A DNA stretch of 44,047 nucleotides from Lachnospiraceae bacterium (GTDB taxonomy: Bacteria; Bacillota; Clostridia; Lachnospirales; Lachnospiraceae), in assembly GCA_017938285.1 (NCBI GenBank), contig JAGBBW010000127.1, positions 1-44,047 on the forward strand, given 5' to 3'. The notes under the pieces are model-generated. The model searched no databases. It saw only the letters and a list, made by a program, of their open reading frames with translations, and was not told where the DNA came from. Below, in pieces: positions 1 through 44,047 of the stretch. Both the position numbers and the translations under genes were made by a program. Numbering within the stretch: position 1 is the first letter of the stretch; every line of letters begins with the position of its first letter.

Positions 1-1
1 G

Positions 2-1564
2 CTGTTCTATAAGGACGGCGGCAATATTATTGGTATCCAGTTTGAAAATGAACTGGTAGATAATGCAGAACATCTGCTGGCGTTAAAGAATATGGCACTG
101 GAAATCGGTTATGAGGCTCCATTATATACGGTAACCGGATGGAACAGCCAGTACGGTGCAAAAATTCCAGTGGAGGAAGTGGTTCCTGTATTTGCGGCTT
201 ATCCGGAAGCACCATGGTCTGATACCACAGAGAAACTTCCGTTATCTCCGCACTATGTTTTTAATCAGATGCGGAATGACTCTGCGGTTGGTGTGGATTT
301 AATCAAGGCTTCAGACGAGGATGGCTGGAGACTTCCGTATGAGCGTTATCCGTTTGCTACCTGTGAGCTGGGCGGTGGTATGCAGGTGACTCATCACCGC
401 AGACCGTTAATCCAGGGAATGGATATTTATGCCATGTCCCTGTGCAAGCTGGGTTCCGGCAATAATTTAATCGGTTATTATATGTATGTCGGTGGTACAA
501 ACAAGATTGGTAAGCTCTCTACGTTCCAGGAGAGTAAGGCCAGCGGTTATCCGAATGATTACAGTATCCTGTCGTATGATTTCCAGACCATGATTTCAGA
601 ATATGGGGAACTGAGAGAACAGTACCGTCTGACCAATCTGCTGCATTTACTGGCACAGGATTTTGGTGACATTCTGGCACCGATGACAACGGTGGACAGT
701 CTGGAACCGGTGTCCGTGGAGGATATGGATTCCCTGCGCTACAGTATGCGTACGGACGGCAGGGGCGGCTTTGTCTTTGTGAACCATTACCAGCGTCTGG
801 CAAAATTAAATGATGTGCATGACGTGGTGATTGACACCGGCAGCGTGCAGTTCCCTGCTTTTGATGTCAAGGGAGACGTGGGCTTTGCATTCCCATTTCA
901 CATTAAACTTGGTGCAGAAACTTTGGAATATGCCACAGCACAGCCGGTCTGCAAATGCGGCAGTACCTATTTCTTTGTGGAAATTCCGGGTATTCCTGCG
1001 GAATACAAATTTGCAGATGTACAGATAAAAGCAACAGCTGGACTGGAGTCCATATCCGTGGTAAATGACATTCAGATTGTGACCCTGACCTGGGATCAGG
1101 CGAGGTTTTTACGCAAGCTGGAGGGTAAGGTTTATATTGGAGAAGCGTGCGATCTTCTCTGGAAAAACGGAGCAGTGTGTGCAGCAGAACCGGGCGTATA
1201 CCAGTATTTCTGCTGGAACGGCAGTACGTTTGAAAAGAAGACAGCCGGCAGTGAATATCATCAGGCAGAAATTTCCATAATACCTGTGGAGAGTATTCCA
1301 TTTGAACCAGCATACATGGAAGAACTGCAGATAGAAGGTCCGAGAAAGGTATCCTACAGAAAGGTTTCCGTGACTACTCCGGAAGGTTTTGTGGAAATAC
1401 CGGATGCGGGAGATGTATTACAGTTGTATTCACCGGAGAATGAACTGCTGGCGGATAATTATTATTACGGAAAGCCATGGAGAGTACCGGCCAGTCTGCT
1501 GTATGGCAGGGAATGTTATCTGGCAGTATCGGAATTGAAAGACGATTTTTATAAAGAATATTAG
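2..1564 (+). CDS. GH35 beta-galactosidase, 5'-truncated by window edge
   Basis: The reading frame is open from the first base of the window, so the N-terminus lies outside it. The visible part begins inside the TIM barrel with the GH35 acid/base motif IIGIQFENE (Glu codon at 50-52). A CELGGGMQ motif follows, whose Glu (codon 365-367) is the likely nucleophile, then HHRRP and a LGSGNNLIGYYMYVGG segment typical of bacterial GH35. The C-terminal half is beta-sandwich-like. The family releases terminal beta-galactose, for example from pectic galactan side chains. Together with the GH28 gene 160 bp downstream on the same strand it fits breakdown of pectin fragments. Whether the enzyme is exported cannot be judged because the start is missing. 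Family assignment is firm; substrate is inferred. Confidence 0.88.
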   Translation: MFYKDGGNIIGIQFENELVDNAEHLLALKNMALEIGYEAPLYTVTGWNSQYGAKIPVEEVVPVFAAYPEAPWSDTTEKLPLSPHYVFNQMRNDSAVGVDLIKASDEDGWRLPYERYPFATCELGGGMQVTHHRRPLIQGMDIYAMSLCKLGSGNNLIGYYMYVGGTNKIGKLSTFQESKASGYPNDYSILSYDFQTMISEYGELREQYRLTNLLHLLAQDFGDILAPMTTVDSLEPVSVEDMDSLRYSMRTDGRGGFVFVNHYQRLAKLNDVHDVVIDTGSVQFPAFDVKGDVGFAFPFHIKLGAETLEYATAQPVCKCGSTYFFVEIPGIPAEYKFADVQIKATAGLESISVVNDIQIVTLTWDQARFLRKLEGKVYIGEACDLLWKNGAVCAAEPGVYQYFCWNGSTFEKKTAGSEYHQAEISIIPVESIPFEPAYMEELQIEGPRKVSYRKVSVTTPEGFVEIPDAGDVLQLYSPENELLADNYYYGKPWRVPASLLYGRECYLAVSELKDDFYKEY

Positions 1565-1689
1565 GGAAACGCTGATTAAAGCGTTTTCCCCGCCGAATTT
1601 GCGCAGCAAAGCTGCAATTTCTACTGCAAATTCGTGCGTTTTGCCGGAGGCTTCTAAGGAAGCAGTGAATTAATCAGTGCTTCCTTAGA
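1564..1689 (+). repeat. Three-hairpin structured intergenic repeat, copy 1
   Basis: This 126-bp element starts at the last base of the GH35 stop codon. It holds three consecutive inverted repeats: about 10-bp arms around GATTAA (1564-1590), a CGAATTTGC/GCAAATTCG stem enclosing GCAGC-AAA-GCTGC (1594-1634), and a perfect 12-bp stem TCTAAGGAAGCA/TGCTTCCTTAGA (1653-1689). A near-identical copy lies at 37841-37967 in reverse orientation. It encodes nothing obvious and resembles REP/MITE-like or structured-RNA repeats. It may also act as a terminator for the upstream gene, but no T-run follows. Confidence 0.85.
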
Positions 1690-1723
1690 GAGAAGGGGCT
1701 GTTGGGGAAGGAGGAGTCCTGTA

Positions 1724-3283
1724 ATGATGAAGGACAACGAGTTAAATGTACGGGCCGCCAGTGATTTGCTGGTGCTTTACTGGGGCAGGCCGGAGGGCAG
1801 GATAAAAGAATACCAGGTATTTGTAAACGATACTCTGGCGGCTGTAGTGGAACAGACCCATTATACGCTGGAGGGACTGACACCGGAAACAGAGTACCAT
1901 CTGAAGGTGGTAACTGTATTGGAAGGAACGGCAGGAGAGAAAAGTGCCGGCAGCAGAGACGGTATATGGAACACGCCGTATGTGTTGGAAACGGTAGTGT
2001 CTACCACAAAAGAAAAGAAGAGAGTGGACATTACAAAGGAACCGTATTGTGCCATAGGTGATGGTGTGACCATGAATACTGCTGCCATTCAGAAAGCATT
2101 GGATGACTGTCAGCCGGAGGAGCAGATTTATTTTCCGGAAGGTGTGTATCTGACTGCGGCCCTGCGTCTGCACAGCAATACGGAGCTGTATCTGGAAGAA
2201 GGGGCGGTTTTAAAAGGAACAGAGAATCCGGACGATTATCTTCCAAGGATTCACAGCCGTTTTGAAGGGTATGAAATGGAGTGTTACAGCAGTCTGCTGA
2301 ACATTGGCATTCTGGACCACAATGCCGGATATACGACAGAGAATATTGTTTTAAGAGGAAAGGGAACCATTGCCAGCGGCGGACAGCCCCTGGGATTAAA
2401 AATAATGGAACTGGAAACCGCCCGGCTGAAGGAATATCTGGATTCTCTTGGTGATAAAATCAAGGAATATGAAAAGGAAGAAACGATTTCCGGCAGGGCA
2501 CGTCCACGTCTGATTAACATCAGTAACTGTCAGAATGTCTGGATTTCCGGACTGACCTTAAAGGATGGTGCGAGCTGGAACGTACATATGATTTATTCTG
2601 ACAATCTTTTGACCAATCATTGTGTATTTGAGTCGTTAGGAACCTGGAATGGGGATGGATGGGACCCGGATTCCTCTACCAATGGTACCATTTTTGACTG
2701 TGTGTTCCATACTGATGATGATGGTGTGGCAATCAAGTCCGGCAAAAATCCGGAGGGCAATATCATCAACCGTCCGACGAAACACATTCGTATTTTTGAC
2801 TGTAAGAGTCTGAGTGGCAACGGAATTGCCATTGGCAGTGAAATGTCCGGCGGAGTATCGGATGTCAAAGTATGGGACTGTGATTTTGTCAGCTCCCGCT
2901 GGGGTATTCAGGTAAAAGGAACAAAGAAGCGGGGCGGCTATGTGACCGATGTCCATGCCCGTGATTGTAAGACATCCAAGATTTTGTACCATACGGTGTT
3001 GTATAATGATGACGGTGTTGGTTCGGAAGTTCCTCCGGTGTTTGCCAATGCCAGTTTCCGTAATATTGTAGTCGATGGTGTTCATGCAAAAGAATTTGAC
3101 CTGATGGAATCTTATGAGCTTCCGGCGGTAAAATTGTTTGGATTTGATGAGCCGGGATATTACTTAAAGAACGTTGAACTTTCGGATATTACGATTCGGA
3201 ATCATGCAGGAGATGGAAGGAACCAGGTGTTTGTAAAAAATTGCGAAAATGTACGGATGAATGGAATTGTGGTGGAAAACTGA
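1724..3283 (+). CDS. GH28 family polygalacturonase-like glycosidase, intracellular
   Basis: 519 residues. Residues 1-85 form an FN3-like module; the right-handed beta-helix of GH28 follows. The catalytic aspartates are visible: D311 in NGDGWDPD and D332/D333 in HTDDDGVAI. The usual GHG histidine is Asn (N366 in SGNGIAIGSEMSGG), and the RIK motif reads IQVK (Q396, K398), so the substrate may differ from plain homogalacturonan. There is no signal peptide, so it probably acts in the cytoplasm on imported oligo-galacturonides. A strong GGAAGGAGGAG ribosome binding site precedes ATGATG; the first ATG is used here, the second (1727) is equally possible. It follows the GH35 gene on the same strand. 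Confidence 0.9.
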   Translation: MMKDNELNVRAASDLLVLYWGRPEGRIKEYQVFVNDTLAAVVEQTHYTLEGLTPETEYHLKVVTVLEGTAGEKSAGSRDGIWNTPYVLETVVSTTKEKKRVDITKEPYCAIGDGVTMNTAAIQKALDDCQPEEQIYFPEGVYLTAALRLHSNTELYLEEGAVLKGTENPDDYLPRIHSRFEGYEMECYSSLLNIGILDHNAGYTTENIVLRGKGTIASGGQPLGLKIMELETARLKEYLDSLGDKIKEYEKEETISGRARPRLINISNCQNVWISGLTLKDGASWNVHMIYSDNLLTNHCVFESLGTWNGDGWDPDSSTNGTIFDCVFHTDDDGVAIKSGKNPEGNIINRPTKHIRIFDCKSLSGNGIAIGSEMSGGVSDVKVWDCDFVSSRWGIQVKGTKKRGGYVTDVHARDCKTSKILYHTVLYNDDGVGSEVPPVFANASFRNIVVDGVHAKEFDLMESYELPAVKLFGFDEPGYYLKNVELSDITIRNHAGDGRNQVFVKNCENVRMNGIVVEN

Positions 3284-3326
3284 CTGCTGTTGTTCTGAAT
3301 TTATGAAAAAAATAACGAATTAACAT

Positions 3327-3372
3327 AAGGCGTATGGGAACCTCCTTTTTTGGAGTAGTTCCCATACGCCTT
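3327..3372. terminator. Bidirectional intrinsic terminator between GH28 and DUF1846 genes
   Basis: Perfect 15-bp arms AAGGCGTATGGGAAC (3327-3341) and GTTCCCATACGCCTT (3358-3372) with an inner CTCC/GGAG stem around six Ts. It sits between two convergent genes and can serve both transcripts. The flanking T-tracts are modest. Confidence 0.85.
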
Positions 3373-3380
3373 AAAAAGTT

Positions 3381-4841
3381 TTATACAGTCTTTGGCTCAT
3401 TCGTAACATCGCAGCGGAGTTTCTTAAAAATACCTTTATCTGCTGCGGATAAAATAACGCTGGAATGTACCTGGCAGCCTTCCAGCTTGGACAGCTGCTG
3501 CAGTACCAGGGCGGCTTCTTCGTTTACCGCTGCATTGGCAGATAATGCTATCAGCATTTCATCGGTATGCAGACGTGGGTTTTTGCTGCCAAGGTATTTG
3601 GTTTTTAAATCCTGGATTGGTGCCAGGGATTCCGGTGAGAGTACCTTCATTTCATGCGGAATTCCTGCCAGGTATTTCAAGGAATTCATCAGTGCGGCAG
3701 CACTGGCACCCAGCAGGTCACCGGTCTTTCCGGTAATGATGGTTCCGTCATTCAGTTCAATCGCAACGGCAGGAGCTCCGGTAGCTTCGGCACGTCCAAG
3801 GGCAGGAACCACCGGTGCACGGTCGGTCGGAGAAAGGTTTTCCTGACTCATAATCAGGTTAATCTTGCTTAATTCTTCCTGGGTACGGGTGCCTTCGGCA
3901 ACACCGGACAATGCCTGGAAATAGCGGCGCAGAATTTCCTGGTGGGAAGCAGTACGGCAGGCTTCGTCATCAAAAATACAGTTGCCGGCCATGTTGACAC
4001 CCATGTCCGTCGGAGAAGCATAAGGGCTTGTTCCATATATTTTCATAAACATGGCATTTAAGACAGGAAAAATTTCTACATCACGGTTATAATTCACGGT
4101 AGTAATGCCATAAGCCTTTAAATGGTATGGGTCAATCATATTGACATCGTTTAAATCTGCGGTAGCAGCCTCATAAGCAAGGTTTACCGGATGATCCAGT
4201 GGAAGATTCCATACCGGGAAGGTTTCGTATTTGGCATAACCGGCACGTATTCCCCGTTTGTGCTCATGGTAAAGCTGGGAGAGGCAGGTGCACATTTTGC
4301 CGCTGCCAGGTCCCGGTGCGGTAATGACAACCAGTGGCCGGGTAGTTTCAATATAATCGTTCCGGCCAAAGCCTTCCTCGCTGACGGTATAAGGCACATT
4401 GGTCGGATATCCCGGAATCAGATAGTGGTGATACACCTTGATGTCCATTTTTTCCAGACGGGTCTGGAATTTGTTGGCGCTGTGCTGGTTTGCATACATG
4501 GAAAGTACGACACTGCCCACATATAAACCACGGGAGCGGAATTCATTAATCAGGCGGATAACGTCTTCGTCATAAGTGATGCCAAGGTCGGCACGTATTT
4601 TGTTCCTTTCAATATCATCTGCACTGACTACCATGACAATTTCTGCCTGGTCTGCCACCTTCAGCAGCATCTGGAGCTTGCTGTCTGCGGCAAAGCCCGG
4701 AAGTACTCTGGAAGCATGAAAATCATCAAATAATTTGCCGCCAAATTCCAGATAAAGTTTGTTATCGAACTTTCCGATACGCTCCATAATGTGTTCTGAC
4801 TGAGTTTTAAGATATTTGTCATTATCAAATCCGATTTGCAT
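3381..4841 (-). CDS. DUF1846 domain-containing protein
   Basis: 486 residues from the ATG at 4841, chosen because GAGGGGAC lies just upstream and homology begins at MQIGFDNDKYLKTQSEHI. The frame stays open further upstream but without family-like sequence. The N-terminal half carries an ITAPGPGSGKM glycine-rich, P-loop-like motif at about residues 170-182; the C-terminal part is Ala-rich. DUF1846 proteins are about 490-510 residues, widespread in Firmicutes, and have no established biochemical role that I know of. The gene has its own promoter (4918-4946, minus strand) and is divergent from the GlsB-like gene. Family assignment is firm, function unknown. Confidence 0.88.
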   Translation of the reverse strand: MQIGFDNDKYLKTQSEHIMERIGKFDNKLYLEFGGKLFDDFHASRVLPGFAADSKLQMLLKVADQAEIVMVVSADDIERNKIRADLGITYDEDVIRLINEFRSRGLYVGSVVLSMYANQHSANKFQTRLEKMDIKVYHHYLIPGYPTNVPYTVSEEGFGRNDYIETTRPLVVITAPGPGSGKMCTCLSQLYHEHKRGIRAGYAKYETFPVWNLPLDHPVNLAYEAATADLNDVNMIDPYHLKAYGITTVNYNRDVEIFPVLNAMFMKIYGTSPYASPTDMGVNMAGNCIFDDEACRTASHQEILRRYFQALSGVAEGTRTQEELSKINLIMSQENLSPTDRAPVVPALGRAEATGAPAVAIELNDGTIITGKTGDLLGASAAALMNSLKYLAGIPHEMKVLSPESLAPIQDLKTKYLGSKNPRLHTDEMLIALSANAAVNEEAALVLQQLSKLEGCQVHSSVILSAADKGIFKKLRCDVTNEPKTV

Positions 4842-4917
4842 AAGTCCCCTCATTCCCCGCATACTGCGGTCTGCCTGTGATAGATAAGTATTACAGTATA
4901 TTTCAAAAACAAATTTT

Positions 4918-4946
4918 AGTATAGCACAAACAGTCAGGTTTCTCAA
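4918..4946 (-). promoter_or_regulatory. Sigma-A promoter of the DUF1846 gene
   Basis: Read on the minus strand: -35 TTGAGA (4941-4946), 17-bp spacer, -10 TATACT (4918-4923). It lies 77 bp upstream of the chosen start. Confidence 0.75.
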
Positions 4947-4960
4947 TAAATATTTCGACT

Positions 4961-4977
4961 TATTTTCGACGAAAATA
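4961..4977. promoter_or_regulatory. Perfect 17-bp palindrome between divergent promoters
   Basis: TATTTTCGACGAAAATA is a perfect palindrome around a central A. It lies between the -35 of the DUF1846 promoter and the -35 of the GlsB-like promoter. Related half-sites ATTTCGAC (4952-4959) and two CCGAAAT-type copies (about 4980-4996) flank it. It looks like an operator for an unknown regulator. Confidence 0.5.
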
Positions 4978-5009
4978 TTCCGAAATTTCCGAAATACAGC
5001 AGAGGAAGG

Positions 5010-5038
5010 TTGAAAAAAAGAATGGAAAATGCTACAAT
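5010..5038 (+). promoter_or_regulatory. Sigma-A promoter of the GlsB-like gene
   Basis: -35 TTGAAA (5010-5015), 17-bp spacer, -10 TACAAT (5033-5038), 31 bp upstream of the start codon. Confidence 0.8.
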
Positions 5039-5069
5039 AGCAGTAAATCAAATGGAAAGGAGAAAAGCA

Positions 5070-5309
5070 ATGGGAGTAATTGTTGCATTATTGATTGGTA
5101 TTGTAATTGATGTTTTAATTGGTGCTCTTGTAGGCTGGTTAGCTGGTAAGTTTATGAAGAGTCAGGGCAGCTTTATGAGAAACGCTATTATGGGTATTCT
5201 GGGCAGCGTGGTAGCCGGACTGCTTCTTCCAGACTGGCTTGGCATCATCGGTTCCATTATCGGTGCATGTCTGGTTATCTGGGTATATGAAAAATTCATC
5301 AGAAAGTAA
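5070..5309 (+). CDS. GlsB/YeaQ/YmgE-family (transglycosylase-associated) membrane protein
   Basis: 79 residues. Three hydrophobic segments with glycine spacing (LLIGIVIDVLIGALVGWLAG, AIMGILGSVVAGLLLPDWLG, IIGSIIGACLVIWVYEKF) match this small three-helix membrane family, associated in other Gram-positives with stress and envelope responses. The start is fixed by AAAGGAG seven bases upstream; an ATG 60 bp earlier would fall in the promoter. It is a single-gene transcript between a sigma-A promoter and the hairpin at 5326-5372. The family is clear; the precise role is not. Confidence 0.88.
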   Translation: MGVIVALLIGIVIDVLIGALVGWLAGKFMKSQGSFMRNAIMGILGSVVAGLLLPDWLGIIGSIIGACLVIWVYEKFIRK

Positions 5310-5325
5310 GAGGCATATTGCCGGA

Positions 5326-5372
5326 AGCAGAGGAGGAGACCAGAGAAGATTGTATCGGTCTCCTCTTCTGCT
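5326..5372 (+). terminator. Intrinsic terminator after the GlsB-like gene
   Basis: Stem of about 16 bp, AGCAGAGGAGGAGACC (5326-5341) against GGTCTCCTCTTCTGCT (5357-5372), followed by a short T-run. Confidence 0.75.
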
Positions 5373-5426
5373 TTACAGGAAAGCGGCAGCAGAAGTAGAA
5401 GATAAAGATAGAAAAGGAGACAGCGG

Positions 5427-6713
5427 ATGAAATTAAACTACAGGCGTACTTTTTTTATTGGTTTTGCATTTCTTGCCATCAGTGCTTTCTGGCAGATGTA
5501 TGACAATATTATTCCATTGATTTTACAGAATACATTTCATTTAAGCGAATCGGTGATTGGCATGATTATGGCGGTGGACAACGTTCTGGCAGTCGTTCTG
5601 CTTCCTGTCATTGGTACATTATCTGACAGGGTGGATACCCCTCTTGGCAAACGGACTCCGTTTATTATTGGCGGTACGGCAGCGGCGGTCTGTCTGATGC
5701 TGCTTCTGCCTGCAGCGGACAGAAATGAAAACAGGGTGTTATTTATCGTAGCGCTGGGGGCAACCCTGCTTGCCATGGCGATGTACCGTTCTCCGGCGGT
5801 GGCGCTTATGCCGGACCTTACACCGAAGCCTCTCCGCAGCAAGGCGAATGCGGTAATTAATTTAATGGGCGCCATTGGTGGTGTTTATACACTCCTATTA
5901 ATCAGAACTCTGGTCGGCAAAGGAAAACAGCCGGATTATTTTCCGGTCTTTACCGGTGTTGCAGCGATTATGGTACTTTCCGTCGTTCTTCTTGTTCTTA
6001 CAACAAAAGAAAAAAAGATTGCAGAGCAGGTGGCGGCAGAGTACCCGGAGCAGGAGGAAACAGCAGCAGAGAAACTACAGGAGGATAAAGCAGGCAGGCT
6101 GGACCCTGCAGTGAAAAAAAGCCTGGTGTTGATTTTATTGTCTGTATTTTTCTGGTTTGCTGCATATAATGCAGTAACGACAGCATTTTCCCGTTATGCG
6201 GTTACGGTCTGGGGAATGGAAAACGGAGGCTATGCAGGCTGTCTCATGACGGCAACCGTAGCGGCAATTATCAGTTATATTCCGATAGGACTGCTTGCTT
6301 CCAGATTTGGAAGAAAAAAGATGATTCTGCTTGGAATTGTACTGATGGGAAGCTGTTTTCTGATGGCTGGTTTTATGCCGGAATACCATCCGGTGATTAA
6401 TGTGGGCTTCTGTATGATTGGTTTTGGCTGGGCAGCTATTGGTGTTAATTCCCTGCCGATGGTAGTAGAAATGAGTAAAAGTGGGGATATTGGAAAATAT
6501 ATAGGGCTGTATTATACATTTTCCATGTCTGCGCAGATTGCCACACCGGTTTTATCCGGCCTTTTGCTGGATTTTGTATCGTACCGCACCCTGTTTCCAT
6601 ATGCGGTCGTGTTCTGCATACTGGCTTTTGTAACCATGTCCATGGTAAAACATGGAGATAACCGGCCGGAGTCCAAAAAGGACATACTGGAGAATTTTGA
6701 TGTGGAGGATTAA
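5427..6713 (+). CDS. MFS transporter, SLC45/GPH-like
   Basis: 428 residues with about twelve membrane spans, split by a charged cytoplasmic loop near residues 190-230. The MFS loop motif between helices 2 and 3 reads GTLSDRVDTPLGKRTPFIIG, and a second copy, ASRFGRKKMILLG, lies after the central loop. The N-terminus (AFWQMYDNIIPLILQ) resembles SLC45/GPH-type sugar or glycoside transporters common in Lachnospiraceae. An AAAAGGAG site is nine bases upstream. The GDPD gene follows within 6 bp, so the two are probably one operon; cargo could be glycerophosphodiesters or sugars. Family is firm, cargo not. Confidence 0.85.
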   Translation: MKLNYRRTFFIGFAFLAISAFWQMYDNIIPLILQNTFHLSESVIGMIMAVDNVLAVVLLPVIGTLSDRVDTPLGKRTPFIIGGTAAAVCLMLLLPAADRNENRVLFIVALGATLLAMAMYRSPAVALMPDLTPKPLRSKANAVINLMGAIGGVYTLLLIRTLVGKGKQPDYFPVFTGVAAIMVLSVVLLVLTTKEKKIAEQVAAEYPEQEETAAEKLQEDKAGRLDPAVKKSLVLILLSVFFWFAAYNAVTTAFSRYAVTVWGMENGGYAGCLMTATVAAIISYIPIGLLASRFGRKKMILLGIVLMGSCFLMAGFMPEYHPVINVGFCMIGFGWAAIGVNSLPMVVEMSKSGDIGKYIGLYYTFSMSAQIATPVLSGLLLDFVSYRTLFPYAVVFCILAFVTMSMVKHGDNRPESKKDILENFDVED

Positions 6714-6719
6714 ATCAAT

Positions 6720-7526
6720 ATGGTAGTAGGTTTGTGCGTGGCAGTCGTGCTGCTCCTGTTGTATTTCGTGGCAATTATGCCACGTTTTACACCAAAGCCG
6801 ATGGAAGAGTTCAAAGGCTGGTACTATGCCCACCGGGGACTGCATGATAATCGGTCGGATGCTCCGGAAAATTCAGTGAAAGCAATGCGGCTGGCGGTGG
6901 AAAACGGCTATGGAATTGAACTGGATGTGCAGCTCACCAAAGATGAGAAGGTGGTGGTGTTCCACGATGCCACACTAAAGAGGGTATGCGGTGTGGATGC
7001 CAGAGTAAATTCCATGACGTATGAGGAACTGCAGAAACTGCATCTGCTGGATTCCGGGGAGAAGATTCCGTTGTTTTCCGAAGTACTAAAAGTAATTGAT
7101 GGGAAAGTGCCTCTGATTATGGAGGTCAAGATGGTGGATTCCAAAACAAGAGTCTGTGAGCTGGCCGATAAAGAACTGGAGGGATACAAAGGAGTTTACT
7201 GCATGGAATCGTTCCATCCATTTGCAGTCCGCTGGTATCGGAAAAACCGCCCGGAAGTAGTGCGGGGGCAGCTTTCTGCCAATTTCAGAAAAGAAGGACA
7301 GAAGGAAGGGGTTCAGGAATGGCTGGTACATCAACTGCTGGTTAATATTCTGGGACGACCGGATTTTGTAGCATATTCCCATAAATCAGCCAGTAATCTG
7401 AGCCGTTGTCTGACACGTAAAATGGGAGCAGTAGCAGTAGCCTGGACCATCCGTTCCCAGCAGGAGCTGGACAGGAACAGGAAAAAGTTTGACCTGTTTA
7501 TTTTTGAGGGCTTTCGACCGAAATAA
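6720..7526 (+). CDS. Glycerophosphodiester phosphodiesterase (GDPD family), membrane-anchored
   Basis: 268 residues. Residues 2-20 form one hydrophobic helix (N-terminal anchor). The catalytic domain starts with AHRGLHDNRSDAPENS, then GIELDVQLTKD and VVFHDATLKRV, the metal and catalytic motifs of GDPD enzymes, which hydrolyse glycerophosphodiesters to glycerol-3-phosphate and an alcohol. A C-terminal VAVAWTIRSQQEL segment completes the barrel. The ribosome binding site (GGAGG) lies within the end of the MFS gene, pointing to co-transcription and possible transport-hydrolysis coupling. Confidence 0.9.
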   Translation: MVVGLCVAVVLLLLYFVAIMPRFTPKPMEEFKGWYYAHRGLHDNRSDAPENSVKAMRLAVENGYGIELDVQLTKDEKVVVFHDATLKRVCGVDARVNSMTYEELQKLHLLDSGEKIPLFSEVLKVIDGKVPLIMEVKMVDSKTRVCELADKELEGYKGVYCMESFHPFAVRWYRKNRPEVVRGQLSANFRKEGQKEGVQEWLVHQLLVNILGRPDFVAYSHKSASNLSRCLTRKMGAVAVAWTIRSQQELDRNRKKFDLFIFEGFRPK

Positions 7527-7662
7527 AAAGGCAGTGATGCGGAAAATACAGAAATTATGAAATTTTCCATACAAATTCTTTCGATTTGGTAAAGGATTCA
7601 TGCTTTTATGACGAAAAACTATATAGAGAGTAAAGCGTTATTGAGGAAAAGAGGGACAACTG

Positions 7663-8778
7663 GTGGAAAAGGACATTTTGTTAGGTGGGGAAAAAGAATT
7701 AAGGGAATTAAAAAGTACACTCCAGGAGAAAGAGCGTTATAACAGTGTGATAGATTCCCTGAAAAAGGAAATCGAATCCCAGAAGCAGATGATAGAGTCA
7801 CGTAAAAAGGAAATTGACCAGGAAATTGCAGAAGAGGAGCAGCGGCGCCGGGAAGTTATGGTTAAGCCATATTATGATAAACTGGCAGCATGTGAGAAAG
7901 CAGTACAGAAACTGGGCGAAGAACGGGAAAAGAAGCGGAAGGAACTGATTGAATCAATCAGAAAAGAAGAAGCACTTCGTTTTGAAGAACAGAAGCATGA
8001 GCTGGAAGAACAGGTAAAGCAGATCCGAAGAGAGGAAAATATTCCGCCATTTTGTCTGTCCAGACCGTTTCTTGCTTTTTTCTATCCACGGACCGGTATG
8101 GATGCACTGATTCTTGTGTCTGGAATTGTACTGTTCCTGCTGATACTTCCCATGAGTCTTTATTACGGTATCTATGGCGGGGATAATAAACTGGCCCTGA
8201 CTACCATTTATCTGGTAGCCATTGTATTTTTTTATACGGTGTATCTGCTGATTAATAATCTGGTCAAGGACAAATATCTCGTAGGAATGAAACGTGTTCT
8301 GGAACTCATGGCAGAGCAGGAGAAGCTGGAAATCCGGAAAAAGCAGAGGATGGCAGAACTGGAGCAGATACCGGATGCAGAGCTGGATCTGCACGAATTT
8401 GATGAGCAGGCAGAGCAGATGCGGAGTGAACTGGCAGAGGTAGAAGAATTAAGGGATCTGGCCCTGATTAATTTTGATTCGGATGAGAGAACGAAACTGG
8501 ATATTGCGGCGCAGATACAGCAGCGTTATGCGGTAGAAATGGAACAGATGAGAAACAGTCTTGCGGACAGTATGGCTTCCCTGGAAAATATGAAACAGGA
8601 GTATGAAAAGTTCGTAGAAGATAAAGGACTGAAAGACCGGTATTCTTCCCTGCTTCGTATTGAAAGCGGCATTTTCAACATAAAAGTCATTGATGAACTG
8701 TTGTTTATTTTAAGCAGTGGGGAAGCGGAGAATATCAGCGGTGCCGTCCGCAGAAGAAAGCATAGAATGAATCAGTAA
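7663..8778 (+). CDS. Coiled-coil membrane protein of unknown function
   Basis: 371 residues from a GTG start, supported by GAGGG seven bases upstream. Residues 1-130 are a highly charged Glu/Lys/Arg coiled coil. Two hydrophobic segments (about 147-168 and 178-199) are separated by a short YGGDNK loop. A second coiled coil occupies about 200-325, followed by a small mixed C-terminal region. The topology suggests both coiled coils face the cytoplasm. I do not recognise a family. It is a single-gene unit ended by the terminator at 8783-8828; neighbours give no functional clue. Confidence 0.8.
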   Translation: MEKDILLGGEKELRELKSTLQEKERYNSVIDSLKKEIESQKQMIESRKKEIDQEIAEEEQRRREVMVKPYYDKLAACEKAVQKLGEEREKKRKELIESIRKEEALRFEEQKHELEEQVKQIRREENIPPFCLSRPFLAFFYPRTGMDALILVSGIVLFLLILPMSLYYGIYGGDNKLALTTIYLVAIVFFYTVYLLINNLVKDKYLVGMKRVLELMAEQEKLEIRKKQRMAELEQIPDAELDLHEFDEQAEQMRSELAEVEELRDLALINFDSDERTKLDIAAQIQQRYAVEMEQMRNSLADSMASLENMKQEYEKFVEDKGLKDRYSSLLRIESGIFNIKVIDELLFILSSGEAENISGAVRRRKHRMNQ

Positions 8779-8782
8779 AAAG

Positions 8783-8828
8783 AAAACCAGGAGACTGTAG
8801 CATTAGATTTTTACAGTCTCCTGGTTTT
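8783..8828. terminator. Bidirectional intrinsic terminator
   Basis: 17-bp perfect arms AAAACCAGGAGACTGTA (8783-8799) and TACAGTCTCCTGGTTTT (8812-8828), with A- and T-runs on the outer sides. It serves the coiled-coil gene (plus) and the SGNH gene (minus). Confidence 0.92.
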
Positions 8829-9506
8829 TTAATAAGCCCGGTTTCCCAGTACGTAAGCCAGCGTACTGGCAATCAGAAATGCGCCGGATGCATTTGGGTG
8901 AAGACCGTCTTCCTGATATAAACTGTCCAGTTCTTCTTCATCCAGCTTTAAAAATTCATCATGCAGATCTACCAGCTGGACATGATTGGCTTCAGCCAGT
9001 GCCCGGATGTGGGGAAGAAGCTGCAGGAGATAATGTTCCTGGTGCTTTCGCCAGATACAGTTGCGCACCGGAATCGGAGTTACCAGATAGATCAGTGCAT
9101 TGGGAGCAGCAGATTTCACACCATCAATAATGTACTGGTAAAAAGTTTCAAATAATGGTTCGTAGGAAATCAGATTGTTATATGGGTCCTGAATATCTTC
9201 GGTATCGTGCATGCCGTCCTGGGCATCGTTGGTACCAAGCATAATGATATAAATATCACCTGCTAAGGAGAGAGCTTCGTCATATTCTGGCTGCAGGACA
9301 TAAGGAAGACCACAGGTTCTGCCATCGTCGGCTTCCATCATGGTAACACAGCTGCAGGTGACACCTTCGTTGAATACGGCATAATCTTCTCCAAGAAATT
9401 CCTGCAGAAGGGCAGGGTAATAGACGGACGGATCTTCACCTAAGCCAAATCCCTCCGTAATACTGTCTCCTATGCAGACTACACGTATTTTTGTTCCTAA
9501 TTCCAT
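8829..9506 (-). CDS. SGNH/GDSL-family hydrolase
   Basis: 225 residues from the ATG at 9506, preferred over the ATG 27 bp upstream because AGAGG stands seven bases before it. Block I is CIGDSITEG with nucleophile S15, block III contains GTNDAQD, and block V is DGLHPNASG (catalytic Asp and His). The compact single domain without signal peptide resembles cytosolic acyl-esterase/thioesterase members; substrate unknown. It lies 75 bp downstream of argG, separated by the 9531-9561 hairpin. Confidence 0.88.
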   Translation of the reverse strand: MELGTKIRVVCIGDSITEGFGLGEDPSVYYPALLQEFLGEDYAVFNEGVTCSCVTMMEADDGRTCGLPYVLQPEYDEALSLAGDIYIIMLGTNDAQDGMHDTEDIQDPYNNLISYEPLFETFYQYIIDGVKSAAPNALIYLVTPIPVRNCIWRKHQEHYLLQLLPHIRALAEANHVQLVDLHDEFLKLDEEELDSLYQEDGLHPNASGAFLIASTLAYVLGNRAY

Positions 9507-9530
9507 CGTTGACCTCTTTTGCAAAGATAT

Positions 9531-9561
9531 CAATGACTACCGGACAGTCCGGCAGTCATTG
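9531..9561 (-). terminator. Hairpin between argG and the SGNH gene
   Basis: CAATGACT / AGTCATTG outer arms with an inner CCGGAC / GTCCGG stem, separated by single unpaired bases. It lies after argG on the minus strand but lacks a good T-run, so termination may be partial. Confidence 0.55.
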
Positions 9562-9581
9562 ATGTGTTGTCAGGGGCTGTT

Positions 9582-10799
9582 TTACTTATTGTTTTCTGCC
9601 ATCATCATAGCACGAACCTTTAAGGAAAGGCCGAACAGGTTGATGAAGCCTTCTGCATCGTGGTGGTCATATAAATCACCAGTAGTAAAGGAAGCAATGC
9701 TTTCGTTATATAAGGAGTATGGGGAAGTAGTTCCCTGGTTGATAATGTTGCCCTTGTATAACTTTACCTTAACTTCACCGGTAACGTATTCCTGTGTGGA
9801 CTCAACAAATGCCTGAAGAGCCTCACGCAGTGGTGTGAACCACTTACCTTCGTAAACGATGTCAGCATACTTGTCGCCGATGCCTTTCTTGTAAGCAAGA
9901 GTATCACGGTCTAAAATAAGCTCTTCTAACTGTTCGTGGGCAGCCATTAAGATGCTTCCGCCCGGAGTTTCATAAACACCACGGGACTTCATACCAACGA
10001 CACGGTTTTCTACGATATCAACGATACCAACACCATGCTTGCCGCCAAGAGCGTTTAATTCCTTTAAGATGTCGGAAGCTTTCATCTTTTTGCCGTTTAA
10101 TGCAACCGGAGCACCCTTTTCGAAGGAGAGGGTAATGGTTTCGCCTTCGTCAGGAGCTTTTTCCGGAGAAACACCAAGTACTAATAAGTGGTCATAGTTT
10201 GGTGCGTTAGCAGGATCTTCCAGTTCCAGACCTTCATGGCTGATGTGCCATAAGTTACGGTCACGGCTGTAGCTGTGGCTTGCGTCAAATGGAAGATCGA
10301 TACCATGCTGTTTGCAGTATTCGATTTCGTCTTCACGGGACTGCATCTTCCATGTATCGTTACATCTCCAAGGAGCGATAATCTTTAAATCAGGAGCGAG
10401 AGCCTTGATACCAAGCTCAAAACGTACCTGGTCATTACCCTTGCCGGTAGCACCGTGGCAGATGGCAACAGCGCCTTCCTTGCGGGCAATTTCTACTAAC
10501 TTCTTTGCGATAAGAGGACGTGCCATGGAAGTACCAAGTAAATACTTGTTTTCATAAACGGCACCAGCTTTAACGCAAGGAATTGCGTATTCGTCAACAA
10601 ATTCATCCACTACGTCCAGTATGTACAGCTTTTCAGCACCGGAGTACTTCGCACGTTCTTCCAGACCATCGAGCTCGCTGTCCTGTCCAACGTCGATACA
10701 GCAGCAGATAACATCATAATCGTAGTTTTCCTTTAACCATGGAATAATTGCGGTAGTATCAAGACCACCGGAATATGCAAGAATTACTTTTTCTTTCAT
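9582..10799 (-). CDS. argG: Argininosuccinate synthase
   Basis: 405 residues, the usual length. Catalyses ATP-dependent condensation of citrulline and aspartate, the penultimate step of arginine synthesis. The ATP PP-loop [11 protein letters not shown] begins at residue 8; other signature segments are [15 protein letters not shown] and the [15 protein letters not shown] region. A strong AGGAGGG site stands nine bases upstream. No argH follows in the window. The promoter and a 14-bp element shared with the argC promoter suggest common ArgR control. Confidence 0.97.
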
Positions 10800-10882
10800 A
10801 AATATAACCCTCCTGTTTTCCTGTTAAGAATATTTTAGTTCATGTCAGTAAAAAATGCAATGTTAATTTTTCTGCATGATTT

Positions 10883-10925
10883 ATAATTATACATTCAATA
10901 TACACCACGATGAAAAAATATGCAA
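10883..10925 (-). promoter_or_regulatory. argG promoter with candidate ArgR element
   Basis: On the minus strand: -35 TTGCAT (10920-10925), 17-bp spacer, -10 TATATT (10897-10902). Immediately downstream is GAATGTATAATTAT (10883-10896), identical to the element at the argC promoter. An extended -10 (TGTATAAT) inside that element is an alternative. Confidence 0.6.
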
Positions 10926-10979
10926 GATGAAAGACGAAAATAATAAAAAAATTTTTTTTTAAGGTTTCCATGGTTTGGC

Positions 10980-11008
10980 TTGCAAGTTGAAAGGGTTTAG
11001 GATAAAAT
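10980..11008 (+). promoter_or_regulatory. Promoter of maf
   Basis: -35 TTGCAA (10980-10985), 17-bp spacer, -10 TAAAAT (11003-11008). An A7T9 tract lies upstream (10945-10960) in the divergent argG/maf region. Confidence 0.65.
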
Positions 11009-11052
11009 AAAAGTTAAAGGTTTTATTCTGGAAAAGGAGAATGGAGATACGT

Positions 11053-11640
11053 ATGGAATATCAGGTGATTCTGGCGTCCGGCTCCCCTAGAAGAAGGGAA
11101 CTTCTGGAGCAGATAGGAGTCCGGTTTCAGATAATGACAAGTAATAAGGAAGAGAAGATTACAAGTACCGATCCGGAGAAGGTGGTGAAGGAGCTTTCCA
11201 TGATGAAAGCAGAAGATGTGGCAGCGGATGTTTCGGGACCGGCGGTCATTCTTGGGGCAGATACCGTGGTGGCGCATAACGGACGGATTCTTGGCAAGCC
11301 GAAGGACAAGGAAGATGCGGTGCGCATGATTTCGTCTTTTGCCGGAGATGACCATATGGTGTATACCGGAGTGTGTATTATCCGGAAGGAAGCCGATGGT
11401 TCCGTAAAAAAGCTTTCTTTTGCAGAGGGGACAAAAGTGACGGTATACCCGATGACAGAGCAGGAAATTTCAGATTATGTGGAGAGCGGTGAGCCGATGG
11501 ACAAGGCAGGGGCATATGCCGTCCAGGGATTGTTTGCACCTTATATAAAAGGGATTTCCGGGGATTATTACAATATTGTGGGCTTGCCTGTTGCGGGGAT
11601 TTATCAGCGGCTGAAAGAAGAGGGAATTGCACTGAAATAA
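11053..11640 (+). CDS. maf: Maf family nucleoside triphosphate pyrophosphatase
   Basis: 195 residues from the ATG at 11053. The upstream in-frame ATG at 11041 is too close to the AAGGAG site, whereas GGAG is well placed for 11053. The Maf signature ASGSPRRRELL starts at residue 7, followed by GADTVVAHNGRILGKP and the YAVQGLFAPYIKGISGDYYNIVGLP C-terminal block, here given in two parts of one continuous motif. Maf proteins hydrolyse non-canonical or dTTP/UTP nucleotides and affect septum formation. It stands between argG and argC with its own promoter, so it is not obviously part of arginine synthesis. Confidence 0.93.
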   Translation: MEYQVILASGSPRRRELLEQIGVRFQIMTSNKEEKITSTDPEKVVKELSMMKAEDVAADVSGPAVILGADTVVAHNGRILGKPKDKEDAVRMISSFAGDDHMVYTGVCIIRKEADGSVKKLSFAEGTKVTVYPMTEQEISDYVESGEPMDKAGAYAVQGLFAPYIKGISGDYYNIVGLPVAGIYQRLKEEGIALK

Positions 11641-11667
11641 TTTTTTTCAAAAAAATCAATTTTTCTC

Positions 11668-11699
11668 TTGCATAAACTTGCATGGGAATGTATAATTAT
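11668..11699 (+). promoter_or_regulatory. Arginine operon promoter with candidate ArgR element
   Basis: -35 TTGCAT (11668-11673), 17-bp spacer, -10 TATAAT (11691-11696). The -10 is embedded in GAATGTATAATTAT (11686-11699), the same 14-mer found at argG. An ArgR-type repressor bound there would block both promoters; this is inference from position and identity. Confidence 0.75.
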
Positions 11700-11761
11700 G
11701 AAATCACAACAAAAATATAACATTAGAAAGAGAACACAGCAGAAAAGTAAGGAGGATTACT

Positions 11762-12802
11762 ATGATTAAGGTTGGTATTATTGGTTCTACCGGTTATGCA
11801 GGACAGGAGCTTGTCCGTCTGTTATTACAGCACAAGGAAGCAGAAATTGTCTGGTACGGTTCCAGAAGCTATGTAGATAAGAAGTATGCGGATGTATTCC
11901 GCAACATGTTCCGGCTGGTGGACGCAAAGTGTCTGGATGATGATATGGAAGCACTGGCTGACGCAGCAGATGTCATTTTTACAGCAACCCCGCAGGGGCT
12001 TTGTGCTTCTATTGTAAATGAAGAAGTATTAAAGAAGACCAGGATTATTGACCTGAGTGCGGACTTCCGTATCAAGGATGTGGCTACCTATGAAAAATGG
12101 TATGGTATTGAGCATGTCAGTCCTCAGTTCATTGACGAGGCAGTGTATGGTCTTTGCGAAATCAACCGGGAAAAGGTAAAGGGTGCAAGACTGATTGCCA
12201 ATCCGGGCTGCTATCCGACCTGTTCTACCTTAAGTATTTATCCTCTGGCAAAAGCAGGCCTCATTGATATGGGCACACTGGTAATCGATGCAAAGTCCGG
12301 TACCTCCGGCGCAGGACGTTCTGCAAAAGTGGATAACCTCTATTGTGAAGTAAATGAAAACATTAAGGCGTACGGCGTTGCAACCCACCGCCATACACCG
12401 GAAATCGAAGAGCAGTTGTCTTATGCCAGCGGGGAAAAGGTTCTCTTAAACTTCACACCGCACCTTGTTCCAATGAACCGGGGCATTTTAATCACTGCAT
12501 ATGCCACACTGAAAAAGCCGGTGACTTACGAAGAAGTAAAGAAAATTTATGACGACTGCTACAAGGATGAATATTTTGTCCGTGTATTAGAAAAGAATGT
12601 TTGTCCGGAAACCAGATGGGTAGAAGGTTCCAACTTTGTGGATGTCAACTTCCGCATTGACGAGAGAACAAACCGTGTCATCATGATGGGTGCCATGGAC
12701 AATCTGGTGAAGGGTGCGGCAGGTCAGGCCATCCAGAACATGAACTTAATGTTCGGTCTGCCGGAGAACATGGGTCTGGAACTGGTTCCGATGTTCCCAT
12801 AA
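11762..12802 (+). CDS. argC: N-acetyl-gamma-glutamyl-phosphate reductase
   Basis: 346 residues. NADPH-dependent reduction of N-acetylglutamyl phosphate to the semialdehyde, third step of ornithine synthesis. The Rossmann motif GIIGSTGYAGQELVRLL is at residues 5-21 and the catalytic cysteine is C150 in NPGCYPTCS. A THRHTPEIEEQ block follows. Start set by AGGAGG six bases upstream. First gene of the argC-GNAT-argJ-argB-argD operon. Confidence 0.97.
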   Translation: MIKVGIIGSTGYAGQELVRLLLQHKEAEIVWYGSRSYVDKKYADVFRNMFRLVDAKCLDDDMEALADAADVIFTATPQGLCASIVNEEVLKKTRIIDLSADFRIKDVATYEKWYGIEHVSPQFIDEAVYGLCEINREKVKGARLIANPGCYPTCSTLSIYPLAKAGLIDMGTLVIDAKSGTSGAGRSAKVDNLYCEVNENIKAYGVATHRHTPEIEEQLSYASGEKVLLNFTPHLVPMNRGILITAYATLKKPVTYEEVKKIYDDCYKDEYFVRVLEKNVCPETRWVEGSNFVDVNFRIDERTNRVIMMGAMDNLVKGAAGQAIQNMNLMFGLPENMGLELVPMFP

Positions 12803-12844
12803 GATGTAAAGAAAACATGAACCATTAGGAAAGAGAGAATTGCC

Positions 12845-13294
12845 ATGATTAACTACAGAGTAATGACAATCGAAGATTATGATGGGGTTTATGCCCTTTG
12901 GATGACAATCAAAGGGTTTGGTATCCGCAGTATGGACGATTCCCGTGAGGGCGTGGAAAAGTTTTTGAAGCGTAACCCGACCACCAGCGTGGTGGCACTG
13001 GACGGTGAGAAGGTAGTTGGCAGTATTTTGTGCGGCCACGATGGACGCCGTGCCTGCTTCTATCATGTATGCGTGGCAGAGAGCTACCGGAAACAGGGTA
13101 TTGGAAAGCATATGGCAGCTTTTGCCCAGGAAGCCCTGAAAAAAGAAGGAATCAACAAGGTCGGCTTACAGGCATTTAAGACAAACGAACGTGGAAACCG
13201 TTTCTGGCGGGGGCTGAAATGGACAGAGCGTACCGATTTAAATTATTATGATTTGTCCCTGAATGATAACAATGTTACAACATTTAATGAGTAG
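12845..13294 (+). CDS. GNAT family N-acetyltransferase inside the arginine operon
   Basis: 149 residues. The acetyl-CoA motif A is VCVAESYRKQGIGKHM (about residues 77-92). It lies between argC (42 bp gap) and argJ (58 bp gap), all on one strand with no terminator visible, so it is probably co-transcribed. Its place suggests acetylation of glutamate or another pathway intermediate, possibly a short N-acetylglutamate synthase that primes the cycle, but the sequence alone does not show the substrate. It differs from classical ArgA, which carries an amino-acid-kinase-like domain. Confidence 0.85.
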   Translation: MINYRVMTIEDYDGVYALWMTIKGFGIRSMDDSREGVEKFLKRNPTTSVVALDGEKVVGSILCGHDGRRACFYHVCVAESYRKQGIGKHMAAFAQEALKKEGINKVGLQAFKTNERGNRFWRGLKWTERTDLNYYDLSLNDNNVTTFNE

Positions 13295-13352
13295 AGAGTA
13301 TTTGTAACCATGATGGCATGGCAATGAGTCAGTACATAGAGGAGGAGTTTGT

Positions 13353-14582
13353 ATGTTTCAGCAGATTGAAGGCGGTGTAACCGCAGCAAAAGGATTTTCC
13401 GCTGCTTCTACAGCAGCAGGCATTAAATATAAAGACAGACAGGATATGGCAATGGTATTTTCCAAAGTGCCATGTACCGTGGCAGGAACCTTCACAACCA
13501 ATGTGGTAAAGGCAGCGCCTGTATTATGGGATAAGATGATTGCAGAGGAAAAGCAGACCGCCCAGGTGGTTGTTATCAACGCTGGTATTGCCAATGCCTG
13601 TACCGGTGAAATCGGCTACCACTATTGTGAAGAAACTGCAAAGGCTGCAGAGGAAGCATTGAAGATTCCTTATGAGAGTGTATTTGTGGCTTCCACCGGT
13701 GTCATCGGAAAGCAGCTTCCGATTGACAAGATTAAAGCTGGTACAAAGGCTCTGGCAGAAAAGCTTTCTGATACCATGGAAGCAGGTACGGATGCAGCGA
13801 AAGCCATTATGACAACAGACACAAAAAAGAAGGAGATTGCAGTTTCCATGACTCTTGGCGGCAAGGAAGTCATTCTTGGCGGTATGTGCAAGGGTTCCGG
13901 CATGATTCACCCGAATATGTGCACCATGCTTGGTTTTATTACAACAGACGCCAACATTTCCAAGGAATTACTGGATAAGGCATTAAAGGAAGACGTGCAG
14001 GATACCTACAACATGGTTTCCGTGGATGGTGACACTTCCACGAATGATACCGTGCTTCTCATGGCAAACGGTCTGGCAGAGAATGAAAAGGTAGTTTCCG
14101 CAGACAGTGACGATTATAAGACATTTGCGGCAGCCCTTCATTTTGTAAATGAATATCTGGCTAAGCGAATTGCAGAGGATGGCGAAGGTGCAACCAAGTT
14201 ATTTACCGCAAAAGTTGTCAATGCAAAGTCCAAAGCAGCGGCAAAGTGTCTGGCGAAGTCTGTTATTACTTCCAGTCTGACCAAGGCAGCGGTTTACGGC
14301 AATGACGCAAACTGGGGAAGAATTCTTTGTGCCCTTGGTTATTCCGGTGAGAGTTTTGACCCATACAAGGTGGATATTACCATTACCGATGGTACGGACA
14401 CACTGAAGCTGGTAGAGAATGGTATGGCAACGGATTATTCAGAAGAGTTTGCAACAAAGATTCTTGGTGGTAAAGAAGTGACAGCGGTTGCAGACATGAA
14501 GGACGGCGAAGCAGAAGCAACGGCATGGGGCTGCGACCTGACTTACGACTATGTAAAGATTAACGCAGACTACCGTTCCTAA
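13353..14582 (+). CDS. argJ: Bifunctional ornithine acetyltransferase/N-acetylglutamate synthase
   Basis: 409 residues. ArgJ moves the acetyl group from N-acetylornithine to glutamate and can also use acetyl-CoA. The family cleaves itself before a conserved threonine that becomes the nucleophile: here T191 in GMIHPNMCTMLGF. The residue before it is Cys (C190) instead of the common Ala. GVIGKQLP and AIMTTDT are further conserved motifs. A GAGGAG site is about eight bases upstream. The operon uses the cyclic acetyl pathway, since argJ is present and no argE is seen. Confidence 0.96.
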   Translation: MFQQIEGGVTAAKGFSAASTAAGIKYKDRQDMAMVFSKVPCTVAGTFTTNVVKAAPVLWDKMIAEEKQTAQVVVINAGIANACTGEIGYHYCEETAKAAEEALKIPYESVFVASTGVIGKQLPIDKIKAGTKALAEKLSDTMEAGTDAAKAIMTTDTKKKEIAVSMTLGGKEVILGGMCKGSGMIHPNMCTMLGFITTDANISKELLDKALKEDVQDTYNMVSVDGDTSTNDTVLLMANGLAENEKVVSADSDDYKTFAAALHFVNEYLAKRIAEDGEGATKLFTAKVVNAKSKAAAKCLAKSVITSSLTKAAVYGNDANWGRILCALGYSGESFDPYKVDITITDGTDTLKLVENGMATDYSEEFATKILGGKEVTAVADMKDGEAEATAWGCDLTYDYVKINADYRS

Positions 14583-14712
14583 TGCCGGAGGGTGGTTTTA
14601 AATAAACAGTATTACTATGAAATAAAAGGATGCTTCTGTGCGATACAGGGCATGCCTGGAATAAAAATGTGGAAAACTGCAGAGAGCAGTTTGGATAGGA
14701 GAGAGAATTACA

Positions 14713-15591
14713 ATGGAAAACGCAAATTTTTCTGATATGTCAAAGACCCAGGTGTTAATTGAGGCACTTCCTTATATTCAGAAGTTCAACAATAAAAAGG
14801 TCGTTGTAAAGTATGGCGGAAGTGCCATGTTAGACCCAAATCTCCAGATGAACCTTATCCGTGATGTGGCACTGCTTAAGTTAGTCGGCATGAAGCCAAT
14901 CATTGTACACGGCGGCGGCAAGGAAATCAGCAAGTGGGTAGGTCTGCTTGGCAAGGAGCCAAAGTTCGTGGAAGGTCTTCGTGTAACGGATGAAGAAACC
15001 ATGGAAGTGGCAGAAATGGTTCTTAATAAAGTAAATAAAAATCTGGTACAGATGATGGAAAAGCTGGGCGTAAAGTCTGTTGGTATCTGTGGTAAGGACG
15101 GTTCCACCCTGCATGTAACCAAGAAGCTGGCAAATGGCCAGGATATCGGCTTTGTAGGAAATATCGACAAAGTAAATACTTCCCTGATTGATACCCTGAT
15201 TAAGCAGGATTTCGTTCCGGTGATTGCACCAATCGGCATTGACGATGAATACCAGTCCTACAACATCAATGCAGACGATGCAGCCTGTGCCATTGCAACC
15301 GCAGTAGGTGCAGAAAAGCTTGCGTTCTTAACGGATATCGAAGGTGTATGCCTTGACCCGAAGGATAAGAGTACCCTGATTTCCGAGCTGACCCTCACAA
15401 AAGCAGACGAACTGATTCAGGACGGTTTCATCGGCGGTGGTATGCTTCCAAAGATTAAGAACTGTATTGACGCAGTAAGAGAAGGCGTAACCGGTGTACA
15501 TATTTTAGATGGCAGAATGGAGCACAGCCTGCTGCTGGAGTTCTTTACGGATAAAGGTATTGGAACTGCCATTTATGATGAAACGAAGTAG
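14713..15591 (+). CDS. argB: Acetylglutamate kinase
   Basis: 292 residues, amino-acid kinase fold. Phosphorylates N-acetylglutamate, second step of the pathway. VVKYGGSAM near residue 31, VHGGGKEIS with the glycine-rich substrate loop, and [12 protein letters not shown] are typical, as is the IGGGMLPKI ending motif. The N-terminal extension before the kinase core is of the type seen in arginine-sensitive enzymes, so feedback inhibition is plausible. A 130-bp gap to argJ holds a small AACTGC/GCAGTT hairpin but no clear terminator or promoter. Confidence 0.97.
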
Positions 15592-15615
15592 GAAATCTTT
15601 AAGGAGGACTGAGTT

Positions 15616-16797
15616 ATGAATTCAACAGAATGCAGAACCCGTGCGGAAAACGTGCTCATGCACACCTATGGCAGATATCCGGTAGTACTGGACCGCGGCG
15701 AAGGTGTTTACCTCTATGACACGGATGGTAAGAAATATCTGGATTTTTCCGCAGGTATTGGTGTATTTGCCCTTGGTTATAAAAATGAAGCTTACAATGA
15801 TGCATTAAAGGCGCAGATTGACAAGCTGTTACATACTTCCAATTATTATTACAATGAACCGACCCTGCTGGCAGCAGAAGGTCTGGTAAAGGCTTCCGGC
15901 ATGGACCGAGTGTTCTTTACCAACAGCGGTACGGAAGCTGTGGAAGGTGCCATCAAGTTAGCCAGAAAGTATTATTACAAAAAGACCGGTTCCGCAGACA
16001 GCCAGATTATTGCCATGGAGCACTCGTTCCACGGCAGAAGTATGGGTGCCTTGTCCGTAACCGGAAAGAAGGCCTATCGTGAAGCCTTCGAACCACTGAT
16101 TGGCGGTGTTGTTTTTGCAGAGTTTAATGATCTGGAGGATGTAAAGTCCAAAATTAACGATAAGACAGCAGCGATTATTATGGAAACCTTGCAGGGTGAG
16201 GGTGGTATTTACCCTGCCACAAAAGAATTTATTGAAGGTGTTGCAGCAATCTGCAAGGAAAAAGACATTGTGCTGATTCTCGATGAAATCCAGTGCGGCA
16301 TGGGCCGTACCGGCAAGATGTTCTGCTACCAGAACTATGATATCCAGCCGGATATTATTACCAGCGCCAAGGCGTTAGGCTGTGGTGTTCCGGTAGGTGC
16401 TTTTGCGGCAACAGAAAAAGTAGCAGCCGCATTTGAACCGGGCGACCATGGAACTACTTACGGCGGCAATCCGTTTGTTACCGCAGCGGTGGCAAAGGTA
16501 TTTGAACTGTTTGAGGAACAGAAGGTACTGGAAAACGTGAAGGAAAACGGTGCATATCTGTATGAAAAGCTGGAAGAGTTTGCAAAGGAAACTCCTTCCG
16601 TGGTGGACCACAGAGGGTTTGGCTTCATGCAGGGTCTGGAATTTGACCATCCGGTCAAGGACATTGCAGCAAAGGCACTGGAAAATGGTCTGATTCTGAT
16701 TGCAGCAGGAACCCATACGATTCGTTTCCTGCCGCCACTGGTAATGCAGAAGGAACAGATTGATGAAATGATGGAAATTTTGAAGAAGTGCATATAG
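15616..16797 (+). CDS. argD: Acetylornithine aminotransferase
   Basis: 393 residues, class III PLP aminotransferase. Converts N-acetylglutamate semialdehyde to N-acetylornithine. Visible motifs: [17 protein letters not shown] (PLP phosphate loop), [26 protein letters not shown], and [13 protein letters not shown], whose Lys is the Schiff-base residue. AAGGAGG lies nine bases upstream. Last gene of the operon; the terminator at 16811-16840 follows directly. Confidence 0.97.
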
Positions 16798-16810
16798 AGT
16801 GACTGGAACT

Positions 16811-16840
16811 GGGGTAGGAGAAATCTTACCCCTTGTTTTT
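16811..16840 (+). terminator. Intrinsic terminator of the arginine operon
   Basis: 9-bp stem GGGGTAGGA / TCTTACCCC with a GAAA tetraloop, then TTGTTTTT. It falls between argD and dtd. Confidence 0.92.
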
Positions 16841-16855
16841 GAAATGGAGGCAATA

Positions 16856-17293
16856 ATGAAATTTGTAATACAGCGTGTCAACCGCGCCAGTGTTACTGTA
16901 GACGGTAACATGATTGGCGCAATAAAAAAAGGATTTCTTGTGTTTATCGGAGTTTCCAATGAGGATACTAAGGAAATTGCGGACAAGTATATAAAAAAAC
17001 TTCTGGGACTGCGTATTTTCCAGGATGAAAACGGAAAGACCAATCTGTCCTTAAAGGATGTGAATGGGGAACTTCTGCTGGTGTCCCAGTTTACTCTTTA
17101 TGCGGACTGCAGCCATGGCAACCGCCCGTCCTTTACCAGTGCGGGAAAACCGGAACTGGCCAAGGAACTGTACGAATACATTATTGCAGAATGCAAAAAG
17201 CAGGTGGCAGTAGTGGAAACCGGGGAATTTGGTGCGGATATGAAGGTGGCACTGGAAAATGACGGACCATTTACGGTGGTACTGGAACTATAG
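16856..17293 (+). CDS. dtd: D-aminoacyl-tRNA deacylase
   Basis: 145 residues from the ATG at 16856, set by TGGAGG six bases upstream; the longer frame would run through the terminator. Hydrolyses D-aminoacyl-tRNA, removing mischarged D-amino acids. The active-site [17 protein letters not shown] block (SQFTL) and the C-terminal [11 protein letters not shown] (cross-subunit Gly-cisPro; many members read GPVT) are present. It starts only 15 bp after the terminator, so read-through or an undetected promoter supplies it. Confidence 0.95.
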
Positions 17294-17301
17294 CGGAAAA
17301 A

Positions 17302-17351
17302 ACAAGGAGACATAACCATGGCCATTACTGTCCGGGGAAATGTCTCCTTGT
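17302..17351 (+). terminator. Intrinsic terminator after dtd
   Basis: 12-bp arms ACAAGGAGACAT (17302-17313) and ATGTCTCCTTGT (17340-17351), followed by CTTATAAC. It can also close the minus-strand small-peptide transcript. Confidence 0.75.
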
Positions 17352-17385
17352 CTTATAACAAAATCTTTTGTATTTTAACTACTTC

Positions 17386-17514
17386 TTAGTAGCAGTTACC
17401 GCCGAAAAAGCCGCCAAAACCACAGCCGTTGTTGTTTCCGCAAAAACCGCTAAACAGGGAAGATAAGTTGCATCCGTTTAAAAATGGTAATAAGAAATTG
17501 CAAAGATTGCTCAT
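17386..17514 (-). CDS. Small Gly/Asn/Cys-rich peptide, 42 residues
   Basis: The ATG at 17514 has an excellent GGAAAGGAG site seven bases upstream, while the longer in-frame extension has none. The N-terminal part is hydrophobic (NFLLPFLNG); the tail is Gly/Asn/Phe-rich with Cys at positions 5, 15, 25, 31 and 41, nearly decade-spaced. No family is recognised. The composition recalls small spore-coat or envelope peptides; a modified-peptide precursor is possible but no maturation gene is near. A weak promoter candidate, TTGCAT/17/TATCCT, lies upstream on the minus strand. Confidence 0.6.
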   Translation of the reverse strand: MSNLCNFLLPFLNGCNLSSLFSGFCGNNNGCGFGGFFGGNCY

Positions 17515-17623
17515 CTGTGTCTCCTTTCCAAAGTCATGGGAAACCTCTGGAATTCCTATGTCTTTATTTATTTCACTCTTTGGTGATGGACTAAGGATAC
17601 CACAGAAAGAAGGCAGATGCAAT

Positions 17624-17655
17624 GGAACCTGCTGGCAGTGTCACCAGCAGGTTCC
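17624..17655 (-). terminator. Hairpin downstream of the cyclophilin gene
   Basis: 12-bp perfect arms GGAACCTGCTGG (17624-17635) and CCAGCAGGTTCC (17644-17655), 8-base loop, 15 bp after the cyclophilin stop on the minus strand. There is no T-run, so it is a weak terminator or an RNA-stabilising hairpin. Confidence 0.6.
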
Positions 17656-17669
17656 AGAAGAGTAATTAT

Positions 17670-18194
17670 TTAGCGGTCTAAGGTCTTTGGCTCTGCATAT
17701 TCTTCGCCGAATGTCTCAACGGTTACCTTTGCCATACGCTGAACTTCCATCGGACGGTCAGACCAGTCGGTATTGACTTCTGCGATCTTGTTTACTACGT
17801 CCATACCTTCGGTTACCTTACCGAAAGCCGCATACTGTCCATCAAGGTGTGGAGAATCTTTGTGCATAATGAAGAACTGGGAACCGGCGGAATCCGGGTG
17901 CTGTGCTCTTGCCATGGAAATAACGCCTGCGGTGTGCATTAAGTCATTCTTAAAGCCATTCCAGGTAAATTCACCCGGGATGGAGTAACCAGGATTGCCC
18001 GTGCCGGTGCCTTCCGGACAACCGCCCTGAATCATGAAGCCTTCGATAACTCTGTGGAAGATTAAACCGTCATAAAAGCCTTTGTTTACAAGGGAAATGA
18101 AGTTGTTTACAGTGTTTGGTGCGATTTCAGGGTAAAGCTCTACCTTGATAATGTCGCTATTTTCCATCTGAATGGTAACAATAGGATTTGCCAT
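17670..18194 (-). CDS. Cyclophilin-type peptidyl-prolyl cis-trans isomerase
   Basis: 174 residues, single domain, no signal peptide, thus cytoplasmic. The active-site FHRVIEGFMIQGG motif starts near residue 46; SAGSQFFIM and HLDGQYAAFGKVTEGM follow, as in bacterial PpiB-type enzymes. It catalyses proline isomerisation in protein folding. The C-terminal extension after VTVET adds about 14 residues. It is divergent from the MerR-type regulator gene. Confidence 0.95.
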   Translation of the reverse strand: MANPIVTIQMENSDIIKVELYPEIAPNTVNNFISLVNKGFYDGLIFHRVIEGFMIQGGCPEGTGTGNPGYSIPGEFTWNGFKNDLMHTAGVISMARAQHPDSAGSQFFIMHKDSPHLDGQYAAFGKVTEGMDVVNKIAEVNTDWSDRPMEVQRMAKVTVETFGEEYAEPKTLDR

Positions 18195-18338
18195 AATAAA
18201 GTCTCCGTTTCTTTTTATTTTAGAATGAAGGGCATCGAGGGGCTGTTACAAAAGTATCTTTTTGTGAACCCCTGCGGCCCTGCTCCGTGAATGCATTTTA
18301 CCACGATTTTCTAAACTTGTCTACCTGCGGAATATGAC

Positions 18339-18367
18339 TTGCCGTTTTTGGAAAAATCGTTTAAAAT
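18339..18367 (+). promoter_or_regulatory. Promoter of the MerR-family gene
   Basis: -35 TTGCCG (18339-18344), 17-bp spacer, -10 TAAAAT (18362-18367), 26 bp before the start codon. Confidence 0.65.
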
Positions 18368-18393
18368 GGATGGCAGAAAGAAGGGGATATTTT

Positions 18394-19230
18394 ATGAACT
18401 ATAAGGTCAGCGATTTGTCAAAGATTTTAGATATATCGTCCAACACTGTCCGGAGGTATGAGGGCATGGGGTATCTTTCCCCGGACCGTATGGATGCCAA
18501 TGGGTATCGTGTATATGGGGCTGGCGATGTGACGAAGATGATTATTATAAACAATTACCGCAAGCTGGGCTTCAGTCATCCGGAGATTGCCAGGATTCTA
18601 AAGGGCAGCTATCAGGAAAAAATTGCATTGTATGAGGAACGGCTGGCAACCATGGATAAGGAACTGGAGCTATTAACAGGGCTCCGGCATATGTTAAAGG
18701 ACGACCTGGCACTGATGAAAAAAATCGAGGCAGTGCAGGAGGGATTTTACCAGCGGGACTGTGTACCGATGAACTATGTTTTATACAGCGAACAAGGGGA
18801 GCTTTTAAAGGACGATGGCCGTCTGGACACGATTCAGCAATATTTTTACAATGCGGCAGAGTTACGTTATATTTATATTTTCAAGCAAGAGGAAATAGAG
18901 CAGGGACTTCTCACCTGCAATGAAGGAATTGCGGTGAAGGATATCCATATGGAGCGGTTTGGACTGAGACTGAATGAGTACACTACTGTCTATGAAAAGA
19001 AAAACAGTATCATGAAAATTGCCAAGCTTCCGTTGAATTTTTCGGAGTGTAAAGCAGAGGAAAAGGACAAACTGTTTCATGAACTTTTTGACGATATGCT
19101 GGAGTATCTTTTGGAAAATCACTACCAAATGGATGGAGATGTGATTGGCATAAAAATTTCTATGTCGCTGGAGGAGTCTGTGGAGGAACAGTATATTCTG
19201 GTTAGTATGCCGGTGTTGGAGCGTGTTTGA
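18394..19230 (+). CDS. MerR-family transcriptional regulator
   Basis: 278 residues from the ATG at 18394 (AGAAGGGG seven bases upstream). The winged HTH is plain: KVSDLSKILDISSNTVRRYE and GYLSP..NGYRVYG, then a coiled coil at about residues 80-115 (dimerisation). The C-terminal ~150 residues form a putative effector-binding domain ending in YILVSMPVLERV, as in GyrI-like sensor domains. MerR activators bind promoters with 19-bp spacers; just such a promoter with a dyad lies 88 bp downstream of this gene, in front of the giant pectin esterase. I infer that this protein controls that gene, perhaps sensing a sugar or small aromatic compound. Confidence 0.9.
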   Translation: MNYKVSDLSKILDISSNTVRRYEGMGYLSPDRMDANGYRVYGAGDVTKMIIINNYRKLGFSHPEIARILKGSYQEKIALYEERLATMDKELELLTGLRHMLKDDLALMKKIEAVQEGFYQRDCVPMNYVLYSEQGELLKDDGRLDTIQQYFYNAAELRYIYIFKQEEIEQGLLTCNEGIAVKDIHMERFGLRLNEYTTVYEKKNSIMKIAKLPLNFSECKAEEKDKLFHELFDDMLEYLLENHYQMDGDVIGIKISMSLEESVEEQYILVSMPVLERV

Positions 19231-19270
19231 AAATTCATTCCTGCAATCTGCACGTTCTGGAATTGTTCAG

Positions 19271-19300
19271 AATGTAAGCGGAATGTAAGAAAGTTGTAAG
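19271..19300 (+). promoter_or_regulatory. Three direct repeats at 11-bp spacing
   Basis: AATGTAAG at 19271 and 19282 and GTTGTAAG at 19293, so TGTAAG recurs with exactly 5 bp between copies. They lie just upstream of the -35 at 19318. Phased 6+5 repeats of this kind are typical of OmpR/PhoB-family response-regulator sites. Confidence 0.5.
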
Positions 19301-19317
19301 AAAATTTTCGAAACTTC

Positions 19318-19356
19318 TTGACCTTGACATTATGTCATAGTGTATAATTATGACAT
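19318..19356 (+). promoter_or_regulatory. MerR-type promoter of the pectin esterase gene
   Basis: -35 TTGACC (19318-19323), 19-bp spacer, -10 TATAAT (19343-19348). The spacer holds the palindrome TGACATTATGTCA (19325-19337), and a further inverted half-site TATGACAT (19349-19356) pairs with ATGTCATA (19332-19339). Overlong spacer plus dyad is the hallmark of MerR-activated promoters. Confidence 0.65.
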
Positions 19357-19459
19357 ATGGAGAGGTCATTTTTTGTGCTTTTTGTACAAAAACATCGAAA
19401 AGATTTGGTGGATTTGACAGGAGAGAAGAGGCCTCTGCAAGAATGTAACAAAATAAGAA

Positions 19460-19532
19460 GGAAAAACAAGGAGGAAAATCCTCTGCTCGCAAAAAGCGGG
19501 CGAGCATTTTTCCTTCGGAAAAACAAGGAGGA
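19460..19532 (+). promoter_or_regulatory. Leader with duplicated RBS segment and terminator hairpin (possible attenuator)
   Basis: The 16-mer GGAAAAACAAGGAGGA occurs at 19460-19475 and again at 19517-19532, where it is the real ribosome binding site. Between them lies a terminator-like hairpin TGCTCGC/GCGAGCA (19484-19506) followed by TTTTTCC. Both GGAAAAA copies can pair with that TTTTTCC, and GAGGA/TCCTC can fold over the first copy, so mutually exclusive structures are possible. Confidence 0.5.
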
Positions 19533-19537
19533 TTGGC

Positions 19538-22500
19538 ATGAAAAAAAGAGGGTTACGTCGTTTATTAGCTGCAGCCCTGGCTGGTGTCATGGTGCTGACC
19601 GGTTCTGGTTTTGCTTCCACGACCACGGCTTTTGCTGACGATGGACGAAAAATCGATGTCTGGGATTTTGGCGGCGTCGAAGAAACGGACACTGCGCTTT
19701 ACAATAACAATGTAAAAGCAGCAGACTGGGACGCTTATGAAAATCTCAAGGAGGGTGGTACCTTTGCCGCTGACGGAGAAATTGTATTTGGTGATTTAAC
19801 CCTGAATTTTAAGGGAAATGACCGTTTGTTTTCCGGTCTTGCAAAGAAGAATTATGGTGATAATGGCTTTGCCCAGACCGAATATGAGGATGGTTATACG
19901 GCCAATGGTATGTTCTACTGCAATGGTACCGGCGGTGAAAAGAGAAGATATGTACAGCTTGCCAATGTACAGGCTGGTGACAAGATTGTAGTTTATATGG
20001 GTGCCCACAATGCGGCAGATGATACGCTGATTTTCCAGTATCTTGGGGAAGATGCGGTGCAGATGGACGAGCAGGCTTACGGTCAGAAGACCTTCACAAA
20101 GCATGTATTCGTGGCACAGTACAGCGGTACTTATAAAATCTGGACCAATGCCGGGGCAAAGGCCGGTTACAACCGTATTGTCCGGTTCCCGGGTGTGGCA
20201 GTGTCCGGTACCGTGGACAATGGCGGTTTTGATGTAACAGGCACCACGCTTAGTTTTGTGAACAATGAAACTAACGTGGAGACTGTGGTGGAAGTAAAGG
20301 ACGGCAAGTATACCGCAGTTTTAGCTCCGGGCTTTGAATACACCGCAGTATTATCCGGTGTGACAGGTATCGGCTTTACAAACGACAGCAAAATCGTAAC
20401 AGTAGCAGAGGCTGATGTGTTAAAAGGCATGTCTGATGTAACGCTTGTGGTAGAGAAGAAGACCATCTACGATTATACCGGTAAGCTGACCGGATTTGCA
20501 GCAGACTATGATGTTTCCAGACTTGCTGTTAAGTTAGAGGCTCCGGCGGATACCACCTTTAATGATGTAGACCTGACCATTAGTGCGGACTTAAGTTTCA
20601 AGGCTTCCTTGGAGCCTGACGTGGAATATACACTGGTGCTGAATGGAGTAAACGATTATGAAATCGTTAGTGCAGCAACCGTGAAGGATAATCAGGCACT
20701 GAACCAGGACATCACCGTTGCGGCAAAGGCTGTGTATGATGTAACTGGTGGCTTCCTTGGCTGTGAGGCAAAGGATGTAACTGCAGTGAAGTTCGTAAAC
20801 GTGGAAGATAGTTATGAATATGCAGGTGTCGTATCTGCCAATGGTTATTCTGCGAAGTTAAGAAATGGTTCCTACAGTGTAGTGATTACTTCCGAAAAGT
20901 ATACTACTTCTACCCATATTGTTGTGAACAATAAGGCTGTGGAAAAGGACATCATGGCAGTTCCGGCAGCAGCAGAGGCAGTGGCACTGGAAAGAGTGGA
21001 AAAACTTTACGTTGGTTATGAGGACAAGGCTCCAAATTACGCAACCGTAGGAGAAGCAGTGGCTGCGGCAGCCGCCATGAATCCTGCCAGCGAGGAAGAA
21101 AGAATTACAATTTCCATTGCTCCGGGTACTTACAGAGAGCAGGTTACGATTGAAACTCCTTACATTACTCTGGTAAATGAAAGTGAGGAAGAGGTTCTTC
21201 TGACCTGGTACTATGGTATCGGTTACAATTACTATAGTACAGACGATGTTTCCGGTCTGTATGATGCAGAAAGAGCCTATGACAAGTACGAAAAGAACAA
21301 TGCAGAAAAGTGGGGCTATGCGGTTATGGTAACAAAGACCGCTACCGCATTCCGTGCAGAAAATATTGTATTTGAAAACTCCTTCAACCGTTACATCACG
21401 GATGAAGAAATCGAAGACGGTGTAGAAGCAGATACGATCAGCTTTGACCGTAAGTACGGTGTGGATGTTACCTCCAAGGCAGCGACAGAGCGTGCGACAG
21501 CACTCTATGTGGCAGCAGACCAGGCAGAATTCCTGAACTGTTCCTTCTTAAGCAGCCAGGACACTCTGTACACAGCATCGGACAGTTACTTTAAGAACTG
21601 TTACATCGAAGGTAACACCGACTTTATCTTCGGTTCCGGTGATGTGGTATTTGACGCCTGTGAAATCAGCCTGTATGGTTACAGCACAGGTGAAACACAG
21701 GGTTATATCACAGCAGCAAGAACAGATTCTTCTACAACAGCAACAGAGAATGGTTACTTATTCCGTAACTGTGTGGTAACAGCAGATAATCTTCCGGTAA
21801 AGGCTGGCTATTACTTTGGCAGACCGTGGGGGGCAGATGCCAAGGTAAGATTTGAGAATACCAAGGTGGTTTCCTTAGATTTAATCAATGCAGCAGGCTG
21901 GACACAGATGAGCGGAAACCAGCCGGAAAAGGCAAACTTTGCAGAATATAACACAACAGACCTTCTTGGTGCGGCAGCAGATGTTTCTGCAAGAGTAGAA
22001 GGTACCATAAAGACAGAGGCAGCAGCTTTTGATTATGCGGCATACTTAGGCTTTACTCCGGTATATGCTGTGGCAGCAGAGGCAGCCGTAGCTTTCGCAA
22101 CCGCTCCTTATGTTGTGGATAATGGTGATATTAATGCTCCAAAGCCGGGACACACACTGACAGCAGCCTACTCCTTAGGTGCTGCAAATGACGCCAACGA
22201 TGTTTCCGTTATTGCATGGTACAGAGTAAAAGATGGCGCAGAAACCTTAGTGAAGATTTCCTCCGCAGTAGTAGATGATACTTATCAGATTACAAGTGAG
22301 GATACTGGGGCTCAGATTAAGGTAGTTGTAACACCAATGAATGTAAATAACGCAGCTGGTACAGCAGCTTCCTACACCGTAGAAGAAGTGGTTCGTGAAG
22401 GTTATGATAATCCGGCAGCTTCCAAGGCGGAGGCAGTGCTTGGAACAGGAATTAACGTATACCTTGCAGGTGATTCTACCGTAAAAGATTACTCTGCTAA

Positions 22501-25324
22501 GGGTATGTACATGAACAATACGAACAACACCGAAGGCTCCTGGGGTGAATACTTCGCTGAGTTCTTCAATGAAGAGTTAGTAACCGTTGTAAATTATGCA
22601 AACGGTGGCAGAAGTACAAGAAACTTTATTAACGAAGGTTCCCTTGACAAGATTAAGGAAACCATCAAGGAAGGTGACTATCTGTTCATCCAGTTCGGTC
22701 ACAACGACTGCTCCAACGGTTCCGGTTATTTAGAGGACAGATATGTTCCGCTGGGTGAGCCGGATGCCAATGGCGTATATCCGGTAACAGCAGGTAAAGA
22801 GGTTTCCACACCGGATTCCTTACAGTCCAAGTATGGCGATACCTTCTATTCCTACGACTGCGGCGGTACTTATAAGTGGTATCTGTTACAGTACATTAAC
22901 GTGGCAAGAGAAGCAGGCGCAATTCCTGTACTGGTAACTCCTGTAGCAAGACAGTACTTTGACGCAGACGGCAACATTAAGGCAGCACATGATTCCACAG
23001 ACGCTACCACAGGTACACAGGTGACCTCCGGCAATGCGTATGTGACAGCAGTAAAGCAGTTAGCAGAAGAAGAAAATGTATTATTAATTGACGCAACTGA
23101 ACTGACCGCAGTAATGTACGAAGAAGCTTACAAGGCAGATGTGGCAGCAGCAAATGGTGCTTCCGCAGTGGCGAAGCAGGCAATGTGTACTGGTGACAGC
23201 ACACACAGCAGCAAGTTAGGCGGCTTTATCAGCGCAGCATATATGGCGCAGGCAGTTCAGGCAATGGATTGTTCCCTTGCTTATGCGGTGCAGGCACCAG
23301 CCCAGGTAATCGGTGAAAATCCAAATGGAACCAATGAATTTTCTGTAAGCGGCAGTGGCAGATTTACTGCATATTCTGCAAATGCAGAAGGCCTGTTCAC
23401 AGAAGACAGTGCATACTGGACAGTCGTTGGTCAGACCTTAGTAGATGAAATTGCACTGGAGGCAGCAAAGATGAGCGGCTCCTATACCAAATCCACCATG
23501 TGGGTAATCGGTGACTCCACGGTATGTGCTTTCAACGACAGCTATTTCTATCCTCGTTATGGTTATGGTACACAGTTGCTGGAGTACTTTGACGCAGAAA
23601 AGTTTGAGGTTCAGAACCTGGCTCTTTCCGGCAGAAGTTCCTTAAGCTTCTTACAGGAAGAAAACTATAAGACATTAGTGGACGGAATGCAGAAGGGTGA
23701 CGTTCTCGTTATTGGTTTTGGTCATAACGATGAAAAGGCAGAAACTGCAAGATACACCAATCCGAACGGTGATTATACCGTGGCAGGCAGCTTTGCCAAC
23801 AATCTGTATGAAAACTATATTAAAGTGGCAGAGGAAAAAGGCGTAACTGTCATCCTTTGTACACCAATCGTAAGAAGAACTGCAACTGGTGAATGGAAGG
23901 ATTCCGAACTGCATATTACAACAACGACCGGCGAATTCGAAGGTGGTAACTATGCAGAAGCTATTATTCAGCTTGGTAAGGATACAGACACAGCAGTTGT
24001 TGATATGACAGCACTGACCAGGGAAGTATATGATTCCCTCGGCGCAGAAGAGACAGTAAACTTACATGCATGGCTGTCTTCCAAGCCTGGCAGCGTGGAT
24101 AATACACATACCAATATCTGGGGTGCAAAGTACAACGCGTACCTGTTTGCAAAGGCAGTAAAGGCACTGAATATCAGTGGTATTTCCGAGCATGTAACCA
24201 ATGTGGATGCAGCTCCTGCAAAAGCAGATAATCTCGTATCCAATCCGGATTATGTAGAGCCTGTATATGACAGCAGCGCTCTGGCACAGAGTGAGCTCTG
24301 GGCAGATTATGGTATCTTCAAGGGTACAGTATTTGGTGATGTGGGTGGTACACCAAACACAACCAACCAGACTCTGGAAACCGATGCCAACGGCAACATG
24401 CATATTGCGGTAGCAAACAACAAGGGTAAGATTTCCGGCTCTACCGATGGTATTGCCATGTATTATTACAAGATTCCGGCAGATGCAAGCTTCACCTTAT
24501 CTGCGGATATGACAATCAACGCTTACAACAGCAACAACCAGGTTGCCTTTGGTCTGATGGTAAGAGATGCCATGTACATCGACTTTAATTCCAAAGACTT
24601 CAATGGTGACAGCGTGAATGCAGCGTTCTCCAGACTGGCAGATATGGATGCCGGTGTTGCCCTGAACAACAGCTATGCAAGAAAGGATGGCAAGTTAATG
24701 TACGGTCCATCCCTTTCCAGAGCATATACCGCTGGTGAAACAGTGACACTGACCCTTTCCGGTACACCGGATGGTTATGCAACCACTATCGGTAACGAAG
24801 AAACCGTTTCCGGCGGTTTTGACTTCAAGCTGACAAGCTTTGATGAAGATTATGTTTACATTGGTATGTTTGCAGCAAGAAATGCAGACGTAACCTTCAG
24901 TAACATCAAGCTGACAGTAAACGGACAGGAAATTGATGTGATGGATGCAGCGTCCCAGCCATCCTTCCCGGCACCGGAAACAGACAAGGAGAAGGAAGAA
25001 CCGGCACAGGAAGTTCCTGCAATTACAGAAAGCCAGTATACCGTGGCTGCTGGTAATACTCTTGGTGCCATTGCAAAGGCAGCAGGCGTTACCGTGAAGG
25101 AATTAGTTGCTGCAAATGACATCGAGAATGCAGATGTCATCAGCATTGGTCTGGTAGTGAATATTCCTGAAGTGAAGAAGGAAGGCAGATATATCGTAAA
25201 AGCAGGTGATACTTTAAAGAGTATTGCTGAGGCAAACGGATGTACCGTAGCTGACCTGGTGGCACTGAATGGAATTGAAAATCCGGATGTGATTGTAGAG
25301 GGCGAAGTACTTTACGTGAAGTAA
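19538..25324 (+). CDS. Giant secreted LysM-anchored pectin methylesterase / dual SGNH acetylesterase
   Basis: 1928 residues. Signal peptide at 1-33 (cleavage after AFA). Residues about 40-225 form a beta-rich, possibly sugar-binding domain; 225-485 hold three Ig-like repeats. CE8 pectinesterase spans about 490-815: GTYREQV, Q674/D675 (SSQDTLY), D695 (GNTDFIFG), R762/W764 (FGRPWG), with family spacing. An Ig-like module follows. SGNH domain 1 (972-1240): S980 (AGDSTV), N1056 (FGHND), D1220/H1223. SGNH domain 2 (1320-1550): S1327, N1397, D1521/H1524; both resemble CE12 rhamnogalacturonan acetylesterases. About 1575-1795 is a concanavalin-like sandwich, then an acidic linker and two LysM repeats (1833-1878, 1884-1928). 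It would sit on the cell wall and strip methyl and acetyl esters from pectin. Confidence 0.93.
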   Translation: MKKRGLRRLLAAALAGVMVLTGSGFASTTTAFADDGRKIDVWDFGGVEETDTALYNNNVKAADWDAYENLKEGGTFAADGEIVFGDLTLNFKGNDRLFSGLAKKNYGDNGFAQTEYEDGYTANGMFYCNGTGGEKRRYVQLANVQAGDKIVVYMGAHNAADDTLIFQYLGEDAVQMDEQAYGQKTFTKHVFVAQYSGTYKIWTNAGAKAGYNRIVRFPGVAVSGTVDNGGFDVTGTTLSFVNNETNVETVVEVKDGKYTAVLAPGFEYTAVLSGVTGIGFTNDSKIVTVAEADVLKGMSDVTLVVEKKTIYDYTGKLTGFAADYDVSRLAVKLEAPADTTFNDVDLTISADLSFKASLEPDVEYTLVLNGVNDYEIVSAATVKDNQALNQDITVAAKAVYDVTGGFLGCEAKDVTAVKFVNVEDSYEYAGVVSANGYSAKLRNGSYSVVITSEKYTTSTHIVVNNKAVEKDIMAVPAAAEAVALERVEKLYVGYEDKAPNYATVGEAVAAAAAMNPASEEERITISIAPGTYREQVTIETPYITLVNESEEEVLLTWYYGIGYNYYSTDDVSGLYDAERAYDKYEKNNAEKWGYAVMVTKTATAFRAENIVFENSFNRYITDEEIEDGVEADTISFDRKYGVDVTSKAATERATALYVAADQAEFLNCSFLSSQDTLYTASDSYFKNCYIEGNTDFIFGSGDVVFDACEISLYGYSTGETQGYITAARTDSSTTATENGYLFRNCVVTADNLPVKAGYYFGRPWGADAKVRFENTKVVSLDLINAAGWTQMSGNQPEKANFAEYNTTDLLGAAADVSARVEGTIKTEAAAFDYAAYLGFTPVYAVAAEAAVAFATAPYVVDNGDINAPKPGHTLTAAYSLGAANDANDVSVIAWYRVKDGAETLVKISSAVVDDTYQITSEDTGAQIKVVVTPMNVNNAAGTAASYTVEEVVREGYDNPAASKAEAVLGTGINVYLAGDSTVKDYSAKGMYMNNTNNTEGSWGEYFAEFFNEELVTVVNYANGGRSTRNFINEGSLDKIKETIKEGDYLFIQFGHNDCSNGSGYLEDRYVPLGEPDANGVYPVTAGKEVSTPDSLQSKYGDTFYSYDCGGTYKWYLLQYINVAREAGAIPVLVTPVARQYFDADGNIKAAHDSTDATTGTQVTSGNAYVTAVKQLAEEENVLLIDATELTAVMYEEAYKADVAAANGASAVAKQAMCTGDSTHSSKLGGFISAAYMAQAVQAMDCSLAYAVQAPAQVIGENPNGTNEFSVSGSGRFTAYSANAEGLFTEDSAYWTVVGQTLVDEIALEAAKMSGSYTKSTMWVIGDSTVCAFNDSYFYPRYGYGTQLLEYFDAEKFEVQNLALSGRSSLSFLQEENYKTLVDGMQKGDVLVIGFGHNDEKAETARYTNPNGDYTVAGSFANNLYENYIKVAEEKGVTVILCTPIVRRTATGEWKDSELHITTTTGEFEGGNYAEAIIQLGKDTDTAVVDMTALTREVYDSLGAEETVNLHAWLSSKPGSVDNTHTNIWGAKYNAYLFAKAVKALNISGISEHVTNVDAAPAKADNLVSNPDYVEPVYDSSALAQSELWADYGIFKGTVFGDVGGTPNTTNQTLETDANGNMHIAVANNKGKISGSTDGIAMYYYKIPADASFTLSADMTINAYNSNNQVAFGLMVRDAMYIDFNSKDFNGDSVNAAFSRLADMDAGVALNNSYARKDGKLMYGPSLSRAYTAGETVTLTLSGTPDGYATTIGNEETVSGGFDFKLTSFDEDYVYIGMFAARNADVTFSNIKLTVNGQEIDVMDAASQPSFPAPETDKEKEEPAQEVPAITESQYTVAAGNTLGAIAKAAGVTVKELVAANDIENADVISIGLVVNIPEVKKEGRYIVKAGDTLKSIAEANGCTVADLVALNGIENPDVIVEGEVLYVK

Positions 25325-25350
25325 TCCGGGAAAAATGAAATGATAACATA

Positions 25351-25395
25351 AAAACAGGAAGCAGGATTCTGAAAAAGGGTTCTGCTTCCTGTTTT
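25351..25395 (+). terminator. Intrinsic terminator of the pectin esterase gene
   Basis: AAAACAGGAAGCAG (25351-25364) pairs with CTGCTTCCTGTTTT (25382-25395), with a T-run inside the right arm. Confidence 0.9.
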
Positions 25396-25427
25396 AAAAT
25401 TTAGGACTTTATTCGGGAGAAAGAGAG

Positions 25428-25436
25428 TGCTATAAT
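25428..25436 (+). promoter_or_regulatory. Extended -10 promoter of the MATE gene
   Basis: TGCTATAAT (TGn plus TATAAT at 25431-25436); no good -35 at the right distance. It lies 50 bp upstream of the start. Confidence 0.6.
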
Positions 25437-25486
25437 AGCAGCGATGGTATTATGATATTTCGTACACAAAAAGAAAGGCGTTAGTC

Positions 25487-26854
25487 ATGAAAGCAAAACA
25501 AAAAGAAACCATAGGAACGTTGTTTTCCAGTCAGGCATTAAAAAAACTGATTATTCCATTAATCATTGAACAGACTCTGGCGGTTACTGTTGGTATGGCA
25601 GATACGATGATGATAGCTACCAGGGGAGAAGCGGCCATGTCCGGCGTTTCCATTGTGGATTCGATTGCGATTTTAATGATTGGTCTGTTTGGCGCACTGG
25701 CAACCGGCGGCGCAGTGGTGGCAGCACAGTTCATTGGACGGAAGGATTCGGAAAATGCCAGCAAAGCAGCAAACCAGCTGGTAGTTGCCATTGGCAGTGT
25801 GTCGCTGTTTCTGATGGCAGTCGCTTTGATTTTTAACAAACAGATTTTACAGCTGATTTATGGAAAGGTGGAAGCAGATGTCATGGGTTACTCCCGGACT
25901 TATTTTTACATAACGGCAGTGTCCTTCCCTTTTTTAGCATTATATAATGCGGGAGCGGCTCTGTTCCGTGCCATGGGAAATTCCAAGATTTCCATGAAAG
26001 TTTCCCTTGCCATGAATGCAATAAATATTGTGGGAAATGCATTCTTCCTCTTTGTAATGAAGATGAGTGTGGAAGGTGTAGCACTGGCTACCCTGCTTTC
26101 CAGAATTGTAGCAGCGGTAGTTATGCTGCTGCTGATTCGCAGACCATCGAATCCAATTCACATTGATGAACATTTCCGACTTGGGTTTGACTGGAAAATT
26201 ATTAAGAGAATTCTGAATATCGGTGTGCCGAATGGTCTGGAAAACAGCGTGTTCCAGATTGGCAAGCTGATGGTGCAGGGAATTACTGCCAGCTTTGGTA
26301 CCACGGCGATTGCGGCTAATGCAGTGGCAAATACGATTGCCAGCTTTGAGGTAATTCCGGGAAGTGCCATGGGTATGGCAATGATTACCATTGTCGGCCA
26401 GTGCGTGGGTGCAGATGATGAAACACAGATGCGCTATTATACTAAGAAGTTGCTGAAAATCGCAACCGGGGCGATTATTCTGGTAAATGTGGTTGTTATG
26501 CTTGCCCTGGATGGTATTGTTCTGCTCTACAGCCTGGAACCGGGAACAGCAGAGCTGGCAAAACAGCTGATGATTCTGCATGGTCTGTTTGCAATGCTCA
26601 TCTGGCCGTTATCCTTTGTACTGCCGAACGCCCTGCGTGCGGCCAATGATGTGAAGTTTACGATGGTGGCGTCCATGTTTTCCATGTGGACGTTCCGCAT
26701 ACTGTTCAGTTACATTCTGGCGAAGGGCATGAACTTAGGTGTTGTCGGCGTATGGCTGGCCATGTTTATTGACTGGGGCTTCCGGAGTATCTGCTTTGTG
26801 GCAAGGTTCTGGCGGGGAGGCTACCGGAAATATTCTTTTGCAGTGAAAGAATAG
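25487..26854 (+). CDS. MATE family efflux transporter
   Basis: 455 residues, twelve predicted membrane helices in two homologous halves. The N-terminal IIPLIIEQTLAVTVGMADTMM and GGAVVAAQFIGRKD segments, and the second-half repeat IGVPNGLENSVFQIGK with AIAANAVANTIASFE, are typical of the MATE (NorM/DinF-like) family, which exports drugs or metabolites by Na+ or H+ antiport. Substrate unknown. Single gene between the pectin esterase terminator and the hairpin at 26901. Confidence 0.93.
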   Translation: MKAKQKETIGTLFSSQALKKLIIPLIIEQTLAVTVGMADTMMIATRGEAAMSGVSIVDSIAILMIGLFGALATGGAVVAAQFIGRKDSENASKAANQLVVAIGSVSLFLMAVALIFNKQILQLIYGKVEADVMGYSRTYFYITAVSFPFLALYNAGAALFRAMGNSKISMKVSLAMNAINIVGNAFFLFVMKMSVEGVALATLLSRIVAAVVMLLLIRRPSNPIHIDEHFRLGFDWKIIKRILNIGVPNGLENSVFQIGKLMVQGITASFGTTAIAANAVANTIASFEVIPGSAMGMAMITIVGQCVGADDETQMRYYTKKLLKIATGAIILVNVVVMLALDGIVLLYSLEPGTAELAKQLMILHGLFAMLIWPLSFVLPNALRAANDVKFTMVASMFSMWTFRILFSYILAKGMNLGVVGVWLAMFIDWGFRSICFVARFWRGGYRKYSFAVKE

Positions 26855-26864
26855 GAAAAAGTAA

Positions 26865-26893
26865 CTGACAAACCGGCTGAAATATGTTATTAT
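26865..26893 (+). promoter_or_regulatory. Candidate promoter of xpt-pbuX
   Basis: -35 CTGACA (26865-26870), 17-bp spacer, -10 TATTAT (26888-26893). A transcript from here would begin with the hairpin at 26901-26930. A second -10-like TATAAT at 26954-26959 lacks a convincing -35. Confidence 0.5.
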
Positions 26894-26936
26894 ATGAGAT
26901 AAGGGCGGATTAGTAAAAGCTTCCGCCTTTTCATAT
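26892..26936 (+). terminator. Hairpin between the MATE gene and xpt
   Basis: 9-bp stem AAGGGCGGA / TCCGCCTTT (one G-U), extended by outer ATATGA/TCATAT. It may terminate the MATE transcript, or act as a leader attenuator of xpt if the 26865 promoter is used. Confidence 0.65.
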
Positions 26937-26986
26937 TTAAGTAAAAGAAGTACTATAATTCTAAGTAAGCAGTGGAGGAACAGAAT

Positions 26987-27571
26987 ATGAATTTCTTGGA
27001 AGAACGAATTGTAAAAGACGGTGTTGTAAAGCCGGGAAATGTACTGAAAGTAGACAGTTTTTTAAATCACCAGATGGACATTCATCTGATGGACGAAATG
27101 GGAAAAGAGTTTAAGCGTCGTTTCGCAGACAAGAATATTACGAAGATTTTAACCATTGAAGCCTCAGGTATTGCCATCGCGATTGCAGCGGCACGCTATT
27201 TTGATGTGCCGGTGGTGTTTGCCAAAAAGTCCAAGAGTATCAATCTGGATGGGGATGTATATGTGGCAACCGTGGAATCCTTCACACATAAAAATACGAA
27301 TCAGGTCGTTGTGTCGAAAAAATTCTTAAGTGCAGAGGACCATGTGTTAATTATTGATGATTTCCTTGCCAATGGCTGTGCGCTGCAGGGGCTGATTTCT
27401 ATTACGGAATCTTCCGGTGCAACAGTAGAAGGAATCGGTATTGCCATTGAAAAGGGTTTCCAGGTAGGAGGAAAGGTGATTCGCAATCTGGGTTACCATC
27501 TGGAATCCCTGGCAATTGTGGAATCCATGGACGATGAAAAGGGAACGGTGCAGTTCCGGGAGCAGGAGTAA
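26987..27571 (+). CDS. xpt: Xanthine phosphoribosyltransferase
   Basis: 194 residues from the ATG at 26987, with GGAGG seven bases upstream (a GTG 15 bp earlier overlaps that site). Transfers phosphoribose from PRPP to xanthine. The PRPP-binding loop [13 protein letters not shown] is at residues 120-132 and [14 protein letters not shown] is typical of Xpt. It is followed after 6 bp by a purine permease, as in the classic xpt-pbuX salvage operon. Confidence 0.95.
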
Positions 27572-27577
27572 AAGACC

Positions 27578-28909
27578 ATGGGAAAGAAAACGACAGACAA
27601 CAGTGTTTCAATAGACAATATTTATACCCTGGACGGCAGGGTGCCGGTTGGGAAAGCTGTTCCGTTTGGTTTGCAGCATGTGCTTGCCATGTTTGTTGCC
27701 AACATTGCGCCGATTATGATTGTAGCCGGGGTATGTGGTCTAAGTGCACAGGATACAGCGAATCTGATTCAGACAGCCATGATGATTGCCGGACTTGGTT
27801 CATTGATTCAGATTTTCGGTTTGTGGAAACTTGGTGCCAGACTGCCAATTGTTATGGGTATCAGTTTTACGTTTGTTTCGATTTTTTGTTATGTTGGACC
27901 GCAGTATGGGTATTCAGCCGTAATCGGAGCCGTCATTATAGGCGGTATTGTAGAAGGACTTCTGGGTTTTTTTGCAAAATACTGGCGTAAAATTATTGCG
28001 CCGATTGTGGCGGCATGTGTAGTTACTGCCATTGGTTTTTCGCTGCTCTCCGTAGGTGCAAGTTCCTTTGCCGGTGGTACAGGCAGTGAAGATTTTGGTT
28101 CCTGGCAGAACTGGCTGTTGGGTACATTTACATTAGTTGCATGTATTTTGTTTAACCTGCTGGCAAAGAAACACTGGAAGCAGTTATCTGTTTTATTTGG
28201 TCTGATTTGCGGATATATTCTGGCACTTTGTATGGGAATGGTGGATTTTTCTGCGCTGGAGGATGTGGCTGTTGTGGCAGTTCCTGAAATTCTGCCATAT
28301 AAGCCGGAATTTCATATAAGTGCCATTATATCAGTAATTATGATTTTCCTCGTTTCCGCAACGGAAACGATTGGTGATACCTCTGCCCTCACTTCCACAG
28401 CGCTTGGAAGAGAAGCGACAGATGAAGAAATTTCAGGTTCTCTGGCCTGCGATGGATTTGCCAGCTCGCTTTCCGCATTGTTTGGCTGTCTGCCAATCAC
28501 ATCCTTCAGTCAGAATGTTGGTCTGATTGCCATGACGAAAGTAATCAATCGTTTTGCCATTGCGACAGGTGCCGTCATCATGATTGTGGCGGGTTTGTTT
28601 CCTGCCATTGGTGCAGTTCTGGCTACCTTGCCGGAAGCAGTGCTTGGCGGCTGTACCATTATGATGTTTGGTACAATTGTAATCAGCGGTCTGCAGATGA
28701 TTGGAAATTGTGGTTTTTCCCAGAGAAATATTACAATTGCAGCGTTATCCTTAAGTATTGGTATTGGTTTCACCCAGGTACCGGAGATGTTTCATATATT
28801 TCCGGAACTAGTGCGGACAATTTTTGCAGAAAACTGTGTTGCGGTAGTATTTGTAGCAGCGGTTATTTTAAATCTGGTAATGCCAAAGGAAAAGGCAGAA
28901 GAAAAATAA
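27578..28909 (+). CDS. pbuX: Xanthine/uracil permease (NCS2 family)
   Basis: 443 residues, about fourteen membrane segments. The N-terminal PFGLQHVLAMFVANIAPIMI and the NCS2 signature region ITSFSQNVGLIAMTKV identify a nucleobase:cation symporter of the NCS2 group; the companion xpt makes xanthine the likely substrate. Its GGAG site lies within the end of xpt, so the genes are translationally close. A strong terminator follows. Confidence 0.92.
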   Translation: MGKKTTDNSVSIDNIYTLDGRVPVGKAVPFGLQHVLAMFVANIAPIMIVAGVCGLSAQDTANLIQTAMMIAGLGSLIQIFGLWKLGARLPIVMGISFTFVSIFCYVGPQYGYSAVIGAVIIGGIVEGLLGFFAKYWRKIIAPIVAACVVTAIGFSLLSVGASSFAGGTGSEDFGSWQNWLLGTFTLVACILFNLLAKKHWKQLSVLFGLICGYILALCMGMVDFSALEDVAVVAVPEILPYKPEFHISAIISVIMIFLVSATETIGDTSALTSTALGREATDEEISGSLACDGFASSLSALFGCLPITSFSQNVGLIAMTKVINRFAIATGAVIMIVAGLFPAIGAVLATLPEAVLGGCTIMMFGTIVISGLQMIGNCGFSQRNITIAALSLSIGIGFTQVPEMFHIFPELVRTIFAENCVAVVFVAAVILNLVMPKEKAEEK

Positions 28910-28920
28910 AAGATAAGGGA

Positions 28921-28961
28921 GAGGCTGTTGCAGAAAGCAGTTTTTGCAGCAGCCTCTTTTT
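28921..28961 (+). terminator. Intrinsic terminator of xpt-pbuX
   Basis: GAGGCTGTTGC (28921-28931) pairs with GCAGCAGCCTC (28946-28956) apart from one mismatch, followed by TTTTT. Confidence 0.92.
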
Positions 28962-28984
28962 GAAAAAATTATCTGGAGGCAGGT

Positions 28985-29665
28985 ATGGTAAATTCATTTA
29001 AAGAGTTTTGCGAAGAATTGATAAAAAGCGGTTTTTCCATGGGTGGCGGTAATGCGAAAGGCATTTATGCAGTGGTGCCTTATGACTGGAAAACCACCAT
29101 TCCCAGCTGTCCTGTGGTATGGCATACCGGAGACCCGGAGACCGACCCATGGGAATGGCGCATGAGAGTGTTGGAAGAACGTAAAGATATCGCCTATGGC
29201 AAAGTATTCTTTGGCAGCAGCGGATACATTACAAAAGAATGGTATCCTTATTTTCTGGCGGTGCGCAGGCAGGGGATGACCTTTGAAGAATGGTATGAAA
29301 CAGGAACAATCAGCTACATGGAGAAGCTGGTTTATGACGTCATTGCGGAAAATAAAAAAATTGCCCTGCATGATATTAAGCGGGACTGTGGCATTACAAA
29401 AGAGACCTCCAGCCAGTTTGACAAGGCATTGACCAGTCTGCAGAAGAACCTGTTTGTGACAATGTGCGGACGTATGCCAAAGTTCAATAAAAATGGAGAG
29501 CCTTACGGCTGGAACAGTACGGTGTTCTGCACAGTGGAAGAGTTCTGGGGGGAAGAGATGTTCATGGAGATTTCCAAAGAAGAAGCGTATCAGAGAATTC
29601 ATGACCAGATTTTGAAACTGAACCCGGATGCAGAAGAAAAAGTGATAAAGAAATTTATATTGTAG
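28985..29665 (+). CDS. AlkZ-related winged-helix protein
   Basis: 226 residues, cytoplasmic. The block DPWEWRMRVLEERKDIAYGKVFF followed by GYITKEWYPYFLAVRR matches a conserved clostridial family usually labelled AlkZ-related (YcaQ/HTH_42 like). The middle (about residues 112-165) looks like winged helices. True AlkZ enzymes are DNA glycosylases for bulky or crosslinked adducts, but this protein is about half their length and I see no QxQ catalytic motif, so glycosylase activity is doubtful. TGGAGG stands six bases before the ATG. Confidence 0.7.
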   Translation: MVNSFKEFCEELIKSGFSMGGGNAKGIYAVVPYDWKTTIPSCPVVWHTGDPETDPWEWRMRVLEERKDIAYGKVFFGSSGYITKEWYPYFLAVRRQGMTFEEWYETGTISYMEKLVYDVIAENKKIALHDIKRDCGITKETSSQFDKALTSLQKNLFVTMCGRMPKFNKNGEPYGWNSTVFCTVEEFWGEEMFMEISKEEAYQRIHDQILKLNPDAEEKVIKKFIL

Positions 29666-29747
29666 CAGAAAAGTAAAATGAAAGACCAGTATTCCTGGGC
29701 AGCAATAATTAATCCGCAAAAAGCAGGGAAAAGGAGAACGGAACCGT

Positions 29748-30188
29748 ATGATTAGAGAAGCAAGAGAAGAAGAGTTAATGGAAATATTAGAACTTTATTT
29801 ACATTTGCATGAAGTAGACCTTCCAAAGGATTTTGGACAGTTGTTTTTCACATGGCAGCAGATAATTAGTGACCCGAATCATCACCTGATTGTCTGTGAA
29901 GAGGAAGGGAAAATTGTGTCTTCCTGTGTCTGTGTCATAATACCGAATCTTACCAGAAACGTGCGGCCGTACGCATTTGTGGAAAATGTGGTAACCCATA
30001 AGGACTATCGTGGAAAGGGCTATGCAACGGCATGTCTGGAATATGCCAAAAAACTGGCAGAGAAAGAAAATTGTTATAAAATAATGCTGCTGACTGGTTC
30101 GAAAGACCCGAAAACACTGGCGTTTTATGAAAATGCAGGATATAACAGTTCGGATAAGACGGCGTTTATACAGTGGCTTAACAAGTGA
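29748..30188 (+). CDS. GNAT family N-acetyltransferase
   Basis: 146 residues. Motif A reads VVTHKDYRGKGYATACLEYA (acetyl-CoA pyrophosphate loop RGKGYA), motif B TLAFYENAGY. The central NVRPYAFVENVVTH stretch is shared with the GNAT at 43111, so the two are paralogues. An AAAGGAG site lies 11 bases upstream. Substrate unknown. Confidence 0.9.
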   Translation: MIREAREEELMEILELYLHLHEVDLPKDFGQLFFTWQQIISDPNHHLIVCEEEGKIVSSCVCVIIPNLTRNVRPYAFVENVVTHKDYRGKGYATACLEYAKKLAEKENCYKIMLLTGSKDPKTLAFYENAGYNSSDKTAFIQWLNK

Positions 30189-30258
30189 GTGAAATCAAGG
30201 AAAGTATTCTGACATGAACCGATACTGAAAAAGGACCGTAGAAAAGAGGAAAGCAGAT

Positions 30259-30804
30259 ATGAACCTTTGGAAACATTTTAAAACAATTACAAAACATAAA
30301 CTTCTGGTTATGCAGGGGTGTTTCAAGGTTGGCCTGTACTGGCAGGGATTCACCCATGACCTGTCCAAGTATTCCCCAACGGAATTTTTCAACGGCGTCC
30401 GCTATTTTCAGGGACACCGCAGCCCGATTTCTGCCGAGCGTGAAGAGAAAGGTTACTCGGAAGCCTGGCTGCATCACAAGGGACGTAACCGCCATCATTA
30501 CGAATACTGGCAGGATATGAATCTGGAAACCAGACGGTATGAATCCCTTCCAATGCCAAGAAAGTATCTGGTGGAAATGGTGATGGACCGCCGGGCCGCC
30601 AGCATGACTTATTTAAAAGAGGCATATACTCCGGCTTCTTCCCTGGAGTATCAGTTGGCCAGCAAAGACCGGACACTGATGAATGAGAAAACAAGACGGG
30701 AGTTAGAGTACATACTGACCATGCTCCGGGATGAAGGAGAAGAAAAGACGTTTCGTTATTTGAAAAAGGAAGTATTAAAGGGAAAGCCATTTCCATGGGA
30801 ATAA
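30259..30804 (+). CDS. DUF5662 family protein
   Basis: 181 residues. Conserved blocks FTHDLSKYSPTEF, YFQGHRSPISAERE and the very His-rich AWLHHKGRNRHHYEYW characterise DUF5662, common in Lachnospiraceae and also encoded by phages. The ordered His/Asp residues suggest a metal-dependent, HD-like hydrolase, but no function is established to my knowledge. It stands alone with AAAGAGGAAAG about nine bases upstream. Confidence 0.8.
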   Translation: MNLWKHFKTITKHKLLVMQGCFKVGLYWQGFTHDLSKYSPTEFFNGVRYFQGHRSPISAEREEKGYSEAWLHHKGRNRHHYEYWQDMNLETRRYESLPMPRKYLVEMVMDRRAASMTYLKEAYTPASSLEYQLASKDRTLMNEKTRRELEYILTMLRDEGEEKTFRYLKKEVLKGKPFPWE

Positions 30805-30892
30805 GAAAATCCATAGAATCTATTTATGCAGCTGGCAGCAAAGATAAAAGTACAATTTTGAAATTCAAGGAGCGGATAAGGAGACATTTACA

Positions 30893-31303
30893 ATGAAGGA
30901 ACCAATGTTAGGAATGATTGTAGTGGGTGTATTTATCATCTGCAATATAGTTTTAAGAAAAGTAACCCAGGGCAGGGCATGCAGAGTCTATAACATCGCC
31001 CGGGAGGCACAGGCTTCTGTGACGGCTTCTCCGGTAAAGACCTGGATTGATGATAACAGGACACATTGGAGGGGAGACAACAGACACCGTGCTGTATACC
31101 AATATGAAGTCGATGGACAAACCTACAAGAAAACCATGGACTATGAAGGTGGTGTCATCACCCTGTATTATGATCCTGAAAAACCAAAATATGCTGTAAC
31201 AGAAGGGGAAGCCAGAGGCGGGGACCATGCTGTTGTAATTTTTATCATCAGCTTAATTATAACTATAATTATTGCAAATATTTTAAAGTATATATTTGCA
31301 TAG
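30893..31303 (+). CDS. DUF3592-like small membrane protein
   Basis: 136 residues with one N-terminal (about 6-23) and one C-terminal (about 112-134) membrane segment, bracketing a soluble beta domain with YQYEVDGQTYKK and LYYDPEKPKYA. That central pattern is typical of DUF3592-type proteins. No function is known. GGAG lies upstream, and the next gene starts 25 bp after its stop. Confidence 0.7.
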   Translation: MKEPMLGMIVVGVFIICNIVLRKVTQGRACRVYNIAREAQASVTASPVKTWIDDNRTHWRGDNRHRAVYQYEVDGQTYKKTMDYEGGVITLYYDPEKPKYAVTEGEARGGDHAVVIFIISLIITIIIANILKYIFA

Positions 31304-31328
31304 GCAGCATAAGGATAGGAGAAGAAGA

Positions 31329-31721
31329 ATGGGATTATTTGATTTTTTAAAAAAACCAAAATCAGATGTGGAAATGTATTATGAGCAACGTGGAAAAAAA
31401 GCTATACTGGATGAATATGCAAATGTAACTATGCAAACTGGGGATTTGTCCGGGAATGATTTTCGATTTGTGGTGGAAGATGTATTTACAATCACAGGAC
31501 GAGGAACCGTAGTTACCGGAAAAGTGATTTCTGGTATGGTACATACTGGAGATACGGTGATTTTACAGCGCATAGATGGCAGTGAATCGAAAGTGACAAT
31601 CACCGGAATTGAAGCGTTTCGTAAATTATTGGATGCTGCATCGGTGGGAGAGCATGTTGGTCTTTTTTTGCGTAACGTAGCCAAGAATGAAATTGGAAAA
31701 AATGATATTTTAAGAAAATAG
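31329..31721 (+). CDS. Stand-alone EF-Tu domain-2-like protein
   Basis: 130 residues from the ATG at 31329 (AGGAG upstream). Residues 1-43 are charged and start with GLFDFLKKP; residues about 45-130 are an EF-Tu domain-2 beta barrel: FRFVVEDVFTITGRGTVVTG, VHTGDTVIL, and VGEHVGLFLRNV, with no GTPase domain. Such proteins occur in Firmicutes without a defined role; binding to RNA or to ribosome-associated partners is only a guess. The following terminator closes the unit. Confidence 0.8.
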   Translation: MGLFDFLKKPKSDVEMYYEQRGKKAILDEYANVTMQTGDLSGNDFRFVVEDVFTITGRGTVVTGKVISGMVHTGDTVILQRIDGSESKVTITGIEAFRKLLDAASVGEHVGLFLRNVAKNEIGKNDILRK

Positions 31722-31778
31722 TTGTTTGAATTTTTGCGGGAATGAGTCTGGAATAGTCTGCATTTAAATAAAAAAATA

Positions 31779-31858
31779 ACGTACAGAACCCATTTTTCTT
31801 GTGTATTAGTCTGTAACTTTCTGATATAACAAGAGGGGTCTGTACGTCATTTTTTTTT
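31779..31858 (+). terminator. Long intrinsic terminator
   Basis: ACGTACAGAaCCC (31779-31791) pairs with GGGtCTGTACGT-type bases ending at 31847; an inner TCTTGT/ACAAGA stem extends it, and nine Ts follow (31850-31858). Confidence 0.85.
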
Positions 31859-31918
31859 CTTAAATTACGGAATGGCGATTAACTGTCTGATAAAATGAGT
31901 AAAGTTATCAAAAAGTTC

Positions 31919-31947
31919 TTGCAATAACGAACAGGGCGTGGTAGAAT
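31919..31947 (+). promoter_or_regulatory. Promoter of the phosphorylase-led operon
   Basis: -35 TTGCAA (31919-31924), 17-bp spacer, -10 TAGAAT (31942-31947), 30 bp before the start codon. Confidence 0.7.
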
Positions 31948-31977
31948 AAGCCAATTACTTTTTTGGAGGACATACGA

Positions 31978-32781
31978 ATGAAGCAGAAGATGATTGACAT
32001 TTTAAACAATATGCAGCGTTACAACACATCCAATATGGCATATCTGAATTTCGGTCTGGACGTGTCTGTGGAATATGATGCCCTTGTAGTGGCACCGGGC
32101 TGGAAACCAACGAAAATTATTACAGACCCTTCTTTTCAGATTACACGGCTGGCGGAACATTCTTACATTTCGGGTTATCTGGTAGAAAAGGATGGACTGA
32201 AAATTGCGTGGATTCAGATTGCCTCCGGTGGAAACAACTTAATCGACCATCTCACCATTTGTGGGGAACTCAAATTCAAGAAGCTGATTTTTATTGGTGC
32301 GGTGGGAAGCCTGAGAGAAACTTTTGACGTGGGTGATTTATGTACCCCATCCTATAGTGTCGCTGGTGTCTTTGCCAATGCTTATTTGTGTAATAAATTG
32401 TCAGATTATAAACCGTTTGGAAAGGTTTATCCAGACGAAACTTATGTGGATGAGATAATTGAACTGGCAAAGGAGCACGGTTATGAGTTGAAAAAAGCCT
32501 CCGTGTTCTGTACGGATTCCATTGCCCTGGAGTATTCCCACTTGGACGAAATCAGGGAGTTTGGTACGGACTTGATTGAGATGGAAACCAGTTCTTTTTA
32601 CTTACTGGCAGAGTTGTTAGAGGTACCGGCCATTGCGCTGCTGATTGTTTCAGATAACTCAGCAACAGGACAGCCGCTGGTAGGAAGAAATGAGGAACAG
32701 GACCGGAAATACAACGATGGACGGAAGAAAATTATTCCGGATTTGATTTATCAGATTGCGAAAAAGGGAGTTCACCGATGA
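31978..32781 (+). CDS. Nucleoside phosphorylase-like protein (PNP/UDP family)
   Basis: 267 residues from the ATG at 31978 (TTGGAGG seven bases upstream). The fold motifs KKLIFIGAVGSLRETFDVGDLCTP and LIEMETSSFYLLAELLEVPAIALLIVSD match PNP/UDP phosphorylases, including the ME-type ribose-binding Glu. They cleave nucleosides with phosphate. The N-terminal 60 residues are unusual for the family, so the substrate is open. Its last codons overlap the next gene. Confidence 0.82.
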   Translation: MKQKMIDILNNMQRYNTSNMAYLNFGLDVSVEYDALVVAPGWKPTKIITDPSFQITRLAEHSYISGYLVEKDGLKIAWIQIASGGNNLIDHLTICGELKFKKLIFIGAVGSLRETFDVGDLCTPSYSVAGVFANAYLCNKLSDYKPFGKVYPDETYVDEIIELAKEHGYELKKASVFCTDSIALEYSHLDEIREFGTDLIEMETSSFYLLAELLEVPAIALLIVSDNSATGQPLVGRNEEQDRKYNDGRKKIIPDLIYQIAKKGVHR

Positions 32782-33353
32782 AGAAGATAAATGAAATAAT
32801 AAAATATCTTCCAGCTTTGCCGGAACCTTTATCCGCAGATGTGTATTTTGCAGAAGGTGAGAACTTCTGTTACATAGTTGATGTTGGGAATAATGAGCAG
32901 GCTGTGCAGGAAATATCTTCGGTTACAAAAAAGAAAATTGTCATTTTGTCTCACTATCACAAAGACCACACAGGTAATGTGGATAAGCTGGAATATAAAG
33001 AATTGTATGTGGGTGACCTGACTTATGAGACAATCCAGAAGGGAATCATTGTGACAGAAAAAATGGTGATTCAGGATGGTATCGAACTTGTAATTCAGCC
33101 GTGTCCTTCACCGCATGTAAAAGGAAGCCTTATTGTTACAATAAATAAAGAGTATACTTTACTGGCGGATTTGTATTTTACGAAAGCAGGGTATGATAAA
33201 GAACTTGCCCGGCAAATGTTGCAGACGCTGGAAAAGCTGGATACAAAGTATTTTGTGGTCAGTCATCAAAGTGAGAAAAATGTGTTTGAAAAGCAGGAAT
33301 TACTTGAGAGATTAGTAAATGACTTTTTTGCTGAACTGTCGGAAAGTGAATAG
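32778..33353 (+). CDS. Metallo-beta-lactamase fold hydrolase
   Basis: 191 residues. The zinc motif is H59-Y-H61-K-D63-H64 (HxHxDH), then SPHVKGSLIV with a second metal histidine and LLADLYF. The C-terminal FVVSHQSE carries the last histidine. The ATG overlaps the TGA of the phosphorylase gene (ATGA), so the two are translationally coupled. Substrate unknown; a nucleoside- or sugar-phosphate metabolite is conceivable from its partner. Confidence 0.88.
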   Translation: MKKINEIIKYLPALPEPLSADVYFAEGENFCYIVDVGNNEQAVQEISSVTKKKIVILSHYHKDHTGNVDKLEYKELYVGDLTYETIQKGIIVTEKMVIQDGIELVIQPCPSPHVKGSLIVTINKEYTLLADLYFTKAGYDKELARQMLQTLEKLDTKYFVVSHQSEKNVFEKQELLERLVNDFFAELSESE

Positions 33354-33381
33354 TGCCGATCAGGTTAAGAGGGTGGAGCAT

Positions 33382-34095
33382 ATGAAAATACGATGTGTTT
33401 GGGAACATAACGGAGAAGATACGCTGCTGTATGCAGACAATTTTCCGGGTGCTTTTACGAGAGGAGCGTCAAGAGAGGCTGCCTTAGAGAAAATGCAGAA
33501 GGAGATTACCTCCTACCAGCGATGGGCAGATATGGTGGAAGGGGTTACAGAAAATTTAGAACCGGAAATTATTCAGGAAAAATCCAGCACCTTGGATATC
33601 CGGAACGCTGACTCGGATGTTCTCTTTGACAAAGAAAAAGAACCTTTCACACGGGAGGAGTACCAGTATCTGAAAGCTCTGGTATTAAAGTCTGCCGAAG
33701 ACTTCTTAAAATTATATGAAGCTGTTCAGGACAAAGACAAAAGTGTATTTCCGGTTCGACAGTGCTTTTATGGTGAGGTCCCACGGACTGCCAGAGAAAT
33801 GTATGAGCATACGAAATGTGTAAACAGTTATTATTTTGGTGAGATTGATGTTCCGGCGGACCGGGAAGGAACAATTCTGGAATGCCGTGTCCGGGGCTTT
33901 GCATTGCTGGAGCAGCAGCCGGATTTTCTGGAAAACAAAGTGTTTTTAGGAAGCTATGAGGAGGAATGGAGTCTTAGAAAAGTACTTCGTCGTTTTTTAT
34001 GGCATGACAGAATCCACGCCAGGGCAATGTACCGCATGGCAAAACAGACCTTTGGCGAGGCAAGTGTGCCGGATGTGTTCCGGTTTGAGAAATGA
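33382..34095 (+). CDS. HicB-like domain fused to DinB-like domain
   Basis: 237 residues from the ATG at 33382 (GTGGAG upstream). Residues 1-50 resemble a HicB-type antitoxin fold (DNFPGAFTRGASREAALEKM). Residues about 95-235 look DinB-like: FLKLYEAV, then near the end VLRRFLWHDRIHARAMYRMA, whose histidines could bind metal as in DinB thiol-transferase relatives. No toxin gene is adjacent, so a toxin-antitoxin role is unlikely. Family calls are from motif pattern only. Confidence 0.7.
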   Translation: MKIRCVWEHNGEDTLLYADNFPGAFTRGASREAALEKMQKEITSYQRWADMVEGVTENLEPEIIQEKSSTLDIRNADSDVLFDKEKEPFTREEYQYLKALVLKSAEDFLKLYEAVQDKDKSVFPVRQCFYGEVPRTAREMYEHTKCVNSYYFGEIDVPADREGTILECRVRGFALLEQQPDFLENKVFLGSYEEEWSLRKVLRRFLWHDRIHARAMYRMAKQTFGEASVPDVFRFEK

Positions 34096-34102
34096 GGAAA
34101 AA

Positions 34103-34861
34103 ATGGACGAATATCAGAAACTGTTACATGATTTTATAGCACAAAGCAGGGCAATTTTGAAAGAAAATCTGGTTGGCTTATATCTTCATGGTTCTGCCGC
34201 CATGGGTTGCTTTCATCCAAAGAAAAGTGACATTGATTTGCTTGTCGTAATTAAGGAAAGCATGACAAACGAAAAGAAACGCCAGTATATGGACATGGTA
34301 GTGGAGTTAAATAAAAGAGCACCGGAAAAGGGTATAGAACTCAGCATAGTCAAAGAGGAAGTGTGCAAGCCCTTTGTCTACCCGACCCCGTTTGAACTTC
34401 ACTTTTCCATTACCCATTTACACTGGTATCAGTCCAATCCTGAGGAATATGTGGAGAAAATGAAAGGGACGGATAAAGATTTAGCGGCTCACGTTACAAT
34501 TACATATAACAGAGGACAGGTCCTTTGTGGAAAAGAAATTTCGTCTGTATTTGCAGAGGTCAGCCCGACAGCTTATATGGACAGCATTTGGAGCGATATT
34601 GAGAATGCGGCAGAGGATATTTTGGAAAATCCGGTGTATGTTATTCTGAATTTATGCAGGGTGTTAGCATATAAAAAGGAACGGCTGATTGTATCAAAAC
34701 AGGAAGGTGGGGACTGGGGAATGAAACATATTTCCCAGCCGGAATACAGAGCACTGGTTCTGGCAGCACTAGAGGCATATCAGACGGGAAAAACCATGGT
34801 ATCAGAAGGAATGCCAGCACAGGAGTTTGCGGAATATATGCTGGAGCAAATTAAAAAATAG
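34103..34861 (+). CDS. Aminoglycoside nucleotidyltransferase (AadA/ANT-9 like)
   Basis: 252 residues from the ATG at 34103 (GAGG upstream). The nucleotidyltransferase motif GLYLHGSAAMGCF..KSDIDLLVV has the GS pair at 30-31 and metal-binding D43/D45. The C-terminal helical domain (LCRVLAYKKERLIVSKQEGGDWG) is that of spectinomycin/streptomycin adenylyltransferases. It may confer or descend from aminoglycoside resistance; intrinsic homologues often give little. It starts 7 bp after the DinB-like gene. Confidence 0.85.
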   Translation: MDEYQKLLHDFIAQSRAILKENLVGLYLHGSAAMGCFHPKKSDIDLLVVIKESMTNEKKRQYMDMVVELNKRAPEKGIELSIVKEEVCKPFVYPTPFELHFSITHLHWYQSNPEEYVEKMKGTDKDLAAHVTITYNRGQVLCGKEISSVFAEVSPTAYMDSIWSDIENAAEDILENPVYVILNLCRVLAYKKERLIVSKQEGGDWGMKHISQPEYRALVLAALEAYQTGKTMVSEGMPAQEFAEYMLEQIKK

Positions 34862-34874
34862 GAAAAGAAAGTAT

Positions 34875-34940
34875 GGTTTCTTTTAGAAAGAGGGCAGAAG
34901 CTTGCGAAGGAGTTTGGTCTGATAAGGGAACAGGGAGAAA
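34875..34940 (+). pseudogene. 3' remnant of an HD-domain gene paralogue
   Basis: Bases 34885-34935 match 35993-36043, the end of the HD gene, at 45 of 51 positions without gaps. In one frame the translation LERGQKLAKEFGLIREQG parallels ERAQKVAREFGLMREQG of the intact protein. No upstream part is left, so this is a tail fragment between two other genes. Confidence 0.75.
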
Positions 34941-35456
34941 ATGACAATGAACACAGAGTATGAAATTCGAAAGGTAAAGCCGGGAGATGAAGAAGTTCTG
35001 GCTTATATTCAGACAGAAAGCTGGAAGGCAGCATTTAAAACGATTCTGCCAGAGGATGTACTGACCAGGTGTACGAATTATGACAAGGCAAAGCAGATGT
35101 ATCAAAGACTATTGGAAGAAAAGAAAGGGAATGGTTACCTTCTTGAAATAAACGGCAAAGGACATTGCATTGCCTGGTGGGATGCGGCCCGTGAGGAGAG
35201 CATGACAGAATATGCAGAAATTATTTGTATTCATAGTCTGCAGGAGAATTGGCGCAGAGGATTTGGCAGCAGGATGATGGACAGGCTGTTGGATGATATT
35301 GCTCAGGCAGGTTACAGGAAAACGATGCTTTGGGTGTTTGAAGAAAATGAATGGGCACGACGATTTTATGAAGTAAAAGGATTTAGAAAAGGTGATAAAG
35401 AGAAAGTAAGTCTGAATACTGTGGAAATAATGTATGTCAGAGAGAATATTTTATAA
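34941..35456 (+). CDS. GNAT family N-acetyltransferase
   Basis: 171 residues. RRGFGSRMMDRLLDDI is motif A; ENEWARRFYEVKGFRKG is motif B. ATG at 34941 or 34947 are both possible; GGGAG spacing favours the second. The 5' end adjoins the HD remnant, and the ribosome binding site comes from it (AACAGGGAGAAA). Resembles small-molecule or protein acetyltransferases of the RimI-like group; substrate unknown. Confidence 0.88.
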   Translation: MTMNTEYEIRKVKPGDEEVLAYIQTESWKAAFKTILPEDVLTRCTNYDKAKQMYQRLLEEKKGNGYLLEINGKGHCIAWWDAAREESMTEYAEIICIHSLQENWRRGFGSRMMDRLLDDIAQAGYRKTMLWVFEENEWARRFYEVKGFRKGDKEKVSLNTVEIMYVRENIL

Positions 35457-35549
35457 GAGAGATTATAAGAAAAAGTTAGTTGATATGGTAATGATTGGAT
35501 TTTACTGAAAATAAGAAATAGGTATTAATAAGCCAAGGGAGGAATGAAT

Positions 35550-36053
35550 ATGCACGAACGACAGCTTACAAGAATTGATTCTGTGAGAAAACAGTTGGAC
35601 GAAATGCTCAAACAGTGTGAAGATAAAGAAACGAGCCGGAATGGATATGTGCATTTGTATGGAGTCGGACAGGCCTGTGCGCTGATTGCCCTGCATCGCG
35701 GGCATGACAGAAAATACGCCGAACTGGCGGAAATTGCAGGAATGCTTCATGATTATTCTACATACAAGGATGGGACAAGAGAAAATCATGCAGAAAAAAG
35801 CAGTATCGAAGCAGAACGAATTTTGCGTTCGATACCTCAGTTTACACCGGAGGAAATTTCTATAGTGTGTCAGGCTATCAGCAAACACAGTGATAAGGAA
35901 CAGGTACATACGGAGTTTGATGAAATTTTAAAGGATGCAGATGATATGCAGCACTGGCTGAGAAATCCTGTAGAAGAGTATTTTTTTCAGAAAGAAAGAG
36001 CGCAGAAAGTTGCAAGGGAGTTTGGTCTGATGAGGGAACAGGGGAAATGGTAA
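35550..36053 (+). CDS. HD-domain hydrolase
   Basis: 167 residues from the ATG at 35550, eight bases after GGAGG (an ATG 6 bp earlier is too close). HLYGVGQACALIA gives the first His, AGMLHDYSTY the HD pair, HSDKEQ a further His, and LKDADDMQHWL the last metal Asp. The family hydrolyses phosphoesters, often nucleotides. Its 3' end has a duplicated tail at 34885-34935. Confidence 0.85.
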   Translation: MHERQLTRIDSVRKQLDEMLKQCEDKETSRNGYVHLYGVGQACALIALHRGHDRKYAELAEIAGMLHDYSTYKDGTRENHAEKSSIEAERILRSIPQFTPEEISIVCQAISKHSDKEQVHTEFDEILKDADDMQHWLRNPVEEYFFQKERAQKVAREFGLMREQGKW

Positions 36054-36170
36054 TATTAATTTATTTCAACCGGGAGTTGAATTGATTTGTGATTTTCGCT
36101 GGGGAAGTTATTGAACTATAGGCAAGCCAAATTTATGATAATAGTAGAAATTGATATAAGGAGAGTTGTC

Positions 36171-37025
36171 ATGAATCATAATATTGGAATTTTTATTGCA
36201 CAAAAAAGAAAAGAATTGGGACTGACCCAGCAAAAATTAGCGGAGCAATTGAATGTTTCTTTTCAAGCGGTTTCAAAATGGGAAAATGGAACGACAGTTC
36301 CTGATGCACTGCTGTTGTCACAGTTAGCATATGTGCTTAAAACTTCAGTAGATACCATAGTGGGATATAAAACATCACCGATTACTGAATACGAAAAGAA
36401 GTATGAAGGCCAGGAATATTATTGGGGAATTATTCCTAATAGATTATGTTACGAAGTGATGAAACTCAGGCCGCCTGTTAAACCATACAGGGTATTGGAT
36501 ATCGGATGTGGAGAAGGAAAAGATGCTGTATTTTTAGCAAAAAACGGATATGTTGTTTCTGCATTTGATGCAGCAGAAAAAGGATTGGAAAAAGCAAGGG
36601 AGTTAGCACAATTACATCATGTAGATGTCAATTTTTTTCAAGCTGACATTAATGAATATGAGTTAAGTGAGGAGTATGATATCATTTTTTCGAGCGGAGT
36701 ATTTCATTACCTTACACCGAATCGTAGAGAAAGGTTTATTCAGAACCTGAAAGAACATACTGCTGTGAATGGGATACATGCACTAAATGTATTTGTCAAA
36801 AAAACATTCATTGAAGCCGCACCGGATAGTGAAGAAGCTGAATTACGAAATGAACCTTGGTATTCCGGTGAATTGATGCGATATTATCACGACTGGATAT
36901 TTCACAAATATGAAGAAGAGATTTTTGATTGTAATAGCGGTGGAATACCACATAAACACTGTATGAACAGAATGGTTGCAGAAAAATATCCGGCTCAGGG
37001 AGGCGAAAACGATGATATTACCTGA
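36171..37025 (+). CDS. XRE-type HTH / SAM-dependent methyltransferase fusion
   Basis: 284 residues from the ATG at 36171 (AAGGAGA eight bases upstream). Residues 5-65 form an XRE HTH (GLTQQKLAEQLNVSFQAVSKWENG). A class I methyltransferase follows, motif I VLDIGCGEGKD at 108-118, then FQADINEYEL and IIFSSGVFHYLTP. The architecture suggests a methyltransferase that binds DNA near its own gene, or autoregulation; TehB-like detoxification is possible. The stop overlaps the PHP gene start, indicating coupling. Confidence 0.88.
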   Translation: MNHNIGIFIAQKRKELGLTQQKLAEQLNVSFQAVSKWENGTTVPDALLLSQLAYVLKTSVDTIVGYKTSPITEYEKKYEGQEYYWGIIPNRLCYEVMKLRPPVKPYRVLDIGCGEGKDAVFLAKNGYVVSAFDAAEKGLEKARELAQLHHVDVNFFQADINEYELSEEYDIIFSSGVFHYLTPNRRERFIQNLKEHTAVNGIHALNVFVKKTFIEAAPDSEEAELRNEPWYSGELMRYYHDWIFHKYEEEIFDCNSGGIPHKHCMNRMVAEKYPAQGGENDDIT

Positions 37026-37827
37026 TTATCATGTACATACAATATATTCTCCTGACTCAAAGATGGAACCCGGGGAAGCAGTCCTTTCCGCAATTTCATC
37101 GGGAGTTTCGGAAATCTGTTTTACAGAGCATATGGATTTGGGACATCATATGGAATCCTTTAACCGGGTTCCGGATTTCAAGCGGATAGAGAAATCTATT
37201 TCGCAGTTGAGAGAGAAGTATCCGGAAATTAGTATAGAAAAAGGAATTGAAGTGGGGTACATCCGGGATACCGCTGAACAAACGGCAGAGATTTTGTCAG
37301 GACAAAAGTTTGATTTTGTTTTACTGAGTACTCATTGTGTCGATGGAATGGATTGTTATTTGCCGGAATCAAAGAGGGACAGAGATAAGATTACGGCATA
37401 TAAAAGATACCTGGAAACCGTATATGACTCTGTTATGGATGACAATCTCACAGAATATTACGATTGCATTGGTCATATCGGATATATAGCAAAATGCAAC
37501 CATTATGAGGATAATACCTTCCCATATCAGTTATTTCCGGAATTATTTGATAAGATATTGAGTGAGATAATTAAGCGTGGAAAAGGAATTGAAGTAAATA
37601 CTTCGGGAATAAACAGAGCAGGACATGTTTTGCCACATCCGAGCATTATTCATCGTTATCACGAATTGGGAGGGCGGATTATTACAATTGGTTCGGATGC
37701 CCACAAACCACAGAATGTAGGTGCGTATATCGAAGAGGCTATTGATATCATTGTGAAAGCAGGATTTCAGGAAATTACATTGTTTAAAAACCGGGAACCG
37801 GGATTTGTTACTATTACAAGGGCATAA
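37012..37827 (+). CDS. PHP-domain phosphatase, histidinol-phosphatase (HisK/HisJ) family
   Basis: 271 residues from the ATG at 37012, inside the end of the methyltransferase gene (AGGGAGG upstream). Metal motifs of the PHP fold: DYHVHTIYSPDSKM, CFTEHMDLG, LSTHCVDG, GHIGYIAK and IGSDAHKP. HisK enzymes dephosphorylate histidinol phosphate, but no other his gene is present, so a different phosphate ester may be the substrate. Followed by the inverted structured repeat. Confidence 0.88.
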   Translation: MILPDYHVHTIYSPDSKMEPGEAVLSAISSGVSEICFTEHMDLGHHMESFNRVPDFKRIEKSISQLREKYPEISIEKGIEVGYIRDTAEQTAEILSGQKFDFVLLSTHCVDGMDCYLPESKRDRDKITAYKRYLETVYDSVMDDNLTEYYDCIGHIGYIAKCNHYEDNTFPYQLFPELFDKILSEIIKRGKGIEVNTSGINRAGHVLPHPSIIHRYHELGGRIITIGSDAHKPQNVGAYIEEAIDIIVKAGFQEITLFKNREPGFVTITRA

Positions 37828-37840
37828 TTATCTTGCTGGT

Positions 37841-37967
37841 TCTAAGGAAGCACTGATTAATTCATTGCTTCCTTAGAAGCCTCCGGCGGATCACACGAAT
37901 TTGCAGTAGAAATCGCAGCTTTGCTGCGCAAATTCGGCGAGGAAAACGCTTTAATCAGCGTTTTCCT
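37841..37967 (-). repeat. Three-hairpin structured intergenic repeat, copy 2 (inverted)
   Basis: Reverse complement of the 1564-1689 element: TCTAAGGAAGCA/TGCTTCCTTAGA (37841-37877), the central CGAATTTGC/GCAAATTCG stem, and GGAAAACGCT/AGCGTTTTCC (37941-37966, perfect here). The two copies differ at only a few positions, mostly between the stems. Confidence 0.85.
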
Positions 37968-38006
37968 AAAGAATATAAAAGAAAATTTGAAAGAGGAGAA
38001 ACAAAG

Positions 38007-38408
38007 ATGGATTGCATATTCTGTAAGATGGTTAATGGCGAAAAAACATGTTTGAAGGTATATGAAGATGAGCACACCATAGTTTTTATGGACAAAGCAA
38101 AAGATGTTGACGGTCACATGGTTGCAATAACGAAAAAGCATGTTGAGAATATTCTGGATAGTGATGTGGACACACTGAATCATCTAATGCTTGCAGTAAA
38201 GACGGTCGCTAATCATTGTGTGGATGAGTGTGGGTATGAGGGTATTAATTTGTTAAGTACAAATGGTAGAAGCGCTGACCAATGTGTGCCGCATTTCCAC
38301 ATGCATATTATACCAAGACGCAGTAATGATAATGTGGAAGCATGGCCTGAGTTTGGGGGCGCAAAATGTGAAATAGAAGAAATCTATGAAAAAATCAGAA
38401 TCAAATAA
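38007..38408 (+). CDS. HIT family hydrolase
   Basis: 133 residues. The histidine triad HFHMHI lies at 96-101; CIFCKMVNGE near the start is typical of the Hint/HIT branch. These enzymes hydrolyse nucleoside phosphoramidates or dinucleotide polyphosphates. GAGGAG lies nine bases upstream. Stands between the repeat and the FMN reductase gene. Confidence 0.95.
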   Translation: MDCIFCKMVNGEKTCLKVYEDEHTIVFMDKAKDVDGHMVAITKKHVENILDSDVDTLNHLMLAVKTVANHCVDECGYEGINLLSTNGRSADQCVPHFHMHIIPRRSNDNVEAWPEFGGAKCEIEEIYEKIRIK

Positions 38409-38446
38409 TTACAATTGAGTAAAAATTTCAGTCTTAAGGAGAATAT

Positions 38447-39439
38447 ATGAATACATTAGTGATTAATTGCAGTCCGGTAAGGAATGGTGCAACAGCAGAA
38501 ATTGTACATATTGTATCAGAATGTCTGAAGCATAAATTTAAGGTAAAAAGCATTTGTATTGATGATTTTGAATTTGGTTTCTGTAAAGGATGCAGAAGTT
38601 GTCACAGTACAGGAAAATGTATTCAGCATGATGATATCGATGCAATTATGAAAGAATATGAATGGGCAGATATCATTGTTTCTGTAGCACCCTCCTATTG
38701 GGCGGACATTCCCGGTCAGTTTAAGGCATTCATAGACCGCTGTACACCGTGGTGTAATACCCATGAGTCACACGCAGAACTTCCGGGTGAAAAAAAGGGC
38801 TATACGATTGCGCTGAGAACCGGACCAGGTATGCCGGAATGTGAACGTGTTATAGGAAGTATAGAACATTTTTATGGACATTTGGAAATTGTGTCCTGTG
38901 GCAGCCTGGGATTATGTTCCGTTGAATGTAAGGAAGATGCAGCAGGAAGAATAGCGGAAATAACAGAGTTTTGCGACAGGATCGTCAGGAAAGCACTGGA
39001 AGACGTATTATCAGAACAGATTGCCGATATGAAAGTAAATACAGTAGCGGTTGATGAAAAAGCAGAACATCCGATATATTTTGATAAAACGGAAAAGGAT
39101 AATTCAAAATGGCTGGAACTGCTTACCGGGGCATTAAAGGAGTCTGAGACTTTTGAAATTCACTGCTGGAATGAAGAAAAAGAATGGATGGAAGTGGCAT
39201 TACAGTACGGTACTTTGAAAGCCAGTGACTGGAAGTATGGAAAAATTATTACCGGAAATGTAACACCAGAATTTATGGATATGCTTCTGAATATGCCAAA
39301 GCCACTGGATATTGAGTTAGATAATAAAATGACGCCATTCTTTAATGTGTTTCTGAATAATGGTTTCCAGAGCAGTCATTATGGAACAGAAATATACAGG
39401 AATGAGAAAGATTTCTTTTTAGAGGATGAAGTGCAATGA
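38447..39439 (+). CDS. NADPH-dependent FMN reductase / flavodoxin-fold protein with C-terminal extension
   Basis: 330 residues. Residues 1-185 are flavodoxin-like: INCSPVRNGATAEIV binds FMN phosphate; CKGCRSCHSTGKC holds four cysteines; APSYWADIPGQFKAFIDR is the second FMN loop. Residues about 205-330 form an extra domain rich in acidic and aromatic residues that I do not recognise. AAGGAG is seven bases upstream. Probably a quinone, azo or metal reductase; the extension sets it apart. Confidence 0.85.
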   Translation: MNTLVINCSPVRNGATAEIVHIVSECLKHKFKVKSICIDDFEFGFCKGCRSCHSTGKCIQHDDIDAIMKEYEWADIIVSVAPSYWADIPGQFKAFIDRCTPWCNTHESHAELPGEKKGYTIALRTGPGMPECERVIGSIEHFYGHLEIVSCGSLGLCSVECKEDAAGRIAEITEFCDRIVRKALEDVLSEQIADMKVNTVAVDEKAEHPIYFDKTEKDNSKWLELLTGALKESETFEIHCWNEEKEWMEVALQYGTLKASDWKYGKIITGNVTPEFMDMLLNMPKPLDIELDNKMTPFFNVFLNNGFQSSHYGTEIYRNEKDFFLEDEVQ

Positions 39440-39472
39440 AGATAAGAAAAGGCCATGAGGAGGAATAGACGT

Positions 39473-40057
39473 TTGAAGCATGCAGGAACAAAAACAATCG
39501 AAACGATGCGATTAACATTGCGCAGACTTGAACTTACCGATGCAGAAATGATGTTTCGTAATTGGACAAGTGATGATAATGTCACACGTTTTTTGCGGTG
39601 GGATGCCCATAAAACAATAGAGGCTACAAAGAACATGATTCAGCAGTGGGTGAACAGCTATCAGGAGGATTCCACTTATTACTGGGGAATGTATTTAAAG
39701 GATGGTGAAATGATTGGCTCGATTGGTATTACTATAACCTCAGAATATGATTTCAAAGGTGAATTAGGTTACAAGATTGGCAGCCGTTGGTGGAATCAGG
39801 GTTATACAAGTGAAGCAGCAAGAGCAGTGATTGATTATATGTTTCGCAATACGGATATTGAACGGATGGATGCGTTTAGTTCGGTGGAAAATCCTGCTTC
39901 TGGAAAGGTGATGGAAAAGGCTGGAATGCACCAGGAAGGTCTTTTACGGCATTACTATAAAACACGAGACGGATTTCATGATTGCATGTTGTATGGAATC
40001 ATACGGGAGGAATGGGAGCAGACATACGGAGTGTTTTGTTTGGAAAATAAGGGATGA
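39473..40057 (+). CDS. GNAT family N-acetyltransferase (RimJ/RimL-like), TTG start
   Basis: 194 residues from TTG at 39473, nine bases after AGGAGG; an ATG at 39455 overlaps that site and is rejected. ETMRLTLRRLELTDAE at the N-terminus and SRWWNQGYTSEAARAVIDYM with ASGKVMEKAGMHQEGLLR are hallmarks of the RimJ/RimL branch, which acetylates protein N-termini, amino acids or antibiotics. Substrate unknown. Confidence 0.88.
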   Translation: MKHAGTKTIETMRLTLRRLELTDAEMMFRNWTSDDNVTRFLRWDAHKTIEATKNMIQQWVNSYQEDSTYYWGMYLKDGEMIGSIGITITSEYDFKGELGYKIGSRWWNQGYTSEAARAVIDYMFRNTDIERMDAFSSVENPASGKVMEKAGMHQEGLLRHYYKTRDGFHDCMLYGIIREEWEQTYGVFCLENKG

Positions 40058-40087
40058 TAAAAAATCGAAGTGCAGAGGTGCTTGAGC

Positions 40088-40762
40088 ATGAAAATTATAG
40101 TTTTTGACTTGGGTGGTACACTAATGCAATATGTTGGAATGCCCTATTCATGGGTGGATTTTTACTATCAAGGATTTGATGCAATTATTCAAAAGTATGA
40201 TTGTAACGTATCGAAAGATGAAGTTGAAAAATCAATTCATATTCTGAAAGACTTCAATCCGAGAGTAAATTATAGGGAAATTGAATATTCTGCGGAGCAC
40301 ATTTTTTTTAATGTATTGAAGCATTGGCATATTGATGTACCAATAACAAATTGCATAGAAACCTTTTGGAGTGGATTAAGATTATCAGCAGAAATATATG
40401 CAGATACAATAGAAGTTTTACAAGCTTTGAAAGAAAAAGGGTATATTATTGCAACGCTTACGGATTTACCTAATGCAATGCCAGATGAGGTCTTTAAAAG
40501 AGATATTTCTGAATTGATTACTTACTTTGATTATTATGTATCTTCTTCTGTTGCAGGTTATAGAAAAACTCATATCAAGGGATTACAATTGATTTCTGAT
40601 AAATACAGAGTACCTATCACAGAATTAGTGCTTGTTGGAGATGAAGAAAAAGACAGAAAAACCGCAAGTAATGCTAATTGTAAATTTGTTCATATACAAC
40701 GAAATGAAACATCTAACGGAAGTATTAGTAACTTGTATGAATTATTGGATATATTAACCTAA
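40088..40762 (+). CDS. HAD superfamily hydrolase-like protein with altered DxD motif
   Basis: 224 residues from the ATG at 40088. Motif I reads VFDLGGTLM: nucleophile D7 is present, but the acid/base Asp two residues on is Gly (G9). Motif IV VGDEEKDRKTA is intact, and the cap domain is helical. Loss of the second Asp usually lowers phosphatase activity; such variants may be phosphotransferases or regulators. From here on base composition is clearly AT-richer than before. Confidence 0.85.
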   Translation: MKIIVFDLGGTLMQYVGMPYSWVDFYYQGFDAIIQKYDCNVSKDEVEKSIHILKDFNPRVNYREIEYSAEHIFFNVLKHWHIDVPITNCIETFWSGLRLSAEIYADTIEVLQALKEKGYIIATLTDLPNAMPDEVFKRDISELITYFDYYVSSSVAGYRKTHIKGLQLISDKYRVPITELVLVGDEEKDRKTASNANCKFVHIQRNETSNGSISNLYELLDILT

Positions 40763-40780
40763 ATTTTTTTAGAAGACAAC

Positions 40781-40802
40781 TTCCAAGCCATAGAGATTGG
40801 AA
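40781..40802 (+). repeat. Intergenic hairpin, similar to 43073-43094
   Basis: TTCCAA (40781) and TTGGAA (40797) flank GCCATAGAGA. A related sequence with ATAGAG in the loop and matching flanks occurs at 43073-43094, each time before a GNAT gene. Confidence 0.35.
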
Positions 40803-40846
40803 AACCTAATATTTACACATACCTGAGAAAGGAACAGGTAGAGCAT

Positions 40847-41350
40847 ATGTTGGAATTACGAAAAATGAACTTTGAGGACGTAATAGAACAATGGAACTAT
40901 GTTACTGCATTGCCAGCGGACGAAAATGGTTTGACGAATCCATATGAAGGGGTATCGTTCAAGGAATATAGGGATTCGGTATTGCCAGAGCTTATGATGC
41001 ATGAAAATCCAATTAATATGCCGGATTGGTTTGTACCTGAGACTTTTTATTACTTGTGGGATGATGGAGTACTCATTGGAGAATATAGAATCAGGCACTA
41101 TTTGACGGAGGCTTTAAAAGTGGGCGCTGGTCATATTGGATATAGTATAAAAAAGGAGTTCAGAGGTAAGGGATACGGAACCAGAGGATTAGCTTTGGCA
41201 CTGGATTTAGCGAGAGAAATAGTTCCGGAGGAAGAAATATATTTGCGTGTGTTAAAAAGTAATACTCCGTCTTTTAAAGCAATTCGTAATAATGGTGCTT
41301 ATATAGCAGATGAAAATGAAACACATTACTTAATGAGAGTAAAAAAATAG
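40847..41350 (+). CDS. GNAT family N-acetyltransferase
   Basis: 167 residues. HIGYSIKKEFRGKGYGTRGL is motif A; SNTPSFKAIRNNGAYI is motif B. The N-terminal half is longer than in simple GNATs and resembles GNATs often found in Gram-positive accessory regions. AGGAACAGG lies upstream. The next gene starts 19 bp downstream. Confidence 0.9.
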   Translation: MLELRKMNFEDVIEQWNYVTALPADENGLTNPYEGVSFKEYRDSVLPELMMHENPINMPDWFVPETFYYLWDDGVLIGEYRIRHYLTEALKVGAGHIGYSIKKEFRGKGYGTRGLALALDLAREIVPEEEIYLRVLKSNTPSFKAIRNNGAYIADENETHYLMRVKK

Positions 41351-41369
41351 AAATTTGGAGAGAAACAAT

Positions 41370-42236
41370 ATGCAAATTTTGGTAATAGGCGGAACGAGAT
41401 TTTTTGGAATACATATGGTTGAAGAGCTTTTAAAAGCGGGTCATGACATTACTATAGCTACACGAGGGAGAGCTTCTGATTTATTTGGTGATAGAGTGAA
41501 GCGCATTATAATTGAGAGAACAAATGAAGAAAGTATAAAGAGTGCTTTCAAAGAAAAGCATTATGATGTGGTGATTGATAAAATTGCATATTGTTCGAAT
41601 GATATAAAGTATGTAATGGAAAATATAAGTTGTGATAAGTATATTTATATGTCGAGTACATCGGTTTATGAACCGAAACATATGAATACATTGGAAACTG
41701 ATTTTGATGGATTTACAAAAAAATTTGTATGGTGTGATAGAATGGCATTCCCGTATGAAGAAATAAAACGACAGGCAGAGTACGTTTTATGGCAGAAATA
41801 TAAGGGCAGAAAATGGATTGCTGTCAGGTATCCATTTGCGATTGGAAAAGATGATTATACAAAAAGAGTATTGTTTTATGTTGAACATACGATGAAATCA
41901 ATTCCTATGAATATTGATAATTTGGATTATCAAATGGGGTATATTCGTTCTGAGGAGGCTGGAAAATTTATAGCATTTTTGGTTGATAAGGATGTCAATG
42001 GAGCAATTAATGGAAGTTCGAAAGGTACGATTTCCTTAAAAGAAATAATAGATTATGTTGAGAAAAAAACAGGAACAAAAGCAATTATAGATAAGGAAGG
42101 TGATGTTGCACCTTATAACGGAGAACCGGAATATAGTATAAATACTGAAAAAGCAAATGCATTAGGATTTAGATTTTCAGAACTAAAAGATTGGATATAT
42201 GAACTTTTAGATTATTATATTCAATTGATTAAATAA
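41370..42236 (+). CDS. NAD-dependent epimerase/dehydratase-like protein
   Basis: 288 residues from the ATG at 41370 (TTGGAGAG upstream). The Rossmann motif is VIGGTRFFGIHMVEEL; YMSSTSVYEP gives Ser/Thr of the extended SDR triad, but the usual YxxxK reads PYEEIKRQAE, with Y and K five residues apart (YEEIK), which fits. The C-terminal half binds the substrate. This resembles reductases/epimerases acting on nucleotide sugars or small metabolites. AT-rich. Confidence 0.85.
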   Translation: MQILVIGGTRFFGIHMVEELLKAGHDITIATRGRASDLFGDRVKRIIIERTNEESIKSAFKEKHYDVVIDKIAYCSNDIKYVMENISCDKYIYMSSTSVYEPKHMNTLETDFDGFTKKFVWCDRMAFPYEEIKRQAEYVLWQKYKGRKWIAVRYPFAIGKDDYTKRVLFYVEHTMKSIPMNIDNLDYQMGYIRSEEAGKFIAFLVDKDVNGAINGSSKGTISLKEIIDYVEKKTGTKAIIDKEGDVAPYNGEPEYSINTEKANALGFRFSELKDWIYELLDYYIQLIK

Positions 42237-42314
42237 AATGAAATTTTATTAAGGAGACTAATTCGATTTTTTAGTAATTTAGAGAGAAACCTTTAGTTTT
42301 ATCGAGGAGACTAT

Positions 42315-42377
42315 ATGGAAAAAAATATTGAGAAGTTAAAATGGTGGTGTATGGAGAGGAGTGAAGAACTAAAATGA
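42315..42377 (+). CDS. 20-residue upstream ORF coupled to the racemase-like gene
   Basis: A good GAGGAG site is five to six bases before this ATG. The peptide is short, charged and contains a WWC triplet. Its TGA overlaps the ATG of the next gene (ATGA). It may be a leader peptide for translational coupling or a remnant; no homologue is recognised. Confidence 0.4.
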   Translation: MEKNIEKLKWWCMERSEELK

Positions 42378-43066
42378 AAAAGATAGGTCTGGTTGGTGGA
42401 ACTGGTCCGGAATCTACCATTATGTATTATAAAGAGCTGAATTCAAAAATTGATGAGGCTACTGGTAGCAGGAATATGCCGGAACTGGTAATAGAGAGTG
42501 TAAATTTTCGCAAAGCGTGGGAATTAGTTTCCATGGGACAACATGAAGAATTAGCTTATTATCTTTCTGAAAAAGTTAATAACTTAGCTGAAAGTGGAGC
42601 TGAAATTATAGCATTAACTGCGGCTACTATGCATATTGTATTTGACGAAATAGAAAACAATACAAATATTTCATTAGTTAGTATTCCGAAAACTATATGT
42701 AACGAAGTTATTGAAAAAGGTTATAAAAAAGTTGGACTCTTAGGAACTATTTTTACGATGGAACAGGATTTTATGAAAAAAGATTTGCAGCAAGAGGGAA
42801 TAGATGTGATCGTTCCTGATAAGAAGGATAGAGAACTTATTGCAAAAAGAATATATGAAGAACTGGAATTAGGTATTGTAAAGGAATCGACATTGCAGGA
42901 GTTCAATGAAATAATAAAAAAATTGAAGGATACGTATAAGATAGAAGCAGTTATATTAGGGTGTACCGAATTACCGTTGATACTAAATAATGCAAACTGT
43001 TTTCTTCCGTGTTTGGACAGTGTAGCAATACATATTAAGAAGCTTGTTGAATTGGCACAAGATTAA
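42374..43066 (+). CDS. Aspartate/glutamate racemase family protein lacking the first catalytic residue
   Basis: 230 residues. IGLVGGTGPESTIMYY and ILGCTELPLIL identify the Asp/Glu racemase fold. These enzymes need two acid/base residues: C197 is present, but the partner position (C or T in CNTxH or TNTMH) is Ala at A83 in LTAATMH. This predicts loss or change of racemase activity. Its start overlaps the 20-residue upstream ORF; AT-rich. Confidence 0.85.
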   Translation: MKKIGLVGGTGPESTIMYYKELNSKIDEATGSRNMPELVIESVNFRKAWELVSMGQHEELAYYLSEKVNNLAESGAEIIALTAATMHIVFDEIENNTNISLVSIPKTICNEVIEKGYKKVGLLGTIFTMEQDFMKKDLQQEGIDVIVPDKKDRELIAKRIYEELELGIVKESTLQEFNEIIKKLKDTYKIEAVILGCTELPLILNNANCFLPCLDSVAIHIKKLVELAQD

Positions 43067-43072
43067 TACAAA

Positions 43073-43094
43073 TCCTAAGTTATAGAGCTTGGGA
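43073..43094 (+). repeat. Intergenic hairpin, similar to 40781-40802
   Basis: CCTAAG (43074) pairs with CTTGGG (43088, one G-U) around TTATAGAG. See the partner element. Confidence 0.35.
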
Positions 43095-43110
43095 AACTGG
43101 GAGGTTTATT

Positions 43111-43557
43111 ATGATGATTCGAAAAGCCAAAAGTAAAGATGCAGAAGAACTAAAAGTATTATATTTTGAATATTTAACGGCATATCCTCCGACAGAAGAA
43201 CAGGATATGGATGTGTGGATGGATCTTCTTGATAAATTTGAGAGAGATGAAAATATGTATTTGCTGGTAGTGGAGGAAAATGAAAAAGTAGTTTCATCAG
43301 TACAAATGGCGATCATAGAGAGCCTGACGCATAACGTAAGACCGTTTGCGGTTATTGAGAATGTAGTGACACATATAGACTATAGAAATAAAGGGTATGC
43401 TTCCGCATTGTTAGAAAAAGCATCAGAAATAGCAAAAGAACGCCGGTGTTACAAAGTATTTCTGGAAACAGGGTCAAATAAGGAGAGTACATTGAACTTT
43501 TACAGAAAGAATGGTTTTGAAATTGATAAAAAGCACTCCTGTCTGAAGAAACTATAA
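43111..43557 (+). CDS. GNAT family N-acetyltransferase
   Basis: 148 residues. NVRPFAVIENVVTHIDYRNKGYASALLEKA is the core, given here as one conserved stretch of which the last half is motif A; it is clearly related to the GNAT at 29748. STLNFYRKNGFEID is motif B. GGGAGG lies nine bases upstream. ATGATG start, either codon possible. Confidence 0.9.
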   Translation: MMIRKAKSKDAEELKVLYFEYLTAYPPTEEQDMDVWMDLLDKFERDENMYLLVVEENEKVVSSVQMAIIESLTHNVRPFAVIENVVTHIDYRNKGYASALLEKASEIAKERRCYKVFLETGSNKESTLNFYRKNGFEIDKKHSCLKKL

Positions 43558-43661
43558 AATGTGAGAAGGTAATAGGAAGTATTAATAGAAAATTTGTCTT
43601 TTTCACATATAAGAGAAATTATGGTAATTGACGATGCTTTTGAAAGATTTTTTTATGAAAC

Positions 43662-43805
43662 ATACTGGCAATCAGAGCTCCTTTTACATTTGAATTTCTC
43701 GGATTGGAAGCAAAAGATGCTGTAACAGAATCTGATTTAGAACAAGCACTTATGAATCATTTACAAGGATTTATGTTGAAGGAAATGAAAGAAATGGGAA
43801 TGTAA
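43662..43805 (+). pseudogene. C-terminal remnant of a DUF1016 (YhcG-type) nuclease gene
   Basis: The frame after the TGA at 43656 reads PFTFEFLGLEAKDAVTESD followed by LEQALMNHLQGFML, the core of the DUF1016 PDDEXK nuclease domain, and ends at TAA 43803-43805. The upstream domain and the catalytic rest are missing, so only a fragment persists. Confidence 0.75.
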
Positions 43806-43808
43806 ACA

Positions 43809-43848
43809 AGTGATAACACCATTTGTTGAAAAAATGGGGGTGTTCACT
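43809..43848 (+). terminator. Hairpin after the DUF1016 remnant
   Basis: AGTG(AT)AACACC (43809-43820) pairs with GGTGTTCACT (43839-43848) with a 2-base bulge. The T-run is weak. The rest of the 43558-43931 gap holds a short repeated AAACTTGA and nothing else I can identify. Confidence 0.45.
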
Positions 43849-43931
43849 TCTAATTGTTATTAAATTATTTTTGAGAGGAAAGTATAAACTTGATTCAGTT
43901 ATACAAACTTGAATTTTACGGAGGAAATGAG

Positions 43932-44047
43932 ATGTTAGAAACAAAAATAATTATTGAGACAGATAGATTGATTTTAAGAAGATACTGTAAAGAAGATTTA
44001 CAAGATTTATATGAGTATTTATCTGATGAAGAAGTGGTAAAACATGA
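43932..44047 (+). CDS. GNAT family N-acetyltransferase, 3'-truncated by window edge
   Basis: 38 complete codons. IIIETDRLILRRYCKEDLQ is the characteristic N-terminus of RimJ/RimL-like GNATs. ACGGAGG lies eight bases upstream. The catalytic core is beyond the window. Confidence 0.8.
   Translation, partial: MLETKIIIETDRLILRRYCKEDLQDLYEYLSDEEVVKH

Follow-up and report, generated by a model that had tools for sequence, protein, structure and literature searches.

The window, i.e., the whole stretch of DNA analysed here, comprises 44,047 nucleotides from the genome of a gut bacterium of the Lachnospiraceae and harbors a gene for a predicted secreted multi-modular pectin esterase, a gene for a MerR-family regulator upstream of it and, between the two, a MerR-type promoter with a probable operator (Table 1). 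In the 1928-residue protein, Pfam detects a Pectinesterase domain, two Lipase_GDSL_2 domains, two LysM stretches and an IG_AIR9 domain at residues 890-946. The open reading frame and these matches bear out the first-pass annotation of this DNA in that one secreted chain of this length carries a CE8 domain, two SGNH domains and two LysM repeats. That annotation had also proposed Ig-like modules; for the region so called, residues 219-484, Pfam has no match. The N-terminal module, the upstream MerR gene and the MerR promoter were all absent from it.

Table 1. Features of the regulator and esterase locus, with positions in the window.
Feature	Position	Strand	Remarks
MerR-family regulator gene	18334..19230	+	298 aa; alternative start 18394; MerR_1 E 5.8e-12; probable dedicated activator
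MerR-type promoter	19318..19348	+	TTGACC (19318-19323), 19-bp spacer, TATAAT (19343-19348); template with 0 mismatches
Dyad TGACAttaTGTCA, probable MerR operator	19325..19337	.	within the spacer, between the MerR and esterase genes
Secreted multi-modular pectin esterase gene	19538..25324	+	1928 aa, ATG start
Signal peptide, residues 1-34	19538..19639	+	basic start, hydrophobic core, AFA-DD; judged by eye
N-terminal module, residues 37-218	19646..20191	+	possible pectin-binding module; 12-row profile against PDB 8x8h
Beta-type repeat region, residues 219-484	20192..20989	+	kept in core relatives
CE8 pectin methylesterase domain, residues 485-842	20990..22063	+	Pfam PF01095; PDB relative 9mm2; residues
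IG_AIR9 domain, residues 848-960	22079..22417	+	Pfam PF23197, E 2.3e-6
SGNH1, CE12-like, residues 965-1255	22430..23302	+	Pfam, PDB similarity, motif blocks
SGNH2, CE12-like, residues 1312-1556	23471..24205	+	Pfam, PDB similarity, motif blocks
C-terminal module (LAM), residues 1560-1806	24215..24955	+	alignment of 20 relatives; fold unconfirmed
Two LysM repeats, residues 1830-1928	25025..25321	+	Pfam PF01476, 78 bits, two stretches

The CE8 domain is recognized by the Pectinesterase HMM with an E-value of 3.6e-28 (98.6 bits against a cutoff of 27), and it is over this domain that the protein finds its best PDB match, 9mm2 (E 2e-24), which we take to be PmeC5 of Butyrivibrio. The catalytic Asp, Asp and Arg and the oxyanion Gln are in place (Q674, D675, D695 and R762); Q674, D695, R762 and W764 are invariant in all 21 aligned CE8 rows, and D675 is kept in 20 of them. 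The five residues earlier listed for a complete CE8 active site were therefore exact, but the site departs from the usual one in that R652 replaces a Gln, its column holding Arg in 11 and Gln in 10 of the 21 rows. In classical pectin methylesterases, Gln at the equivalent position contributes to the anion hole. We assume that Arg206 of PmeC5 occupies the same position as R652. Since a Gln/Arg exchange has been reported in the CE8 site of PmeC5 (Gln153 of 2NTP, Arg206 of PmeC5; PMC12109409), R652 resembles a subgroup trait. The PemA equivalog model NF041896 scores the protein at 69.8 bits, under its curated cutoff of 700 bits.

Each SGNH domain has the full set of Ser, Asn, Asp and His that had been assigned to it from the sequence, as confirmed by the motif blocks GDST (residue 978), GGRS (about 1023), GHND (1054) and DSTH (1220) in SGNH1, and GDST (1325), SGRS (1364), GHND (1395) and DNTH (1521) in SGNH2. 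Among 71 SGNH sequences, the Ser, Gly and Asn are kept in all 71 and the acid (Asp/Glu) and His are seen in 69, the two exceptions being L027, truncated by a contig end, and L050, whose segment stops near there. The two domains, for which different acetyl positions had been suggested, are indeed distinct from each other: over 252 aligned residues their identity is 25.8%, and they fall into separate clades of a tree built from 67 of the 71 sequences (four, duplicates and a cut one, were omitted), in which deep joins are unsure and branches long. One clade, of 12 rows (100/100), holds the SGNH1 domains of CE8 proteins; another, of six rows (100/99 at the fork), holds the SGNH2 domains, five of them fused and one stand-alone (L008). 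We also considered whether the Bacteroidota CE12 genes are co-orthologs of SGNH1 and SGNH2, as BLAST labels had it, and rejected this relationship, as they stand apart in the tree, with the deep joins unsure. A PDB search with SGNH2 alone picked up YxiM at E 5e-13 and rhamnogalacturonan acetylesterase (RGAE) at E 2.4e-7; both proteins, which we take to belong to CE12, were also recovered with the SGNH1 region when the full-length chain was searched. The best NCBIfam match is the equivalog model of PaeY, a pectin acetylesterase (NF041897), at 101.5 bits, far below its cutoff of 1000.

The modules at the two ends of the protein are less easily named, and what we say of their folds, and of that of the MerR effector domain, is drawn from sequence evidence. 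In the window protein, Pfam does not match the N-terminal module, whose single sequence returned from PDB a nanobody (E 0.07) and a GTPase (E 0.6), both of which we dismissed; the 12-row profile of the module matches PDB 8x8h, a pectate disaccharide-lyase, with E 2.6e-4, and this distant match fits a module that possibly binds pectin. The C-terminal module, hereafter LAM, had been read as concanavalin-like, a view that finds no backing: Pfam has no match to it in the window protein and yields weak matches of single members among 20 relatives, its single sequence has no match in PDB, and the best PDB match of its profile has an E-value of only 0.76. Since no Pfam or PDB match is convincing, we regard its fold as unconfirmed; a galectin-10 fold (profile against PDB, E 0.76-0.88) was likewise taken as a chance match. 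Comparison of congeners shows purifying selection on the CE8 and SGNH domains, with dN/dS of 0.06-0.15 where computable (SGNH2 against G003 is saturated) when the window gene is compared with that of G003 or G002. The same comparisons give 0.05-0.16 for the other named modules and 0.14-0.21 for the linker between SGNH1 and SGNH2, and the LysM region is the least conserved module (0.30 against G003); all these values are rough because synonymous sites are near saturation.

We traced this architecture through 98 relatives and through 80 loci drawn from a genome collection. A recurrent core, consisting of the region of residues 219-484, CE8, the IG_AIR9 region and SGNH1, is present in the same family and in another family of the same order, the N-terminal module being variable. 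The core is followed by SGNH2 and LAM in the window, G003, G002, G057, L022, G340, G253, G376 and G659; SGNH2-LAM occurs without the core in G011, G298 and G055, and with another CE8 in G069. LAM further occurs in a PL9-type protein (L230) and, in Clostridium sp. DSM 8431 (L035), in CE8 proteins. The window protein is a new arrangement of known parts, in which SGNH2 and the C-terminal module are an add-on that also exists as a separate protein. Our search of mostly open-access literature is consistent with the earlier remark that no characterisation of this exact architecture was known, but close cousins have been published. Among them, PmeC5 of Butyrivibrio fibrisolvens D1, a rumen member of Lachnospiraceae, is likewise a large secreted multidomain CE8 protein (2089 aa, with a glucan-binding region), but it has a PL9 domain, and the part of its description available to us mentions neither SGNH nor LysM (PMC12109409). 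The CE12-CE8 protein of PUL 49 in Bacteroides xylanisolvens also joins a methylesterase and a CE12 domain on one chain, but has two domains only, in the reverse order, and belongs to a classical PUL with a hybrid two-component regulator (PMC4769552); it resembles the SGNH-CE8 proteins that we found in the Bacteroides loci L087 and L097. In Ruminococcus flavefaciens FD-1, a CE12-CBM13-Doc-CBM35-CE12 protein carries two CE12 domains, and a CE8-PL1-Doc protein carries CE8 and a partner enzyme, each on one surface-retained chain, but CE8 and CE12 are on separate proteins, retained by dockerin rather than LysM (PMC2930009). As multidomain pectin esterases are already known, we count the enzyme as a variation on a known theme.

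The LysM HMM reaches 78 bits against a cutoff of 20.9 over the two stretches, and two LysM repeats are also present in the G003 ortholog. In the G002 ortholog, LysM is missing, and the protein starts with a lipobox (MAGC) and a Pro/Thr-rich stretch. Other relatives end differently: G253 has PKTGD, a membrane segment and a basic tail; G340 (with VATGD) and G376 (with no such motif) have a C-terminal membrane segment with basic residues; in G298, both the core protein and a separate SGNH2-LAM protein have VKTGD-type tails; and L022 contains a dockerin (residues 1687-1738) between its two LAM-matching stretches. Big_2 domains occur in G057 and Cu_amine_oxidN1 domains in G088. No anchor is evident at either end of the proteins of L109, L028, L023, L024 and L026, and no signal peptide was seen in the stand-alone SGNH2-LAM protein of G011. 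Thus, of the wall anchoring by LysM originally proposed, it is surface retention that recurs, while LysM itself is found in the window and G003 and is absent from G002. Because orthologs carry other devices (a lipobox, sortase-like tails or a dockerin), surface retention appears to be selected, and LysM would be one way among several of achieving it.

We did not find a pectin gene cluster around the esterase gene. Its neighbors in the window are genes for arginine biosynthesis, a tRNA deacylase, a cyclophilin, the MerR regulator, a MATE protein and xanthine genes, and a GH28 gene is located 16 kb upstream. Among 11 genomes, GH28 is present in all 11, PL9-type genes in 10 and PL1 in seven, and neither PL1 nor PL9 was seen in the window's own genome, which is 86.7% complete. 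The regulator matches the Pfam models MerR_1 (46 bits, cutoff 21.6) and MerR (33.1 bits, cutoff 28.2), and the MerR helix-turn-helix is matched by all 14 subfamily members examined at E-values up to 1. For the C-terminal part of these 14 members, no convincing Pfam family, including a GyrI-like domain, was present among the 25 of 41 families listed at the same threshold, and the matches of the MerR profile to PDB cover the N-terminal part only. Full-length homologs (E <=3.4e-44) were found in five of the 11 genomes (G000, G002, G003, G055 and G069), each adjoining a CE8-SGNH1 gene; other MerR matches in these genomes have E-values of 3e-8 or weaker and are mostly short.

Regulator and pectin genes go together over a wider range of genomes as well. 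Of 397 genomes of the family, 10 have the MerR (11 genes, E <=8e-34), 10 have the CE8-SGNH1 core (in G274 counted from a match that starts at residue 163 of 771) and eight have both, a co-occurrence with a hypergeometric P of 1.4e-13 in which relatedness is ignored. Ten of these 11 MerR genes have a pectin gene no more than 1.5 kb away; the eleventh (G274) is on an 8-kb contig. The neighbor is the core protein in seven cases (window, G003, G055, G340, G253, G376 and G298), and another CE8 (G384), a separate SGNH2-LAM protein (G298) or a PL1-CBM77-PL9 protein (G168) in the others; G298 thus has two MerR genes of the subfamily, one with the core and one with the separate SGNH2-LAM protein. At E <=1e-30, the MerR profile matches 37 of 392 genomes of the order, 30 of which belong to one other family (f11). 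A pectin esterase or lyase gene is present within 1.5 kb, our definition of a neighbor (in G376 an additional reading frame possibly separates the two), of 28 of 36 distinct subfamily MerR genes, compared with none of 10 control MerR genes, and pectin families were also absent by Pfam among the neighbors of nine of the 10 control loci; the other eight subfamily genes have no pectin gene within this distance. In these counts, two duplicates were dropped, L144 was treated as a control although it passes 1e-30, and six of the 36 genes (L103, L101, L108, L109, L022 and L028) were first reached through the pectin gene. When only genes reached by MerR searches are considered, 10 of 11 and 16 of 23 have a pectin neighbor, the latter set including duplicates and coming from 20 regions picked, mostly from the top, out of 49 places. 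The pairs occur in both same-strand and divergent order, and their other neighbors are not conserved. Since several core loci lack MerR (L102 of G057, L104 of G088, L023, L024 and L026; G237 has the core and no MerR match), the switch is common, not universal. The MATE gene is an unlikely target of the regulator, as a MATE match follows the pair in the window and G002, but not in G003.

MerR-type promoters have a palindrome within a 19-20 bp spacer (PMC1526738, PMC8113463), and the sequence at 19318-19348 has this form, with a palindrome inside a 19-bp spacer. The promoter template has this single match in the window at up to three mismatches, where 0.02 would be expected. The 18-position template is matched with at most one mismatch by 10 of 14 MerR-linked promoters, poor fits despite a MerR being those of L140, L109, L028 (4 mismatches) and L022 (7), while eight pectin genes without MerR have 5-8 mismatches, within the range of shuffled sequences (median 7-8, lowest 3-5). 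For the 28 pectin-adjacent MerR genes, a site with at most one mismatch was found in 17 cases and with at most three in 24, two MerR genes of L221 sharing one promoter. The 19-bp spacer of L140 contains a different dyad, CTCCCatattGGGAG, and its MerR is 24-26% identical to that of the window, as if the regulator and its putative operator had changed together.

Scanning 25 MerR-bearing genomes with the template at up to one mismatch returned 23 sites in 20 genomes, compared with none for the reversed pattern, and exactly one site in the window's genome. The genes behind these sites are 19 of pectin type, one GH95, two for a presumed ZIP-like transporter (G468 and G547) and one for another MerR. 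The template was fixed after 10 of these 23 sites had been seen; of the 13 outside its making, nine precede pectin-type genes. Three of these nine (L235, L241 and L255) were reached by the motif alone and encode SGNH domains; a MerR gene outside the examined set is located some 4 kb away from L241. A shorter motif, applied at up to one mismatch to 23 genomes (11 with full-length MerR and 12 without), gave 16 sites, compared with two for its reversed control. Ten of its 13 sites in the MerR-bearing genomes lie before pectin genes, the remaining ones being before another MerR (G340:C4) and inside reading frames (two in G000), and the three sites in MerR-less genomes are all inside reading frames. 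A related motif, allowed up to two mismatches, matched twice in the 240 kb of 13 control loci, and one of these matches falls on the promoter of a weaker MerR gene (L147). No structured RNA was found at the gathering threshold in positions 17000-27000.

Known regulators resemble this system in part. BmrR and EcmrR share with the window MerR the MerR-type N-terminal domain and a dyad in a promoter with a 19-bp spacer, but their known targets are drug responses, whereas those of the window MerR are putatively pectin enzymes (PMC8113463). Cphy2742 of Clostridium phytofermentans, another member of Lachnospiraceae, is a proposed regulator of pectin genes including PL9, but it is of the LacI/GalR family with a cre-like operator, and is proposed to be a repressor acting at or downstream of the start site (PMC5171806). 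A literature search, covering titles and the beginnings of abstracts of the best-ranked, mostly open-access matches, returned no MerR-controlled pectinase. The recurrence of this MerR and its matching DNA switch beside pectin genes suggests an undescribed route of pectin sensing.

It might be argued that the MerR gene is a vertically kept neighbor that regulates something else, given that a full-length MerR is present in only five of the 11 genomes, that several core genes are without it, and that two template sites precede a ZIP-like transporter gene. We consider this quite improbable: the pair is kept in both gene orders while the other surroundings are not conserved, members of the same subfamily stand beside a PL1-CBM77-PL9 gene, an SGNH2-LAM gene and another CE8 gene, and it is the pectin gene that the motif precedes, with scans for it leading to additional SGNH genes.

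The role given to the protein is open to two other objections, both of which we find unlikely to hold. The specificity of SGNH domains is hard to infer from sequence, and SGNH1 and SGNH2 differ strongly, which would be compatible with a general plant-wall esterase whose SGNH domains mainly target other acetylated plant polymers, e.g. xylan; however, among solved structures SGNH2 comes closest to YxiM and rhamnogalacturonan acetylesterase, the protein scores best in NCBIfam with PaeY, though far below cutoff, and the SGNH domain is fused to CE8 in most relatives examined. Similarly, LysM might not be a wall anchor and the protein might be released to act in the medium. The selection for retention to which the anchors of the orthologs point argues against release, even though LysM is the module with the highest dN/dS, is missing in G002, and five of the relatives show no evident end anchor.

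We therefore favor, with a probability of about 0.7, an enzyme that de-esterifies pectin at the cell surface and is switched by a MerR dedicated to it. The computation shows the domain set, the intact catalytic residues, the purifying selection, the linkage of MerR and pectin genes and the conserved MerR-type promoter; from these we infer what the enzyme does, how it is attached to the wall, that MerR binds and activates, and what kind of ligand it has, as follows. The secreted protein would be held at the surface by its LysM repeats, and its N-terminal module and LAM may retain pectin. CE8 would remove methyl esters and the two distinct CE12-like SGNH domains acetyl groups, and the de-esterified chain would then be cut by other enzymes, namely, GH28, or PL9/PL1 where present. 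MerR bound to the spacer dyad would keep the promoter with its 19-bp spacer weak, and ligand-bound MerR would distort the DNA, allowing RNA polymerase to start; we adopt this weak-then-activate reading because it is the simplest one from established MerR biology. The ligand is probably released from pectin, a guess drawn from the target genes. With somewhat less confidence, we think that a MerR subfamily whose effector domain has no assigned family senses a pectin-derived small molecule and switches on surface pectin esterases, and some lyases, through the conserved operator TGACAnnnTGTCA in the spacer, and that it does so in at least two families of a single order.

Pectin is a common dietary fibre, and the methyl groups derived from it feed methanol to rumen methanogens (PMC10530356). 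The varied retention devices on one catalytic core suggest that cell-held de-esterification itself is selected. If the proposed switch is real, a plant-polysaccharide regulon would be under the control of MerR, whose class is best known from responses to metals, drugs and redox stress, and such a switch, with its precise operator, would differ from the proposed LacI-type route of pectin regulation. The promoter motif has already led to further SGNH genes, and the switch could supply a pectin-responsive promoter for gut Firmicutes.

In genome G298 (loci L139 and L140), the core and SGNH2-LAM are encoded by separate genes, each of which has its own MerR regulator, both regulators belonging to one subfamily, and a VKTGD-type tail is common to the core protein and the SGNH2-LAM protein. 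At another locus, L022, the LAM module, in the stretch of residues 1605-1947 of the frame 4046-9919, is interrupted by an inserted dockerin. Further features of the window are listed in the table below; a second GH28 gene is located on contig C107.

Additional genes and DNA elements in the window
Feature	Position	Strand	Remark
490-aa frame	92-1564	+	GH35 match weak, under the cut-off
GH28 polygalacturonase-type gene	1724-3283	+	N-terminal fn3 domain; 16 kb upstream of the esterase gene
Small, stand-alone GDSL/SGNH hydrolase	8829-9533	-	
Second, larger dyad, TATGTCATA-N9-TATGACATA	19331-19357		Overlaps the -10
Inverted repeat TTTTTGTGC...GTACAAAAA	about 19370-19392		Downstream of the promoter
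Terminator-like hairpin	19484-19512		In the leader, immediately 5' of the start codon
Nucleotidyltransferase, aminoglycoside adenylyltransferase family (AadA_C)	33956-34861	+	

The three DNA elements of the table lie at the promoter and leader of the esterase gene. Among the promoters listed, the larger dyad is present in the window only. The inverted repeat is also found in the leader of the ortholog in genome G003 (L101), and is possibly a second regulatory site. The hairpin in front of the start codon might function as an attenuator; a terminator-like hairpin of this kind is not evident in the leaders of the G003 and G002 orthologs.

The promoter motif also precedes genes of other types. 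A GH95 gene is situated directly behind a site with 0 mismatches at L240 / L232 (contig C41 of G599), with a MerR gene nearby. At two other loci, L242 (G547:C23) and L243 (G468:C30), the motif lies between a MerR gene of the subfamily and a ZIP-like transporter gene. The motif before these transporter genes may reflect either a link to metals or, alternatively, a second target.
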